A stretch of DNA of 64,000 bases from contig OX442318.1 in the NCBI GenBank assembly GCA_949358305.1, positions 15,172,517 to 15,236,516 on the forward strand. Reading direction: 5' to 3'. The translations under genes were made by a program, and so were the position numbers. This DNA comes from Strigamia acuminata (lineage: Eukaryota; Arthropoda; Chilopoda; Geophilomorpha; Linotaeniidae). Within the stretch, counting starts at the first letter, position 1; each line of letters opens with the position of its first letter. The notes under the pieces are model-generated. The model worked only from the letters and a program-made list of their open reading frames with translations. It was not told the DNA's origin and made no database searches. This document shows positions 1 to 64,000 of the stretch, piece by piece.

Positions 1-199
1 GTTGTGCCTTTGTGACCAGTGCCCGTTTGAACCATTCTTGACCACGCAACAGGACAGTTCTTTCCCGAAGCCACTTCAGTTTCAGCAGCTAAGGTTGTAT
101 TTTTTTCAAATTATTTCTTAGTTTAATCTTAAGCGTGTTACATTTACGCTAGTTCAGTTAAAGTTTATTTTTTCTTTGTACGTGTATTTCTTGAGTATT
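1..199 (+). other. 5' leader of gypsy-1 (partial)
   Basis: Non-coding sequence directly upstream of the gypsy-1 gag ATG. In the related gypsy-2 the gag ATG lies 829 bp after the LTR, so the gypsy-1 5' LTR and primer-binding site are expected to the left of the window. I see no LTR end or PBS here. Confidence 0.6.
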
Positions 200-1185
200 A
201 TGGCCCGTAGACCTGTAAGAGTTCGTGGAACACGAGGAAATCGTGGAGCACGACGACGTGGTGGTATGTGTGAAACACCAAGAGGAATTGTGGAGTCTGA
301 TTTAGAAAGCCAGGGGGAAGAAAATGTTCCTAGAGACGTTTCCAACCCAGGTAGTTCTCAAACGGATCCACTATCCGTCCCGCATGATTTAGAGGTTTAC
401 TGTCGCCATTACCAATTGGAAGTGACGCAGTTTTCCTCTCTGTGTGAAGCTCAACAATACACGGCGAATAATCATCACGAGAGAAATCGTGCAATTACTC
501 CCGATGTAGTTGTAACCAACGAACGAAGTGTTTCTGTAGATCGAACTGGCCCTCGTTCACCGGCCACATATCGCTACCAACAATTACCTGGATGGCGAAT
601 GAATGTTGCTCGTGACGACAATGGGCAGTTAAATTCTTCATTATCCGTTCAACCTTCGATTCAGTTACCAGCTAGTTCTTGGCGAGCGAATTCGGCCGAA
701 AGAATGGGAAATTCCGGACAAGGAAATATTTCTGCGCCAATTTCCCGAAATTTACCAAGTACGACGGCTGTAAATAATATTTTACCCGCTCCCACTGGGA
801 ATTTGAATGATTCTTTCAGAGTTCCACAGCCTCGAACTAATCTGTCGGTCCAACCAAGGGGGAGAAATGAAAATTATCAAAATTTTCAATCTCACACCCA
901 ATCTGATGAAGATTTTAGGAATTATAGAAATTCCCGCTCTCAAGGTGGACGAGCTCTGCCGAGAAATCAACGATTTCCCGGAGCTCCTGGTGATCCTCGT
1001 GACTCCGATCCTAACTCGAGTAGTGACGAATCTCACGCTGGTAGAGGGGGAAATTATAACAATAATTTCCACCGACGAAATAATTCGCGTTCTCCACCGC
1101 CACCTGATAGACATCAAAATTTTCAAGGCGAGCCAAATCCGCCACCCAGAGACCAAGAAAGTCGGTCTACACCCAATTCGAACTC
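200..1185 (+). CDS. gag: gypsy-1 Gag, N-terminal part
   Basis: The ATG at 200 opens a frame that runs undisturbed into copia-1. An upstream TTG at 176 is in frame, but the ATG is the natural start. The N-terminus is Arg/Gly-rich (RRPVRVRGTRGNRGARRRGG). Next comes a short segment around LEVYCRHYQLEVTQFSSLCE that aligns with LTQFCTHYELDRTQFKTIIE in gypsy-2 Gag, then a long low-complexity region rich in Ser, Asn, Arg and Pro. The frame continues at 8178: removing copia-1 plus one 5-bp target duplication (6992 bp) brings the two halves into one frame of 683 codons including the stop. Role: structural protein of the virus-like particle. Before the insertion it was an intact gag. Confidence 0.85.
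1181..1185. repeat. Target-site duplication of copia-1 (left copy)
   Basis: AACTC directly before the LTR start at 1186, repeated as AACTC at 8173-8177 after the right LTR. Copia integrases make 5-bp duplications, so this fixes both element ends. Confidence 0.95.
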
Positions 1186-1663
1186 TGTGGGGTTATTCCC
1201 GGCAATTCTGCAAACGAAATCAAAAGAAACATCAGTTGAAACGGTGCGCGAAACCGACATGCGTGCGCCATCTTTAATTCGTGAGAATATCAGGTGATAC
1301 ACGGTTAGAGGCTATTTGCACTCTCTAACAACATAGGATAAATCATTGTCAAGTTTCCAATGATTTGTCCTTTACAATCGCAAGTAAAAAACACCGACAT
1401 TAATAATCGATAAACCAAGGAAAAAGGATAAAACACAAATCGCTTTTTCAAGCAGACGACATCAGGGACGTGTGCTGTAAAGGAGAGAATATTCAACCGC
1501 GGTACATAACAAGCATTGATAAAAATCATTATCGGTTGAACACTGGATCGGGACATTAATTTACAACACACTTGTTACACATACTCGGAAATTGTGTAAC
1601 CAATAAATCACGTAACACAGGAACAAATATTTAAGCACTTCAAAATGGGTTTGCAACCCAACA
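1186..1663 (-). repeat. copia-1 3' LTR
   Basis: 478 bp, starting TGTGGGGTT and ending CCCAACA in plus-strand orientation. The coding strand is minus, so this is the 3' LTR. By eye it is identical to the copy at 7695-8172, which points to a very recent insertion. An 88-codon ORF appears in both LTR copies but is a by-product of the sequence. Confidence 0.97.
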
Positions 1664-1676
1664 AATCCCCCTTTGC
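1664..1676 (-). other. copia-1 polypurine tract
   Basis: On the minus strand this reads GCAAAGGGGGATT directly before the 3' LTR start TGTTGGG. It is the expected plus-strand primer for reverse transcription. Confidence 0.9.
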
Positions 1677-1681
1677 TTAAA

Positions 1682-4600
1682 CTATTTGTCCATAACAAAA
1701 ATGTGTTCGCAAAGAGTGTTTAACCTTGGTTTCGCTAACCATTTGGTTAAAATATCTGCCACGTTCAGAACCCCGGCGATGTGTCTAATAGAAAACGTTC
1801 CTTTTTCAAACCAGTCACGGACGAAATGCAGTTTGACATCTATATGTTTATTAGCGCGGTTTTCTATTCTATTTTTCGTATACTGAATCGCCGGCATACT
1901 GTCGGCATATACGCACGGGGTTGCGCGTTCGACACAAAACATAATGTCTGCGTCGTACAGTCGGTGAAGCCATATAATATCCTTCACCCCATCGACCACG
2001 GCCAGAAATTCACTCTCCATGATCGACAGGGAGGTCATTGTCTGCTTATGGCAGTTCCATGAGATTGGAACCCCCCCTAGGTACACTATATGGCCCCCAA
2101 AGCTTCTTCTCTTGTCTTGGTCTAGGGCGAAAGACGCGTCAGTGTAGACAGTAAGGGAATCATTCCTACAATTCGATAAATCGATGGCATAGTTTGGTGT
2201 GTTCCCTAAATATCGCAATACCTGCATCAGCATTCCAACATGACGCGCCGAATGTTTTTCATTGTATTGCGAGAGGACTATAACCGAAAAGAGGATATCA
2301 GGCCTAGTCCTGCTCGCAATAAAAAGGAGACTCCCGACCAAGTTCCTGTACGGAAATACCGTGTTCACCCGTTCACCCTCTTTAACTTGCTGGATCATTG
2401 TGCCAGGGGTCACTGGCACTCGCACACGGTGACACGGATCCACTCCATACATCTTACACAGCTTTTCTATGTACTTTCTCTGGTGAATACGGATTCGCCC
2501 CCCGGATCTGTCGAATTCGATGCCCAACAATAGGGTCACCGGACCCAAATCAACAATGTCGAAGAAACCGCGAATCCATTTCAGGACGCATTTTTCGACG
2601 TAATCGTCTCTTGAAAAGAGTACGATATCGTCGACGTAGAAAATGATTACTGCTTCGTTGTCCAGAGAATAGACACAGTTCAGTCCTAGCATTGGCTCAA
2701 ATCCCAATTGGAGCAGACAATCGTGGAGCGCTTGGTACCACATTCGTCCGCTCTGATGAAGGCCATATAAGGCCTTCAGCAGCATCCAACACTTATGTCG
2801 GTTTTTCGCTGTCCTGTAACCCTTGGGGACTTCACAATATTGCACTGTATCGAGGTCGCCATAGAGGTAGGCGGCCTTAATATCGATGTGCACGTCACGC
2901 CAGCCCTTAAGCACTACCAGAGTGCAGAAGAACACGATAACGAGGACGAAATTGACAACGGGGGAAAATACCTCCGTAAAGTCAATTCCGGGCCTCTGTT
3001 TAAACCCTTGGGCCACCAATCGGGCCCGGTAGCGTTGAATTGCTCCGGTGTGATCGCGTTTCATCTTATATATCCATTTTGTCCCCAAAAGCTGTACGTC
3101 TTTAGGCTTGTCAATTTCACGATAGACTTCTCGTTCATCAAAAATGTCAATCTCGTCCTTCATCGCCCCTTCCCAGTAGGGTTTGTTAATGCCCTCGATC
3201 GCCTCCTCGTAGGTGTCGGGCTCAACTGCACAAAACCCCGCAAAAGGTAAGGGTTCCTCCCCTTCTAACGTTTTGAAGTCGAAAAGGTTCGGATCGTATG
3301 CGTAACCTTCTCCATCGCACCACCGTGCAACATCAGTTCGACTTCTAAGTTTGTCGTCATTGGGCGAGAAATAAACAACGTCAACTTTTCCAGCCGTTGC
3401 CCCGGCTTTCCGGACAGACTGGATTCTCCTCCATTTCGTCATATCCAGCGGCAATAACATTGGGTCTGGGGTTTCTTTCTCTTTCACCTTTCCCTTTTTA
3501 CCCGAACCACGACGAGTTTGTACCCCAGGAGGGGGTGCCAGATCTGGATCCTCATCGTCGTCAGGATAAACGTTTAAGAAATTTTCATCATCCCCCTTCG
3601 CCCCACCAATTTCTTCAACTGGATTATCTCCATCAATACCCTGCGCCCCACCAATTTCCTCATCATCCCCAATAGGATCAACTCCAATTGCAGGCAACTC
3701 AATTGTCCGCTGCACATTTGGTCTCAAAGCGGGTCCTGGGGTTCTAGGTGGAATAGGGGGCGGAATGGGCGGTGGGATAGGAGGTGGCATAAAGGGTGGT
3801 GGCTGTCCAACAGGGACAACGGAACCATCGTCATCTTCCTCGGTGTCGGAGGAAGAGTAGCCAAAACTCTTAAATTCTTCGGATCCCCCTTGAGGTTGTC
3901 GAACTGGAGTCTGTAATCTCTTCCCAATCTCGTACCAATACGAGTCCTCGAAGATCCGCACGTGTTTTGACGCAAAAACTTGATTTGTTTTAGGGTCCCA
4001 GATCCTATAGCCCCTAGTGGAGATGGCATAGCCAACCAATGCTCCTGCCCATGCCCTACCCTCCAATTTGCTTTTGCGAGTCTGGGATGGAACATGAACA
4101 AAAGTCTTCGACCCAATGCATTTAATGTGTCGTAAAGATAGTTTCTTATTGAAAAATATCGAGTAAGGTGTTTTGCCTTCAATCCCCTGGTGGGGAAACC
4201 TATTCTTTAAGTAGACGATGGAAGTCGCCAATTCAGCCCAAAGGGGATAGGGGAAACTGTTCTCGAGCATCAAAGCCCTCACCCCGCTAATAATTGTACG
4301 GTTGGCCCTTTCAGCCACGGAATTCATTTCCGGAGAATATGCATTTGTTCGAATGCATTTTAATCCTATCTTGGAAGCGTAAGTGTCCCAATCCCGAGAA
4401 ATAAATTCCCCGCCATTATCAGTCTTAATACATTTGACTTTCTTAGAAGTCGTTCTTTCCACTTCAGTCAGCCATCGTTTGAAATGACCCAAAACCTCCC
4501 CTTTGGTTTTCATCATAATTATCCACATATACCGTGAATAGTCGTCCACGAGAATAAAATAGTAATTAGCCCCACCTAAGGAAGGACCCTGTGATTTCCC

Positions 4601-6508
4601 CCAGACATCCATGTGTACAATGTCTAAAATCCCTTTGGTTGAAATCGCAACTATAGGGGGAAAGCTTGCTCTCGTGCTTTTGGCGGTTGCACATGCGTCA
4701 CAGGTAGACAATTCCTTAGTGGACAGGTTAATTCCAAATACGTCATCAGACTTTTCTAATTTTGAAATGCCTTTAGCATTGAGATGGCCCATCCTCGAAT
4801 GCCATGTGTCCATGGTTTGGGGCCGCTCCTGGTTTCTAACTTTCACATCATCGGCGTTTCCGCCGTTAGCTTTCGCTGTCGCATTAGCTTGGGGAATATT
4901 TGCAGGAGGTGTCTGAACCTCATTCCCCGCTTTCGGTAAATTAATCGCCGCAGGCGCTGACGTTTTCTCGCTCACTTGCGCACTCAAATTAGCTGCGGAC
5001 GTCCCTTTATCCGACTTACTCAAACTTTTTAGTAATGCGTTCTTATAGTCTAAAATGGTTAGTAACGGTTGCACAAATCTTTCATCCTTTACAGATGATT
5101 TGATCAAGTCGAGGACAGCAGCCGCATTCTGTTGCGCAGTTAATGCAGCTGTGTTTACATTCCCAACCTCGATACGACAGTTAACTTTATACAATCTATT
5201 CGAAGTTCGAACTGCCGTAATCGATGGTTCCTCGATCTTATCTTTATAAATAAACATTTCCCCATTTTTGACAAATGTGCACATCCCAGCCTCATCGGTG
5301 CGTCCAAGTGAGATGAGATTCTTCCGAAAATTGGGTGCGAAGAAAACATTCTTCAAAGTAATGTCCCTATGTCGGGTTCCATAAAGCGTGGTGATGACAA
5401 CATTGCCGACTCCTTCGATTTTCGATTTGCCTTCACCTTGTTGTACGCTGAAGTTAGACAGCGGTCTAAAGTCCGAGAACCAACTCCGGTTGAAAGAGAA
5501 ATGGTCGGTCGCCCCTGTGTCCACGTACCATTGAGAATCACAATTGCCGTGCGACACAAGGGATAATGGCTGTGCAGGTTTTTCCTCCAATACTGCCGAG
5601 TATAAAGTGTGGGGCTCATCCGCATACGGGTCCAGCTGTGTGAGATTTGCTCTCTGTTGCCCTTTTCCACGGCCCCTGCCACGTCCACTTCCTCGATTTA
5701 ATTGGGCCGGCGAACCAGCAGCGGCAGGAAAAGTCCCAAAAGCTCCTTGCTGTTTTGGAGGCGACGGGCACTCTCTAGCGAAGTGACCCGTCCCTCCACA
5801 ATTAAAACAAGTGCCCCGTGAGGGCCCAGTAGCTGTTGAAGGTTTCCCACGTGGTTTCCATTTTTGCTTGGCAAATAATGCAGTATTGTCCATTTGTTGA
5901 GTTAGGACACCGAATTCGTTGCTTGATTCGTAAAGGCGATTGTATTCGCCAAGCAACCTCTCTTTCACGTTTTTAGCCGTGAAGTCAGCATCTTCCCAAT
6001 GATACGCTGTCTGTTTAATGTTCTCATATTGTGGGGGTAAGTGGTCCAAATACTGGAAAGCGTGGAACTCGTCGGAGACGTCGATTTTCACGTCTTTTAA
6101 TTCCGTGACCTTCCGATCGACTCGCCCCGTGAAAACGAGCATTTCCTCGCCTTCTAACATTTTCATGTTCAAAAAGTCACGGCGCAGTCGAGCGCGGCGT
6201 GCCCTCGTCGTCGGTTGATAAGCGTTTTTTAACGCTTCCCAGACTTTTGCAGCAGTGGGACAAGAGACGGCAATAACTTGCTGGGGTTCCGCGCAGCTCA
6301 TGCAAAGGGTTGACATGGCTTTGTCCTCCCGGACTTTGAAGTCTCTTTTCTCCTTGGCTGTGGCGGTGTCAGGCGGTTGTTTCTCCGTGCCATCCACGTG
6401 ACCCCAAACACCGTTGTATTTGAGGAGCAGCTGAACCTGCACCGACCACGTAGCATAGTTCGTACCGTCGAGTTTCTTAATATCCTTATAGTCGTCGTGT
6501 TTTGACAT
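1682..6508 (-). CDS. gag-pol: copia-1 Gag-Pol polyprotein
   Basis: 1608 residues counted from the ATG at 6508 (SKHDDYKDIKKLDGTNY follows). An in-frame GTG 18 bases upstream is not needed. Domains in order, approximate residues: UBN2/DUF4219-type Gag (1-210), CCHC knuckle CFNCGGTGHFAREC (about 233), aspartic protease DTGATDHF (about 330), GAG-pre-integrase WHSRMGHLNAKG (about 568), integrase core with MDVWGKS, TDNGGEF and the Glu of AERANRT, a proline-rich linker (PPPIPPPIPPPIPPRTPGP), reverse transcriptase starting GTKWIYKMKR (about 1140) with catalytic YVDD (about 1290), and RNase H with YTDAS (about 1456) and ending HIAGVLNVADILTKWL. No stop or frameshift is seen. It makes capsid, protease, integrase and RT/RNase H from one protein. 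The copia gene order (integrase before RT) is clear. Confidence 0.97.
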   Translation of the reverse strand: MSKHDDYKDIKKLDGTNYATWSVQVQLLLKYNGVWGHVDGTEKQPPDTATAKEKRDFKVREDKAMSTLCMSCAEPQQVIAVSCPTAAKVWEALKNAYQPTTRARRARLRRDFLNMKMLEGEEMLVFTGRVDRKVTELKDVKIDVSDEFHAFQYLDHLPPQYENIKQTAYHWEDADFTAKNVKERLLGEYNRLYESSNEFGVLTQQMDNTALFAKQKWKPRGKPSTATGPSRGTCFNCGGTGHFARECPSPPKQQGAFGTFPAAAGSPAQLNRGSGRGRGRGKGQQRANLTQLDPYADEPHTLYSAVLEEKPAQPLSLVSHGNCDSQWYVDTGATDHFSFNRSWFSDFRPLSNFSVQQGEGKSKIEGVGNVVITTLYGTRHRDITLKNVFFAPNFRKNLISLGRTDEAGMCTFVKNGEMFIYKDKIEEPSITAVRTSNRLYKVNCRIEVGNVNTAALTAQQNAAAVLDLIKSSVKDERFVQPLLTILDYKNALLKSLSKSDKGTSAANLSAQVSEKTSAPAAINLPKAGNEVQTPPANIPQANATAKANGGNADDVKVRNQERPQTMDTWHSRMGHLNAKGISKLEKSDDVFGINLSTKELSTCDACATAKSTRASFPPIVAISTKGILDIVHMDVWGKSQGPSLGGANYYFILVDDYSRYMWIIMMKTKGEVLGHFKRWLTEVERTTSKKVKCIKTDNGGEFISRDWDTYASKIGLKCIRTNAYSPEMNSVAERANRTIISGVRALMLENSFPYPLWAELATSIVYLKNRFPHQGIEGKTPYSIFFNKKLSLRHIKCIGSKTFVHVPSQTRKSKLEGRAWAGALVGYAISTRGYRIWDPKTNQVFASKHVRIFEDSYWYEIGKRLQTPVRQPQGGSEEFKSFGYSSSDTEEDDDGSVVPVGQPPPFMPPPIPPPIPPPIPPRTPGPALRPNVQRTIELPAIGVDPIGDDEEIGGAQGIDGDNPVEEIGGAKGDDENFLNVYPDDDEDPDLAPPPGVQTRRGSGKKGKVKEKETPDPMLLPLDMTKWRRIQSVRKAGATAGKVDVVYFSPNDDKLRSRTDVARWCDGEGYAYDPNLFDFKTLEGEEPLPFAGFCAVEPDTYEEAIEGINKPYWEGAMKDEIDIFDEREVYREIDKPKDVQLLGTKWIYKMKRDHTGAIQRYRARLVAQGFKQRPGIDFTEVFSPVVNFVLVIVFFCTLVVLKGWRDVHIDIKAAYLYGDLDTVQYCEVPKGYRTAKNRHKCWMLLKALYGLHQSGRMWYQALHDCLLQLGFEPMLGLNCVYSLDNEAVIIFYVDDIVLFSRDDYVEKCVLKWIRGFFDIVDLGPVTLLLGIEFDRSGGRIRIHQRKYIEKLCKMYGVDPCHRVRVPVTPGTMIQQVKEGERVNTVFPYRNLVGSLLFIASRTRPDILFSVIVLSQYNEKHSARHVGMLMQVLRYLGNTPNYAIDLSNCRNDSLTVYTDASFALDQDKRRSFGGHIVYLGGVPISWNCHKQTMTSLSIMESEFLAVVDGVKDIIWLHRLYDADIMFCVERATPCVYADSMPAIQYTKNRIENRANKHIDVKLHFVRDWFEKGTFSIRHIAGVLNVADILTKWLAKPRLNTLCEHIFVMDK

Positions 6509-7680
6509 CACGACGACACAATGCACAATAATAATGAAGGATGCACGAAAAAATCACTAAATTCGGAAATTATTCCGCACAAAACACTTCACTAGAATCA
6601 AATCACACAGTGCACACTTGTCACCCACCAAAAATGAAGGCGAAAAAACAATTCCACCCGTGGGCAAACCGCTATAAGAGCGGCGATCAAACCTTGACTG
6701 GTCGTTCCCCAACTCTTCCGTCCGACCTCCTAGGGTCGCGGGATCGGTTGGGTGGCCGTGAACAAGCCCAGACAAGAATACAGTGCCACGTGCCCGACTG
6801 GACGTAGGGTGGCACCGATACTAAGAGGGGACCAAAAACAAAAACTTAAAATTAACAAAGTTTCACGACAAAATGGTAAATACACTTTTGCGTTGTTAAG
6901 ATGGGCGGATTGCGGGATCCGATCGTCGCAATCGCTTCCGTCCAGCGTAGAACGTTGTTTAGACGTTATCGGTGCGCGGAAATGGGGCTGACGCGCTACC
7001 GCTCGCACACGTCCGTGCAAAGCGGGGAAAAACGATCCAAAATCGTCGTCGCGCCCGTCCGCGCCTTCGTGTAGCACTCCGGGGTGCAAAACACGGCTTT
7101 TCCGGTCAAATATTGTCGTGTACGCAGACTTATGCGTACAGAGACACTCGAAATTGGTTTCCACCGTCGACGGCGATGAAAATCCAAACAAAAATGGCCG
7201 CTGGTGAGGATTTGTTCTCCACCGGCGATCCACTGCTGATTTCCGATCGTTTTCGGTAATTTTCGCCTGATTCGGGGCGAAAATGCGTCGTATCGACGTT
7301 GATTCTCGTTGTTTCGGCGAGAATAATCGTCGTCTCGGCAAAAAGCTGGCGTCTAGGCGTGTATCGGCCCGAAAACACGTCGTTGCTACGTCGGCTGCAC
7401 TGCCGAATCCAAAATGGCCGCCGAAGAAAATTTGCTTCGTAACGGCGTGGAAAAGTGCTTATTTCGCACTGAAAATAAATATTTCGACACTGCTTACTGT
7501 CGTAATAGTCCGTTGTACTGTCCGCACACACAATCCCGACGATTTGAAAAAGTTGGCGAAGTTATTTCGCACGTCGCCGGCGATTCGTGTCTGCAACGAC
7601 CTCGGCCGACGTCCTGCACTCGTTTCGTCTCGAAATGTTCCGGAAAACTCCCAAAAACTGCTGGCCTTATCGTCGCACAG
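6509..7680 (-). other. copia-1 long 5' leader
   Basis: About 1.17 kb between the PBS and the Gag ATG, unusually long for copia. It has no convincing ORF; the 203-codon frame at 6730-7341 has no recognisable domain. A block near 6660-6860 is similar to the copia-2 leader (for example the shared plus-strand stretch around ACAAGCCCAGAC and AGTTTCACGACAA) and contains the hairpin listed separately. TTGATTCTAG, about 80 bases before the ATG, could be a splice acceptor, which is only a suggestion. Confidence 0.7.
6669..6683 (-). promoter_or_regulatory. Conserved leader hairpin, copia-1
   Basis: Perfect 5-bp stem CCGCT/AGCGG around the loop ATAAG (plus strand; CTTAT in the RNA), 160 bases upstream of the Gag ATG. 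Copia-2 and copia-3 have a hairpin at the matching place with different stem bases but kept pairing. Confidence 0.65.
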
Positions 7681-7692
7681 CCTCTGCTACCA
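7681..7692 (-). other. copia-1 primer-binding site (initiator tRNA-Met)
   Basis: On the minus strand TGGTAGCAGAGG, two bases (AG) inside the 5' LTR. It is complementary to the 3' end of metazoan initiator tRNA-Met (CCTCTGCTACCA), the usual 12-base copia primer. Confidence 0.92.
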
Positions 7693-7694
7693 CT

Positions 7695-8172
7695 TGTGGG
7701 GTTATTCCCGGCAATTCTGCAAACGAAATCAAAAGAAACATCAGTTGAAACGGTGCGCGAAACCGACATGCGTGCGCCATCTTTAATTCGTGAGAATATC
7801 AGGTGATACACGGTTAGAGGCTATTTGCACTCTCTAACAACATAGGATAAATCATTGTCAAGTTTCCAATGATTTGTCCTTTACAATCGCAAGTAAAAAA
7901 CACCGACATTAATAATCGATAAACCAAGGAAAAAGGATAAAACACAAATCGCTTTTTCAAGCAGACGACATCAGGGACGTGTGCTGTAAAGGAGAGAATA
8001 TTCAACCGCGGTACATAACAAGCATTGATAAAAATCATTATCGGTTGAACACTGGATCGGGACATTAATTTACAACACACTTGTTACACATACTCGGAAA
8101 TTGTGTAACCAATAAATCACGTAACACAGGAACAAATATTTAAGCACTTCAAAATGGGTTTGCAACCCAACA
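7695..8172 (-). repeat. copia-1 5' LTR
   Basis: 478 bp, same ends as the left copy (TGTGGGG to CCAACA), no difference seen by eye. As the 5' LTR on the minus strand it should hold the promoter. The TSD AACTC follows at 8173-8177. Confidence 0.97.
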
Positions 8173-8177
8173 AACTC
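8173..8177. repeat. Target-site duplication of copia-1 (right copy)
   Basis: AACTC, matching 1181-1185. The gypsy-1 gag frame resumes directly after it. Confidence 0.95.
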
Positions 8178-9240
8178 TGCTTCTAATTTGTCGGACGAAA
8201 ATGTAAAACAAATTATTCAGGGTTTAGTTGGTCAAATCCGAAGCCCGAGTAATCCCAGTCAGAATTTTGGAAAAGGAATCGAGATTCCTATTTTTGACGG
8301 AAAACAGACAGAGGTTGCGCGATTCCTTGAAATCGTCAAAGCTGTCGCACTCGGGAAAGGCATCCCTTTAGACGACATGGTACACACTGCTGTACCTGGA
8401 CGACTATTAGGCCATGCACAACGTTGGTTCCATAAGCAACGCCATACTTTTAACAGTTGGCGAACTTTCGAAGCCTCTTTTCTCGATTGTTTCGACCTTG
8501 TTCCACTTACAAGAGAAAGGCGACTTCTTAATGTAACACAACGAGCCGACGAATCACTTTATAGTTTTCTTCTGCGTTATACGCAAGAACAAGGTGAAGT
8601 GCCGCCAGGTGATAAAACTGGACGTGCGCAATTATTCGACAATTTAACTCAAGAAAGTTTCACGGCGTTATGTACACAAGGAATGTATGGTAACTTTACA
8701 GTAGATGACATTCTACAATATGTAGGAGCAAATCGCTCTAAGTTTGAAAGTTCTCAACTTGCAGCCAAATTGGAGTACGATAATCGAGAGAATCATCCTA
8801 CTCCCAAACTTCACGAAAAATCTAAGATTTTTCCATCCAAAACTTCACTACGTTTAACGCAAACACAAGATGAAGTTGAAAATGAAGACGAGTCGGAAAA
8901 TGACGACTCAACTGACGATGGTTCAATGGAGCGATTATTTGCCGCCCAGTATGAAAAGACTACTGGAAAATGCTTTTTCTGTCACGAGCCTGGACATTTT
9001 AAAAGAGAATGTCCCGCTCTTGCCAAAAAATTAGCAGGGAAATCAGACTCGTTAAATGCAAATAAAAGATTTAACCACTCTGCTCCCAACCCCGAGTTTA
9101 AACGACCCAAACAAAATTGGGTTACGTCAGAAACTTTAGACTCCAAATTTACTGACTTCCAGAAAAACATGGTTGACCTGTTAATTAAGCATTTACCAGC
9201 AGCCACTGATTCAGTCACTCCCGACGAGACAAAAAACTGA
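8178..9240 (+). CDS. gag: gypsy-1 Gag, capsid and nucleocapsid part
   Basis: Continuation of the gag begun at 200. It holds a retrotransposon Gag capsid domain (IPIFDGKQTEVARFLE through FLLRYTQEQGE), aligned with LPVFDGKQEDIDKFLS through FLVRFTKAQGS in gypsy-2. An acidic linker follows, then one CCHC knuckle (CFFCHEPGHFKREC) and a basic tail. The stop TGA at 9238-9240 falls directly on the frameshift signal, so Gag is the main product and Gag-Pol the minor one. The first codons after the junction differ in frame from the upstream half only because of copia-1. Confidence 0.9.
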
Positions 9241-9271
9241 TTCAGGGGGTTGTTCAAGTTGCCCAACCCCC
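9231..9271 (+). promoter_or_regulatory. -1 ribosomal frameshift signal, gypsy-1 gag/pol
   Basis: Slippery heptamer A AAA AAC at 9231-9237, in the zero frame just before the gag stop TGA. A 7-nt spacer is followed by a stem GGGGGTTG (9245-9252) pairing with CAACCCCC (9264-9271) across an 11-nt loop. Pol lies in the -1 frame and is open across the site. Gypsy-2 has the same heptamer, the same 7-nt spacer and a different G/C stem. Confidence 0.9.
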
Positions 9272-12200
9272 GCTTAAAGAGTTGTTTCCTCTCTCGGAAT
9301 TGTCAAATGATTTATTTTCACGAAAAGATGAATTTAAATTAAGACATAAGCCTAGTCATCTCACAGTACCTTATGTCGATGATTCGAAGAATAAACCACC
9401 ATCGTTGGTCATTTCTTACGAAGCAGTACCTGTCTGTCGGAAAGCGAGTAGTTCCACTGATGGTGTCGATGAGAATTTAAAAATCATGACAGACCAACTA
9501 GAAAATTTGAGTATTTTCAGTGGAAGTTGGAATGCACCAAAGAAACCGCTTGTACCCAAGGTTTTCAAGTTAAGAAAACTTCTTAAACTTGAAAAATGGA
9601 ACAAGAAAGAACGAAAAGTATTGCTTGGCAAACTTTGCAATAGCAAATTAATCAATGGTGGCAAAGATGATCCGCGTATGAATGTCCAAATTGGAGGTTT
9701 GGATTACAACGCACTAATGGACTCTGGAGCCACCCAATGTTTTATTGGAGTACAACTCCTCTCAAACACAGAAATTCCGGTGGAATTCATACAAGAATGT
9801 CCCCGGGGAATGCGTGTCTGCGCGGTCGGAATAGATCACCGACCTATCGGCCAAGTTTGTCTTTGTGTCAAATGGGCCGATAAAAAGAGAGTTACACCTA
9901 TCACCTTCATAATTCTACACAAGAATGTATGTGGATTGATTTTAGGCCACAACTTTATGCGTAGAACGGGGATAAACCCTAATCCCCGACGGGCTGTGTT
10001 CACCTGTGATGACATGCCCGGATGGACAGCACCATACGAGACCACTGAACTTAACTGTTGTTTAGCAAGCATTAGGACTTTGGGTCTCCAAGGTGAAGGA
10101 ACTCCCACTTCACCGGATTGGGCAGAAAAACTCGTCAAAGGCTGCAACAGCTTGGAGGAAGAAAAACAGTTACTCGTAAACGTTCTTTTGCAATTAAAAA
10201 ACGTATTTCGAGATCAATTGGGCTGCACGAAGGTTGCCAAGCACAGCATCAAGTTTAAACCTGGTGCTACTTGGAAACACCAGCCGTATAGAATGTACAA
10301 TCCGGCCAAGAAGGCGATTATGACGGAATTGGTCGAGGAGTTAGAGGCCGATGGGTTAATCGAACCTGCCACTGGCCCCTATATAAGTCACCCCGTCATA
10401 GTGGCTAAACCCGGCGGGAAGTATCGATTATGTATCGACTACCGCTGGTTGAATGCAATCACAGAAGTCGATGCAATTCAAATGCCAAGTATTGACCTGT
10501 TAATTCATCATACTAATCAGGCCAAGTACTTTACATCCATTGATTTAACTAAAGGTTATCATCAAATGGAAATGGAGGAGGAGGATAAGAGCAAAACTGC
10601 TTTTTACACTCCAAAAGGCAAATTTCAATTCAAGAGATTGCCATTTGGTCTTTGTAATGCACCTAGTTCTTTTCAACACCTCATGACTACCGTATTGGGT
10701 GACTCTCTATATAAACATGCTCTAGTTTATTTAGACGATATAATTATTTTTTCCGACACATGGGAAAATCATTTATTACATATTAAAGACGTACTTGAGA
10801 AGTTAGATGCCGCAAATCTAACTATCAATAAAGACAAGTCAAAGTTTGGTCGAACATCATTACGATTTTTAGGCCATTTAATTTCGGAGGGATCTCTTCT
10901 TCCAGACCCTGACAAAGTCTCGGCTGTAAGGAATTTTCCCAAACCGACTTGTTCTAAAGACATTCAGAGATTTGTAGGACTTGCGAATTTTTTCCGAAAA
11001 TTCATTCCTAACATCGCCAATATTGCTCGTCCATTGACCAATATTATGCATGATCAAGCAAAGTTTGTGTGGGATGATTCACAAACAACTGCATTCGAAA
11101 CTATCAAAGATATTTTGTGTGACAAGGACCAAGCCCTTCTCCACATGCCAGATATGAATAAGCCTTTTGTCATTTTGACAGATGCTTCTCATTCAGGCTT
11201 AGGTGCAGTACTCTGTCAAGACGTAGAATTATTCTGTGAAAAGAAACAGAAATTAATAATGGTCCCGAAAGCAGTCGCGTACGCCAGTCGAGTCTTACAC
11301 GGGGCCGAAGTGAGGTATTCTACGCCGGAATTGGAGTGTTTGGCTGTTGTATGGGCAATCGAAAGATTTCGCCCATATATTGAATACACGACTTTCACTC
11401 TCGAGTCCGATGCTAAGGCCCTTAGCTGGTTGATGAGTACGCCGGAACCATCGGGAAGGTTTGGTCGTTGGGCCGTCAAAATACAATGTGGCGCGTTTAA
11501 AATTATTTTTAGACGCGGTGCAATGAACCAAGTAGCGGACGCATTATCACGCGCTCCACTGTCTGCACTAGACACTCCGGATTATGATTATATCGAACCA
11601 GAGGAGATCACCCATTTCTATCCAACTTGGAATGGAAACAGGTGTGCATCTTTACAAGTGACGGAAACTGAGCGCAAACATTTTCTTACAAATGTTGGCC
11701 TTAGTTTAGATTTTTTCTCAGAATCATATAATCCAGTTAGATTTCATGATTCTGGAGAAAAGGGGGAGGAAGAAGGATGTACGAGAGAAAATTGCAGACA
11801 TATAGATGTCCACAATTGTAATCACGAAAATGTACACACTGCGCTAACAGATATCATAAAAGTAGTTCCGCCGACGCGAGACGAAATTATCGAAGCGCAG
11901 CTTAAAGATCCAGCATGTAGTAAAATCCTTGTTTACCTGAAAGGAGACGAAAAATTAAAAAATCGTGTCACGGATAAACATTGGTTAAACGCGATTCGTG
12001 GCTACACTCTCGACGAACCGGAAGAAAATAAAGGTGTTATGCTAATTTATTTTGCTCCGACCGATGAGGAAGAGTTAAACGACTCTGGCAACGGGTTTAA
12101 GGCGGTAATTCCACGCTCTCTCGTGAGACGTGCATTATTCGCATGCCATGGCCATCCACTTACAGGACACGCTGGCATGAGCAAAACCCTAGATAGAGCA

Positions 12201-12932
12201 AAACAGATGTATTTCTGGCCTAGAATGAGCAAAGACACTCGAAACTACGTTCGCAGTTGCACTCATTGCCAACAATACAAACCTAGTCAACACCAAAAGC
12301 ATCGGGCAAGCTATACACCTCACAACATGACCAACCCGTGGGAGACTGTAAGCATTGACCTGATGGGACCAAAACCAGCCGGTCGTTCACAATTAAAATG
12401 GATTTTAGTAATCATTGATAATTGTACAAAATGGATTGAAGTCTTCCCACTAGCGACTGCATCAAGTGAATGCATCGTTAATAAGATGAGCGAAGTTTTC
12501 CACCGTTGGGGATATCCAAAAAAGATAATCTCCGACAACGGCAAACAATTTGTGTCGACAATATTTAATGATTTTTGTCAAAAGAATCACGTAGATATTG
12601 CTCACATTAGCCCATATCACGCTGCCGCTAATATTACAGAGCGGGCTAACCGGACTTTAAAAATGATGTTAGCTTTATACTCGGACATTCACTCTCACTG
12701 GCCAAAATATTTAAATTCTTTTGCCTTTGCGATGCGCACCGCTAAGTCCGAGGCAACAAATTGTTCTCCGATGATTCTTAATACGGGAAGAATCGTTCCT
12801 TTGCCATTTGACCCGCGTATTACTAAACACGCCATCAAATTCGACAAAGAGAAGCCCGAAGCTTATGTCTATAGTATTTTAGACGTAATTAGACGTGCAT
12901 CGGAAAATTCAATCGAATTACGAAAAGCATGA
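9237..12932 (+). CDS. pol: gypsy-1 Pol (protease, RT, RNase H, integrase)
   Basis: Read in the -1 frame after gag; the frame has no ATG near its start, which fits a frameshift product. Domains: aspartic protease MDSGATQCFIG (near 9719), reverse transcriptase with LCIDYRWLN and catalytic YLDD (near 10726-10740), RNase H with ILTDASHSGLG (near 11170), integrase zinc-binding HHCC (GHPLTGHAG to CTHCQQYK, about 12140-12270), and integrase core Asp in SIDLMGPKP (about 12351), Asp in SDNGKQF (about 12531) and Glu in TERANRT (about 12637). The order RT-RNase H-integrase is that of Ty3/gypsy. The frame ends early at TGA 12930-12932; the rest of the integrase continues in the next feature. Very similar to gypsy-2 Pol. 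Confidence 0.93.
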   Translation: MIQGVVQVAQPPLKELFPLSELSNDLFSRKDEFKLRHKPSHLTVPYVDDSKNKPPSLVISYEAVPVCRKASSSTDGVDENLKIMTDQLENLSIFSGSWNAPKKPLVPKVFKLRKLLKLEKWNKKERKVLLGKLCNSKLINGGKDDPRMNVQIGGLDYNALMDSGATQCFIGVQLLSNTEIPVEFIQECPRGMRVCAVGIDHRPIGQVCLCVKWADKKRVTPITFIILHKNVCGLILGHNFMRRTGINPNPRRAVFTCDDMPGWTAPYETTELNCCLASIRTLGLQGEGTPTSPDWAEKLVKGCNSLEEEKQLLVNVLLQLKNVFRDQLGCTKVAKHSIKFKPGATWKHQPYRMYNPAKKAIMTELVEELEADGLIEPATGPYISHPVIVAKPGGKYRLCIDYRWLNAITEVDAIQMPSIDLLIHHTNQAKYFTSIDLTKGYHQMEMEEEDKSKTAFYTPKGKFQFKRLPFGLCNAPSSFQHLMTTVLGDSLYKHALVYLDDIIIFSDTWENHLLHIKDVLEKLDAANLTINKDKSKFGRTSLRFLGHLISEGSLLPDPDKVSAVRNFPKPTCSKDIQRFVGLANFFRKFIPNIANIARPLTNIMHDQAKFVWDDSQTTAFETIKDILCDKDQALLHMPDMNKPFVILTDASHSGLGAVLCQDVELFCEKKQKLIMVPKAVAYASRVLHGAEVRYSTPELECLAVVWAIERFRPYIEYTTFTLESDAKALSWLMSTPEPSGRFGRWAVKIQCGAFKIIFRRGAMNQVADALSRAPLSALDTPDYDYIEPEEITHFYPTWNGNRCASLQVTETERKHFLTNVGLSLDFFSESYNPVRFHDSGEKGEEEGCTRENCRHIDVHNCNHENVHTALTDIIKVVPPTRDEIIEAQLKDPACSKILVYLKGDEKLKNRVTDKHWLNAIRGYTLDEPEENKGVMLIYFAPTDEEELNDSGNGFKAVIPRSLVRRALFACHGHPLTGHAGMSKTLDRAKQMYFWPRMSKDTRNYVRSCTHCQQYKPSQHQKHRASYTPHNMTNPWETVSIDLMGPKPAGRSQLKWILVIIDNCTKWIEVFPLATASSECIVNKMSEVFHRWGYPKKIISDNGKQFVSTIFNDFCQKNHVDIAHISPYHAAANITERANRTLKMMLALYSDIHSHWPKYLNSFAFAMRTAKSEATNCSPMILNTGRIVPLPFDPRITKHAIKFDKEKPEAYVYSILDVIRRASENSIELRKA

Positions 12933-13503
12933 TCGACTACATAAAAACAAATATTATATTTGTCAATTTGCCAAAGGAGATCTCGTGTGGAAAGCCACAC
13001 ATATTTTATCAAATAAAGATAAAGGGATTTCGGCAGGATTCGCTGAGAAACGTGATGGACCTTGGGAAATTACGGCTGTTCTCGGCGGAGGTTCCTACAC
13101 ACTACGTAAGCTTTCCGATAACACGAAAGCAAAAGCGATCAACATACAGGATTTAATGCCTTATATCCCAAGTTACCCGATTGAGGAATGGACATTAGAT
13201 CAGAAAGTCGGTACCAACGAGTCACACCCGACTCCAGATTGGATGGCAGGTCAAGTTATTAATTCTTCAGAATTAATAAATGAACCTGTGTCCATGGAAA
13301 CAGAGGATTTAGTTGAAGAGAAAGAGGAGGAAACTTCTCAGATTTCTTCTAAAGAGGACGAAACTCCTCAAAATTCATCCAAAAAGAGGAAAAGATTTCC
13401 ATCTCCCGTTCGACAGTCTAAACGTAGACCCAAGCCGAACACAAAATACGTGACCGATTTTGTACAACTCATAAATTGTTTAAAACAAGTCAAGTTGGGT
13501 TAA
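12895..13503 (+). pseudogene. pol: gypsy-1 integrase C-terminus, out of frame
   Basis: The +1-shifted frame carries the expected continuation of Pol: HDRLHKNKYYICQFAKGDLVW, then GPWEITAVLGGGSYTLRKL, the SH3-like integrase tail, and an acidic then basic low-complexity end. The two frames overlap between about 12895 and 12932, so a single-base insertion or two-base deletion lies there. No slippery heptamer is visible, so I read it as a break in this copy or a sequencing error, not programmed frameshifting. I see no chromodomain. Confidence 0.8.
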
Positions 13504-14241
13504 AAAACACAATATATTGAAAATATTTTATTTTAAAATAAATATTTCCAATCATATTCACGAAGGATTGTTAAATTTTATTAGTTAAAAACATTTTTTT
13601 TTGGTGTGAATAAAATCTAACAAATGTTTGAGTTATTTTTACACGGCCGATTATATTCAAATTAATCTACGTGTAAACATTTACTTGAAACTGTGTTTCC
13701 CCCCTTTGGGTTAATAGAAACTTCGAGGAGTAATTTGATTGGTTTGTAATTACTCATCTCGCATACATGTGTTACCAAGTCACGTGTATGATACTAACAA
13801 ACGCCACCAGATGTCGGTGATAGATTATTTACTCGGACGAATTGTGGAATTATTCGTACAATTAAAACCATGTAAAATGACTATTGTCGGATGCTAAAAA
13901 ACACTTACAAAAATATTTTTTTTATATTTTTATATGTTTTTTAGTCATTATGTCGTGTAGATACAAAATTAGGTTTATTTCATTAAATAAACACTAATTT
14001 GAATATTTTATCAGCGATATTGTTTTAAACGATAAAATGAAATTATATGCCAAGTCGAGAATAATTATTAATCTTAATAATTATTCGACAAAATGGCGGA
14101 AACACGCTAACAAGGAAACTTAAGAATTAATTATGAAATTAATCCAGTTGTTGTTCGAAAATTAATTTAATTTGAAATTAAATTAATTTCCGACGGTTGA
14201 TTCATGTTCTCAAATAAAATTTATTTCTTTTTGAAGACACA
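13504..14241 (+). other. gypsy-1 region between pol and ORF3, with hairpins
   Basis: AT-rich, non-coding. It holds several perfect inverted repeats: a 12-bp stem with loop ATCT (14059-14086), a 7-bp stem with loop ATGA (14126-14143), and 15-bp arms separated by one base (14159-14189), the last about 50 bases before the ORF3 ATG. Similar tetraloop hairpins fill the gypsy-1 and gypsy-2 LTRs. How ORF3 is expressed (splicing, internal entry or its own promoter) cannot be told. Confidence 0.6.
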
Positions 14242-15897
14242 ATGAGTCGCCGAGGTCGCGCTAGCAAGCGACAATACGTGCACTGGGATCCAGAAGAGTC
14301 GGAAGAGACGGATTATCGCTTTGTTAATCCCTCCTCTGACCCCGAGCTCGTCGCCAACTGGGCTCGTGATAACCCGGATCTCGTACCGCCACGGATTCGG
14401 ACCGCCATGGGCGTCAGTCCGAACGACTCGCGTCCTTCCAGAGGCCGTCAAGCTATTCAGCGTGTCGTAACCTATGATGCGCCCCACGAGACTCCGAATT
14501 GGGATTTTTCTGACGACTCGTCACAATACTCCCGTTCTGCTTCAAGGAGACGGCGCCAAGATGACTTCTCACAAGAAGAAGAATCGGTTGAAGAAGCTCC
14601 ACCTCAGACCACCAGCAGGCAGTTTGCCCGACCACGAAATCCTCGCGATACCGCTAGTCGAGGCAAAACCGGCAAGTCCAAAGGACCCACCAAGTCCACG
14701 TTGGCATCTTCATCCGAAGCGCTGACTCGCCCAACATCGCAAGCTCGTTCGATATCGGAACTCAATTTGCCAAGTTACCGGAAGCAGCGAAGGGAACACG
14801 TATTTCGAGATATGGAAGCTGCCGCTTTGGGGACTAACATCATGCCAAAGTCGAAACTGATGTTCTGCCCATTGTGCGCAGGATGCGGATGGCTGTCGTC
14901 CTTGTTATCCGGCATTCACGCCGTAGTCTGCGTGAACTGTCACGGTGGTAAACGCGTTGCCATATCCAGCATGTGGAATGAAGAAATTCTTCCATTTATC
15001 GTCAAGGGGCTAAGTACGCCGACAGCACGCAATTGGGCGATGTGTCGCGAATGTGGCCTCATCCACCAGGGCCCGGAGCAGGCTATCTATGTAGACCCGG
15101 CACAAATGTCCAGCACCTCGACTCCACGAGGAGGATTTACGGAGCCACAACGCGAACCGGAAACTCCCACCCCTGCGATTGATGGAACTCTAGTTGTCTC
15201 GGCGGAAAACCTTCCAACGTCAGTTATTGCGTCTGATTCTCCGCCGGTTGCATCCGATTCTGGTCCACAAGCCGCCGCTTCTCCAGAGGGAACATCGACT
15301 AACAACATGATTGTAGCGACTATCCCGCTCCCAGAAGTAAGCCACGCTGCTGAACCGGTTATTTTACTGGTCCACCCATATATGCCGAGACCAGACATGT
15401 CGCTCACGGAGCAAACTAAGGCGGAAGTGGAACATTATTTCCCAATTTTATTGGAAGCAGCTAAGCGTATTAGTGTGTCGATTTCAAACGACCGAATTCC
15501 AGATTTGAGCGTGCCACTGGCCGTGATCCAATGGATTTTCCATCCATCCCGGCCGGAATCTTTTCAAACTCGCTCTTTTATTTGGTGTAAGATTTTGCAA
15601 CAGGTCTCAGCAGCAGCACACCCGTTGATTCGTGAGGGATGGCACTCCGGCTTACCCGACCATCACTTGGTTTTCTCCGAGCCAACCAGCGCTAACACCA
15701 TTCCGTTAGGAGGGCCTGATCCCCTGGAAGTATTCACCGAGGAACAACACAGAATGCTCCTGAATCCCTTGGCCCATGACGTTGAGCCCGATGTAGTACC
15801 GGAATTGGTAGCTATTCAACTTAATTCTCCACCCGCAGCCGTCTCGGAAGTTGTTACATCCATGGAAGGATTTATTGAGGATGAAGAGTTGGACTAG
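14242..15897 (+). CDS. gypsy-1 ORF3, cysteine-rich protein of unknown function
   Basis: 551 codons from ATG to TAG, uninterrupted, between pol and the polypurine tract, where an env would sit. It is not an env: I see no signal peptide, no transmembrane segment and no furin site. Residues 1-200 are Arg/Ser/Pro-rich and look disordered. A central cysteine cluster follows: C209, C212, C215, C230, C233, then C268, C271 and H275 (FCPLCAGCGW, VCVNCHGG, MCRECGLIH), which looks like one or two zinc-binding sites. A Ser/Thr/Pro linker follows, then a probably folded segment (about 375-480, PYMPRPDMSLTEQTKAEVEH onward) and an acidic end. I do not recognise the family. An open frame of this length in a young element argues that it is or was translated. 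Possible roles include nucleic-acid binding or silencing evasion, both inference. Confidence 0.7.
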   Translation: MSRRGRASKRQYVHWDPEESEETDYRFVNPSSDPELVANWARDNPDLVPPRIRTAMGVSPNDSRPSRGRQAIQRVVTYDAPHETPNWDFSDDSSQYSRSASRRRRQDDFSQEEESVEEAPPQTTSRQFARPRNPRDTASRGKTGKSKGPTKSTLASSSEALTRPTSQARSISELNLPSYRKQRREHVFRDMEAAALGTNIMPKSKLMFCPLCAGCGWLSSLLSGIHAVVCVNCHGGKRVAISSMWNEEILPFIVKGLSTPTARNWAMCRECGLIHQGPEQAIYVDPAQMSSTSTPRGGFTEPQREPETPTPAIDGTLVVSAENLPTSVIASDSPPVASDSGPQAAASPEGTSTNNMIVATIPLPEVSHAAEPVILLVHPYMPRPDMSLTEQTKAEVEHYFPILLEAAKRISVSISNDRIPDLSVPLAVIQWIFHPSRPESFQTRSFIWCKILQQVSAAAHPLIREGWHSGLPDHHLVFSEPTSANTIPLGGPDPLEVFTEEQHRMLLNPLAHDVEPDVVPELVAIQLNSPPAAVSEVVTSMEGFIEDEELD

Positions 15898-16546
15898 AAA
15901 GCGTCAACGATGTCGGGATCCGTTACTTTCCCGATATCTTCCCTTTTAAGGCAAGACCAGAAGTAACGAGTCCATTTTCTCCATCTCCACTTCTTGACCC
16001 GAGATGGAACAAAGATTTAGTCAGGTTCAGGTGTATTTTATGCCGTTTTTTGTGAATATTTCAAAGATCTTTAATATTTAAATTAACAATTTTGTTAAAA
16101 TTTGATTACGAGTCAATGTGAGTTTGTTTGTATGAATACTAATTTTAAAATTTAAAATTTTAAGGTGTAAAGTGTTATTTTGCCAAATCATTATATTTCC
16201 AATGAGAAGTTAAGTTTTGTGAAAATAATTGTTGAATTTTATTAATCATTTGTTTGGTACAAGAGTTTGATGTTAGTTTAAGTTATCGCCTTTTCTTGAT
16301 GCAGTTGTAAGTCCACCTGTAAAGAGAGATTGGAATTATTATTAATAATTGAGAGTTTTATAATCCTAATAAATATTTTTTGAAGCATTTGATTAAGAAA
16401 TACTCTTTATTTATACTATTAAGATATAAAATAAAGGTTTTTACTTACCAAGGATTACAGCTCCAGCTCCATAGATGACAGTGTGGTCTTGATCCTCAAG
16501 ATATTCGGAATAAATAGTATGTTAATACAGGTATTAACATATATTT
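15898..16546 (+). other. gypsy-1 3' untranslated region
   Basis: AT-rich non-coding stretch between ORF3 and the PPT. It contains a perfect inverted repeat with 11-bp arms and a 2-base centre at 16518-16541 (ATGTTAATAC core), five bases from the polypurine tract. I see no other gene. Confidence 0.6.
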
Positions 16547-16556
16547 AAGGGGGACT
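16547..16556 (+). other. gypsy-1 polypurine tract
   Basis: AAGGGGGACT directly before the 3' LTR start TGTGACGG. Plus-strand primer site. Confidence 0.85.
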
Positions 16557-18146
16557 TGTGACGGTTACACTGTCATACACTTTGTTAGTATAGGACGATT
16601 ACTTCACCAATAGATGGCGCTGATGCGTTTTAGCGGTAAATTCAAATTTCGACAATTTTTGAGTGAATAAAATATAAATTACTATTTATATTTTATTCCA
16701 CTGCAACTTTAGACACTTTTAAATACTTTTGGATGTTTAAAAACTAGTTGATTTATTTGTCACATAATTCTATTGAATTATGTGCAAACTCTACACCTGG
16801 TGAAGTCACCCCCCATCACCCACTGTGAGTTGGACTCCTTTTGGATTATAGTCAAAGGGACTTAATCCAAAATGTGTCCTGCGTATCCAGTTCCTGTAGT
16901 GGACCTAGTAGAAGACTATGTCCTGAGTATCCACTTCCTATGATCTGGGATTGGATGGATTTGACTGCCCAGTGATCCCATTGGATCACTGAACAGCTAT
17001 TCTCCTCACCGAGTATATATCCCCCTACAAAACGGATATAGCTCGCTCTTGTTCTGTTTTTGTTTGATACTGATATTACTTGAGCACATATTATACTTCT
17101 CTGCGTTCCGACAATCCGTTGTAGAAATACTTTGTATTTAGTGTAAGTATCTAGAGTGGGTAGAAGACTCACAGACACACTGCCCGCCTCTTCATGCCAA
17201 CATTCCGTTGTAGAAATGTCGTAACTAGAGTGAGTAATTCACAGACACATTTAAGTGTAGTATCTAGAGTGGGGTACAACCCACAGACGCACTCCCTCCA
17301 GCTTCATGCCAACATTCCGTTGTAGAGTGCAGAATCTAGAGTGGAGTAGAATTCACAGACGCATTGGTAATGTAGAATCTAGAGTGGAGTATTTATATTT
17401 CACAGACGCATTATCAGAGTGATCGACGCGGAGTAATTTCCCGGTTACTCTCCCGCCAGCCAGGACCGAGTGGAGTAATTTCCCGGCGATGGATAACCTT
17501 TCCTGCGAGATATTTCGATTCAATTCGTTATTGGTTTGACGGAACATTTAAGTCTAACTTAGATGTTGATTGCACTCGGGGCAAAAAATAGCTCGGCGCT
17601 ATTTTAATATATTTTACTTATTTTCATAGTTTTAGTTAAGTTTGTGACTCTAAAATATCATGATTAATTCCATAGAATTAATATGAATATTTATTCTCAC
17701 ATTGTTACATCTCGCAATAATTATTGATTTCAATAATTATCTGCGATGCGATGTGTGTGACGATACAGAAAAGTCAACCGCACCTCTCGGATATAACCCA
17801 CCCAGCCTAACCATTTACACGCCTTTTAGAACCAAACCCCGGACCATTTAGAAGCCAAAGCCATTCATAGATGACATCTTTTACGTCACAGCAATAAGAC
17901 CGTTACAAATTCTTATTGCATGACTGAAGCCTTCAAATGATATTATTTCAGGGCTTTTGCCAAATAAATGTATAGTTTAACTTCTCGTCATTTTAGCCAC
18001 TTGTAGGCATAGTATTTATATAAGGTTCAAACCGAAATAAATGTTATATGTTTTGAGAAAACATCAGGTTTGCATATTTTACACTTTCACACAGATAGTT
18101 CACACTTTAGTCTAGCAATTGCTATCTCCAGAAGGTAATCGTCACA
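16557..18146 (+). repeat. gypsy-1 3' LTR (1590 bp)
   Basis: Starts TGTGACGGTT after the PPT and ends CGTCACA at the point where the BEL-1 reading frame resumes. Gypsy-2 LTR has the same ends (TGTGACGG to CCGTCACA) and shares blocks such as AGATGGCGC, AGCGGTAAATTC and TGATATTATTT. A TATATAT at 17014-17020 may be the TATA box. The LTR contains many perfect short hairpins with 4-nt loops (16665-16698, 16761-16784, 16970-16991, 17663-17682, 17717-17740) and the tandem array listed next. The 5-bp target copy on this side would be ACACT (18147-18151). Confidence 0.88.
17101..17411 (+). repeat. Tandem repeat array in the gypsy-1 LTR
   Basis: Five imperfect units of TCTAGAGTGG (17150, 17263, 17335 and 17378 exact; 17223 variant ACTAGAGTGA), each followed within about 20 bases by CACAGACGCA or CACAGACAC. 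Between them TGCCAACATTCCGTTGTAGA occurs twice, plus one variant. The array lies just downstream of the likely TATA box, so it would be in the transcribed R/U5 part. Confidence 0.75.
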
Positions 18147-21100
18147 ACACTCTTTTTTCAGATAGGAAAGTCTGTATGTCCTTGTGACCAATGAGCTTGC
18201 CCCATGATTGTAACTCCACACTACCGCGTTTAAATGTTTTGCTATTATCTGAGAATATTTTGGCAGGATAGCAAAAACGAGCTCCAAATCGTCGCATTGC
18301 TAGCAAAAACTTGGGAACAGAAAGATCTTCGGACACTTCTAAGTGCAAGCTTCTTGTCACCATGCACGTGAATAAAAGAATATAAACCTTTTTCCGTTCT
18401 TTTTTGTTGTTGCCAACATAAATGGGTCCAAGATGATCAATTCCAGTGTGTTGGAATGGAGCCGCTGGAGTTACACGTTCAGTGGGAAGGTCACCAGTAG
18501 AAGGGTTATTTCTCGCAAGTTTAGCACGTCTGCAAATTGCACACTCTCGAATCACTGTCTGAATTGTTTTTCTTCCTCTTATAATCCAAAATTGTTCACG
18601 TAAGTGATAAAGGGTTTCACTAATATCACCGTGAAGTAGTTCTAGATGTGCTTTTCTGATCAACAGTCGTGTTATCCAACTATCGTAATGCAAAATAATT
18701 GGATAGACTTCATCAAATGTCAACAAAGATTTTTTCAAACGGCTACGAAGTCTCAGTAATCCGTTTTCGTCAATAAATAGCTCGAAATTCTTTAAAGTGG
18801 AATGTTTGCTTAATTCCCTTTTGTTTTTCACATCCTCAACTTCCTCCGAAAAATGTAATTTCTGCGAAAGTTTTAGGATCTTCAGTTGGTTTGCCTCCAA
18901 CTCGAGTGGCGAGAGGGGCTCACCGCGAAGAAGTTGACTTTTCCATCTCATTATGTAGGAAAACACTCTCAAAAGTCGGTTGTAGTTGCTAAAACGTCGG
19001 AAAAATTGGTAGACAAAGTTCTCTTTAACTTGAATAGTCATAACAATTATTTTTCTCTCTTCATCGGGTGGGTTTTCCTGTAGAATTTCTTTCTTTTCCA
19101 GCTTTGAAACATCAACACCGTCCCACCAAAGTTTATTGTTCATCAATGTTTTTGAGTTGTGTGGACGGGTCAATAGGTCAGCTGGGTTGAATTCGGTTGG
19201 CACATGAGACCATTGCTCAGGCTTGGAAAAGGAAATAATTTCCTGAACACGGTTCGAGACATACGGTTTCCAAACGTTTTTGTCAGAATTAATCCAGGCG
19301 AGTGTGATAGTGGAGTCCGAGAAGTAACGAACTTCAGTGACAGGGTATCCAGGAAGAAAGTTCTCGAGCAGATATTTTGTCATTCTGACTCCAACCACTG
19401 CTGCTGTTAATTCGAGTCGAGGAAGAGTTACTTTTTTGGCCGGCGCAATACGGCATTTACTTAACAACAATGTTCTTTTGCCCTCCACGTTGACGACAAA
19501 AATCGTGCAGCCAAATGCTTTTGTGCTGGCGTCACAAAAAACTTCTAGGGTTATGTCTTGACTTGAATAAGTATTTAACCAACGTTGAACTTTTAGTTCC
19601 TTGAGTTGTTGGATGTCGAAATTCCATTCTTCAATTTCTTTTTTCTCCGAATCTAGAATCATTTCATCCCATTTTTTCGTCCGAGCCCAGATCGCTTGAA
19701 TGAGCAATTTCATTTGAAGAATAACAGGAGCCAAGAGTCCCATGGGATCGAAAATTGATGCTAAAAATGAGACCACTTCTCGCTTCGTAATCGGAATTTT
19801 TTCAATTTTCGGTATTTTAAACATTATCATGTCCTTTTCTGTGTCCCAAAGTATGCCGAGCATTTTAATGATTCCAAGACTAGAAAAGTCTTCGCCCCGC
19901 ATGTGGAATCCCTCTTTTTTCAAGTTGTCGAAGACGTCTTTACTGCAAGTCGCCCACTTCACAAGGGGAAGTTTTCCGCTGTCTAAAATCATTTTTAATC
20001 TCTCGCAATGTGTCGTTGTGTCGGCTGGGAAATCTCCTCCAGATGTTAAGTCATCCATGAAAATTCCATCATCTAGCGCATCAACTTCTTTGGCGTGTGT
20101 TTTCTCGAATTGTTTTGCATGTTTTCTAATGGTTGCGCATAGGAGGAATGGTGAGGAAATAACTCCAAAGGGCACGACGATCATTCTCAGGATCATAATG
20201 TGGTTCCATAGATTTTGCCACGAATAAGGCTGTTTAAAATAATCACGAGCCACCCACAGAAAGCGTAGAAAGTTTCTTTGAGTTGGGTTGATCATAACTT
20301 GCAGGAATGCTTGTTTAATATCTGCTATTATCGGGATGCAATAGAGACGAAATCTCACAATAACAAGAATTAAGTCAGGGTTGAGGGAAGGTCCCGGAAA
20401 TAAACAGACATTGAGGGAAAGTTTTCCCTTCTTGGATGAAGACGCGTTGAACACTATTCTAAATTTGGAAGTATCTCGATCCTCTTTTATGACGGGGTGG
20501 TGAGGTATATTATATATCCCTTTTTTGAGAAAACGCTCCTCCTTTGGGACTTCTTCCGCGTGATTTTCCTCGATGTACTGCCACATCGAGTCGTCGTAAC
20601 GTTTTTTATAGTCCTCATTTGCATCTATTCTTTTCAGCGTATTTGCAAGTTGATTCATCGCCAACTCCCAATTCGATTCTAACTCTTTTTCTTGTCCATT
20701 GAAGGGGAGCATCACTTCATAGCGTCCATCCTCCAAGCGTTTTGTCGTGGATTCGAATCGGTCTCGAATAAAGTCGGAATCCTTTTCTCCCGAATCTATC
20801 CCGATTGCCTCAAGATTCCAAAGCTTTTCCAACTTTTCGTTTATATCGACGTTGCAAGTGTTGCAACACGTGGTTAAGTCGGCTTCATCATCAAACAAAT
20901 CGATGTTTCCAGCTGCACCGGTGAGAACCCAACCAAATAAAGTGTTTATAAGGCCCAAATCCTCGTTGATTTTCTTCTTGCCGTCCTTTAGAATTTTCCA
21001 CCAAACATCCACTCCTAATAAAATGTCAATTTGGGATGTTTTGGCAGGCAATTCTTCAGCCAACTCAAGATTTAATCCTTTCACTTTTTCTATTACCGTG

Positions 21101-21546
21101 GAGTTTAGAATTCCTTGCACTTTTGGTAGGTTTTCGACCGATAGCATTGTCATTTTGATTTCTTGCGTGTCATTTCTGCTTTTCAAAGTAACGTTAAAAA
21201 CGTCATAATCCGTTGAAGCAGGAGTAGAATCATTGAAGCGTTGTGTCGTGGCCGAAATGCTGCCGCACTTTTTCAACTTAATCCTGTTTATCAACTCAGT
21301 TGTTATGAAAGATCGGTGGCTGCCTGGATCTATCATTCCTCGGATGTTGTGGGATCCTCCATTTTTGGTTTTGAGGTTCGCAGTGAATATCATTAATTGA
21401 AGAGTCGCGGAGATCGCGCACGAGACGTGTGTTGTCACTTGTGGCTCCTTGGGCTTCTCGACAACGCTTGATGAATTCTTCACATCCGACTTCTTGCAAA
21501 TGGTGGAGTGGTGTCTTCCGCCACAATGTTTGCAGGAAAACTTCAC
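18147..21546 (-). CDS. pol: BEL-1 protease-RT-RNase H-integrase (truncated by gypsy-1)
   Basis: Minus-strand BEL/Pao polyprotein, about 97 per cent similar to BEL-2 by eye. It starts at the deletion junction with a zinc knuckle (CKHCGGRHHSTIC). Then come the A17-type protease with the DPGS motif (GMIDPGSHRSFIT), the spacer LLGVDVWWKILKDGKKK, and RT with ADIKQAFLQVMI and the catalytic FMDD (DDGIFMDDLTSGGD). RNase H (FCDASTKAFG, SDSTITLAWI), the integrase zinc site (HLELLHGD, CAICRRAK) and two catalytic Asp (TGIDHLGP, FSDNSKTF) follow. The catalytic Glu is lost because gypsy-1 interrupts the gene after FLSEKRV. The rest should lie left of the window. Confidence 0.93.
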
Positions 21547-21625
21547 TGAGTAGCGCTTCCCATCTTGTCTCCATAATTTCGAGTTGTTCTGGAGTGAGCA
21601 TGTTTTGCACGGAAGGATCTGCCAT
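21547..21625 (-). pseudogene. gag: BEL-1 gag remnant
   Basis: The ATG at 21625 starts ADPSVQNMLTPEQLEIMETR, almost the same as BEL-2 Gag, but after about 26 codons the sequence jumps to the second zinc knuckle (junction 21546/21547). Compared with BEL-2 about 1.15 kb of gag is missing (capsid domain and first knuckle), and the join changes frame. The copy therefore cannot make its own particle and would need Gag from another copy. Confidence 0.85.
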
Positions 21626-24056
21626 GTTTTCTCTCCTCTCACAAATTCACGGCTGCAAATTGCGAAAAAGAAGATAAAATCTCGTTTGACAAAAAACACT
21701 TCGCTTTCAATTTTTAAAAGAATAAAATTTTCAATTTTATCCCCCAAAAAATACACAGAATTTTTCAACGTTTAATTGCCCAAATGACAAAAAATCAAAT
21801 GAAAATGCACAAAAATATCGAGTGTTTTAACAATCAAGGATGCTAAAACACACGAGCGACCTTGATCACGTATGAAAAACGTGACTCAAAAAGTCCTACA
21901 CAAGTTTGAAATATTTTCGGCGATTCGTATGGAACGAATTTTGCACGAAAACCACTATCAAATTTTAGCGTTAATAACTGACAGCCCTTGCAATGAGAGA
22001 CTGACCAGTAACTAGCTTCAAAAAATCTAAATCTCCCCTGGTTATGCCAGTTATATGGAGATGCATGCATAAAATTAAAGAAAACACTAAAACGATTTGC
22101 AATAAAATTCACTTTTACTAAATTTCCCTTAAGATTAGCATATGAAACAGCAATAACACCAAAAAGAATACCCAAAACAATACCCTCATGCAAACAAAAC
22201 CTCCAAAATAAATGCACTGAATGATAAAACACAAGAAAAGCAATAAATCCAGGGGCGAATCGACTTCTCAGCACAGCGCGTTGTGTTATCCAAATCCAAG
22301 ATGGCGACCGTAGAATCCCGCTGATGACACACAAAAGTTCGCACTCGACGCAAGAGCTGTCCCAGTCGTGACTGTTGTCACGTTGAACGGCGACACTCGT
22401 AGCAGACGACGAATCACGAACGTATTGTTCTCCCGTCGCAACAAACACGCGAAGAAACGTATCCAAAACGAACCGGAAAAACTCACAGATTTCAGACGGA
22501 ATCCTGGTCACGGCACCACAGAATCGAATTCGATGTTGCGGTCTGTCAACACCGAATTGAGAGGAATAGGGTTGGGGCTATTTGAAATTTCCGCCTCTAA
22601 AAACTTAAGTGATCGTATTGTTAAATTAGTACGAAAACCGCGCTGAGAACACATAATCCGCACTGAAAACTATTGATGAATGCATGGAACATTGATGGAA
22701 ACACTGTTGATAAATATCCAATGGGGTGCTGAATCAATTGCTAATCCAGGGAAAGGCTTAACTACTCACACCACATTGAAAACTATGGTTGAAAATAGAA
22801 AACACGGGAGTAAACAAAAAACAACTTGTTTATTAAAGAGTTAGCTGAGAACTGAATAAAATACACTGATTACATTGGTTCCTGAGGAACCGCACATGCG
22901 CAGTGCCCGTTATGGCACACGCCAAGCCGATAGCGGCGAAATACAAAAACAAAAGAAACTCCGTTGTCATAGCAACGGAGGAAACGAAATCACAGCAAAG
23001 TTGAAGTTACATAAAAACTGCACGAAATAAAGATCGTGATATACTAAAATGATCACAAGAATACCAGGAAAATTTTATCTAATCACAACAATAAGATCTG
23101 AAAAGTAAAACAATGCAAACGGAGCGAAAACAATGATCATCAAGCAGACGATCGAGACAGCCAATCGGCGTCAAGAAAAATGATGTAATCAAAACATTTG
23201 AATTCCGAACGGAATAAAAATGCAAAAATAGCAAAGAATACAGGTGAAAACACTTCGAAATGAAATAATAAATAAGAATAATAGTATAATAAATTCAAAG
23301 CAAACGATTACATCATCAAAATTGCCGATAAATCAACATGGCGTCCAACGGTCACCGAATCGGCGCAAAACAACACAGTTTGAAAATACAAGTTTAAGAT
23401 TTGAATAAAAACACCTGACAATGTTGAAATAAATATAGGAAATATTATTTCCTGAACAAAATCACACTATTTAATCAAAACTACACTGAAATGGATCGTA
23501 ACACGAACGAAACGAACACCATCGGCCGCGCCCATATGGTGGCCGACGACGAACGTTCGTAACGTCGAAACGAAAACTCTATGACAAAATCTGAGCACAC
23601 CAAACGAAAGAGCACACCGGAATTAGTACAAAACAATACTAAAACACAACAAAACTACCTTTAAAAGGTGAAAACGAAACGTTAGAAGTTCTGAAATAAC
23701 AAGACTAGGAATTGAAAAATGACGTCACGCGTATAGCGTAACTGTGCTGCATTTCGACGAATGCACTCAAAAATGCCGTACAACTAGAAAAATGCATTAG
23801 AATTGATAAAATAAAACAAAATACGCAATAAAATACCGAAAATATGTGACAATAAATTGAATTATCCCATTTCACAACACTAGAACACTAAATAACACTG
23901 AAAAACATTTTAATAAGTCAAAATTCCTGTAAAGTGAAAAATATCAGTTAATTATGAAAAATAAAACACTAAAGGAAAATTAAACAAATCAAAGCAATTA
24001 GTAATATTTATTGACACAATCTCAGCACAACAATTCTTCTACGCTGTCTTGCAACA
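21626..24056 (-). repeat. BEL-1 5' LTR and leader
   Basis: Non-coding, shared with 37522-39822 (BEL-2). The outer end at 24056 reads GCAACA in plus orientation, so the element starts TGTTGCAAGACAG. I could not fix the inner LTR end or PBS; TGCTAAAACACACG at 21841 is a candidate. Compared with BEL-2 there are 131 extra bases at about 22161-22291, and the block 22650-23880 is far more diverged than either end. A 222-codon frame here (21843-22511) is broken in BEL-2 by the indel and is not taken as a gene. Confidence 0.75.
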
Positions 24057-24852
24057 CGCGGCCACGAGACTGGGAAACATTCGATGCAGACTTGGTCGGT
24101 ACAATCGTAAAGCCCTGTTTCGATGAAGGGCAATTGCGTGAAAAGTGGCCTTTTCTGCCACAGTTATAGCAAACAACTCCTTTTTGCTGCGACTTTTGCG
24201 GATTCATCGCATAAGCACCGGATCCAGATGCGTCTTGCGGCGCAGTCCCACCATGAGTCCTGTTGTACTCAGCAAGGAGCCTTTCTTTAACTTTGGCCAC
24301 TGTAAAGTCGGCCTTGCTCCAGTGGTACACGATGGATTTTAAAGCCTCGTATTCAGGCCCGAGGAAATCCAAATATTGGAACGCGATCTCTTTATCCGAT
24401 AGGGTAATGTCCACGTCCTTTAATTCTAGCGCCTTCCTGTCTACTCTAGAAGTAAACACGACCATGTCGTCTCCCGGAAGCATTTGGAGTTGTAAAAACT
24501 CCCGGCGCAGCCTGGCTTGTCGCGCCATCGTAGTGGGCTGGTACGCAGTTTTTAATGCGTCCCACGCTTCTTTTGCTGTTTTATTTGCGACAGCAACCCC
24601 TTTCTGCGCTTCTGTGCAGCCGAGACAAATGGAGGAACGTGCACGGGATTCGCGTGCTTGAAAATCGCGTTTCTCCTTCGAGGAGGCCGTTGCGGCCAAC
24701 GCTGGTTCAGTTCCGATTACATGACTCCAGACTCCTTGGTGCTCTAAATAGAGCTGCATATCGACTGCCCATGAGTCGTAATTATTGCCATCAAGTTTGC
24801 GAATGTTTGCATTAAATGGCTTGGAAAAATCTTCCATCACTTCACTAGCCAT
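24057..24852 (-). CDS. gag: copia-2 Gag (3' part cut by BEL-1)
   Basis: ATG at 24852 (ASEVMEDFSKPFNANIRKLD). Copia-type Gag with the same core as copia-1 (KLDGNNYDSW, QLYLEHQGVWSHV, AYQPTTMARQARLRREF, FTSRVDRKALELKDVDI) and a CCHC knuckle CYNCGRKGHFSRNC. The frame enters the BEL-1 LTR after SQSRGR, and the last 11 residues before the stop at 24022 come from the LTR. The remaining pol should lie beyond BEL-1, left of the window. Confidence 0.92.
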
Positions 24853-26015
24853 TGTAAAACTTGTAGCACGAACACAAAATCACTCAAAATCACAACACCT
24901 GCAAAATATAACACTTTTCCCAACAAAAGTGAGGCGAAAAAACACTTCTTCCCGGGGGAATCTCTATAAGAGAGATTAAAAACCCAAATCTGGTCGTCCT
25001 GATAGCTTCCGACCGCCAACCTGGTGGCGCGGGACGGCTACCTTGTACCACGGACAAGCCCAGACCGGAATAAGACTGTACGTGGGCGACTGCCCGAAGA
25101 GTACAGAATATACTAATTTGCCCAAACAAAAACTTAAATTATACAGAGTTTCACGACAACCCAAAAAATGCACTTTTAAGATGTTAAGATGGCAAGTTGA
25201 TGTGTGAATTGCGGGAGGAATCGTCGCAAGTCCAACGCTGGCTGCTTGGAGCTCCCTCGGAGCACAGGCGCACACCGGGGTGCTAACCTGTGTGTGTGCG
25301 GCAATAATAACCTCGCACACTTCGCGCACGTCCGCGCCTTCGCAATTGCCGTATTGCAAATTGCGGTTCTTCAATGTCGAATGCACGTGCGTATTCCGTA
25401 CGCACGGGTTCTCCAACGTCGGTACGTCGTTCGAGACGTACGTGGTGAACGTTGATCGTTCGTGATGCGAAATATTCGCGATGATCGCCGCCGCACTCGT
25501 ATCTGGCGAAAAATGCACAAAATCGACGAACTCCGCCGATAAATTAGTGCTAATGCACGCAAAACACCTCACACTGGTGTAAATAATAAATACAGTTACT
25601 TGAAAACGCTCGTAGAATCCAAAAACCGCTGAAAAACGATGCTGGAAACAGCCAAAACACTTAACACCTGGTCGGCGCCATCTTGGATTTCCGAAAATGT
25701 GATCCAGGTTGGGAAATACAGTTTCGCGTGGTTTTAGCAGTTTCCTTCTGCTAAATGCCGGATATTTTAACGAAAATATCTTGTCCTCACCGCTAGTGAT
25801 GAAAACGCTGGCCGCTCCACGCTGAAAACCGCTCAAAATCGTCGAAAAACGAATAATTTCGACTCCGCCGACCCCCGATGTTGGCTGCGCTACTCGGCGA
25901 CGTGCGGGAAACGTTCCGTGTCGCCCCGCCTCCGTTTTCCGTGCGTCGTGGCCGTCCGCGACGTGGAAAATCGCCGAAAAATTGCTTATTGCGACAGCAA
26001 CTCACCAAACACGTA
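24853..26015 (-). other. copia-2 long 5' leader with conserved hairpin
   Basis: About 1.16 kb, the same length as the copia-1 leader. On the minus strand TTATATTTTGCAG (about 24898-24910), just before the Gag ATG, is a good match to a splice acceptor, so the leader may contain an intron. Perfect 7-bp hairpin AATCTCT/AGAGATT around loop ATAAG at 24959-24977, 107 bases upstream of the ATG. I see no supported gene; the 286-codon frame 24976-25836 has no domain. Confidence 0.65.
24959..24977 (-). promoter_or_regulatory. Conserved leader hairpin, copia-2
   Basis: Stem AATCTCT/AGAGATT, loop ATAAG (plus strand). The loop is the same as in copia-1, but the stem bases differ and pairing is kept. Confidence 0.65.
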
Positions 26016-26029
26016 ATCCTCTGCTACCA
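26016..26029 (-). other. copia-2 primer-binding site (initiator tRNA-Met)
   Basis: Minus-strand TGGTAGCAGAGGAT, 14 bases complementary to the 3' end of metazoan initiator tRNA-Met. The LTR begins one base away. Confidence 0.88.
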
Positions 26030-26030
26030 C

Positions 26031-26479
26031 TGTTGGCCTTTAATCTTAAATAAGGTGAGTTGAAGCAACTTTCAAGGTTTTGCATTACTAGCACAAATTG
26101 TGCCGCCATCTTTAATGCAGTGGAAAAACATAAGCAATACAGCACATGTGGTTTGAGGTTATTTGACCTCACAAACTATAGGGAGAACAAATCAATATTA
26201 CATTAAGTTGATTTGTCCTGTACAATATTAAAGTATAAAAACAACTTAGAACAGAACAAGTTCTCAACACAAAATGCTCATTTGAGCAGACGACGATTAG
26301 ATAAGTCATTATATGGAGGGAAATCAGTTGTGGTACATACACACGCAATTTATAAAAACAATAACAACTGACTTGCAATTTCAGGGCATTATACAATAAC
26401 AAATTAACCGCGTAACAATCGCGCTTATCCGGAAATGCACGAAGTAAACTCTATATCACGAATCGAAACTGTGACAACA
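26031..26479 (-). repeat. copia-2 5' LTR
   Basis: 449 bp, TGTTGGCC to GACAACA. It shares ordered blocks with the copia-1 LTR (for example TGATTTGTCCT, GAGCAGACGACG, TATCACG). The outer end at 26479 is inferred from the TGTTG/CAACA terminal inverted repeat and the loss of similarity beyond; it could be off by some bases. Confidence 0.65.
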
Positions 26480-28194
26480 TTTGTCCCTAAACTTCACATA
26501 TCAATAGTAATAAACATTGAAACGATCCCAGCGATGCACTGCGCGTTCTTCCATTTGACTTGGTCGGAAATAATGAGCGATTTGCTTTCGCATATCATAT
26601 TTCCTCACAGATCCGTCGTCAAATTCATCCCTTGGTCCTTGGAAACCGGAATACCGTTCCTTCACAATGAACATGACTCAGGGTAGGAAGTTCTCAAGTT
26701 ATCTCGATCAAATTATGAAGAATCGTTAATGGCGGCGATTCGAATAACGCGCGCGCCTACGGAGGAAATCATATACTCCCGAAGAATTAACAAAATACGA
26801 TGTTTATTCGTACATAATCAAATCTTAACTGTTTTTACAATATGTAAACTCGTGCCACGGTCTCTAATAACAATAAACGTCAACACGAGAGCATTATTAA
26901 TAAAATAGATAACAATATATCAAAAACCCAATGTCTCAAAACGGCCTCCGTACAACAAAACAAGAACGGCCGTTGAGAGTTCAAATTACACCAAAAAACT
27001 TGTCTTTAATATCGAAAATCGTGCATATAAATAACCCAAACCCTAATGATTATTTAATACAGCGAAAATGAATTGAAAGAAGGTGCAAACCCTCAAAAAT
27101 AAAACCTCAACGAACATTGAATGGAAATCTCGAAAACCCGAAAACTGCTACATTTCGCCACGAGACGTCGCCTAATCAATGTCAACGGAAACTTAATCTA
27201 ATCAATCGCAATTCTCGAATCCCGGACATGGCCACTGTCTTAATACGAATAAAGAATCCAAATAATGCATTCTCGACACTCGTTGCGCGCATTTAATAAA
27301 TCCCTTGCATTGCACGGAATTAAATTCCCATCTCCCGCACTAAACCCAATGCTATTCGCGGGCGAGTTAAAAAACCCGAACTCGACCGAAAAGATGCACG
27401 ATGCGCCAAATCACGTGACACCCGACCAAACGACTGAATCTTATCCGAAACACAAAACAACGAAAAAGTAATCAATTAATCAATTCGAAATCGTATCAAA
27501 ATCATACAGTAAAAACTTAAGTCGAACAAATCTCAATCTGAATCAAATTAAATCTCAATCGAAAACGAGGCTCGTTGCACCGCCTTTCTCCTAATGGCGG
27601 TTCTAGCCGATCAACGCTCCTTAGCGACCAACGAAGCTTCGCCTCTGCCCAACGCCGAATCATCGGGTTTTAATCCACGGTAAATTACATCTAAAGCTAT
27701 TTATTTAATCAACGGAGTGGTTTCTAACCTAATGTATTTAAATCTACAGTTTCAAAACAACATCTTTCCGAGTGCGCTCCGACCAGACCAAACCGCTCGA
27801 TAAGCAACAACGACTTCGCTTTTCGCTTTGAAACCCATCCTCGCCGTTATCGCCTTCAATTAGCGACCAAATGCCTGCCTGTACCGTGTCAGATAAGTCC
27901 TTGAAAACTCTATTCAAACTAACCGGAACCGAAATTAAAAAACCTTCAATTCTCTTTGTAGATAAATCCGATGCCCGACTTTGTCGCTAGATGGCGCGAC
28001 ACGCCCGAATCTCAAACTACTGGCGAAAATTCTATGACTTAAGATTCTGCTGCGATATATTCCGACCAATAATCAAAGATCCGAATAGCTTACGACAAAG
28101 GAAAAAACAACGTGAATAATCTATCGACTCAGGTAAAAAACCGAAGTTCCTTTTTCAACTTATCATTATTTCTGTTGCGTTTCTGCTCGCAACA
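26480..28194 (+). repeat. Segment X: long LTR-like non-coding sequence in BEL-2 pol
   Basis: 1.7 kb without coding capacity. Its right end at 28194 (CTCGCAACA) abuts BEL-2 pol cleanly. The last 417 bp recur inverted at 47778-48194, and the last 138 bp again at 47067-47204. The end forms a small hairpin TGTTGCG...CGCAACA. A TATAAATA at about 27031 on the plus strand may be a promoter. I read X as a long LTR of an unseen element, with copia-2 inserted at 26479/26480; its family and true orientation are not settled. Confidence 0.6.
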
Positions 28195-31100
28195 TCTGGG
28201 TTGAATTCGGTTGGCACATGAGACCATTGCTCAGGCTTGGAAAAGGAAATAATTTCCTGAACACGGTTCGAGACATACGGTTTCCAAACGTTCTTGTCAG
28301 AATTAATCCAGGCGAGTGTGATAGTGGAGTCCGAGTAGTAACGAACTTCAGTGACAGGGTATCCAGGAAGAAAGTTCTCGAGCAGATATTTTGTCATTCT
28401 GACTCCAACCACTGCTGCTGTTAATTCGAGTCGAGGAAGAGTTACTTTTTTGGCTGGCGCAATACGGCATTTACTTAACAACAATGTTCTTTTGCCCTCC
28501 ACGTTGACGACAAAAATCGTGCAGCCAACTGCTTTTGTGCTGGCGTCACAAAACACTTCTAGGGTTATGTCTTGACTTGAATAAGTATTTAACCAACGTT
28601 GAACTTTTAGTTCCTTGAGTTGTTGGATGTCGAAATTCCATTCTTCAATTTCTTTTTTCTCCGAATCAAGAATCTTTTCATCCCATTTTTTCGTCCGAGC
28701 CCAGATCGCTTGAATGAGCAATTTCATTTGAAGAATCACAGGAGCCAAGAGTCCCATGGGATCGAAAATTGATGCTAAAAATGAGACAACTTCTCGCTTC
28801 GTAATCGGAATTTTTTCAATTTTCGGTATTTTAAACATTATCATGTCCTTTTCTGTGTCCCAAAGTATGCCGAGCATTTTAATGATTCCAAGACTAGAAA
28901 ACTCTTCGCCCCGCATGTGGAATCCATCTTTTTTCAAGTTCTCGAAGACGTCTTTACTGCAAGTCGCCCACTTCACAAGGGAAAGTTTTCCGCTGTCTAA
29001 AATCATTTTTAATCTCTCGCAATGTGTCGTCGTGTCGGCTGGAAAATCTCCTCCAGATGTTAAGTCATCCATGAAAATTCCATCATCTAGCGCATCAACT
29101 TCTTTGGCGTGTGTTTTCTCAAATTGTTTTGCATGTTTTCGAATGGTTGCGCATAGGAGGAATGGTGAGGAAATAACACCAAAGGGCACGACGATCATCC
29201 TCAGGATCATAATGTGGTTCCATAGGTTTTGCCACGAATAAGGCTGTTTAAAATAATCACGAGCCACCCACAGAAAGCGTAAAAAGTTTCTTTGAGTTGG
29301 GTTGATCATAACTTGCAGGAATGCTTGTTTAATATCTGCTATTATCGGGATGCAATAGAGACGAAATCTCACAATAACAAGAATTAAGTCAGGGTTGAGG
29401 GAAGGTCCCGGAAATAAACAGTCATTGAGGGAACGTTTTCCCTTCTTGGATGAAGACGCTATGAACACTACTCTAAATTTAGAAGTATCCCGATCCTCTT
29501 TTATGACTGGGTGGTGAGGTATATTATATATCCCCTTCTTGAGAAAACGTTCCTCCTTTGGGACTTCCTCCGCGTGATTTTCCTCAATGTATTGCCACAT
29601 TGAGTCGTCGTAACGTTTTTTATAGTCCTCATTTGCATCTATTCTTTTCAGCGTATTTGCAAGTTGATTCATCGCCAACTCCCAATTCGATTCTAACTCT
29701 TTTTCCTGTCCATTGAAGGGGAGCATCACTTCATAGCGTCCATCCTCCAAACGTTTTGTCGTGGATTCGAATCGGTCTCGAATAAAGTCGGAATCCTTTT
29801 CTCCCGAATCTATCCCGATTGCCTCCAGATTCCAAAGCTTGTCCAACTTCTCATTTATATCAACGTTGCAAGTGTTGCAACACGTGGTTAAGTCGGCTTC
29901 ATCATCAAACAAATCGATGTTTCCAGCTGCACCGGTGAGAACCCAGCCAAATAAAGTGTTTATAAGGCCCAAATCCTCGTTGATTTTCTTCTTGCCGTCC
30001 TTTAGAATTTTCCACCAAACATCCACTCCTAATAAAATGTCAATTTGGGATGTTTTGGCAGGCAATTCTTCAGCCAACTCAAGATTTAATCCTTTCACTT
30101 TTTCTATTACCGTGGAGTTTAGAATTCCTTGCACTTTTGGTAGGTTTTCGACCGATAGCATGGTCATTTTGATTTCTTGCGTGTCATTTCTGCTTTTCAA
30201 AGTAACGTTAAAAACGTCATAATCCGTTGCAGCAGGAGTAGAATCATTGAAGCGTTGTGTCGTGGCCGAAATGCTGCCGCACTTTTTCAACTTGATCCTG
30301 TTTATCAACTCAGTTGTTATGAAAGATCGGTGGCTGCCTGGATCTATCATTCCTCGGATGTTGTGGGATCCTCCATTTTTGGTTTTGAGGTCCGCAGTGA
30401 ATATCATTAATTGAAGAGTCGCGGAGATCGCGCACGAGACGTGTGTTGTCACTTGTGGCTCCTTGGGCTTCTCGACAACGCTTGATGAATTCTTCACATC
30501 CGACTTCTTGCAAATGGTGGAGTGGTGTCTTCCGCCACAATGTTTGCAGGAAAACTTCACTTTACAGTCCCCGACGCGATGGCCAGTTCTGAAACAATTG
30601 AAGCAAAGCCTGTTTTTCTTGATCAATTCGATTTTTGCGTTGATCTCAATTTTTTTTTTGCAAGAACCATTAAGGTGATCCTCTTCGCAAAAAATGCACT
30701 TGATGCTCTTCGTATTAGCAGGTTTGCTCTCTTGTTTCGTTTCCTGCTTGACTTTGGCACTGGTTGATTGCTTGGAATCCTGTGTCGCAGCGCAAGTCGT
30801 CATGGAACCTTTTTGCTTGCTTTTTTCGGCTTCAGTCTTTTCTTTCTTCACTTTTTCAGAATGAGATGAATTGTCAGTTCTTTCCGCCATAGCTACTTCT
30901 TTCAAGAAAAAGTCAAGTAGTGTCATAATGTTCTTGTTTTGAATTCCATGCACTTGATAAAAACGCAATGCCATCTGAGTTGGAAATTTGCTGATAATAT
31001 CCGGCATGAGAAAAGCACCTGAAGTTTGTATTGGTATTTTCAACTGCTCAAGGAGTCTGACGGTGGAAGAGATTTTGGTTAAATTTGTTCTTAACGCTTT

Positions 31101-31334
31101 AGTTGGATAGACACTTGTAACAATTTTCATTTCTCGAATTGATCTGATGAGGGCAGTTTGCTGTGCGTCCTCATCCCCGTAGTTTCTCTCCAACTCTTCT
31201 CGAGCCAAATGGTAGGATTCTTCGATCAAGGGAAAAGTTGAAATCAAAGTGGCTGCTTCGCCAACACACATTGTCTGTAGATATTGAAGCTTTTCCACGT
31301 CGCTTAAGTCTGGGTCCTTATGTACTGAAGTTTC
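28195..31334 (-). CDS. gag-pol: BEL-2 Gag C-terminus, protease, RT and RNase H
   Basis: Minus-strand frame from the gypsy-3 edge (SVHKDPDLSDVEK) to the X edge (HVPTEFNP). It contains the BEL Gag capsid-like domain (DUF1759 type), zinc knuckles (CIFCEEDHLNGSC, CFNCFRTGHRVGDC, CKHCGGRHHSTIC), the A17-like protease DPGS, the RT with FMDD (DDGIFMDDLTSGGD), and RNase H with FCDASTKAVG and YSDSTITLAWI. The integrase lies beyond X, outside the window. I see no stop inside. The N-terminal 467 bp of gag continue at 37055-37521 on the other side of gypsy-3. The apparent ATG at 31361 lies in the gypsy-3 LTR and is not the true start. Confidence 0.94.
31330..31334. repeat. Target-site duplication of gypsy-3 (left)
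   Basis: GTTTC, repeated at 37055-37059 on the other side of gypsy-3. It fixes the element ends. Confidence 0.95.
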
Positions 31335-31539
31335 TGATAAATCCTTATAAATAAAGCACAACTCTCAATTTAGATAGGAAGAATAAGCTCAACTTCTTCA
31401 TTTATTGGCGTGTCGCTCACGACTGAATTCCAGAATACATGTGTAACCATGGCTAGTTTACACAACAAACACCAGCCATGGCCTATTGTTACAACCATCA
31501 TATTACGTTTAATAACTAATTTATCATCAGAATCTAACA
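31335..31539 (-). repeat. gypsy-3 3' LTR
   Basis: 205 bp, TGATAAATCC to TCTAACA, apparently identical to 36850-37054. It holds an inverted repeat CCATGGCT/AGCCATGG (31447-31454 and 31474-31481). Short LTRs of this size are common in Mag-like gypsy elements. Confidence 0.95.
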
Positions 31540-31550
31540 TTCCTCCCCAG
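31540..31550 (-). other. gypsy-3 polypurine tract
   Basis: Minus-strand CTGGGGAGGAA directly before the 3' LTR start TGTTAGATT. Confidence 0.85.
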
Positions 31551-31765
31551 TTACAATGATTATCACTTGTAATTTCACACTTTTTAAATTAATTAAAATC
31601 ACAACATTTGTTCATTAAAGCTTCTTCACCATACCCTTTACAATTTACTACTTTCAACCTAAAACTACTGAACACCACTCCTACTTTTACTTTTTACAAC
31701 AATTCCTTTAAACAATTTCAAACACTTTTTTTCTTTTTAAATTACACAATACGGGCACTTGACTT

Positions 31766-34700
31766 CTATTGCTTTCCTTTGTCTGCCATGCGCTTCAACA
31801 GCAGGCGGGTCCGTTCTGCGTCCTCCTTGCTGTAGATCTGCGTTTTATCTGTCGGCCCTTTACCAGTCTTTTTTGTCGGTTGGGTGGCGCGAGGTGCCCC
31901 TCTCTCCATAGGATCTGTCGTCGTGCTTGGACCAGGCTGATCCGGATCTCCTATGGGCTCCATGCGCACCATCTCGGCGACTTTTAAACCGTGCTTGGGT
32001 AGCCTCGCCACCGGTGCATTGCGGTAACTAGCCAAAACCGTTTCCTCGTCATCGTCCTCCTCCTCCGAGGATAGGTCTTTGTAGTTAATTTCGATGTTCC
32101 TGGCCGCGCGCGTTCTAGGTCTCTGCTCCAAATTGATGGTGTCACGCTGGGGTTCATCCAACTGCTGCTCGTTCCCTGCCTCCTCGACTAGCATCGGCGC
32201 GTGTGGCGCCTCCGGGACGAGCACTGGGACCTGTTCACCACCTGGTGAAACTTGAGCTCCTCCAGGTGTCTGCACGGGTATTGGGGGTCTCGCGGCTTGC
32301 GGTGGGGTGAGAAAAAGCTGTGGTGGTGTCGGTGGCGTCGGTGGCGGCATCACAGGTGGCGTCGCCAGCAAGGGTGCATACGTGTAAGCTCGCTGTCCCT
32401 CCCCAACTTCAGGAGCCGCTGACACTTCAACCGGCGCTGGGACAGTCACCTCGCTCGCGTCCGTCGCATCCCGCCTCCTGACGTGGTTCAGATGTCTGAC
32501 CACTTGCTTGCTGGTTTGCACGTCCCTCAATCGGTAAACGACCTCGCCACTCCTCTCTAGGACAACCGCCGGTCGCCACGGTGGAGTACTTGCTGGAAAC
32601 GACTTGTACCACAACTTGTCACCAACGGTGAAGTTCCTGAAACGAGAGTTAGTCGCTGCCCCGCCAACTGTGCATCTGGGTTTCACCAAGTCCAAAAAGG
32701 TGAAAGGCTGCCGTCCAATGAACAGCATTGCTGGCGACTGATTGTCACGCCCACGGAAACTTGTATGCTGATACAGCATAAGTCTCAACAAGCGCAGCTC
32801 CAAATCTCCCTTGGTGAACTTCACCAAACGGTCCTTGACCCAACGCACCGCACGTTCTGCCTGCCCGTTAGACTGGGCGTGGTATGGGGGGGAGAACATA
32901 TGCTCGACCCCATTTCTCCTCAAAAAACTGGCAAACTCTGCAGACGTGAACTGGGCTCCGTTGTCGCTGACCAAAAGGTGCGGGAGCCCAAAAGTACTAA
33001 ACACACGCCTGAGAATCGAGATTGTGGTCGCTGAAGTGGCCGTTCGTGTCGCCCTCGCCTCGATCCAGCCAGAGTAGGCGTCAACCAACACCAAAACCAT
33101 CTGGGACTGAATGGGACCGGCGTAGTCGATGTGTACACGGGCCCATGGCTCCTCGGCACGCGGCCATGAAATAGGCAGTGCGTGTGGCGGCAAAGGTCTG
33201 CTTTGCGCGCAGATGACGCACTTCTGCACGAAGTTAATGATTTGCGGGGTGATCCCCGCCCACCACACTGCACTGCGGGCCCTCTTTTTCATGGCCACAA
33301 TGCCAGGATGGCCTTCATGAAGGAGCCGCAGCATCCTGGTCTGCAAGGCCCCTGGTACCACCACTCTAGCCCCCCACAAGAGGACTCCCGCCATAAGTGA
33401 GAGTTCCTCAAAACGGTTGGCATAAACAGCCAACTCAGGGTGACCTGAAAGCGAGGCAAAATCTCCTTCACGGACCGCAGCAACCACCACAGTCAACTCT
33501 GTGTCGACTGCCGTCGCCTTCGCGACTTCCACCGCAGTCAACAAGTTCTCCCCCTCCATTTCAACCAAAAATACTGGTCGGTCATCTACCTCAGCTGGCG
33601 CCGGATCGCAAGGGAATCTGCTGAGGACATCAGCATTAGAATTGTCGGCTCCCCTGCGGTACCGCAACACGTAAGAGTAAGCTGACAAAAGGAGGGCCCA
33701 GCGGAGCATTCTGGGGCTGACCACCAACGGAATTGGTCGGTCAGACCCCAAAATGCCCAACAAGGGCTTGTGATCGGTGTATATGGTGAACTCCCTGCCC
33801 ATCAGGTATATATGGAACTTTTTCACCGCGAATACAACCGACAGCGCCTCCTTGTCGATGTGCGCATAATTACTCTCGGCACGGCTGAGGGATCTCGAGG
33901 CAAAAGCAACTGGATGTTCTCTTTCCAGTTTGTCAACGTGGGCCAGGACCGCCCCTACCCCATACGGGGACGCGTCCGCGGCGATCACCAACGGACGGTG
34001 CAAATCGTAATATGTTAAAATGGGAGCGGAGGTCAAAGCCCGTTTAATCTCGTCAAATGCTCGCTGTCTGCGCTGGTTCCAAACCCAATTTGCCTCCGCG
34101 CACAGCAGTTCATAAAGCGGAGTCGCCTTGTCAGCTAAATGTTCAATGAACACGGCGTAAAACGCCACCATCCCAAGGAAAGTTCGAAGCCCCTTTACAT
34201 CAACAGGAGGTGGGATCGCCAAAACTGCCTCCACTTTTGACGAGATCGGTCTCACTCCCTTCTGACTGATCGAAAAACCCAGAAAATTCAATCCACTTTC
34301 GCAAAATAAACATTTCTCCCTAGCCAGGTGTAAACCCCTATCAGCCAATCTGCGAAAAATCTGTTCTAAAACCCACAAATGCTCTGGTAAATCCCACGTC
34401 GCTACGAGAATATAGTCCAAATTGACGAAAATGCGCGGCACCCCGTCCAGGACCGAGATAATAATCCGCTGGAAAATACCTGCGGATGGCATGGTCCCAA
34501 ACGGGAGCCTGGTAACGGCCATTAGGCCTTTCGGGGTGTTAACGGCTGCAATAACAGCCGACCGCTCGGACAGCGGGATTTGCAAATACGCTTGCCTGAG
34601 GTCAAGCGTACTGAACACCCGCGCTCTCCCGATAGAAGCTAGCAACTCGGCAATACGAGGGAGGGGGTACGGGTCCGGCTGTAAATTAGCATTCACGGTG

Positions 34701-36730
34701 GACCTATAGTCCCCGCACAAACGGACCCCCCCGTCCTTCTTCTGCACCGTGACCAGGGGAGTTCCCCACACAGAGAACGGAATTGGTTTGAATACCCCTT
34801 TGCCGATCAAGTCATCAATCTCGCTACTGACCGCTTCTCTAAGTGGTAATGGGATAGGCCTAGGCCTATAAAATCTGGGGACCGCATCAGGTCTTAAAAT
34901 AAGATCCACCGGTTCACCTTTATATGTTCCAAGGCACTCACTGAACACATGTGCGTATCGCAATAATAGTTCGCTCAAGGAACCAGCTCTCTGCGCGCTC
35001 CCACTCGCCATTTCAACGTGATCCACCGGGCTCGCTGACGGGTGTTGACCATTACCCGCCGCTCCATCACCCTCCGCTGGCGCCGCCGGGCCACGTCCGT
35101 CTCCTGAAATTAAAGCGGCAGAAATATTATGCCAACCAAATTTACGCACTGCGTCTCGACCAATAAGACTGGGGCCCTGACGCCCCACCACTACAAAATT
35201 CACCCTTGCTGTTACCTCACCCATATGCATATTTAGCCACACCTGTCCCAGCACCTCAATGGGCTGGTGCTGGTATGCAAACAGCTTGACGGAAGTGGGG
35301 GTGATCGCCCTCCTTGAAATCAAACGCTTGGTCAGCAAAGCGTTGCAATCAGTCGCATTCAGCACCGACAACTCGCTGCCGGTGTCCAGCAACAAATTAA
35401 ATCTGAAAGTATTCAAAACCACCTGCACAATAAGGGGTGGCGACCTCACTCTTGCTCCAACCACGTGAAACAGGGCGAAGTCCTCGTCCTGCTCTTGGAT
35501 GACATTGATCGGGACGTTTCGTTGCCTCCACTTTTCCTCGGATGCAGCTGCTCCACCGAAACTGCCATCAACCTCAGGTGGAAACGCCGCTGGTGGGCAA
35601 GCTCCCTCCTGGTCACTCGCCTTCTTCCGCCACTCGCCAATCAAACGTCCGCCCGCTCCTTGATTTTGACCGGCCCTTGGTCCCAGCGCAGGTTCGAAAG
35701 GGCAATCCCTCACAAAGTGCGGTCCGCCGCAACGAAAACAGTCGACGGGCGTGCCGTCCATTTTTACAGGTTGGCCGCCTCGCCCACTGCTCTGTCCCTG
35801 ACGCCCGCGCCAAGGTCGCTGAAACGATCCGCGTTGCATACTGGTTCCTGGGCCTGGAGTACCGGGTGAAACAAATTGATTGGCTCTTCCACGGCCTCTC
35901 TGCACACCACGCCGTCCACCTGTTGACACCTGCATCACCGCCGCCGAAGAAGACGCTTTGGCCGGCTCCTCATCCGTGAAAGGCAGCGGCTCCTCTCGTC
36001 CCGTCGCCGCGATGTGAGCCATCTCGTGGGCCACCGCTCTCTTTGTCATCGCTGCTGCTGTTAAGGGCATGTTTAGGAGAATTTCCCTCACTAACACCTC
36101 GTTGCGCGACCCGCGCACGACCTGATGAACGATTGCGCCATCCGTCTCTTCTTTGGTTGCGAATCCGCAACGTTGCGACAAAACCCTCAACTGTGAAATA
36201 TAAGTTTCGATCGACTCACCGTCGTGTCGCCTCCGCGCTCCAAAGCGCTGTCGAGCCATGTACGGGGTGTCGACCGACGTGTAATGGTCGTCCACCACCT
36301 CTAAAATGACGTCCAAACCCATGGTCACGACGTCCTTTGGATGCGCCCATCGTTTGATTTTGTCAAACATTGGTATGCCAATCACTGTCAAAAGCAACGG
36401 CACTTGTCTTTCCGCTTCTACCTTGTTTAGAAGTACAAACTGCTGGTAAGTCTGCTTCCAGCTTGTCCACTCGTGCAACGTGGATCCAGAAAACGGCGGA
36501 ATGCCTCCCAGCATCAATTGCGCCATGACTAACAACAGCACAAACCCACACAAAACAGCAAACTTCACGTTCGACGACCCGTGTTCGATCACGTAGGCCT
36601 GACGTTCGTCTTGTCGTCGAAATTCGTCCAGCTGACGTCCACAGAACGTTTCCGACGGCTCACACGCCGCCCGCCACAAAAAACCGTTCAATTCTCCGCC
36701 CGAACGTCGACTCGCCGACGCGGACTTCAT
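31766..36730 (-). CDS. gag-pol: gypsy-3 Gag-Pol with altered RT active site
   Basis: One frame of 1654 residues from the ATG at 36730; a later ATG at AQLMLGGIPPFSG may be the real Gag start. Domains: Gag capsid (GSTLHEWTSWKQTYQQF to ATKEETDGAIVHQV), one knuckle CFRCGGPHFVRDC, retropepsin LLDTGSELSVL, RT (LCGDYRSTVNANL, FSTLDLRQAYLQI), RNase H (AADASPYGVGAVL, YTDHKPLLGIL), integrase zinc site (HEGHPG, CVICAQS) and catalytic residues in HIDYAGP, SDNGAQF and QAERAVRW, then a Pro-rich tail. No stop is seen. The RT catalytic box, normally YLDD, reads NLDY: Tyr to Asn (codon 34421-34423) and the second Asp to Tyr (34412-34414). The second Asp binds catalytic Mg2+, so this RT should be inactive. Similar to Mag/K02A2.6-like gypsy Pol. 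Confidence 0.93.
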   Translation of the reverse strand: MKSASASRRSGGELNGFLWRAACEPSETFCGRQLDEFRRQDERQAYVIEHGSSNVKFAVLCGFVLLLVMAQLMLGGIPPFSGSTLHEWTSWKQTYQQFVLLNKVEAERQVPLLLTVIGIPMFDKIKRWAHPKDVVTMGLDVILEVVDDHYTSVDTPYMARQRFGARRRHDGESIETYISQLRVLSQRCGFATKEETDGAIVHQVVRGSRNEVLVREILLNMPLTAAAMTKRAVAHEMAHIAATGREEPLPFTDEEPAKASSSAAVMQVSTGGRRGVQRGRGRANQFVSPGTPGPGTSMQRGSFQRPWRGRQGQSSGRGGQPVKMDGTPVDCFRCGGPHFVRDCPFEPALGPRAGQNQGAGGRLIGEWRKKASDQEGACPPAAFPPEVDGSFGGAAASEEKWRQRNVPINVIQEQDEDFALFHVVGARVRSPPLIVQVVLNTFRFNLLLDTGSELSVLNATDCNALLTKRLISRRAITPTSVKLFAYQHQPIEVLGQVWLNMHMGEVTARVNFVVVGRQGPSLIGRDAVRKFGWHNISAALISGDGRGPAAPAEGDGAAGNGQHPSASPVDHVEMASGSAQRAGSLSELLLRYAHVFSECLGTYKGEPVDLILRPDAVPRFYRPRPIPLPLREAVSSEIDDLIGKGVFKPIPFSVWGTPLVTVQKKDGGVRLCGDYRSTVNANLQPDPYPLPRIAELLASIGRARVFSTLDLRQAYLQIPLSERSAVIAAVNTPKGLMAVTRLPFGTMPSAGIFQRIIISVLDGVPRIFVNLDYILVATWDLPEHLWVLEQIFRRLADRGLHLAREKCLFCESGLNFLGFSISQKGVRPISSKVEAVLAIPPPVDVKGLRTFLGMVAFYAVFIEHLADKATPLYELLCAEANWVWNQRRQRAFDEIKRALTSAPILTYYDLHRPLVIAADASPYGVGAVLAHVDKLEREHPVAFASRSLSRAESNYAHIDKEALSVVFAVKKFHIYLMGREFTIYTDHKPLLGILGSDRPIPLVVSPRMLRWALLLSAYSYVLRYRRGADNSNADVLSRFPCDPAPAEVDDRPVFLVEMEGENLLTAVEVAKATAVDTELTVVVAAVREGDFASLSGHPELAVYANRFEELSLMAGVLLWGARVVVPGALQTRMLRLLHEGHPGIVAMKKRARSAVWWAGITPQIINFVQKCVICAQSRPLPPHALPISWPRAEEPWARVHIDYAGPIQSQMVLVLVDAYSGWIEARATRTATSATTISILRRVFSTFGLPHLLVSDNGAQFTSAEFASFLRRNGVEHMFSPPYHAQSNGQAERAVRWVKDRLVKFTKGDLELRLLRLMLYQHTSFRGRDNQSPAMLFIGRQPFTFLDLVKPRCTVGGAATNSRFRNFTVGDKLWYKSFPASTPPWRPAVVLERSGEVVYRLRDVQTSKQVVRHLNHVRRRDATDASEVTVPAPVEVSAAPEVGEGQRAYTYAPLLATPPVMPPPTPPTPPQLFLTPPQAARPPIPVQTPGGAQVSPGGEQVPVLVPEAPHAPMLVEEAGNEQQLDEPQRDTINLEQRPRTRAARNIEINYKDLSSEEEDDDEETVLASYRNAPVARLPKHGLKVAEMVRMEPIGDPDQPGPSTTTDPMERGAPRATQPTKKTGKGPTDKTQIYSKEDAERTRLLLKRMADKGKQ

Positions 36731-36835
36731 CAATTGCGGAAAAGGTAGGCAAAAACTCACTTTTTGTTGATTTCTCACACACAAACAGCATCCAACTGTC
36801 CACTAAACCAAACCATGGTTTAAATTTGTCTTATT

Positions 36836-36848
36836 ATCGTGGATACCA
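36836..36848 (-). other. gypsy-3 candidate primer-binding site
   Basis: Minus-strand TGGTATCCACGAT, one base inside the 5' LTR. The position and TGG start fit a PBS, but I do not recognise the matching tRNA. Confidence 0.5.
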
Positions 36849-36849
36849 C

Positions 36850-37054
36850 TGATAAATCCTTATAAATAAAGCACAACTCTCAATTTAGATAGGAAGAATA
36901 AGCTCAACTTCTTCATTTATTGGCGTGTCGCTCACGACTGAATTCCAGAATACATGTGTAACCATGGCTAGTTTACACAACAAACACCAGCCATGGCCTA
37001 TTGTTACAACCATCATATTACGTTTAATAACTAATTTATCATCAGAATCTAACA
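36850..37054 (-). repeat. gypsy-3 5' LTR
   Basis: 205 bp, no difference seen from 31335-31539. The target duplication GTTTC follows at 37055-37059. Confidence 0.95.
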
Positions 37055-37521
37055 GTTTCAAAGTTACTTTTGAAAGTCTTGTACTTCAAAATGTCCCCAT
37101 CGAACTTCACAGACTCCAATTTTGGCAACTTCTGGTTTTTTCGGAAAGAAGCATTCATTGTCGTATTACCGCCAGATGCAGTTGACACATTTAGTCGTCC
37201 TCCCAGTGTAGGAAGGGACCGTTTCGATACTTCCCATCGTCCGCGGAGAAGATCCACTCTCGTTTGAACTGCCTCGAGTTTTTCAATGGCTTCAAGATAA
37301 AATCCATGTTCGGAATGTGTTTGAAGATCATTGAGTTCATTGACAGCACGTGTCTCTCGAATATTTGCTGTAGATAACAGCGCCTCCAACTCTCCCGGGT
37401 CGCTGGTCTGCTCCGATACAGTCAGCAAAGCGGAGAGTGAAGTGAGTAGCGCTTCCCATCTCGTCTCCATAATTTCGAGTTGATCTGGAGTGAGCAAGTT
37501 TTGCACGGAAGGTTCTGCCAT
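37055..37521 (-). CDS. gag: BEL-2 Gag N-terminus
   Basis: The ATG at 37521 starts AEPSVQNLLTPDQLEIMETR. A helical, coiled-coil-like region follows (ELEALLSTANIRETRAVNEL, LEAIEKLEAVQTRVDLLRGR), then FRKNQKLPKLESVKFDGDIL and KTFKSNFET, where gypsy-3 interrupts. It continues in frame order at 31334. Role: particle-forming Gag. Confidence 0.9.
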
Positions 37522-39822
37522 GTTTTCTCTCCTTTCACAAATTCACGGCTGCAAATTGCGAAAAGGAAGATAAAATCTCGTTTGACAAAAAACACTTCGC
37601 TTTCAATTTTTTTTTTAAAAGAATAAAATTTTCAATTTTATCCCCCAAAAATACACAGAATTTTTCAACGTTTAATTGCCCAAATGACAAAAAATCAAAT
37701 GAAAATGCACAAGAATATCGAGTGTTTTAACAATCAAGGATGCTAAAACACACGAGCGACCTTGATCACGTATGAAAAACGTGACTCAAAAAGTCCTACA
37801 CAAGTTTGAAATATTTTCGGCGATTCGTACGGAACGAATTTTGCACGAAAACCACTATCAAAAATTAGCGTTAATAACTGACAGCCCTTGCAATGAGAGA
37901 CTGACCAGTAACTAGCTTCAAAAAATCTAAATCTCCCCTGGTTATGCCAGTTATATGGAGATGCATGCATAAAATTAAAGAAAACTCTAAAACGATTTGC
38001 AATAAAATACACTTTTACTAAATTTCCCTTAAGACTAGCATATGAAACAGCAATAACACCAAATCCAAGATGGCGACCGTAGAATCCCGCTGATGACACA
38101 CAAAAGTTCGCACTCGACGCAAGAACTGTCCCAGTCGTGACTATTGTCACGTTGAACGGAGACACTCGTAGCAGACGACGAATCACGAACGTATTGTTCT
38201 CCCGTCGCAACAAACACGCGAAGAAACGTATCCAAAACGAACCGGAAAAACTCACAGATTTCAGACGGAATCCTGGTCACGGGTACCACAGAATCGTATT
38301 CGATGTTGCGGTCTGTCAACACCGAATAGAGAAGAATGGGGTTGGGGCTATTTGAATTTCCCGCCTCTAAAAACTCAAGTGATCGTATTGTTAAATTCGT
38401 ACGAAAACCGCGCTGAGAACACATAATCCGCACTGAAAACTATTGTTGAATGCATGGAGCATTGATGGGAACACCGTTGATTGATATCCAATGGAGTGCT
38501 GAATCAATTGCTAATCCAGGGAAAGGCTTAACTACTCGCGCCACATTGCTTAAATAACATGAAACGGGAGTAAAATTAATAACAACTTCTTTAATCTAAG
38601 TTAAACAGAAGAGTGATGAAAATACATCAATTACATTGGTTCTTTGGGAACCGCACATGCGCAGTACCCATTACGGCACGCGCCAAGCCGATAGCGGCGA
38701 AATGCAAAATCAAAAGATGCTCCGTTGTCATGGCAACGGAGAAAACGAAAATTACAGCAATGTTGAGAAATCGTTAAAACAGCATGAAAATCAGAATATT
38801 AAACACTAAAAGAATCACAACAATCTTGTGATTAATAAAGTCAATTGAAACAATCTTGAAAAAACAGTCTAACAATGTGAAAAAGGTAATAAACTGAATT
38901 CGGGAACGAAAGGATTGGACTAGCCAATCACGGCACAGCAAAGTTCGGTAATCAACCGATTTGAATTAAAATCACACAAAAGCGCTTAAATAGCAAAGAA
39001 TACACGCTAAATTATATTGAAATGAAATAGTATAAACTTATTATACGATACAAAATGCAGAATTGAACGATTACGTAATAAATTAACGAAATAAACCAAC
39101 ATGGCGCCCGGCGGAAACCACATCGGCGGCAAAACACACAAATTTGAATAGAAAAACACTTGTATTACTTGAAAACAATAAAGAATCGGTAAAATAATAA
39201 AGAGAATATTATTTCCATACACTAAACACAAGAATATTACACAAAGTTTATTAAATAAGAAAATGTTGATCGAACCGAACATTCTCGGCTGCGCCTTTAC
39301 GGCAGCCGACAACGAACGTTCGAAACAACCAAAGGAAGCATTTTGGGCAGTTCTAATGCATCTAGAATGAAAGATAAGACTCGAATTAGTCTGAAACAAT
39401 AATAAAACAAACTCCAAATGAGTTTTAAAACACTAAACGAAAGGTTAGAAGACGGAAGCGAATGTCGACTAGGATCTGAAAATTGACGTAACTAGCATCG
39501 CAAATGTATGCTAGAAAACGAAGAAAACACTAGAACTGCACGCAATCAACACAATATCATAGAAAATTAATAGAAAGGTTCATAAATGCACTCAAAAAGA
39601 CACGAATAAAATAATAGCAAGGTATTAACACTACATTAAATCGAAAAGTGACAATAAAAATCAGTGAAAAATATTTTAATAAGTCAAAATTCCTGTAAAG
39701 TGAAAAATATCAGTTAATTATAAAAAATAAAACACTAAAGGAAAATTAAACAAATCAAAGCAATTAGTAATATTTATTGACACTATCTCAGCACAACAAT
39801 TCTTCTACGCTGTCTTGCAACA
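37522..39822 (-). repeat. BEL-2 5' LTR and leader
   Basis: About 2.3 kb, non-coding, homologous to 21626-24056. The outer end is GCAACA at 39822. The first 900 bases next to gag and the last 160 bases are almost the same as BEL-1, while the middle (about 38560-39650) is clearly diverged. Inner LTR end and PBS not fixed. Confidence 0.75.
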
Positions 39823-41438
39823 CAGGAGAACTGGAAGCGCTAGTGCAAACTGCCAACCCAAAAGAGACACGGATAGTAGGTGCTTTGAATGAATTACAGA
39901 ATTATTCCGACCACCAATATTATCTTGAATGCATTGACAAACTTGAGCTTATGCAAGCTAGAGTGGATCTTCTTCGCACGAGATATGAAGTTTCCAAGCG
40001 ATCAATTCCAACGTTGGGAGGAAGATTAAATACGTCTACAAGCTCCAATGCAAACACATCTCAGAATACAACTTTGAACGCGACAGCTTCGTTTAGAAAA
40101 AATTCGAAACTGCCCAAACTGGAATCCGTAAAGTTCGACGGGGATATTTTGAAGTACCGAACGTTCAAGAGCAACTTCGAGACCTCCGTACACAAGGATC
40201 CAGACCTAAGTAACGTTGAGAAACAACAATACTTGCAGACCATGTGCATTGGCGAAGCAGCAACTCTCATCTCCACCTTCCCTTTGATCGAGGAATCATA
40301 TGACTTAGCCAGAGAAGAATTCGAAAGGAACTATGGTGATGAGGATGCCCAACAAACTGCACTAATCAAATCCATTAGAGACTTAAAAACAATTTCCAGT
40401 GTATATCCAACCAAAGCAATAAAAACAAATTTGACGAAAATTTCTGCGACAATAAGACTGCTCGAGCAATTAAAGATTCCAATTCAAACTTCCGGAGCTT
40501 TCTTATTACCCGACATAATTAGCAAGTTTCCAAATTCCATGGCATTGAGATTCTACCAGGTTCACGGAATGCAAAACAAGAATATCGTTACATTGCTCAA
40601 TTTCTTTGTGAATGAAGTTGCAATGGCCGAACGAACTGAAAACGTTTCTGAAAAATCGAAGAAAGACAAGAATGAAAAATCTGAGGTAGAGAAAACAAAA
40701 GTGAAAGGTTCAATGACTACGTGCGCAACCACTCAAGATGCCAAGCAGTCCCCCAGTGCAAAGACAAAGAGTGAACCTAAATCTGAAAACAAGAATACGC
40801 CTTCAAAGACTGTAAAGTGCATTTTTTGTGACGACGATCATCTGAATGGATCGTGCAGAAAGGAGTACGAAATCAATGCAAAAATCGAAATAGTTAAGAA
40901 AAACAGACTTTGTTTCAACTGTTTCCGAACTGGACATAACGTGGGTGATTGCAAAGTCAAATTCTCCTGCAAACATTGCGGAGGGAGACATCACTCCACC
41001 ATTTGCAAAAAACAAGAAGTAAAAAATTCTCCAAGCAATGTCGAGAAGCCGAAGGAGCCACAAGTGACGACCCACGTCTCGTGTGCCATCTCCACAACCC
41101 TTCAACTAATGATTTTCACCGCAGATTTAAAAACGAAGTCTGGTGGGTTTCATCATATTCGCGGAATGATTGATCCGGGCAGTCATCGGTCATTTATTAC
41201 CACTGCATTGGTCAACCGTCTCAAATTGAAGAAATGTGGAAGTATATCGGCGACTACTCAAAGATTTAATGATTCTACGCCAGCAGAAACGGATTACGAC
41301 GTGTTCAACATAAATCTCAAGTCCAAACATGATGAACAAGATATCAAGTTGACCATGTTATTCGTTGAAAACCTCCCGAGAGTTCAAGGAATCTTGAATC
41401 CTTCAGTCATTGAAAAGGTAAAGAAACTGAACATGGAA
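39823..41438 (+). CDS. gag: BEL-3 Gag and protease, first part
   Basis: Plus-strand BEL Gag, clearly homologous to BEL-2 (FRKNSKLPKLESVKFDGDIL, FETSVHKDPDLSNVEK) but a different subfamily. It begins in mid-gag at the BEL-2 LTR edge; the apparent ATG at 39777 lies in the LTR. Zinc knuckles CIFCDDDHLNGSC, CFNCFRTGHNVGDC and CKHCGGRHHSTIC and the protease motif IDPGSHRSFIT are intact. It is interrupted after NME by a DNA transposon, and the frame resumes at 42360. Confidence 0.92.
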
Positions 41439-42359
41439 CACTGGAAAAAAATATGGCTTTACAAATTGTAAATGTTCCAAAAGTTAATGTGGAAATGTGA
41501 GCTTTACAGTTTTTGTAAAGTTGTTGTAAAATCAAAGACAAATTAGACATTTAACATTGAATTTACACACTGTGTAAATTTCATGTGTAAATTCGACATT
41601 TACAATGAATTTAAGTTGCTTGTAAATGACTTGTAAAGTTAATGTACGAGTTTATCACCAGCTGGCGATATATTTCAAATATAAAAAACTAAGAAATTTA
41701 CATTTGTTAAATATGGGGTTGGTTCTATCAATTTTACTTCAAAAATTAAGTAGAATATCATTGTTGGTGTTAAATGAAACAAAAATGTGATACAAATTCG
41801 GTAGTTTAATATTTTAATTTGGTTGTAGAAGTTGTAACAATCACAACATTGACGCGAGCTTGTATTATTGCCTTCTGTTGGTTTTGTTCACTTTTCACAT
41901 ATCTTATACGAGGTGTGCAAGATTTTTATGAAAATTTCATGGGATTTATTTTCATGAAATTAATTTTCATGGGATATATTTTCATGAGATTTATTTTCAT
42001 GAAATATTAAAATATTTACATGTAAATATTTTGAAATAAATTGTAATAAATTTAGAAATTTGAAATCACATACCCGTATTTAAGGTTTAAAATTTTAAAA
42101 TTAAAAAAAAAATTGAAATTAAATTAAATTTGAAATTTAAAAACTGTAAAGTTATTGTTAAAACTAACAAATTTGAGATTTACAAACTGTAAAGTTGTTG
42201 TGTGTGTTTATTGTAAAATGTCTTTTTACTTTTGTAAAGTTATTGTTTAAAACAAAAATTTACAATCTTTGTAAATGTGACTTTACAAAGCCGAAAGTTC
42301 AAATTTACAATAACTTTTCAGCAATTAAAAGACATGTAAAGCCATATTTTTTTCCAGTG
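41439..42359. mobile_element. Non-autonomous DNA transposon with 25-bp TIRs (CACTA-like)
   Basis: 921 bp, AT-rich, no transposase. Its ends are perfect 25-bp inverted repeats starting CACTGGAAAAAAATATGG (41439-41463 and 42335-42359). A 3-bp duplication GAA flanks it (41436-41438 and 42360-42362). Removing the element and one GAA restores BEL-3 in frame (N-M-E then L-A-E-D-L-P, as in BEL-2 N-L-E-L-A-E-E-L-P). Many short subterminal TGTAAA/TTTACA repeats are present. CACTG ends, a 3-bp target duplication and subterminal repeats fit the EnSpm/CACTA superfamily; without a transposase this stays tentative. Confidence 0.9.
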
Positions 42360-42661
42360 GAATTAGCAGAAGATTTGCCAGCAACGACTGCCAATGTTGA
42401 CCTCTTGTTAGGAGTTGACGTTTGGTGGAAAATTCTGAAAGAAGGTCGCAAGAAGATTAATGAAGATCTTGGACTTATCAACACGTTGTTCGGATGGGTG
42501 CTTTCTGGCGCAGCTGGAAATACCAGCCTGTTTGAAGAGGAAGCCAATCTTACATCGTGTTGCAATACCTGCCAGATCGATATTAATCAGAAGCTGGACA
42601 AGCTGTGGAATCTGGAAGCGATAGGAATAGATTCTGGAGAAAAAGAATCTGACTTTACCAG
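42360..42661 (+). CDS. pol: BEL-3 protease-RT linker, second part
   Basis: Continues BEL-3 after the DNA transposon: ELAEDLPATTANVDLLLG, VDVWWKILKEGRKKINEDLG, LEAIGIDSGEKESDFT, all matching BEL-2. It then stops matching at 42661, where a putative LTR begins. The downstream RT and integrase are not in the window. Confidence 0.88.
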
Positions 42662-43995
42662 TGTTTCTGGCAAGGTCGCAGGCGACAACCAAGCCAGAAG
42701 GAGGGGCGGCAATACTTGACTGCTGCTTGGCACAAATTGATACACAGAAGTTGGCCAAAGACCTGAAGAAATGCAAAGACTGGACTTGAACTTGCTGCTT
42801 CACATGATGATCTGCCACTGGTGAGTTCAAGGAGGAGGAAGGAGGATTTCTCTACTCACTACACATTGATTTCTGGTTGTATAGAGAAATAAGACTTGGA
42901 GAGAAAATAAACACATCCATTTTAATTTCTAAATCCAATAACAAGACTACTCCAATTGAAATTACGAGGATTTAACAAAGAAGTCACACTTTAACAATAA
43001 TAAGAAACAACAAGTGTAACTATCTCCACATTGTATAAGGACATTTGCACTTAAAGTTACAGAAGTCTCTAAGTGCTTGTAAAGAGAAACAAGTACTGCT
43101 GGCACAATAAAACTACCGTAGAAGTTAATATTTGAAAACACATAAGCCTAACAGCAAGTATTTGACATTAAATGCAAAAGTATACATTAACAACAGTCTC
43201 TAAACACAATGCTCATTGAGAACTAAATTATCCACTCTAAAACACACTGAACAACTCATAGAATAGAGAAAAGAATAAGTAAAGACATTTTAGACCAATG
43301 AGCTGGCACTTTTACAATAAGTGCAGAAGTTAAGTTAAAAATCAACACAGATAAATCTCAAACTTAACACTTTTACATTGCATAATAATTAAGTGATTAA
43401 TCATTAATCAGAACCCACAAAAACTCTTTGGGATTAAACCTTTTCTCCTCTCTTTACAGATACAAGTAGACCACTCCCACAGTAATGGCCGACAAAGTAA
43501 ACAGAGATCACTTGCAGGAGGATAAAAAAGCTTGAAATTAGCTCACTAGACAGGCTACACACAATCTAAGTTAACAAAACGCTTAATTGGTTAGTAATAT
43601 ACAGAAAACTCACAGAAATTGATTTAAACAGCTTAAAACTGATAATAACATACATTTCTCATTCTAGTACACTTTTGCTGTCTGAGAGCATCACTACACC
43701 TTGTCACTACATTGACAGTAGTGGACTGGAAACAGGAAAACACTTGGAAACATCAAAACATGCATAACACAGGTATACAAGATAGAAAATAAATTCTAAG
43801 TGGACAAATAACTAATGTAAAACTCTTTTCTTCCCAGATTTATCCGATCAGATCAACCAGTACTGAGAAATTCACTCAAACTAACTCAAAGAAGACTTAT
43901 ATTCAGATAAGTGTCTAATTAAATTCCCAATCTAAGATAAATATTAAAAACCCTTTTTAATAATTCCAGATGACTAATTTTTAAGACGTTTAGCA
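42662..43995 (-). repeat. Putative 3' LTR of the BEL-TK element
   Basis: 1334 bp without an ORF, bounded by TGTTTCTGGC on the left, where BEL-3 breaks off, and TTTAGCA on the right, next to a polypurine-like TAAAGGGAAGC (minus strand, 43996-44006). It lies at the expected distance after the thymidine kinase ORF on the minus strand. No second copy is in the window, so the LTR identity is inferred. Confidence 0.5.
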
Positions 43996-44006
43996 GCTTC
44001 CCTTTA
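43996..44006 (-). other. Putative polypurine tract of BEL-TK
   Basis: Minus-strand TAAAGGGAAGC directly before the putative LTR start TGCTAAACG. It is next to a 14-bp perfect palindrome TGTTGCTAGCAACA. Confidence 0.45.
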
Positions 44007-44055
44007 TGTTGCTAGCAACATAGATTGCCGGCGAAAAGAAAGTGCGAACAACCCA

Positions 44056-44613
44056 TCATTTAGTTTGATTACTTCTGGTCTTTGATGATAATATTTGGGA
44101 GACCTCTTTCACCTTTTTGTATTTCACTCTGGATGGCAAGATTCTTTGACGGATCAAATATGGTATCCACGGAGGTATTCTTCGGTTGACAATCATACAA
44201 CTAAGTCGAATAATTCCGTTGATGATTTTCCTTTTCGTCTCTACGGACTCCATGGGCTTTGAGAAACATACTCGACAGGTTGGTTTGTATTTGTCGATCC
44301 CTCCTATCACCTTGACTCTGGTTTCGTGCGAAATTCGTCTTGAAAATTCAGCTTTATTTTCGCAAAAATAACATTTTGCTTGTAGTTTCACAACAGACTC
44401 GGCTAGTGGAACTAACTTGGATATCTGATCAAATGGCTTCCTCTTGAAGTCGACGTCTAATGCGGCGACTATTACCTTTTTCTTTTGCTCAGCCATTTCA
44501 TTTGAAAAGGTAAAAATGTCGGGAAAAAACTGTCCTTCATCAATTCCGATTGTCTTCATTAATTTCGTTTTTTCCACAGCATTGGTTAGGCTACTGGTCG
44601 CGATTGCTTCTCG
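44056..44613 (-). pseudogene. Thymidine kinase, C-terminal part after in-frame TGA
   Basis: Same reading frame as the upstream Gag-protease-kinase ORF, separated only by TGA 44614-44616. It holds the type II thymidine kinase core: IGIDEGQFFPDI (the DEGQFF box), VIVAALDVDFKRKPF, LVPLAESVVKL, then two CxxC pairs (CYFC and CRVC) that form the structural zinc site in TK1, with the lasso-like VIGGIDKYKPTC between. Numbered from the GTG at 44577 the cysteines are 69, 72, 101 and 104. After CRVCFSKP come about 65 residues unlike TK1. If TGA is read through or is a recent mutation, the two parts make a kinase domain close to the usual TK1 length (about 234 residues). Confidence 0.9.
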
Positions 44614-47061
44614 TCAATGACCGTCGTGGGTCACGACTTCGGTTTTACTGTAACGTTCGTCATTGGAGTGCTTAATGAGCAAGGACGACGTCTTCTCCCC
44701 TTTTTCTAAAATCTTCAATAACTTGGTCGTTTTCCCGGCATACATTGGACCAAGGATAAGGTGAATTCCTCTTTGATTGTTCGATAAGACATTTTTCTTT
44801 TTCCAGAAATTGAAAATCAATTCTCCGGTCCATCTCAAGATTGCACACAATTTGGGTAAACTGGGCACTTGGTTTGCTTTCTCTCTCAGTGACTCCGACT
44901 GATTTCGCCCTCGTAATTCCGGCTTCATGTCCGAGCTTGGAGTTCTGTTGACCAAACCTCCATCCTTGAACGACTTTTTCGTTTTTTGGAGGGTGGTGTC
45001 CAGTTCCTCTTTCTCCAGACCACTGGAGAGGCTCGCGGCAAAACAAGAAGGTGTGACGTCTGTCTGTTTATTCACACCGGGTTTGCCATTCATGTTGGAC
45101 AGTGATTTCGGAATTAATTGGACTATTTTGTTTTCGTCATTTTCAGGTTGATTTGAGATCACTTCTTCTTTGGACTCGACCGCCATGCAAAAAATGTTGC
45201 ACGCTGCCATGTTTTCTTCAAGCGGGTTGTTTGGTTTCAGTCGACCGTTTAGAATCCACCCAAAAATTGTCTGCATTAATCCCAACTCGTCGTTGATTTT
45301 TCGGCTTCCACCTTGACAAATCTTCCACCATGCGTTGCTTCCTAATAAGACGTCAATGTTTTCCGATTCTGACGGATGTATCTCAGCCATCTCAAGTCCG
45401 AGTGATTGGACCTGCTTTATGGCTTCTGCTCCAATTATCTCTTTGACTTTCGGGAGCGTGTCGGTTTCTAATGCAAGGATTGATGTCTTTTCCGTTCCGT
45501 GTCTTGATTGCAGTTCGAATCTAAAGACATCATGTGTCGTCGGAACTGGCTTTTTGTTGAGCAGACACTGTGTCATCGTGTGTAGTGTCTCGATCTTTTG
45601 CATCCGGAATTTATTTACTAGTCTCTTCGTGACGTAGGAGCGATGGCTTCCTGGATCTAGTAATCCGCGGACGGGGTACATGTCTCCATTTTTCTTCACA
45701 AAAAGGGCAGTGAAGACCATCAGTTGAATCTCCACCGACTCGGTAAGCGTTACATTAGTAGACACGTTTTCTTCTTTCGGTGTAATCGCTTTTTCTTTGT
45801 TGTTTTTGTTGCAGATCGATGTGTGATGTCTTCCACCACACAAGCGACAACAAAACTTCACGGTACATTCTTTGGCTGTGTGGTTATATCTCAGGCAGTT
45901 GAAACAAAGTCGTTTCTTCTTTACTATCTCGATCTTCGCTGGTACGTCGAGATCCGCATCACAATTTGCGTGTGCGTGATCACCATCACAATAAGCGCAG
46001 GCGGGTTTGCGGTTTGGATTCGACTTGGAATTCATGCTTAATTTTCCATTCTCAGAAGTCACGAATGAGGACATTGTTCCAGTTGGTCTTTCTCTTGTTT
46101 CCTTTGAAGTTTTCTCAAATTTTTCTGACTTCTTCAGATGAGCGCGCTTAAGGAGAACGCTTTCTTCTGATAATTCAGCCAATTGAATCTCGGTTGCAAC
46201 GAAGTTTAGAAGTATGTTGACATCCTCGACCTTTCCTCGATTTTCCCGGTAAAAACGTTGGGAGATCTCCGGCGGAAATTTTCTAAGTAGTTCTGGAATA
46301 AGGTACGTTCCAGTAGTGTCAACTGACACAGACAGTTGCGCCATGGTCCGGACAGCAGATGCCAATGACGTGAATAGAGCTTTGAGTGGCTCGATTGGGT
46401 AGAGATCAAAAACGGGTTTCGACTCCCTAATCATCTTTGAAATCGCATTTCTCTGCGTGTTTTCAGATTTGAATAGACTCTCCAATGTATTTTTCGCTAA
46501 TGGGTAGGCGTCATCAGTTATTGGGTACGACTTGATTGCGGATTCTGCAGCCCCAGTGCAGCATGACCTCAAATATATAAGCTTTTCCACGTTCGAAAGC
46601 TCCGTGTTCTGGTCAACTGCTGAGTCAAATAAGTTTGCGAATCCTCTATATTCAGTTGCATCGCCACTAAATTTAGAAATGTCCGTTTTTGGCAATCTAG
46701 TGTTTCTCCTGGATGAAGCGGATGTTTGGTTTAAACTGGAATTCTGTCCCGGATGGGACCCAAATTGCCCTGCCATTTTTCCAGACACTTTGGCTCTTTG
46801 TTTCAATAAATTAACTCTGGTTCTAATGTCTTCAATTCGTTGAAGCCCTGCTAAATAATCCTCTCTTTTTGACTCGTCTTTAAGAGCTTTCAATTTGTCG
46901 GCGAGATCACTCAATTGCTGGTCAACCGTTATTTGCATGGCTTCCAGCTCTCCTCCGTCTAGAATGTTGACTGAAGATCCCAGCAGATCCTCGGCTCCTT
47001 GAGCCTTTGCTTTCCAAATGACCTCCTTTTCCTCGAGATCAGCAGCGGATAATGTAGCCAT
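44614..47061 (-). CDS. BEL-TK Gag-protease-thymidine kinase fusion
   Basis: 815 codons from the ATG at 47061. The N-terminal part is BEL/Pao Gag (ATLSAADLEEKEVIWKAKAQ; SKFSGDATEYRGFANLFDSA; DUF1759-like), followed by three zinc knuckles (CAYCDGDHAHANC, CFNCLRYNHTAKEC, CRLCGGRHHTSIC), an A17-like protease (VRGLLDPGSHRSYVT) and the linker AWWKICQGGSRKINDELGLM. At the point where RT should follow there is instead a linker of about 150 residues and, from residue 764 (about 44772), a thymidine kinase: RGIHLILGPMYAGKTTKLL with the P-loop GPMYAGKT at 771-778, LLIKHSNDERYS and VVTHDGH. TGA follows. No RT, RNase H or integrase is present, so the element must depend on another BEL element. Type II TK phosphorylates thymidine to dTMP (salvage). 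Confidence 0.93.
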   Translation of the reverse strand: MATLSAADLEEKEVIWKAKAQGAEDLLGSSVNILDGGELEAMQITVDQQLSDLADKLKALKDESKREDYLAGLQRIEDIRTRVNLLKQRAKVSGKMAGQFGSHPGQNSSLNQTSASSRRNTRLPKTDISKFSGDATEYRGFANLFDSAVDQNTELSNVEKLIYLRSCCTGAAESAIKSYPITDDAYPLAKNTLESLFKSENTQRNAISKMIRESKPVFDLYPIEPLKALFTSLASAVRTMAQLSVSVDTTGTYLIPELLRKFPPEISQRFYRENRGKVEDVNILLNFVATEIQLAELSEESVLLKRAHLKKSEKFEKTSKETRERPTGTMSSFVTSENGKLSMNSKSNPNRKPACAYCDGDHAHANCDADLDVPAKIEIVKKKRLCFNCLRYNHTAKECTVKFCCRLCGGRHHTSICNKNNKEKAITPKEENVSTNVTLTESVEIQLMVFTALFVKKNGDMYPVRGLLDPGSHRSYVTKRLVNKFRMQKIETLHTMTQCLLNKKPVPTTHDVFRFELQSRHGTEKTSILALETDTLPKVKEIIGAEAIKQVQSLGLEMAEIHPSESENIDVLLGSNAWWKICQGGSRKINDELGLMQTIFGWILNGRLKPNNPLEENMAACNIFCMAVESKEEVISNQPENDENKIVQLIPKSLSNMNGKPGVNKQTDVTPSCFAASLSSGLEKEELDTTLQKTKKSFKDGGLVNRTPSSDMKPELRGRNQSESLREKANQVPSLPKLCAILRWTGELIFNFWKKKNVLSNNQRGIHLILGPMYAGKTTKLLKILEKGEKTSSLLIKHSNDERYSKTEVVTHDGH

Positions 47062-47066
47062 AATCC

Positions 47067-47204
47067 TGTTGCGAGCAGAAACGCAACAGAAATAATGATA
47101 AGTTGAAAAAGGAGCTTCGGTTTTTTACCTGAGTCGATGGATTATTCACGTTGTTTTTTCCTTTGTCGTAAGCTATTCGGATCTTTGATTATTGGTCGGA
47201 ATAT
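47067..47204 (-). repeat. 138-bp terminal fragment of segment X
   Basis: Matches the terminal 138 bp of X (28057-28194 inverted, and 47778-47915) with one visible difference (GAGC against GAAC near 47113). It begins five bases upstream of the BEL-TK ATG and changes to BEL pol with a 2-base overlap (AT). Confidence 0.85.
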
Positions 47205-47777
47205 TTTCGATCCCATGGGACTCTTGGCTCCTGTGATTCTTCAAATGAAATTGCTCATTCAAGCGATCTGGGCTCGGACGAAAAAATGGGATGAAAAGAT
47301 TCTTGATTCGGAGAAAAAAGAAATTGAAGAATGGAATTTCGACATCCAACAACTCAAGGAACTAAAAGTTCAACGTTGGTTAAATACTTATTCAAGTCAA
47401 GACATAACCCTAGAAGTGTTTTGTGACGCCAGCACAAAAGCATTTGGCTGCACGATTTTTGTCGTCAACGTGGAGGGCAAAAGAACATTGTTGTTAAGTA
47501 AATGCCGTATTGCGCCAGCCAAAAAAGTAACTCTTCCTCGACTCGAATTAACAGCAGCAGTGGTTGGAGTCAGAATGACAAAATATCTGCTCGAGAACTT
47601 TCTTCCTGGATACCCTGTCACTGAAGTTCGTTACTACTCGGACTCCACTATCACACTCGCCTGGATTAATTCTGACAAGAACGTTTGGAAACCGTATGTC
47701 TCGAACCGTGTTCAGGAAATTATTTCCTTTTCCAAGCCTGAGCAATGGTCTCATGTGCCAACCGAATTCAACCCAGA
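47203..47777 (+). pseudogene. pol: Detached BEL-2-type pol fragment
   Basis: 575 bp coding FDPMGLLAPVILQ through HVPTEFNP (RT end and RNase H), almost the same as BEL-2 28195-28769 inverted (one residue differs: KAFG against KAVG). It ends at the same base as BEL-2 does and is followed by the same X junction. It is far closer to BEL-2 than BEL-3 is, so it is not part of BEL-3. Confidence 0.92.
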
Positions 47778-48194
47778 TGTTGCGAGCAGAAACGCAACAG
47801 AAATAATGATAAGTTGAAAAAGGAACTTCGGTTTTTTACCTGAGTCGATGGATTATTCACGTTGTTTTTTCCTTTGTCGTAAGCTATTCGGATCTTTGAT
47901 TATTGGTCGGAATATATCGCAGCAGAATCTTAAGTCATAGAATTTTCGCCAGTAGTTTGAGATTCGGGCGTGTCGCGCCATCTAGCGACAAAGTCGGGCA
48001 TCGGATTTATCTACAAAGAGAATTGAAGGTTTTTAATTTCGGTTTCGGTTAGTTGAATAGAGTTTTCAAGGACTTATCTGACACGGTACAGGCAGGCATT
48101 TGGTCGCTAATTGAAGGTGATAACGGCGAGGATGGGTTTCAAAGCGAAAAGCGAAGTCGTTGTTGCTTATCGAGCGGTTTGGTCTGGTCGGAGC
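47778..48194 (-). repeat. Second copy of segment X end
   Basis: 417 bp matching 27778-28194 inverted. Similarity stops exactly where the element E LTR begins (48195). The uninterrupted left copy continues past GGTCGGAGC, so E inserted into this X copy with a possible target site GGAGC. Confidence 0.88.
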
Positions 48195-49067
48195 TGTAGC
48201 AGAGGAGTGCGCAATTATCGACCGAAGGCCGACTGGAAGCGTGAAAATGGGCGCAATATGGCGTCGTGCTACTCGCACGAACGACAGCGATACGTCGCAA
48301 ATGGTTTCGACCACTGCGCGCGACTTAAGGTCGCTTATATGCGCTCTAAATGACACAAAAAGTGTCTTAATACAACGACAATTGTGTAAAAATATAAATT
48401 GGTTTAATTAAATGAAAATACTTTACATTTGAAGTGGAAATACAGTCTGAGCAGCACACGCCCGTGTGCTGCGCCATCTTGGATTAGTGAAAAGATACTG
48501 TTACGTGGATCCTGGCTCCAATCCGAGTTCCACGCAACTGTATTTTGACTGAGCGATAGAGAAAGAATGAGGCGTTGTTTATATTTTAAATTCAAATCTA
48601 AACTTTATTAGATCGGACAGACAAAGTCTGTTCGACCTTCATTAATTGTGCGCTTTACAAATCGAATAAATCATCACTATCAACTTTGAATGAAATGGCA
48701 TTTACCTTATATTACTTCAGTACAATTAAACAAACACTTTAACAACTGGGTGATAAATTATCTAAGTTAAATAAATGTCAAAACCAAGTCGGCAGCCGTA
48801 CTCAGTATCGAGCGACATTAGACCAGTAAAATGAGTTTGATGTTTTCTGTAAAGCAACATAAGATTAAGTGAGCTGTCTTAGAGTGGGTCAGTTCATAGG
48901 AAATCTCCTATTCTACCCTTAATCGAATTGATCGGTCTAACAGACGACGATGACGGTTTCCAATCGCCACGCCATCTGTTGCCGAAATTTAGCAACATTA
49001 AACTAATAATGACTCAAATTACGTGTTACGAATCGCGCATTAATCGACACGGTTCGTACACGTGACA
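48195..49067 (-). repeat. 3' LTR of element E (873 bp)
   Basis: TGTAGCAGAGG to CACGTGACA in plus orientation. It is flanked on the inside by a polypurine tract. A minus-strand TATA box CATATAAG at 48334-48341 lies 139 bases from the U5 end, exactly as in the copia-4 LTR (50356 against 50217), with the shared context GCATATAAGCGA. The U5 end GCGCACTCCTCTGCTACA is the same as that of copia-3. Both points suggest a copia-type element. Confidence 0.75.
48334..48341 (-). promoter_or_regulatory. Element E LTR TATA box
   Basis: CATATAAG on the minus strand, in the same place relative to the U5 end as in copia-4. Confidence 0.6.
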
Positions 49068-49079
49068 ACTCCCTTTTTT
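49068..49079 (-). other. Element E polypurine tract and 3' UTR start
   Basis: Minus-strand AAAAAAGGGAGT directly before the LTR start TGTCACG. The 283 bases between it and the protease stop (49080-49362) are AT-rich and hold no gene. Confidence 0.75.
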
Positions 49080-49362
49080 GCTGTGATTTGGACCCCAAAT
49101 TACAAATTTCGGACCAGACAGGCCTCTTTTATAGTCGGACATTCTTAAGGAATGTTCGGTTGCTTTTTTTTTTTGCTTTTTATATAAGTTATCACTCAGC
49201 TGTTTTACAATTATTTCTCAAAATCAAAAGAAAATTTCACAATTTTTACATGTACTCCCTTTTAGTTTAATCTATACAGATCTTTTGTATTTCTATATTT
49301 TATTTTACATGTTTTTTGAAATGAAATGAAAAGTACAAAAATAAATCAAAACAAAATCAAAC

Positions 49363-50216
49363 TTAAACTTCTTCAAAAGGTTCGAATCTTCCGTGCTGGA
49401 TCTCGTACAGGATTCGAACTCGCAATTCCGAGCCCTCCGCTAACTTCATCAGGTCTCGGCACTCAACGTATCTCCGAGCGAAATGTAAAATCATGGGCCC
49501 GCAGCTATCCCCATCAAGCTGGGCTGCTTTTGGTGGTTCCCATGGCTCGTAACTCGGTATTTCGTATTCAGAACCTATTAAATTGAGTTTAATATTACTC
49601 CACCACGTGAAATGATCCACGTGTGGCTTTCCCGACGAGTCGTAGAACCCCACACACGGCGGAGAACGCTCCATATCGAACACATATATGATCCAGTGCT
49701 CTTCCGCCGGTATGGGGAAGAACCAGATCTTGTGCTGCTTTTTTGGTTGGTCAACTTGGTCACGGAACCATCGCCATGTATTGGGTTTATCCTCGCCTTT
49801 CATTAATTTCGCCACGGTTGCCACTGGAAACGCATAAACTTTTGGATATTGCTTCATCAACATACCCAAATAATAATCGACCACCGTGTCGTGAACCCAA
49901 GATATGCGGCCTGGCATCAATGCTCCTAAAGAGATCATTTCTCTAGGGCCGACCGCGATATGTGGTCGCACTTCCGACACGTACATTTGCTCATCCGGGT
50001 GATGTTGAAAATATTCCGGCCATTTCTCCAGGGCTTCCATCGCTTTATCTGCAGGAATCTTGACTTCATAGTCAACTGGTGGTAACGGTAGGTTGATTCG
50101 CGGATCATAAAGCGCTGTTCTTTTCCCTAATTCTTTCGCGCGATCCACTTTATTACGAATCTTCGCCTCTTCCAGAATCAATACCTGCGCCTCCTGCTTA
50201 TAAGCTTGAAAGATCG
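49363..50216 (-). CDS. Ulp1/SENP-like cysteine protease of element E (5' part missing)
   Basis: Open frame on the minus strand that runs unbroken from the copia-4 LTR edge (IFQAYKQEAQVLILEEAK) to a stop at 49363, so it is the C-terminal part of a longer protein cut by copia-4. Numbered from the TTG at 50181, the C48 catalytic set is visible: His162 (AEEHWIIYVFD), Asp181 (VGFYDSSGK), Gln221 and Cys227 (AAQLDGDSCGPM). The spacing (19 between His and Asp, 6 between Gln and Cys) is typical of Ulp1, and the usual substrate-entry block precedes it (WVHDTVVDYYLGMLM). These enzymes cleave SUMO or other ubiquitin-like proteins. Known carriers of this domain are mostly DNA transposons and viruses. Here the context (PPT and LTR downstream) points to an LTR element. 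Confidence 0.85.
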
Positions 50217-50752
50217 TGTAGGTTGGCAGCAGAGGAAAACAACCAAAAATGCTCGAAATCTCGGGCGCAAATGAGCCAAAACGCGTCGTACGCCTCGTAC
50301 GCGCGTATGGGCGACTTCGGCAATAATGAACGGACGAAACGGCCGCGAAACCTCGCTTATATGCCGGGAATTAAACGTACAAGTGCTTAAAAACATAAAA
50401 GCAATTTAATCAAAGCAAAATACTCACATACAAGTGGGAAAACATATGAAAAACCATGAGGCGAGAGCCAGGCGCTGGTCGCCGCCATCTTGGAAAAACA
50501 AGTGATACAAGAACGACACCTGGTGTCGTGAATTGGAATTATATAATCAAATAAATTGAGAATTAATAGGAAACACTGGACACAGCATGATGCTGTGTGT
50601 TAAATAGCAATAAACAAATGTATAAGATCTAAATAAACAAATATCATCTGATATAAATAAAAACGAGATAAATACATCGGAGTTAAATAATTAACCAATA
50701 AGAATATGATTTTATGTCACATCGACATAACTGGCGGTCCTATAGACCAACA
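50217..50752 (-). repeat. copia-4 3' LTR
   Basis: 536 bp, TGTAGGTTGG to AGACCAACA in plus orientation. It has a PPT on the inner side, and the protease frame of element E breaks at its outer edge. TATA box CATATAAG at 50356-50363. Only one LTR copy is in the window, so the outer end rests on the TG/CA rule and the ORF break; the target site would be GATCG. Confidence 0.75.
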
Positions 50753-50763
50753 ATTCCCCCTTT
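50753..50763 (-). other. copia-4 polypurine tract
   Basis: Minus-strand AAAGGGGGAAT directly before the LTR start TGTTGGTC; similar to the copia-1 PPT. The 196 bases up to the pol stop (50764-50959) hold nothing recognisable. Confidence 0.85.
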
Positions 50764-50959
50764 CGATGGAGATAGAATCAGGGGAAAAGAAACACGGTTA
50801 CTGGAATTACAGTAGATACAGGTAATCGAAAATAAATAATAGAGTCGAATCGCCGAGCCGGGTACTGTTATAGAAAACGCCACGTAGGCCCGAATATTCC
50901 CGCAGAAACTCGGTGATCCTCGAAGTCGGGTAAATAACAAAAGAATGTCACGATAAAGT

Positions 50960-52405
50960 CTAAAGTCGGAACACACGGGAGATCAACGACTGAAGACGCT
51001 CAGAACTGAGCCACTTAGTGAATATGTCCGCGACGTTGTGCTCGCTGGACACTTTTCGGAGATCAAAACAGCCTGCCGTATACCATTCCCTAAGCCAGTG
51101 ATACTTGACGCGGATATGCTTCGTCTTCGAGTTTTCCACGTCGTTAGATGTGAATTGTATGCTGGCTAGGGCATCGGAATAAATAATCGGACGAGACAGA
51201 CGGTTCAAAATTGGGAATTCGGTGAAGATGTTATCGAGCCAAAAGGTTTCCTTCACGCATTCAACTAGGGCGAGGAATTCGGCTTCCATAGTTGAACACG
51301 CGACAGTCGATTGTTTTCGACACGACCAGCCAATTGGCACATTCCCGATATATGTAATGTAGCCACCGAAACTTAAAGATGTCGCCAAATCGCTAGCCCA
51401 CGATGCATCCGTATACGCCCATAATTGGCTTGACGCACAATTCGAAAGTTCGATACGATAATCAATAGTATTCGCTACGTACTGGAGAACTTGAAGGAGC
51501 GCACGGATGTGGGTATTATCGTAGCAAGTGTTGAATTGCGAAAGCGATATGACGGAAAATAAGATGTCGGGGCGTGTTCGTGATGCCAGAAAAAGCAGTG
51601 ACCCGATAAGCGAGCGGTAAGGAAAATCGATCAGGTCTTCTGTCGATGCTCGAACTAATGTGGTTCCGGGTGTCACTGGCACTTTAACGAGTCGATTTGT
51701 CGATGTACCGTATTTCTGAACGAGTTTAGCGATGTATGCACGTTGGGAGATGTAAGTGCGTCCCAATTCGCGGATAAACTCGACGCCTAACAGTTTGGTA
51801 ATTGGGCCGAGGTTGACTATGTCGAATTTCGAAGTAATAAGTCGAATAATCCGGTCCAAGACACTGTCGGCTGCATAGAAAAGTACAATGTCATCGACGT
51901 AGACTAACATAACCGCGCAATTGCCGTAGATGTAAACGCAATTGCAAGCAGGCATTTTCCGGAATCCGAGGGCTCGAAGTGCTTCGTCCAGTTTCAAATA
52001 CCACTGTCGGCCAGACTGGTGGAGTCCGTAAAGAGATTTCACGAGTAGCCAAACGTTGTCGGGGTGATTACAGGTGGCACCTGCCGGGATGCGCATGTAG
52101 ACCTTGTGCTCCAGGTCCCCGTACAGGTATGCACATTTGACGTCGAGGTGTGCATCTTTCCATCCTCGTAGCACTACCAAAAGGCAAAAGAATAGACGAA
52201 TGAGGACGAAATTTACAACTGGACTAAAGACCTCGTCGTAGTCGATTCCGAAGGTTTGGCGAAAGCCTTGGGCGACAAGTCGAGCACGATATCGAGTAAT
52301 CTTGCCGGTCGCATCTGATTTGAGTTTAAAAATCCACTTACAGCCCAAGATTTGTTGTTTATCGATGCCAAACAGTCCTCCGTACTTGTTTTGCGCATTT
52401 CTTAA
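50960..52405 (-). CDS. pol: copia-4 reverse transcriptase and RNase H (5' part missing)
   Basis: Starts at the copia-3 edge with LRNAQNKYGGLFGIDKQQIL, then the copia RT: GCKWIFKLKSDATGKI, RARLVAQGFRQTFGIDY, DVKCAYLYGDLEHKVYM and the catalytic YVDD (VMLVYVDDIVLF). RNase H follows (AYTDASWASDL, STMEAEFLALVECVKE), with the typical copia end HNVADIFTKWL. No stop is seen. Gag, protease and integrase should lie right of the window, beyond copia-3 and gypsy-2. Confidence 0.94.
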   Translation of the reverse strand, partial: LRNAQNKYGGLFGIDKQQILGCKWIFKLKSDATGKITRYRARLVAQGFRQTFGIDYDEVFSPVVNFVLIRLFFCLLVVLRGWKDAHLDVKCAYLYGDLEHKVYMRIPAGATCNHPDNVWLLVKSLYGLHQSGRQWYLKLDEALRALGFRKMPACNCVYIYGNCAVMLVYVDDIVLFYAADSVLDRIIRLITSKFDIVNLGPITKLLGVEFIRELGRTYISQRAYIAKLVQKYGTSTNRLVKVPVTPGTTLVRASTEDLIDFPYRSLIGSLLFLASRTRPDILFSVISLSQFNTCYDNTHIRALLQVLQYVANTIDYRIELSNCASSQLWAYTDASWASDLATSLSFGGYITYIGNVPIGWSCRKQSTVACSTMEAEFLALVECVKETFWLDNIFTEFPILNRLSRPIIYSDALASIQFTSNDVENSKTKHIRVKYHWLREWYTAGCFDLRKVSSEHNVADIFTKWLSSERLQSLISRVFRL

Positions 52406-52825
52406 TGTATTACTGCATTATGCAGCCTAGTGTATTTATTTAGACTTCTTTTCATTATTTAACATTGGGCATAATGCTGCCTCTATACTGTTTACTTTTG
52501 TATTACTTATTATTAACACCAGATGGTGTGCATGTATGTTTTTTTTACAATCACAATGGCCGCTTGCATGCCAGCAAGCACTCATGCATTTTCTCCATCT
52601 AAATGGACCAAATTATGTAAGCATTTTCGTTTTTATTAAACATTTAGTTTATTTTACATTGTGTTTGTCACTCATGAGCTCTTTAGAGTGCAGTGACTTT
52701 ATTTTCCACCATTTTCAAGCGCTGGAGGTGCGCGCACGTCATTGCGCTCATATTAGCCGTGTTTCGGCATTTAAACTCGCTTCCACACACAGTATTTTAT
52801 ACTGTGAGCGCACTCCTCTGCTACA
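52406..52825 (+). repeat. copia-3 5' LTR
   Basis: About 420 bp from TGTATTACTGC, where the copia-4 frame breaks, to CTGCTACA, two bases (AG) before the PBS. Its U5 end is the same 18 bases as in the element E LTR. The left boundary is inferred, and the possible target site is CTTAA. Confidence 0.7.
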
Positions 52826-52839
52826 AGTGGTAGCAGAGG
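52815..52839 (+). promoter_or_regulatory. Hairpin hiding the copia-3 primer-binding site
   Basis: CCTCTGCTAC (52815-52824, end of U5) is the exact reverse complement of GTAGCAGAGG (52830-52839, inside the PBS), with a 5-nt loop. The LTR end thus copies the 3' end of the primer tRNA. Confidence 0.8.
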
Positions 52840-52843
52840 ATGG
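52828..52843 (+). other. copia-3 primer-binding site (initiator tRNA-Met)
   Basis: TGGTAGCAGAGGATGG, 16 bases complementary to the metazoan initiator tRNA-Met 3' end, the longest copia match in the window. Confidence 0.93.
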
Positions 52844-53713
52844 TTGCTATCCTTGCAGCACGCCGAAACCGCTAATTTTTATCGCCATTTTCGCGAAATT
52901 CGCGAATTTGCGATAAATTTTCTATTTGCAGATTGCGCCGATTTCCGCGACGATTTTCGTCTCTAGAACGTTCGAGACGACACGCCGACGTTCTCACGTA
53001 GTCTGCACGACCAGCTCTACGATTTTTCATTTAATTTCGTCCGGATTTCTGCGGGTTTCGCAATTTTCGAGACGAATTTCAATTTATTTTCAGATTTTCG
53101 CCATTTTCCAACGAGAATCAACGTTGGAAACCCGCTTTATACAGCGTGAACGACGATTTGTTGGATATCCCGACCTCGTACACCGTGTACGGTCGTTGTC
53201 ACGACGATTTTCGAATTTTTCGGCGAGAAAAACGACGATTTTCGAAGATTTTCGCATTTTAAAATCGCAACAACGCCATTTTCGATTCTCGAATATTGGC
53301 GCAACGTCTCATCACACTAATTAATACTTGCCTTTCAGTTGTCGTAATTAGCTTGTTAGTATTTAAGGTCGTATTAAGTTTTTGTGGGTCCTTTAGAATA
53401 GTTTTTGCTCTTCTGTTCCAGTCGGAACTACCGCATTAACTCATTCCTAGCCAGTGCTTACCGTGGCCAACAGGTACTCCCGCGCCTCCAGGCAGGCGAA
53501 CGGACCCCTGTGTGTTGGCTGGCTAGGGTTATCTGACCACTTCAGAAGTGGTTGCCCAATTCGATTGATATCCGCTTTGACAGTGCTTCGAATAGTGCGC
53601 CGTATTTGTGTTGTGCAACGCGATATTGTGCTCCGAGACCGTCAAGTTCATCAATTGTACCATTTTCCGTCCTGTGTGCTTCGCTTCGGATTGTTTCGTA
53701 GCTCCACGTCATT
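52844..53713 (+). other. copia-3 5' leader with conserved hairpin
   Basis: 870 bases without a convincing gene. A block near 53450-53560 resembles the copia-1 and copia-2 leaders and contains the hairpin ACCACTT/AAGTGGT with loop CAG at 53536-53552, 161 bases before the ATG. Rich in ATTTTCG-like repeats between 52980 and 53300. Confidence 0.65.
53536..53552 (+). promoter_or_regulatory. Conserved leader hairpin, copia-3
   Basis: 7-bp stem ACCACTT/AAGTGGT, loop CAG, followed by TGCCC. Copia-1 (RNA sense) has CCGCT/AGCGG followed by TTTGCCC at nearly the same distance from its ATG. Confidence 0.65.
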
Positions 53714-56111
53714 ATGTCAAAATCCGTCGAAGCCAATTCCGGACGCCTTCCGATTCTCAGCGTAGGAAACTACGAACTATGGCAGCGCTCAATGCGCATG
53801 GTGCTGAGAAGTGAAGAGTTATGGGAACACGTAACTGAAGAAGAAGAGGCAGAATTCCTTAAAACCGCGGGTGACAAGGAAAAGAAGAAATACAAGCGTC
53901 GTAAAGCCAAGGCATTAGGCTTAATATACTGTTCTGTAAGCGAGGCGAAGAAGTCTGCGCTAGATGATTGTAAAACCCCGAAGGAAGCATGGGACATTTT
54001 AGCCAACATTTATGCGCCATCATCTCGCGCACGACAGGCAGCCATGCGCCGCGAATTTTTGAATTTGCGCCTAGAGCAGGGCGAAGATATGGCCGACTTC
54101 TTAGGACGCGTTGACTATCATGTCCGCCAAATGAAGGATATCGGAGAGATAACTTCGCCTGATCACCACGCTTACCAATACTTGGACTTATTGCCTCGTG
54201 AATATTCACAGATTTCATTCACAACATATCACTTGCCCAACGGTGAATTCACACCAAAGAAAGTGTCCGAACAGTTACTCGCGGAACATATGCGACTCAA
54301 AGCTATGGATTCACGCGACGTGGACAATTCAAAACATCCTCGTGCCTATGCTGGTGAAAAACAGCAACGTGGGAGAAATCGTTCTCGTCCCTCTCGACCG
54401 TTATCTTCGGTGCAGTGTTTTAATTGCCAGGAATTTGGCCATTACGCAAATAAATGTCCTTTGCCATCGCGCCGAGATGACAAGAATCAACCGGCAGCTT
54501 CACTTCAAAGGAAGCCGAGGAGTTCAAGCCATAAACGCAATAAGAACTCAAACCGAGATGATTCTAGACCAAGGGGGAATTCCAGCGCAAGACGAGAAAC
54601 AAACTTTTTCGCAAGTGCTCCGCAACAGTTGCCCACAATTCACTTCATGCAATCACATGAATGGATCGTGGATTGTGGGGCAACAGATCATGTGTGCCAC
54701 GTCCAGGCTTGGTTTCAGGACTTTGTTAAAGTTGTGACCTTTAACATAGCATTAGGTCAAGGACATTCCGAAGTTCTAGGAAAGGGCAAAGTCCAGATTA
54801 TCTCCATGATCAACAACGTAGAATGTGTCGTAAATCTCCAAGATGTGTTGTATGCGCCAAAATTCGAGGCGAATTTGATTTCAGTGTCAAAAATGGACAA
54901 AACTAAACATCACATCCATATTTGGAATGGAGACGTCTATGTCTACAAATCCGACATTAAGCATCCAATGCTTCGGGCCAAAGAAAAGGGCGGCCTTTAT
55001 TATGTCGATGGCTTGTGCCCACCTTCAACACTGATGTCAACAGTGGATGTACCTATTGCGCAGTCAATCGCTCCGACCCGAACATTAGTCACGACAGAAG
55101 AGGATTTCATCCAGTATCCAAGAGCAAAGAAAAAGTCGAAAAATCCTGAACTTTCTACTGATTTTCGGCTCGAATTCCCTCCTTTGCCAAATGAAATTCC
55201 TCCACCTGCACCAATCAAAGTAACCCAGTCCAAGACACCTCCTGTACCTGGTCCTACCAATCCATTACCTCAAGTCCCATCCTTTGCCGACACATTAAAG
55301 GCAATTCCTCCAACTTCCAAATCGAATTCAAAGCCAACCAACGCAAAGAAGGTTGCAGCACCATCGGTTAAAAAGGATGCGACAGGGATATGGCACAGCA
55401 GATTGGGTCACCTTCATACCAATGCGATGAAACTTTTGGCCGGAAATGACCAAGTGTATGGAGTGACTCCGGCAGAAGTAAACAAAGAACTTTCATGTAA
55501 TCATTGTCGAATTGCGAAATCAACGCGCATTTCTCACAAACCGGATGAACATCCAATAACTACAAAGGCTTTAGATCTCCTACACATGGACGTGTGGGGA
55601 GCTTCAAGAACGACTTCCTACGGAGGCGCGCGTTATGTGTTAACGATTATCGATGACGCCACGCGCTATGCCTGGATATTTCCGATGGCCCAAAAATCCC
55701 AAGTGTTTGGACTCTTTAAGGACTATGTCACACGAATTGAACGAGTGACGGGCAAACGAGTCAAGGCCATCCGAACAGACCGAGGAGGAGAATTCTTATC
55801 AAACGAATTTGACCGCTATCTAAAAGAGACCGGAATTCAAGCCCAACGGACCAATCCACATAGTCCCGCTATGAATGGCACAGCGGAGCGCATAAACCGC
55901 ACAATGGCGGATTACACGCGTGCCATACTAGATGAAACTGGACTTCCAAACGAACTTTGGGCGGAATTCGCAGTGACTTTCTCTTATATAAAGAACCGGT
56001 GCCCTCATTCTCGTCTCAAAAATGAGGTGCCCTATATCCTGTGGCGACGACGTGCCCTTTCGCTCAGACACCTGCGCAAGTTAGGCTCCAAATGCTGGGT
56101 ACATCACACGG
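53714..56111 (+). CDS. gag-pol: copia-3 Gag-protease-integrase (cut by gypsy-2)
   Basis: ATG at 53714 (SKSVEANSGRLPILSVGNYE). Copia Gag (YAPSSRARQAAMRREFLNLR), one CCHC knuckle CFNCQEFGHYANKC, protease DCGATDHVC, GAG-pre-integrase WHSRLGHLHTNA, and integrase core with HMDVWGASR, RTDRGGEF and the Glu of AERINRT. The frame stops matching after KLGSKCWVHH, where the gypsy-2 LTR begins; the TGA at 56114-56116 is in the LTR. No inner stop is seen. RT and RNase H should lie beyond gypsy-2. Confidence 0.95.
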
Positions 56112-58036
56112 TGTGACGGTTTACAATGGCTATAAATGCCTATTTTCTTAGAAAGAAGCGCTGTCGCGCCATTATCATGATATCTCGAAGATATTCTGTG
56201 TAAAACTGGTATAATTCCTAAATAAAGATATTTGGGATGTTTCAAATACAAAGATGTTCGTTTATTATTAATGAACACTCATTTCTACATGATATAGATA
56301 TATCACGGCCGAATTACGAAGAGTCGTCTGCTAAAACCCGCATTTGTCAATGCTCCATATTGCCACTAGATGGCGCGATCGCAATTAGCGGTAAATTCGA
56401 ATACGAACTTGAAAACCTCATGATTAAATATAAACGTATATTTAATCAAGTGAATAAATTGTGTTAAATATTAATATAAATATATATTAAATATCTGACA
56501 TTGTTAAATACAATGTAACTTCCATTTCTGCGGGACAGAATGTTTAGCGATCAATCGGTCAACCGATCAATCTGATTGGTGGAACCCATTTCCGGTCCTG
56601 GGTATCCAGTTCCGGTTGTTACAAGGATTAGCATAATTTGCATAAATGCTCCTCCGTATCCACTTCCGGTGATACGGGATTGGAGGAATTCATGGAACCA
56701 ATGTTCCAATTGGATAGTTGGATTAATCCTTAATCCAGTCAGGTTATATAAACCCAAACAACCAGCCATTCAGCAGCTCTGTTTGATTATTTCTGTTTGG
56801 TATTGTTACTTAAGAAATATGATTCGTTGTTCACGTGGAAGACCGTTTAGTTCTTTGGTTCTTTGTTGATTCGTTCGCAAAGAACCGCGGCATGATTCTA
56901 CCGAATCATGCAACCACCGGCAATTGAAGCCGACGTATTGGATTGTTATGTTGCATACATGTTTCAATTTACGGTCTCGCCGAGGAGAACTTGCCTTCTG
57001 TGCATTTCAGTATCCTCCGGGCAGGACTGAGTGGTCATTTTCGGTATGAACGCATTCCGTAACCGTGAGTAAGCACCGGAACTGTTGAGAGTTGGTTCCT
57101 TCACCTGATGGTGCCAAAGCAGTCTGTTTTACAGTAACCACGAGTAGCACCAAGTGTTTGGCAAGCTGATTCTCATGGTATTCGGTGCCAAAGTAGTCGG
57201 TTTGTTATTAGTACCGCGAAGGGCTAAACTGCTGTGCGGAGCCGCAAGCTATCGACTCCTGTGTACGTGATACCGTCAATCGCTAGACGAACGACCGTGT
57301 TGCGACGCAGGGGACGCTTGATACCGTTCTGCATGGCAAGGCGTATTCTCTATCGACGGCAATTGTGTGTTGCGACGGGAAGCCTAATCTTCATTTTATT
57401 TATAACAGCTAAATATTAACTTGGCGACAAGTTGATTAACCAAGTCAGAAGACTTAATTACGATCACGATTACATCAAAGACGCAAATGTAACCGATAAG
57501 TTGACGACAACTTATCCACAAAATATCTAAATAAGAATTCACAACGATATGAATTAAATATAATTCATAAGCGGAATATTGATAAGTAAATGAATACATT
57601 TACTTACACCAATATCCTCCCAAAGTTGTGGCGGTGCAGACAAAGTCAGCCGCAATGCTCAGATCATTCGATTTATCGACGTGCGATAATATTACACAGC
57701 GAACCAAGGAACCAGCGAAGCCGTATCGGACTCCAGGACACAGCCATCCGGCTTAGATGACATCTATAATCAGGTCGAGCGATGGGGAAACCGCTCCCAT
57801 CTCCCAGACCCGTAATGATATTATTTTAGGGCCAGTTGGCCAATTCTTTGTATAGTTTAATAGTTGATTTAACTTGCCAAATGTCGGCATTAGTCCTATG
57901 TATAATTTAGCTCATTTCATATTGTTTGCCAACAATAAACTGTCTTGTATTTATCTCGTATTGTATTCACTGTTTATTTATTGCGATCTCTTCCCGGTAC
58001 CATTGTTAAATGGGAGTTGTGGTCGTCACCGTCACA
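56112..58036 (+). repeat. gypsy-2 5' LTR (1925 bp)
   Basis: Starts TGTGACGGTT at the point where copia-3 breaks and ends CCGTCACA two bases before a tRNA-Gln PBS. Same ends as the gypsy-1 LTR and several shared blocks. It holds many perfect hairpins with 4-nt loops: 56421-56448, 56890-56911, 57418-57433, 57495-57516, 57548-57569 and 57583-57606. Two copies of GGTGCCAAAG (about 57110 and 57187) form a weak direct repeat. No gene. Confidence 0.9.
56745..56752 (+). promoter_or_regulatory. gypsy-2 LTR TATA box
   Basis: TATATAAA within the LTR, about 630 bases from its start. The start of transcription would be near 56780. Confidence 0.6.
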
Positions 58037-58038
58037 CG

Positions 58039-58057
58039 TGGAGGTCCCACCGAGATT
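58039..58057 (+). other. gypsy-2 primer-binding site (tRNA-Gln)
   Basis: TGGAGGTCCCACCGAGATT, 19 bases complementary to the 3' end of animal tRNA-Gln (ATCTCGGTGGGACCTCCA, recalled from known tRNAs), two bases after the LTR end. Confidence 0.85.
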
Positions 58058-58864
58058 AGGTTGCAATTAATTCGATTGAATTGTAAAAGTGAATTTTTTG
58101 AGATAAATAAGGCTAAAAAAATTTATAAATAAATTTTACAAATTGCAGTTTTAGAAAGTACATTCTGTTTTCTCGAAGAAAATGAATAATACAATTCTGG
58201 ACGAAGGAATTGCAACCAGGAATTCTAAATCTATCACACGATGGTTGAGATAGATTTAATCGAAGTATTTAAAAACTAAAGCTTCGGAGAATTTGATGGA
58301 TATAAAACACAGAATAGTTATATTTTGATATTTACTTTATTTTTCCGTGAAAAAGTAAAAGTAAGACAAGTTTAAACATGTTTAACGAATCGCAAGACAA
58401 AGAAAACTTGCAGAATATGGAACTTCAAAGTAAAATCCAGTATTAAGGAGAAGATATAATAATTGGAAACAATTGACAAAGGTTGAAAGTGAATTTATTT
58501 TATTTTTATGAAATATATAATTTTGGGAATATTTACAAATAATCTCTCGAAGGAATTTTATTTTATCGGTAAAGACTAAAAGTCGAAAAGAACGGACTTA
58601 GTAGAGAACTGATGACGAAAATGATACGTTCGTTATACAATCAGTTGATAACGAACCAGCCAATCAGGAACTAGGTGATCTAAGGATCCCCAGCCCCTTG
58701 CTATTAAAGGAGAGCCAGATCAGATTGAGATCATTCGCTTCCAGACCAGACCAGCAGACGTGTTTCAGTAACCATCCTGACTGCGCCATCCGATTCTAGT
58801 TACGATTCGAAGTTTTCCACCGCTAAAATAGTAAAAAAGACCGATTCAATTATATTTTTATAAA
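58058..58864 (+). other. gypsy-2 5' leader
   Basis: About 800 bases, AT-rich, with several stops in all plus frames. It probably holds the packaging signal. No gene seen. Confidence 0.7.
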
Positions 58865-61201
58865 ATGGATCCAAACAATCTTCCTAACGAAGAAAAAGTG
58901 GCTGAAGAAAAGGCCGTAGAAGAAATAGTTAGCTTGGATTCAAGTTATGTAAAACTTTGTGACCAAACGGAAATGATTCCCGATGAACTCACACAGTTTT
59001 GTACGCATTACGAACTAGATAGAACTCAGTTCAAAACCATAATCGAAGCTTCTGAATTTGTGACGAAGCGGGCGTTACGTAACATACGTATTAATCCAAC
59101 TCCGGAAAAACGAGCAGAACTTTCGAAGGAGAGTTCGGCGAACCATAATTCTGGAAAGGACCCAATCCCGTCGCCAAGAGATCTGTCTGAAGAAAACCGA
59201 TCACGATCTAAAACTCCACAACGTAAGTTGGGGGATCAAGCAAGAATTAAAACTCCGTCGGTTCGTAACCAAGATATTCGAGAATTATTTCGAACATCAA
59301 GCAAGGAATCGCTTGATCAGTCCAGTTTAGGAAATAGAACTCCTCACTCCCGCAACGCCAGTTACCACAATACTCCAAGTATTTCGGAGGTAGGAGGATC
59401 CAATTTTTCAACTTTTCAACCTGAAAATGCTAAAAAGCAACCCAATCCACATATTTATACGGAGAATGGGACGAGACATTTTGCCAAACAAACCCCTAGA
59501 GGGCGAGGCAATAAATCCGCCATTCGACGGAAATTATCTCCACTACCATCTCCAGTCTTACCTCAAACTCGACAAGAACAATTGAGATTAGACGAAGTGG
59601 AAAAGGAACGAATTAGGCTGGAAGCAATTAATCAAAAACAGATTAACGACGAAAAGATTCGCCAAGATAAACTTGAAGGAGAAGTTGTCAATCAAAACGA
59701 AGTTCGTAAGTCGATAGACAAAAACGATAAAATTCTAACTAATCAATTACGGGCTCAATGGCGACAGGAACACGATGAAAAGTTCCAAAAGCAACAAGAT
59801 CAATACAATAAGAAGTGGGCGGAAGTGAACAGAATTGAAGACAATCAACGCAAGCGGGAGAAAACCTTACAGGAAAGCATCCGGCTAAATCTCGCGGCGT
59901 CCACTCGGGCTAGCCATGGTAGTGAACCCCGAGACCAGACAAATCCGTCACGTGCATCTACCGATGACATTCCAAGCTCACATTTCTCGGCAGAAAGTTC
60001 TACAGAAACTAGACTTCCCTCTGACGGAACTAATATTTCATTTGACTATATTTTGAAAATGCAACAAAATATGGCCGCCCAATTCCAAAAACAATTGGAT
60101 AGTCGAATAGATACATTCGTTCAAACTCAACAAACAACTGGGCCGCAACGATCTAATAATCCAGGACCCAGTAAAGTCTTTTTCAAAGGACAAGACCTTC
60201 CAGTTTTCGATGGAAAACAGGAGGATATAGATAAATTTTTATCAGTAGCTAAAACTGTAGCTATTTCAAAGGGATTAACTCTGGACGAAATGGTTAATCA
60301 AGGTATTCCCACCTATTTGTCCGGATTAGCCCAACAATGGTATGACGAGAATAAAACCAAGTTTACCAACTGGGAAACCTTCGTAGAATTATTTCGTGAA
60401 GAATTCGACATGATTCCCACTACTCGACTCCGAAATTTACGAAAAGTAATCCAAGGAGACGATGAACCTTTATATGAATTTCTAGTCAGATTCACTAAAG
60501 CCCAAGGATCGTATTCCGAAAGAGGAAATGTTGCCACACTTTTCGACAACCTGAATTGGACGAGTTACAATAGATTAATCGATCGAAATCTGTACAGGAG
60601 CGAGTCAGTAGACAAAATCTTTCAATTCGTACGAACGAATAGAGCACTCTTTGAACCCCAAAGAATCCGTACAGAGAATTCCAAGGAAATTGATAAAGTG
60701 GTATCTAACAACCAGAAGTATTCTAAAGATACCAAAAATATGAGACCTTCGGCTCGATCCACTCAAATGATGGAAATAGAGCCGGAAGAAGAAATAATGG
60801 AAGTCAATGAGTTGACAGAGAATAATGTATCAATGGATAATTTATTATGTGCCATGTCGGAAAATCAGACAGGGAAATGTTTTCATTGTAAACAACCAGG
60901 TCATTTCAAAAGAGAATGTCCTCTGCTTCCAAAGCGAAAATTTAGCAATAATTTCCCTGGAAATAATAATTCCAATAACAATAGCGCTAATCAGCAGCCG
61001 AACGAATTTAAGCGACCACGCCAAAATTGGGTAACTGCCGAAGCTATTGATCAAAAAATGGAAGAGTTAAAAACTGATATGAATAACAGTATGCAAACAA
61101 CGATAAGTAAGACAGTGTCGGATTTATTTAGTAAATTCTTAGACCCGAAGAACGCTACTACGGCACCAATTACTGAAACCCCACCGGTTCCAAAAAACTA
61201 G
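58865..61201 (+). CDS. gag: gypsy-2 Gag
   Basis: 778 residues from the ATG at 58865, long for a gypsy Gag. N-terminal helix segment LTQFCTHYELDRTQFKTIIE shared with gypsy-1; a basic Ser-rich region; a long, highly charged helix (about 230-350) starting RQEQLRLDEVEKERIRLEAI, probably a coiled coil; the capsid domain LPVFDGKQEDIDKF to FLVRFTKAQGS (about 445-560); and one knuckle CFHCKQPGHFKREC (about 675). The stop TAG (61199-61201) lies in the frameshift site. No inner break. Confidence 0.94.
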   Translation: MDPNNLPNEEKVAEEKAVEEIVSLDSSYVKLCDQTEMIPDELTQFCTHYELDRTQFKTIIEASEFVTKRALRNIRINPTPEKRAELSKESSANHNSGKDPIPSPRDLSEENRSRSKTPQRKLGDQARIKTPSVRNQDIRELFRTSSKESLDQSSLGNRTPHSRNASYHNTPSISEVGGSNFSTFQPENAKKQPNPHIYTENGTRHFAKQTPRGRGNKSAIRRKLSPLPSPVLPQTRQEQLRLDEVEKERIRLEAINQKQINDEKIRQDKLEGEVVNQNEVRKSIDKNDKILTNQLRAQWRQEHDEKFQKQQDQYNKKWAEVNRIEDNQRKREKTLQESIRLNLAASTRASHGSEPRDQTNPSRASTDDIPSSHFSAESSTETRLPSDGTNISFDYILKMQQNMAAQFQKQLDSRIDTFVQTQQTTGPQRSNNPGPSKVFFKGQDLPVFDGKQEDIDKFLSVAKTVAISKGLTLDEMVNQGIPTYLSGLAQQWYDENKTKFTNWETFVELFREEFDMIPTTRLRNLRKVIQGDDEPLYEFLVRFTKAQGSYSERGNVATLFDNLNWTSYNRLIDRNLYRSESVDKIFQFVRTNRALFEPQRIRTENSKEIDKVVSNNQKYSKDTKNMRPSARSTQMMEIEPEEEIMEVNELTENNVSMDNLLCAMSENQTGKCFHCKQPGHFKRECPLLPKRKFSNNFPGNNNSNNNSANQQPNEFKRPRQNWVTAEAIDQKMEELKTDMNNSMQTTISKTVSDLFSKFLDPKNATTAPITETPPVPKN

Positions 61202-61223
61202 TGGCGGGGGTCCTCGAGCCCCC
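61192..61223 (+). promoter_or_regulatory. -1 ribosomal frameshift signal, gypsy-2 gag/pol
   Basis: Slippery heptamer A AAA AAC at 61192-61198 directly before TAG, then a 7-nt spacer, then the stem GGGGG (61206-61210)/CCCCC (61219-61223), extended by a G-T pair. Pol is in the -1 frame. The heptamer and spacer are the same as in gypsy-1, while the stem and loop bases differ. Confidence 0.9.
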
Positions 61224-63951
61224 TATTAATAATTCCGAAGGAATTTTACCACCAGACTTGGAACAAGCACTTTCCGAAACTTTGGATAATTTAACTATTC
61301 AAGATAAAGAAATTAAGCGTGCTCGTCCTAACCGGAAGACACGGAAAAGGAACTGGAATTATAAGTTTAAAATCGCGTCAAATACGCCCTTTTCGGCAGA
61401 GGAGACAGCAAACCCGTTCTTGAATTTTCACGACGACCTGTTTTCTCTAGATAAGGGGGACGAATCTTTAGCTAGATTGATACAAGATACATCCAACCTT
61501 AATATTCGTGATGAATCCACCAGTTCTAGTGGAGGAGTATTCGAGAATTTACAATCAATGATTGATAATTTGAATCCCGACTCCAAATCCTCCAGATTTG
61601 CGAGATTAAAATCTTACATTAACGAGAATCAGTTAAAACGAAAAGATGGCATCGAACGAATTAATAAATTGGGAAATCACATCGACGACCCCCGAATGAA
61701 AATTACAATAGGTGGACTCACCTACAATGCTTTGATGGACTCAGGAGCCACACAGTGTTTTATTGGGTTGCAATTACTAAGTAAAACTTGTGCATCTCCC
61801 GATTTCATACAAGATTGTCCAAAACACATGAGAGTTTGTGCAGTTGGAGTTACTCATATTCCACTAGGACAAATTACTTTGTGTGTACAATGGGCAGATG
61901 GAGCAGAATTCACACCAATAAATTTTATCATTTTGGATAATAATGTGTGTGGATTAATTATCGGACATAATTTTATGCGCCGAACCAAAATTAATTTAAA
62001 TCCAGCACGAGCTGTATTTACTTGCGACAGCAAGTCCGACTGGACTGCACCCTACGAAACTGACGAGTTAAATTGTAATTTAGCTCGAGTACAAGTGTTG
62101 ACTGACAACGCAACAGCCACACACACGCCAGATAATTGGGAAGAATTGCTGGTAAAGGATTGTGACTGTTCAGATGAGGAAAAAAGTAAATTACGCGAAG
62201 TAATTGCTAGTGTTAAGAACGTCTTTAGAGATAAAGTCGGATGTACTAACATAATAAAGCATAAGATCACCTTTAAAAAGGATGTAACGTGGAAAAAACA
62301 ACCATTTCGAATGTATAACCCTGCTAAAATAGCCATTATGACTAAATTAGTAGAAGAATTAGAAGCGGATAATTTGATCGAAAGAGCTACTGGACCTTAC
62401 ATAAGTCATCCAGTGATCGTAGCCAAACCAAATGGTACTTATCGTTTATGTATCGATTATCGGTGGTTGAATGCAATCACCGAAATTAACGCCATACAAA
62501 TGCCAAGTATTGATTTGTTACTCCACAATACAAATCAGGCAAAATATTTCACGTCTCTTGACCTTACCAAAGGTTATTATCAGGTCGAGATGGACGAGGA
62601 AGATAGACAGAAAACAGCCTTTTATACTCCGAAAGGCAATTACCAATTTGTCCGCATGCCTTTTGGTCTTTGCAATGCGCCGTGTACATTTCAGTTCTTA
62701 ATGGAACGAGTGATGGGCGAAGCATTATACAAACACGCGTTAGTCTATTTTGACGACGTGATAATCTTCTCCACCACTTGGGAGAAACATCTTGAACATA
62801 TCAAAGATGTGTTGGAAAGACTAGATAAGGCCAACTTATCAGTAAATAAGGAAAAATCAAAATTTGGAAAAACTACACTCAAATTTTTGGGTCATTTGAT
62901 AACTCCAACCGGATTAGCACCTGACCCAGACAAGATAGTATCCGTTAGGAAATATCCAACTCCTAAGAATTCCAAGGATATTCAACGATTTCATGGCTTG
63001 TCAAATTTCTTCCGGAAATTTATTCCCGAACATGCAAAAATTGCTAGGCCTCTAACTAGCATGATGCATGATAAAGCAGTGTTCGAATGGGGAGAAGAAC
63101 AAGAGAAAGCTTTTGAAACAATAAAAAATATTTTATGTGACGAAACACAGGTTTTGTTAATGCCAGATATGATGAAACCATTCGTAATCTTGACAGACGC
63201 ATCGCATGATGGACTTGGTAGTGTGTTATGCCAAGATGTAGAATTCTTCGATGAAGGAAAAAGAGAAATGATCATGACTCCTAGACCCGTAGCTTATGCT
63301 AGTCGAGTCTTACGAGGGGCAGAAGTACGCTACTCAACACCCGAACTCGAGTGTTTAGCAGTAGTATGGGCAGTCGACAAATTCCGACCGTATATCGAAT
63401 ATACGACTTTTACTTTGGAATCAGACGCCGAAGCATTAAAATGGCTGATGGGAACACCAGAACCATCGGGACGATTTGGTCGTTGGGCAATTAAACTTCA
63501 ATGTGGCGCCTTTAAGATTAAATATCGACGAGGTACCCAGAACCAAGTTGCCGACGCCTTCTCGAGAGCGCCTTTGGAGATCGAAGACATTCCAGAGAAT
63601 GATTATTGTGAGCCAATCGAGATTACTCAATTCTGGCCGGAATGGGACGGAAATCGAGAAATTATTCGAAGGAATAATAGAGAAGATTGCCAATTTCTCA
63701 CGAATGTGCAGCTTCATTTCGATTATTCCAAATTATTATACAATACTTTGGAAAAGGGGGAGAAGATGGATGAAGCTACAGAAGAAACACTATTTAGTGC
63801 TTTAACTGAAGTTTTAAAGGAAGTTCCACCGACTCGAGAAGAAATTATAAAAGCTCAACTAGCCGACAAAGAGTGTAGAATAATAATCGATCATCTGAAA
63901 CGAGATGAAATCGAACAAAGAAAGTTTAAAAAAAAACTAAAGAATGGATGA
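61198..63951 (+). CDS. pol: gypsy-2 Pol (protease, RT, RNase H)
   Basis: Read in the -1 frame after gag. Protease MDSGATQCFIG (near 61737), RT with LCIDYRWLNAI and catalytic YFDD (near 62747), RNase H with ILTDASHDGLG (near 63190) and the linker up to KDIIDHL-like DHLKRDE. The frame ends at TGA 63949-63951, just after a run of nine A. The next frame continues with WMKAVQGYQLDFQEENGN, matching gypsy-1 WLNAIRGYTLDEPEENKG, so one base appears to be missing in the A run. Confidence 0.92.
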   Translation, partial: LVAGVLEPPINNSEGILPPDLEQALSETLDNLTIQDKEIKRARPNRKTRKRNWNYKFKIASNTPFSAEETANPFLNFHDDLFSLDKGDESLARLIQDTSNLNIRDESTSSSGGVFENLQSMIDNLNPDSKSSRFARLKSYINENQLKRKDGIERINKLGNHIDDPRMKITIGGLTYNALMDSGATQCFIGLQLLSKTCASPDFIQDCPKHMRVCAVGVTHIPLGQITLCVQWADGAEFTPINFIILDNNVCGLIIGHNFMRRTKINLNPARAVFTCDSKSDWTAPYETDELNCNLARVQVLTDNATATHTPDNWEELLVKDCDCSDEEKSKLREVIASVKNVFRDKVGCTNIIKHKITFKKDVTWKKQPFRMYNPAKIAIMTKLVEELEADNLIERATGPYISHPVIVAKPNGTYRLCIDYRWLNAITEINAIQMPSIDLLLHNTNQAKYFTSLDLTKGYYQVEMDEEDRQKTAFYTPKGNYQFVRMPFGLCNAPCTFQFLMERVMGEALYKHALVYFDDVIIFSTTWEKHLEHIKDVLERLDKANLSVNKEKSKFGKTTLKFLGHLITPTGLAPDPDKIVSVRKYPTPKNSKDIQRFHGLSNFFRKFIPEHAKIARPLTSMMHDKAVFEWGEEQEKAFETIKNILCDETQVLLMPDMMKPFVILTDASHDGLGSVLCQDVEFFDEGKREMIMTPRPVAYASRVLRGAEVRYSTPELECLAVVWAVDKFRPYIEYTTFTLESDAEALKWLMGTPEPSGRFGRWAIKLQCGAFKIKYRRGTQNQVADAFSRAPLEIEDIPENDYCEPIEITQFWPEWDGNREIIRRNNREDCQFLTNVQLHFDYSKLLYNTLEKGEKMDEATEETLFSALTEVLKEVPPTREEIIKAQLADKECRIIIDHLKRDEIEQRKFKKKLKNG

Positions 63952-64000
63952 AAGCAGTCCAAGGTTACCAATTAGATTTTCAAGAAGAAAATGGTAATGA
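63928..64000 (+). pseudogene. pol: gypsy-2 pol continuation, out of frame
   Basis: The frame shifted by one base continues the Pol similarity to the window end. The switch lies in the homopolymer A run at about 63928-63936, a usual place for sequencing or replication slips. The integrase should follow beyond the window. Confidence 0.7.

Follow-up and report, generated by a model that had tools for sequence, protein, structure and literature searches.

Can a retrotransposon of the BEL/Pao group carry a thymidine kinase (TK) where its relatives encode reverse transcriptase (RT), and what would the kinase do there? This question is raised by one open reading frame in the window (the whole 64-kb stretch of DNA that was analyzed), which runs on the minus strand from 47061 to 44056. 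The original prediction described a BEL Gag and protease (PR) followed by a complete TK in place of RT; strand, in-frame stop and satellite location were absent from it. The Gag domain, the three zinc knuckles and the DPGS motif of the protease were confirmed by a 63-bit match to PF03564 and by the motifs read in translation (Table 1). The claim of a full kinase held for its content, in that all type II TK motifs are present, but not for its continuity: an in-frame TGA splits the domain, and PF00265 matches it as two open pieces (37.5 and 126.7 bits). This copy belongs to family B and shares 96.8% identity with the copy at locus L016 across 4404 bp, including the 3′ LTR. Neither a 5′ LTR nor a leader adjoins it, and its likeness to complete copies starts at 47064, beside the ATG, in a rearrangement seen in the window copy only. 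The window copy is thus a dead, 5′-truncated and decayed member of its family.

Table 1. Features of the window copy and its immediate surroundings (window coordinates)
Feature	Position	Strand	Remarks
Gag-PR-TK frame	44056..47061	-	1002 codons incl. stop; single in-frame TGA in window copy
Gag domain PF03564 (DUF1759)	46240..46671	-	63.2 bits, residues 131-274
Three CCHC-like zinc-knuckle motifs (CAYC, CFNC, CRLC with H/C partners)	45811..45999	-	Read from translation
Retropepsin-like protease region	45244..45771 (limits approximate)	-	Translation
DPGS motif of protease	45646-45657	-	Translation; present in autonomous relatives too
Type II thymidine kinase domain (P-loop GPMYAGKT, DEGQFF, CYFC, CRVC)	44263..44766	-	PF00265
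In-frame TGA breaking kinase	44614..44616	-	Between P-loop and DEGQFF
C-terminal tail 3′ of kinase	44059..44262	-	Without known domain; common to subfamilies A, A′ and B
Motif TTTTCGCCGGCAATCTA	44023..44040	-	Directly upstream of 3′ LTR
3′ LTR of window copy	42662..44022	-	About 1360 bp; 96.2% identity to L016 LTR
Foreign DNA at truncated 5′ end	47065..47915	.	138-nt direct repeat flanking BEL pol fragment
138-nt direct repeat units	47067-47204 and 47778-47915		Enclose BEL pol fragment (Peptidase_A17, + strand)

Across the 237.5-Mb genome, at least 84 uninterrupted Gag-PR-TK frames were found among the 150 scored TK matches listed (of 205 candidates), with the intact fused frames among those matches being 995, 1002, 1009 or 1013 codons long. 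They are spread over many contigs, and the PR-TK join recurs at dozens of loci, as the original prediction had proposed to verify. Complete LTR elements span about 5.7–6.6 kb. LTR pairs are 100% identical at 8 of the 10 loci of families A and B that were read; the other two are a tandem element with an LTR identity of 97.3% (L009) and a copy without a 5′ LTR in its stretch (L014). Target duplications, read by eye, are present in all seven copies with both flanks readable (4 bp in six, 5 bp in one). They flank the LTRs rather than the kinase alone, and the LTRs enclose the whole Gag-PR-TK unit. An assembly error or chance join, to which we give practically no credence, is refuted by these numerous fused frames on many contigs, the identical LTR pairs and the target duplications.

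No more than about 0.1 kb separates the TK stop from the 3′ LTR (in L010, 5145 is the last position of the TK frame and 5239 the first of the 3′ LTR). A profile search detected no RT, RNase H or integrase domain in the proteins P0001, P0003 and P0004, and there is no room for them before the 3′ LTR; the unit is therefore classed as a non-autonomous derivative and not as an autonomous element, upholding the view that TK stands where RT would be expected. In the element proteins, PF03564 scores 57–64 bits on Gag, and PF00265 matches the TK of intact copies over its full length at 182–185 bits, against a curated cut-off of 20.6. Profile matches to the protease are weak in family A (PF05585 and PF13650, E about 1e-3; PF05585 at 9e-4 and 2e-3, below the cut-off) and absent in family B; the protease motif and the alignment to autonomous BEL proteases hold. 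Most copies listed are young and near-identical, and in one A′-like copy (L050) the first half of the TK is missing. Gag-PR-TK is, in short, a lineage of BEL/Pao LTR retrotransposons that is young, abundant and non-autonomous and has a single frame.

By alignment and motif content, the element kinase is a type II (TK1-like) thymidine kinase and a predicted enzyme. It aligns to human TK1 with an E value of 6e-43, with family B having Ser at the position of human Thr163. A motif scan matched 15 distinct A/B copies, in all of which DEGQFF, the four zinc cysteines, the Thr/Ser of the substrate loop and the (V/I)GGx(D/E)(K/R)Y loop are conserved; the scan required the P-loop, so its conservation in these copies is an effect of row selection, and L002 retains the TK motifs except for one P-loop letter. 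The P-loop, the DEGQFF glutamate (presumably catalytic) and the zinc cysteines are taken here to have their usual type II TK roles. Between A and A′, dN/dS is 0.117 for TK (dS about 1, pS 0.56), 0.386 for the linker and 0.066 for the protease; in six closer pairs, TK values range from 0.04 to 0.27. Between A and B, synonymous sites in TK are saturated (pS 0.79), with pN at 0.29. The C-terminal tail is little constrained, its dN/dS being about 1 between B copies. The element TK is under purifying selection, as the original prediction had suggested examining.

These values bear on two alternatives. LTR elements often capture genes and most listed copies are near-identical and young, so the TK might be a neutral hitch-hiker, captured recently and carried along by chance as a successful non-autonomous element spread. 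This is very improbable, however: it predicts a TK dN/dS near 1, whereas one and the same TK is common to the long-diverged subfamilies A, A′ and B, with its protein constrained over synonymous saturation (A-B) or a dS of about 1 (A-A′). The domain could also owe its retention to a structural or nucleic-acid-binding role within the Gag polyprotein, as a tetramer-forming C-terminal module rather than an enzyme. Its sharing of one frame with Gag fits such a role, as does a sister element, L055, in which a quite different C-terminal part with a membrane-anchor-like tail takes the place of TK; that part is unrelated, indicating that modules of unrelated kinds can occupy the slot after PR. A genome search gave no second occurrence of the L055 tail. 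Against a structural module, which we consider unlikely, are the retention of the DEGQFF, zinc, substrate-loop and (V/I)GGx(D/E)(K/R)Y signatures in the scanned copies and the kinase dN/dS of 0.12.

A recent host cDNA copy, one of the origins that the original prediction had weighed, is not what the kinase is: the TKs of A and B share 57% identity, and neither exceeds 53% with the best other TKs listed. Identity is 43–50% to the best TK1-like proteins listed and, for stand-alone TKs of the same genome, 49–53% (family B) and 46% (family A, one class listed). Viral and bacterial donors were considered and rejected, with identities of at most 37% to TKs of viral contigs (best 80 of 156 relatives) and at most 41% in bacterial genomes (best 80 of 412 relatives). 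Element TKs form one clade in the trees. They join the stand-alone TKs in FastTree (153 rows, support 0.927), whereas IQ-TREE (51 rows) places them with other TK1s and the stand-alone TKs apart (aLRT 96.1, bootstrap 97). Under a mixture model, the tree with a single clade of element and stand-alone TKs is 8.3 log units worse (AU test, p 0.268; long branches were noted), so this clade is neither rejected nor shown. A 2-residue gap after the first helix is found in all 12 TK rows from this genome (4 element and 8 stand-alone, several of them near-duplicates). Outside this genome, 120 of 121 rows that are neither viral nor bacterial do not have it (the remaining row is without that region), nor do 10 of 10 bacterial rows and 9 of 10 viral rows. 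With the gap in favor, IQ-TREE against and the AU test undecided, the host's own TK line may be the source, though this is unproven.

The genome also has at least 40 stand-alone TK frames of 190 codons and near-equal score, plus other stand-alone classes, making TK copies unusually numerous. The benefit might accordingly fall to the host, with the repeats providing TK to an animal of unusual TK complement. This seems quite improbable: the at least 84 fused frames, LTR-bounded where read and in satellite-rich regions, have the look of an amplified element, selection that spans long-diverged subfamilies is in keeping with the element level, and the stand-alone TKs could do the host's work.

In a midpoint-rooted Gag-PR tree comprising A/B, c4, c8, L055, 19 other BELs of the genome and 11 outside proteins, A and B group with a support of 100, L055 joins them at 99 and the autonomous c4 and c8 at 100, so that, on this phylogeny, an autonomous BEL lineage is sister to the TK-element Gag-PR. 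c8 (1768-codon frame) and c4 (1751-codon frame) are BEL/Pao elements of the same genome that share with the TK elements the Gag-PR order, DPGS, the LTR start TGTTGC and the motif before the 3′ LTR, the core of which, CGSCGGCAA, also occurs in family A. Unlike them, c8 and c4 keep a long Pol where the TK elements carry TK without RT, RNase H or integrase. The target duplication of c8, read by eye, is 4 bp. Gag-PR identity between these presumed helpers and the TK elements is 36–39%, and their primer-site regions show loose similarity only. Common dispersed BELs were rejected as closest helpers, with a Gag-PR identity of only 24–29% (19 loci). The autonomous lineage lies mostly in the same satellite-rich regions as the TK elements; 4 of 46 close autonomous frames lie outside them, two having the top protease identity (47%). 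c4 adjoins the same 140-bp satellite as the TK elements, and no match to it was found in the c8 flanks. The satellite arrays look like centromeres.

Young identical LTRs, target duplications and the absence of RT and integrase suggest that the TK elements are mobilized in trans with the enzymes of another element; the sister lineage is named as helper by kinship, with location and short shared end motifs pointing the same way. We give a probability of roughly 0.65 to the reading that this non-autonomous lineage is trans-mobilized and carries a particle-borne TK that raises dTMP/dTTP for cDNA synthesis, the nucleotide role being inferred. Gag-PR-TK would assemble particles around its own RNA, and the autonomous sister lineage, whose LTR ends are related and whose 3′ LTR is preceded by the shared motif, would supply RT and integrase. 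TK, being in one polyprotein with Gag, would so enter the particle and phosphorylate thymidine, such that dTTP would not limit cDNA synthesis in low-salvage cells. TK alone gives dTMP, and two further kinases are required for dTTP. A diffusible TK would also help rivals, which makes the particle-private role an assumption. More tentatively, and with distinctly less confidence, a division of labor among transposons may exist in the centromere-like satellites, in which autonomous BELs give RT and integrase, TK relatives carry private thymidine salvage and the slot after the protease serves as a cargo bay, occupied by TK in A, A′ and B and by the membrane-anchor-like tail in L055.

Parts of this arrangement have parallels. 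TR-GAG elements, plant Gag-only non-autonomous LTR elements, likewise have Gag without Pol and spread in trans; we know of no accessory metabolic enzyme in them. Poxviruses and other large DNA viruses carry a TK for growth in low-dTTP cells, but as a separate gene of a DNA virus, whereas the element TK is fused to Gag-PR. The latter shares its motifs with animal cytosolic TK1 and differs in the fusion, the multiple copies and the 2-residue deletion. Retroviral dUTPase is a precedent for a particle-borne nucleotide enzyme (PMC4531489), to which the benefit of TK would be parallel by a different route, and bdelloid rotifer LTR elements have dut between PR and RT (PMC5408684). Both resemble the TK elements in having a nucleotide-pool enzyme in the polyprotein at or near PR, and differ in that it is a hydrolase, not a kinase, and that their own RT and integrase are kept (PMC5408684, PMC4531489). 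No description of a TK in a retroelement was found in the open literature searched. Elsewhere, a length-range TK search for Gag-PR-TK gave one protein only (Trebouxia, 605 aa; 473 candidates), and PF00265 was found in none of 63 Gag-PR relatives (7993 candidates scored, from a database perhaps poor in animal transposon proteins).

The family represents a non-autonomous LTR element with a metabolic enzyme replacing Pol, and a BEL clade that dwells in satellites and whose cargo is exchangeable. dNTP supply limits reverse transcription, a limit that hosts exploit (SAMHD1). Retention of TK until synonymous saturation would provide evidence from nature that retrotransposition in host cells is limited by dTTP supply, and the family would offer a testable system for such limits in dividing versus resting cells. 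If the division of labor is true, a parasite of a parasite brings a nucleotide supply, beyond stealing enzymes.

The original prediction placed one Gag-PR-TK frame, with a full kinase, in this stretch of DNA (genome G000, contig C6). The frame is real, reading in translation through 1002 codons (final stop counted) and matching the BEL Gag domain DUF1759 in Pfam, but its thymidine kinase (TK) is not full: a single in-frame TGA, also found among the PF00265 matches, splits it, with a TK family match on either side. The window copy is 96.8% identical to L016, a complete copy, from beside the ATG to the end of the 3′ LTR. Compared with L016, no 5′ LTR or leader adjoins the window copy, and its 5′ side borders BEL DNA that is foreign to the element and contains a 138-nt repeat. 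The window copy is thus a broken member of a larger unit. Elsewhere in the window, the integrase and reverse transcriptase (RT) of a Copia polyprotein flank a methyl-CpG-binding domain, which passes the cut-off for PF01429 (E 4e-10).

Coordinates of Gag-PR-TK elements and of other features discussed in the text
Feature	Location	Strand	Description
Window copy, frame	47061→44056	minus	Gag-PR-TK
Window copy, 3′ LTR	42662–44022	minus	by alignment to L016
C-terminal tail	window 44059–44262; also ends of proteins P0001, P0003, P0004		past the kinase
Non-TK BEL frames	window 18142–21768 and 28155–31361	minus	akin to TK elements
Copia polyprotein	window 1682–6526	minus	methyl-CpG-binding domain
Subfamily A, L010	frame 2158–5145; 3′ LTR from 5239		LTRs 956 bp
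Subfamily B	L013 and L016		LTRs ~1358 bp
Tandem chains	C5:14359996–14371361; L009		TK elements
L055	contig C14, 933–3623 of reverse complement	reverse	Gag-PR sister of TK elements
Stand-alone TK repeat	L021 4468–5025; L022; L023; at least 40 genome places		intact TK
TK-lineage intervals (Mb)	C1 64.2–66.5; C4 0.4; C5 12.2–15.5; C6 15.2; C8 6.8–7.6; C9 0.3–1.1; C11 0.1–0.6; C13 7.9–10.3		by contig

The 237.5-Mb genome (157 contigs) was searched with PF00265, and the best 150 of 205 candidates were scored and sorted into classes by hand, in two rounds of counting. Uninterrupted Gag-PR-TK frames hold 84 of these 150 matches, with lengths of 995 (n = 32), 1002 (n = 5), 1009 (n = 13), and 1013 (n = 34) codons, and the proteins of subfamilies A and B are in register through a common linker and 52% identical almost end to end. 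The predicted element is thus borne out in both its further copies and its shared junction. With the subfamily B protease as query (best 150 of 1023 candidates scored, counted by hand), 103 of the 150 matches belonged to TK-element lineages at ≥64% identity, and 85 of these 103 sit in frames ≥991 codons long.

Twenty 10-kb loci around TK matches were read, and 10 were Gag-PR-TK elements (L009–L018). Their LTR pairs are 100% identical at eight loci, including L017 and L018, whose LTRs are shorter (715–724 bp); L009, part of a tandem chain, shows 97.3% LTR identity, and L014 has no 5′ LTR within its stretch. Target duplications, read by eye, flank all seven copies with both flanks readable (4 bp in six, 5 bp in one). 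LTR pairs are mostly ~5.2 kb apart among the best 40 of 101 and the best 40 of 117 LTR matches, and one pair on C127 among the matches listed is spaced 6.3 kb. Some TK elements form LTR-internal-LTR-internal-LTR chains, suggesting recombination in arrays. A domain search of three Gag-PR-TK proteins (P0001, P0003, and P0004) found no RT, RNase H, or integrase domains.

The TK parts of Gag-PR-TK proteins score 182–185 bits in Pfam, and an element TK aligns to human TK1 with an E value of 6e-43. Entry 2wvj, which we take to be the Thr163Ser mutant of human TK1, gave the best match in the PDB; subfamily B has Ser at the position of Thr163. A scan of L001–L018 for GPM[FY][SA]GKTT matched 17 of 18 loci, representing 15 distinct copies (L004 and L009 are the same, as are L006 and L010) plus a further copy that is truncated where L009 ends. 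DEGQFF and the two pairs of cysteines are present in all 15 distinct copies, as are two loops, (T/S)(K/R)RIS and GG-x-(D/E)-(K/R)-Y. The 18th locus, L002 (subfamily A′), has a single P-loop letter changed (GKTS) and keeps the remaining motifs; in one A′-like copy, L050, the first half of the kinase is gone.

Nei–Gojobori counts showed the TK to be under purifying selection. Between A′ and A, dN/dS was 0.117 in the TK (pS 0.56, pN 0.11), 0.066 in the protease, 0.386 in the linker, and 0.339 in the C-terminal tail. TK values were 0.11 and 0.04 for two pairs within A and 0.18 and 0.14 for two pairs within B, where the linker gave ~0.62 and the tail ~1; comparisons involving the dead window copy gave 0.27 and 0.22. 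The A–B comparison has reached saturation at synonymous sites (pS 0.79); its pN was 0.29 in both TK and Gag, 0.21 in the protease, and 0.46 in the linker. Constraint on the kinase is about as strict as on Gag, and the tail is little constrained between B copies. This tail of ~40–65 residues (VKRKLING...NRRLPPW...) is common to all subfamilies and contains no known domain. The TK element is mobile, recently moving, and RT-less, with a maintained TK.

As to the source of the kinase, the original prediction had allowed for a TK cDNA or a viral TK. Element TKs are 43–50% identical to TK1-like proteins and, among the relatives listed, at most 41% to bacterial and 37% to viral TKs, so that the former lie nearer. 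Those of A and B form one clade (0.972 in FastTree; aLRT 99.8 and bootstrap 100 in IQ-TREE with 51 rows; 99/94 in a further tree). Results for a sister relationship with the stand-alone TKs of this genome (not fused to Gag-PR) point both ways: FastTree recovers it (0.927), and a rare two-residue gap is present in each of the 12 TK rows from this genome, whereas the 51-row IQ-TREE analysis places the stand-alone TKs outside the element TKs and other TK1s (aLRT 96.1, bootstrap 97). An AU test gave p 0.268, neither rejecting nor demonstrating the relationship. The simplest account would be a single capture of a TK1-type mRNA predating the A/A′/B split.

The stand-alone TKs include a separate 190-codon class with at least 40 matches among the best 150 of 205. 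It lies in a dispersed repeat of 6–7 kb or more (98.9–99.5% identity in three copies compared, partly inverted between copies), in which an intact 185–190-codon TK is the sole recognized gene and no LTRs were seen; it is possibly a second TK-carrying mobile unit. Two further multicopy classes (181-codon core and 221-codon; L019, L020, and L024–L028) sit in repeats rich in simple sequence.

Location was counted by hand on the best 150 of 1023 protease matches (103 TK-lineage, one on C14, and 46 other non-TK). The TK-lineage intervals hold 78 of the 103; 21 are on small contigs, and four, in short frames, are elsewhere. Twenty-eight of the 46 fall inside the intervals and 38 within 0.5 Mb, with two on small contigs and six elsewhere (four at 0.7 Mb); among the best 150 of 1068 general BEL pol candidates, none falls inside, two are within 50 kb of the C8 interval, and five are on small contigs, a comparison rather than a test, since it was the TK elements that defined the intervals. 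A 140-bp satellite directly adjoins 7 of 14 distinct copies with a readable 3′ flank. Its best 40 of 186 matches all lie in C13 7.99–9.37 Mb and C9 0.75–0.79 Mb, and L011, L015, and L017 have it on contigs beyond those 40. These regions look pericentromeric or centromeric. Read by eye at their LTR junctions, the three insertions L011, L012, and L015 each sit no more than a few bases from one GTTGA site of the satellite, hinting at a site preference.

Among other BEL elements of the genome, 19 Gag-PRs share only 24–29% identity with that of the TK elements. The nearest Pol-bearing frames (1768, ~1751, and 1755 codons among them; best 150 of 1023) reach 42–47% in the protease, and two of them examined in more detail, the autonomous lineages c8 and c4, reach 36–39% over Gag-PR. 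In a Gag-PR tree, A, B, L055, c8, and c4 form one clade (100), in which L055 joins A and B (99). L055 has a hydrophobic, membrane-anchor-like tail, occurring once in the genome, where TK elements have the TK. The LTRs of c8 and B both start TGTTGCTAGCAAC; A, B, c8, and c4 have a CG(C/G)CGGCAA motif just upstream of the 3′ LTR and loosely similar primer-site regions. The satellite adjoins c4, not c8. The window also holds frames of a non-TK BEL lineage with 43% identity to the TK elements in the protease.

Judging from titles and abstracts, none of the open papers retrieved dealt with a TK-carrying retroelement. The TK element is a non-autonomous BEL element bearing an accessory enzyme: its own Gag would package its RNA, c8- or c4-like helpers would supply RT and integrase, and the TK may act inside the particle.
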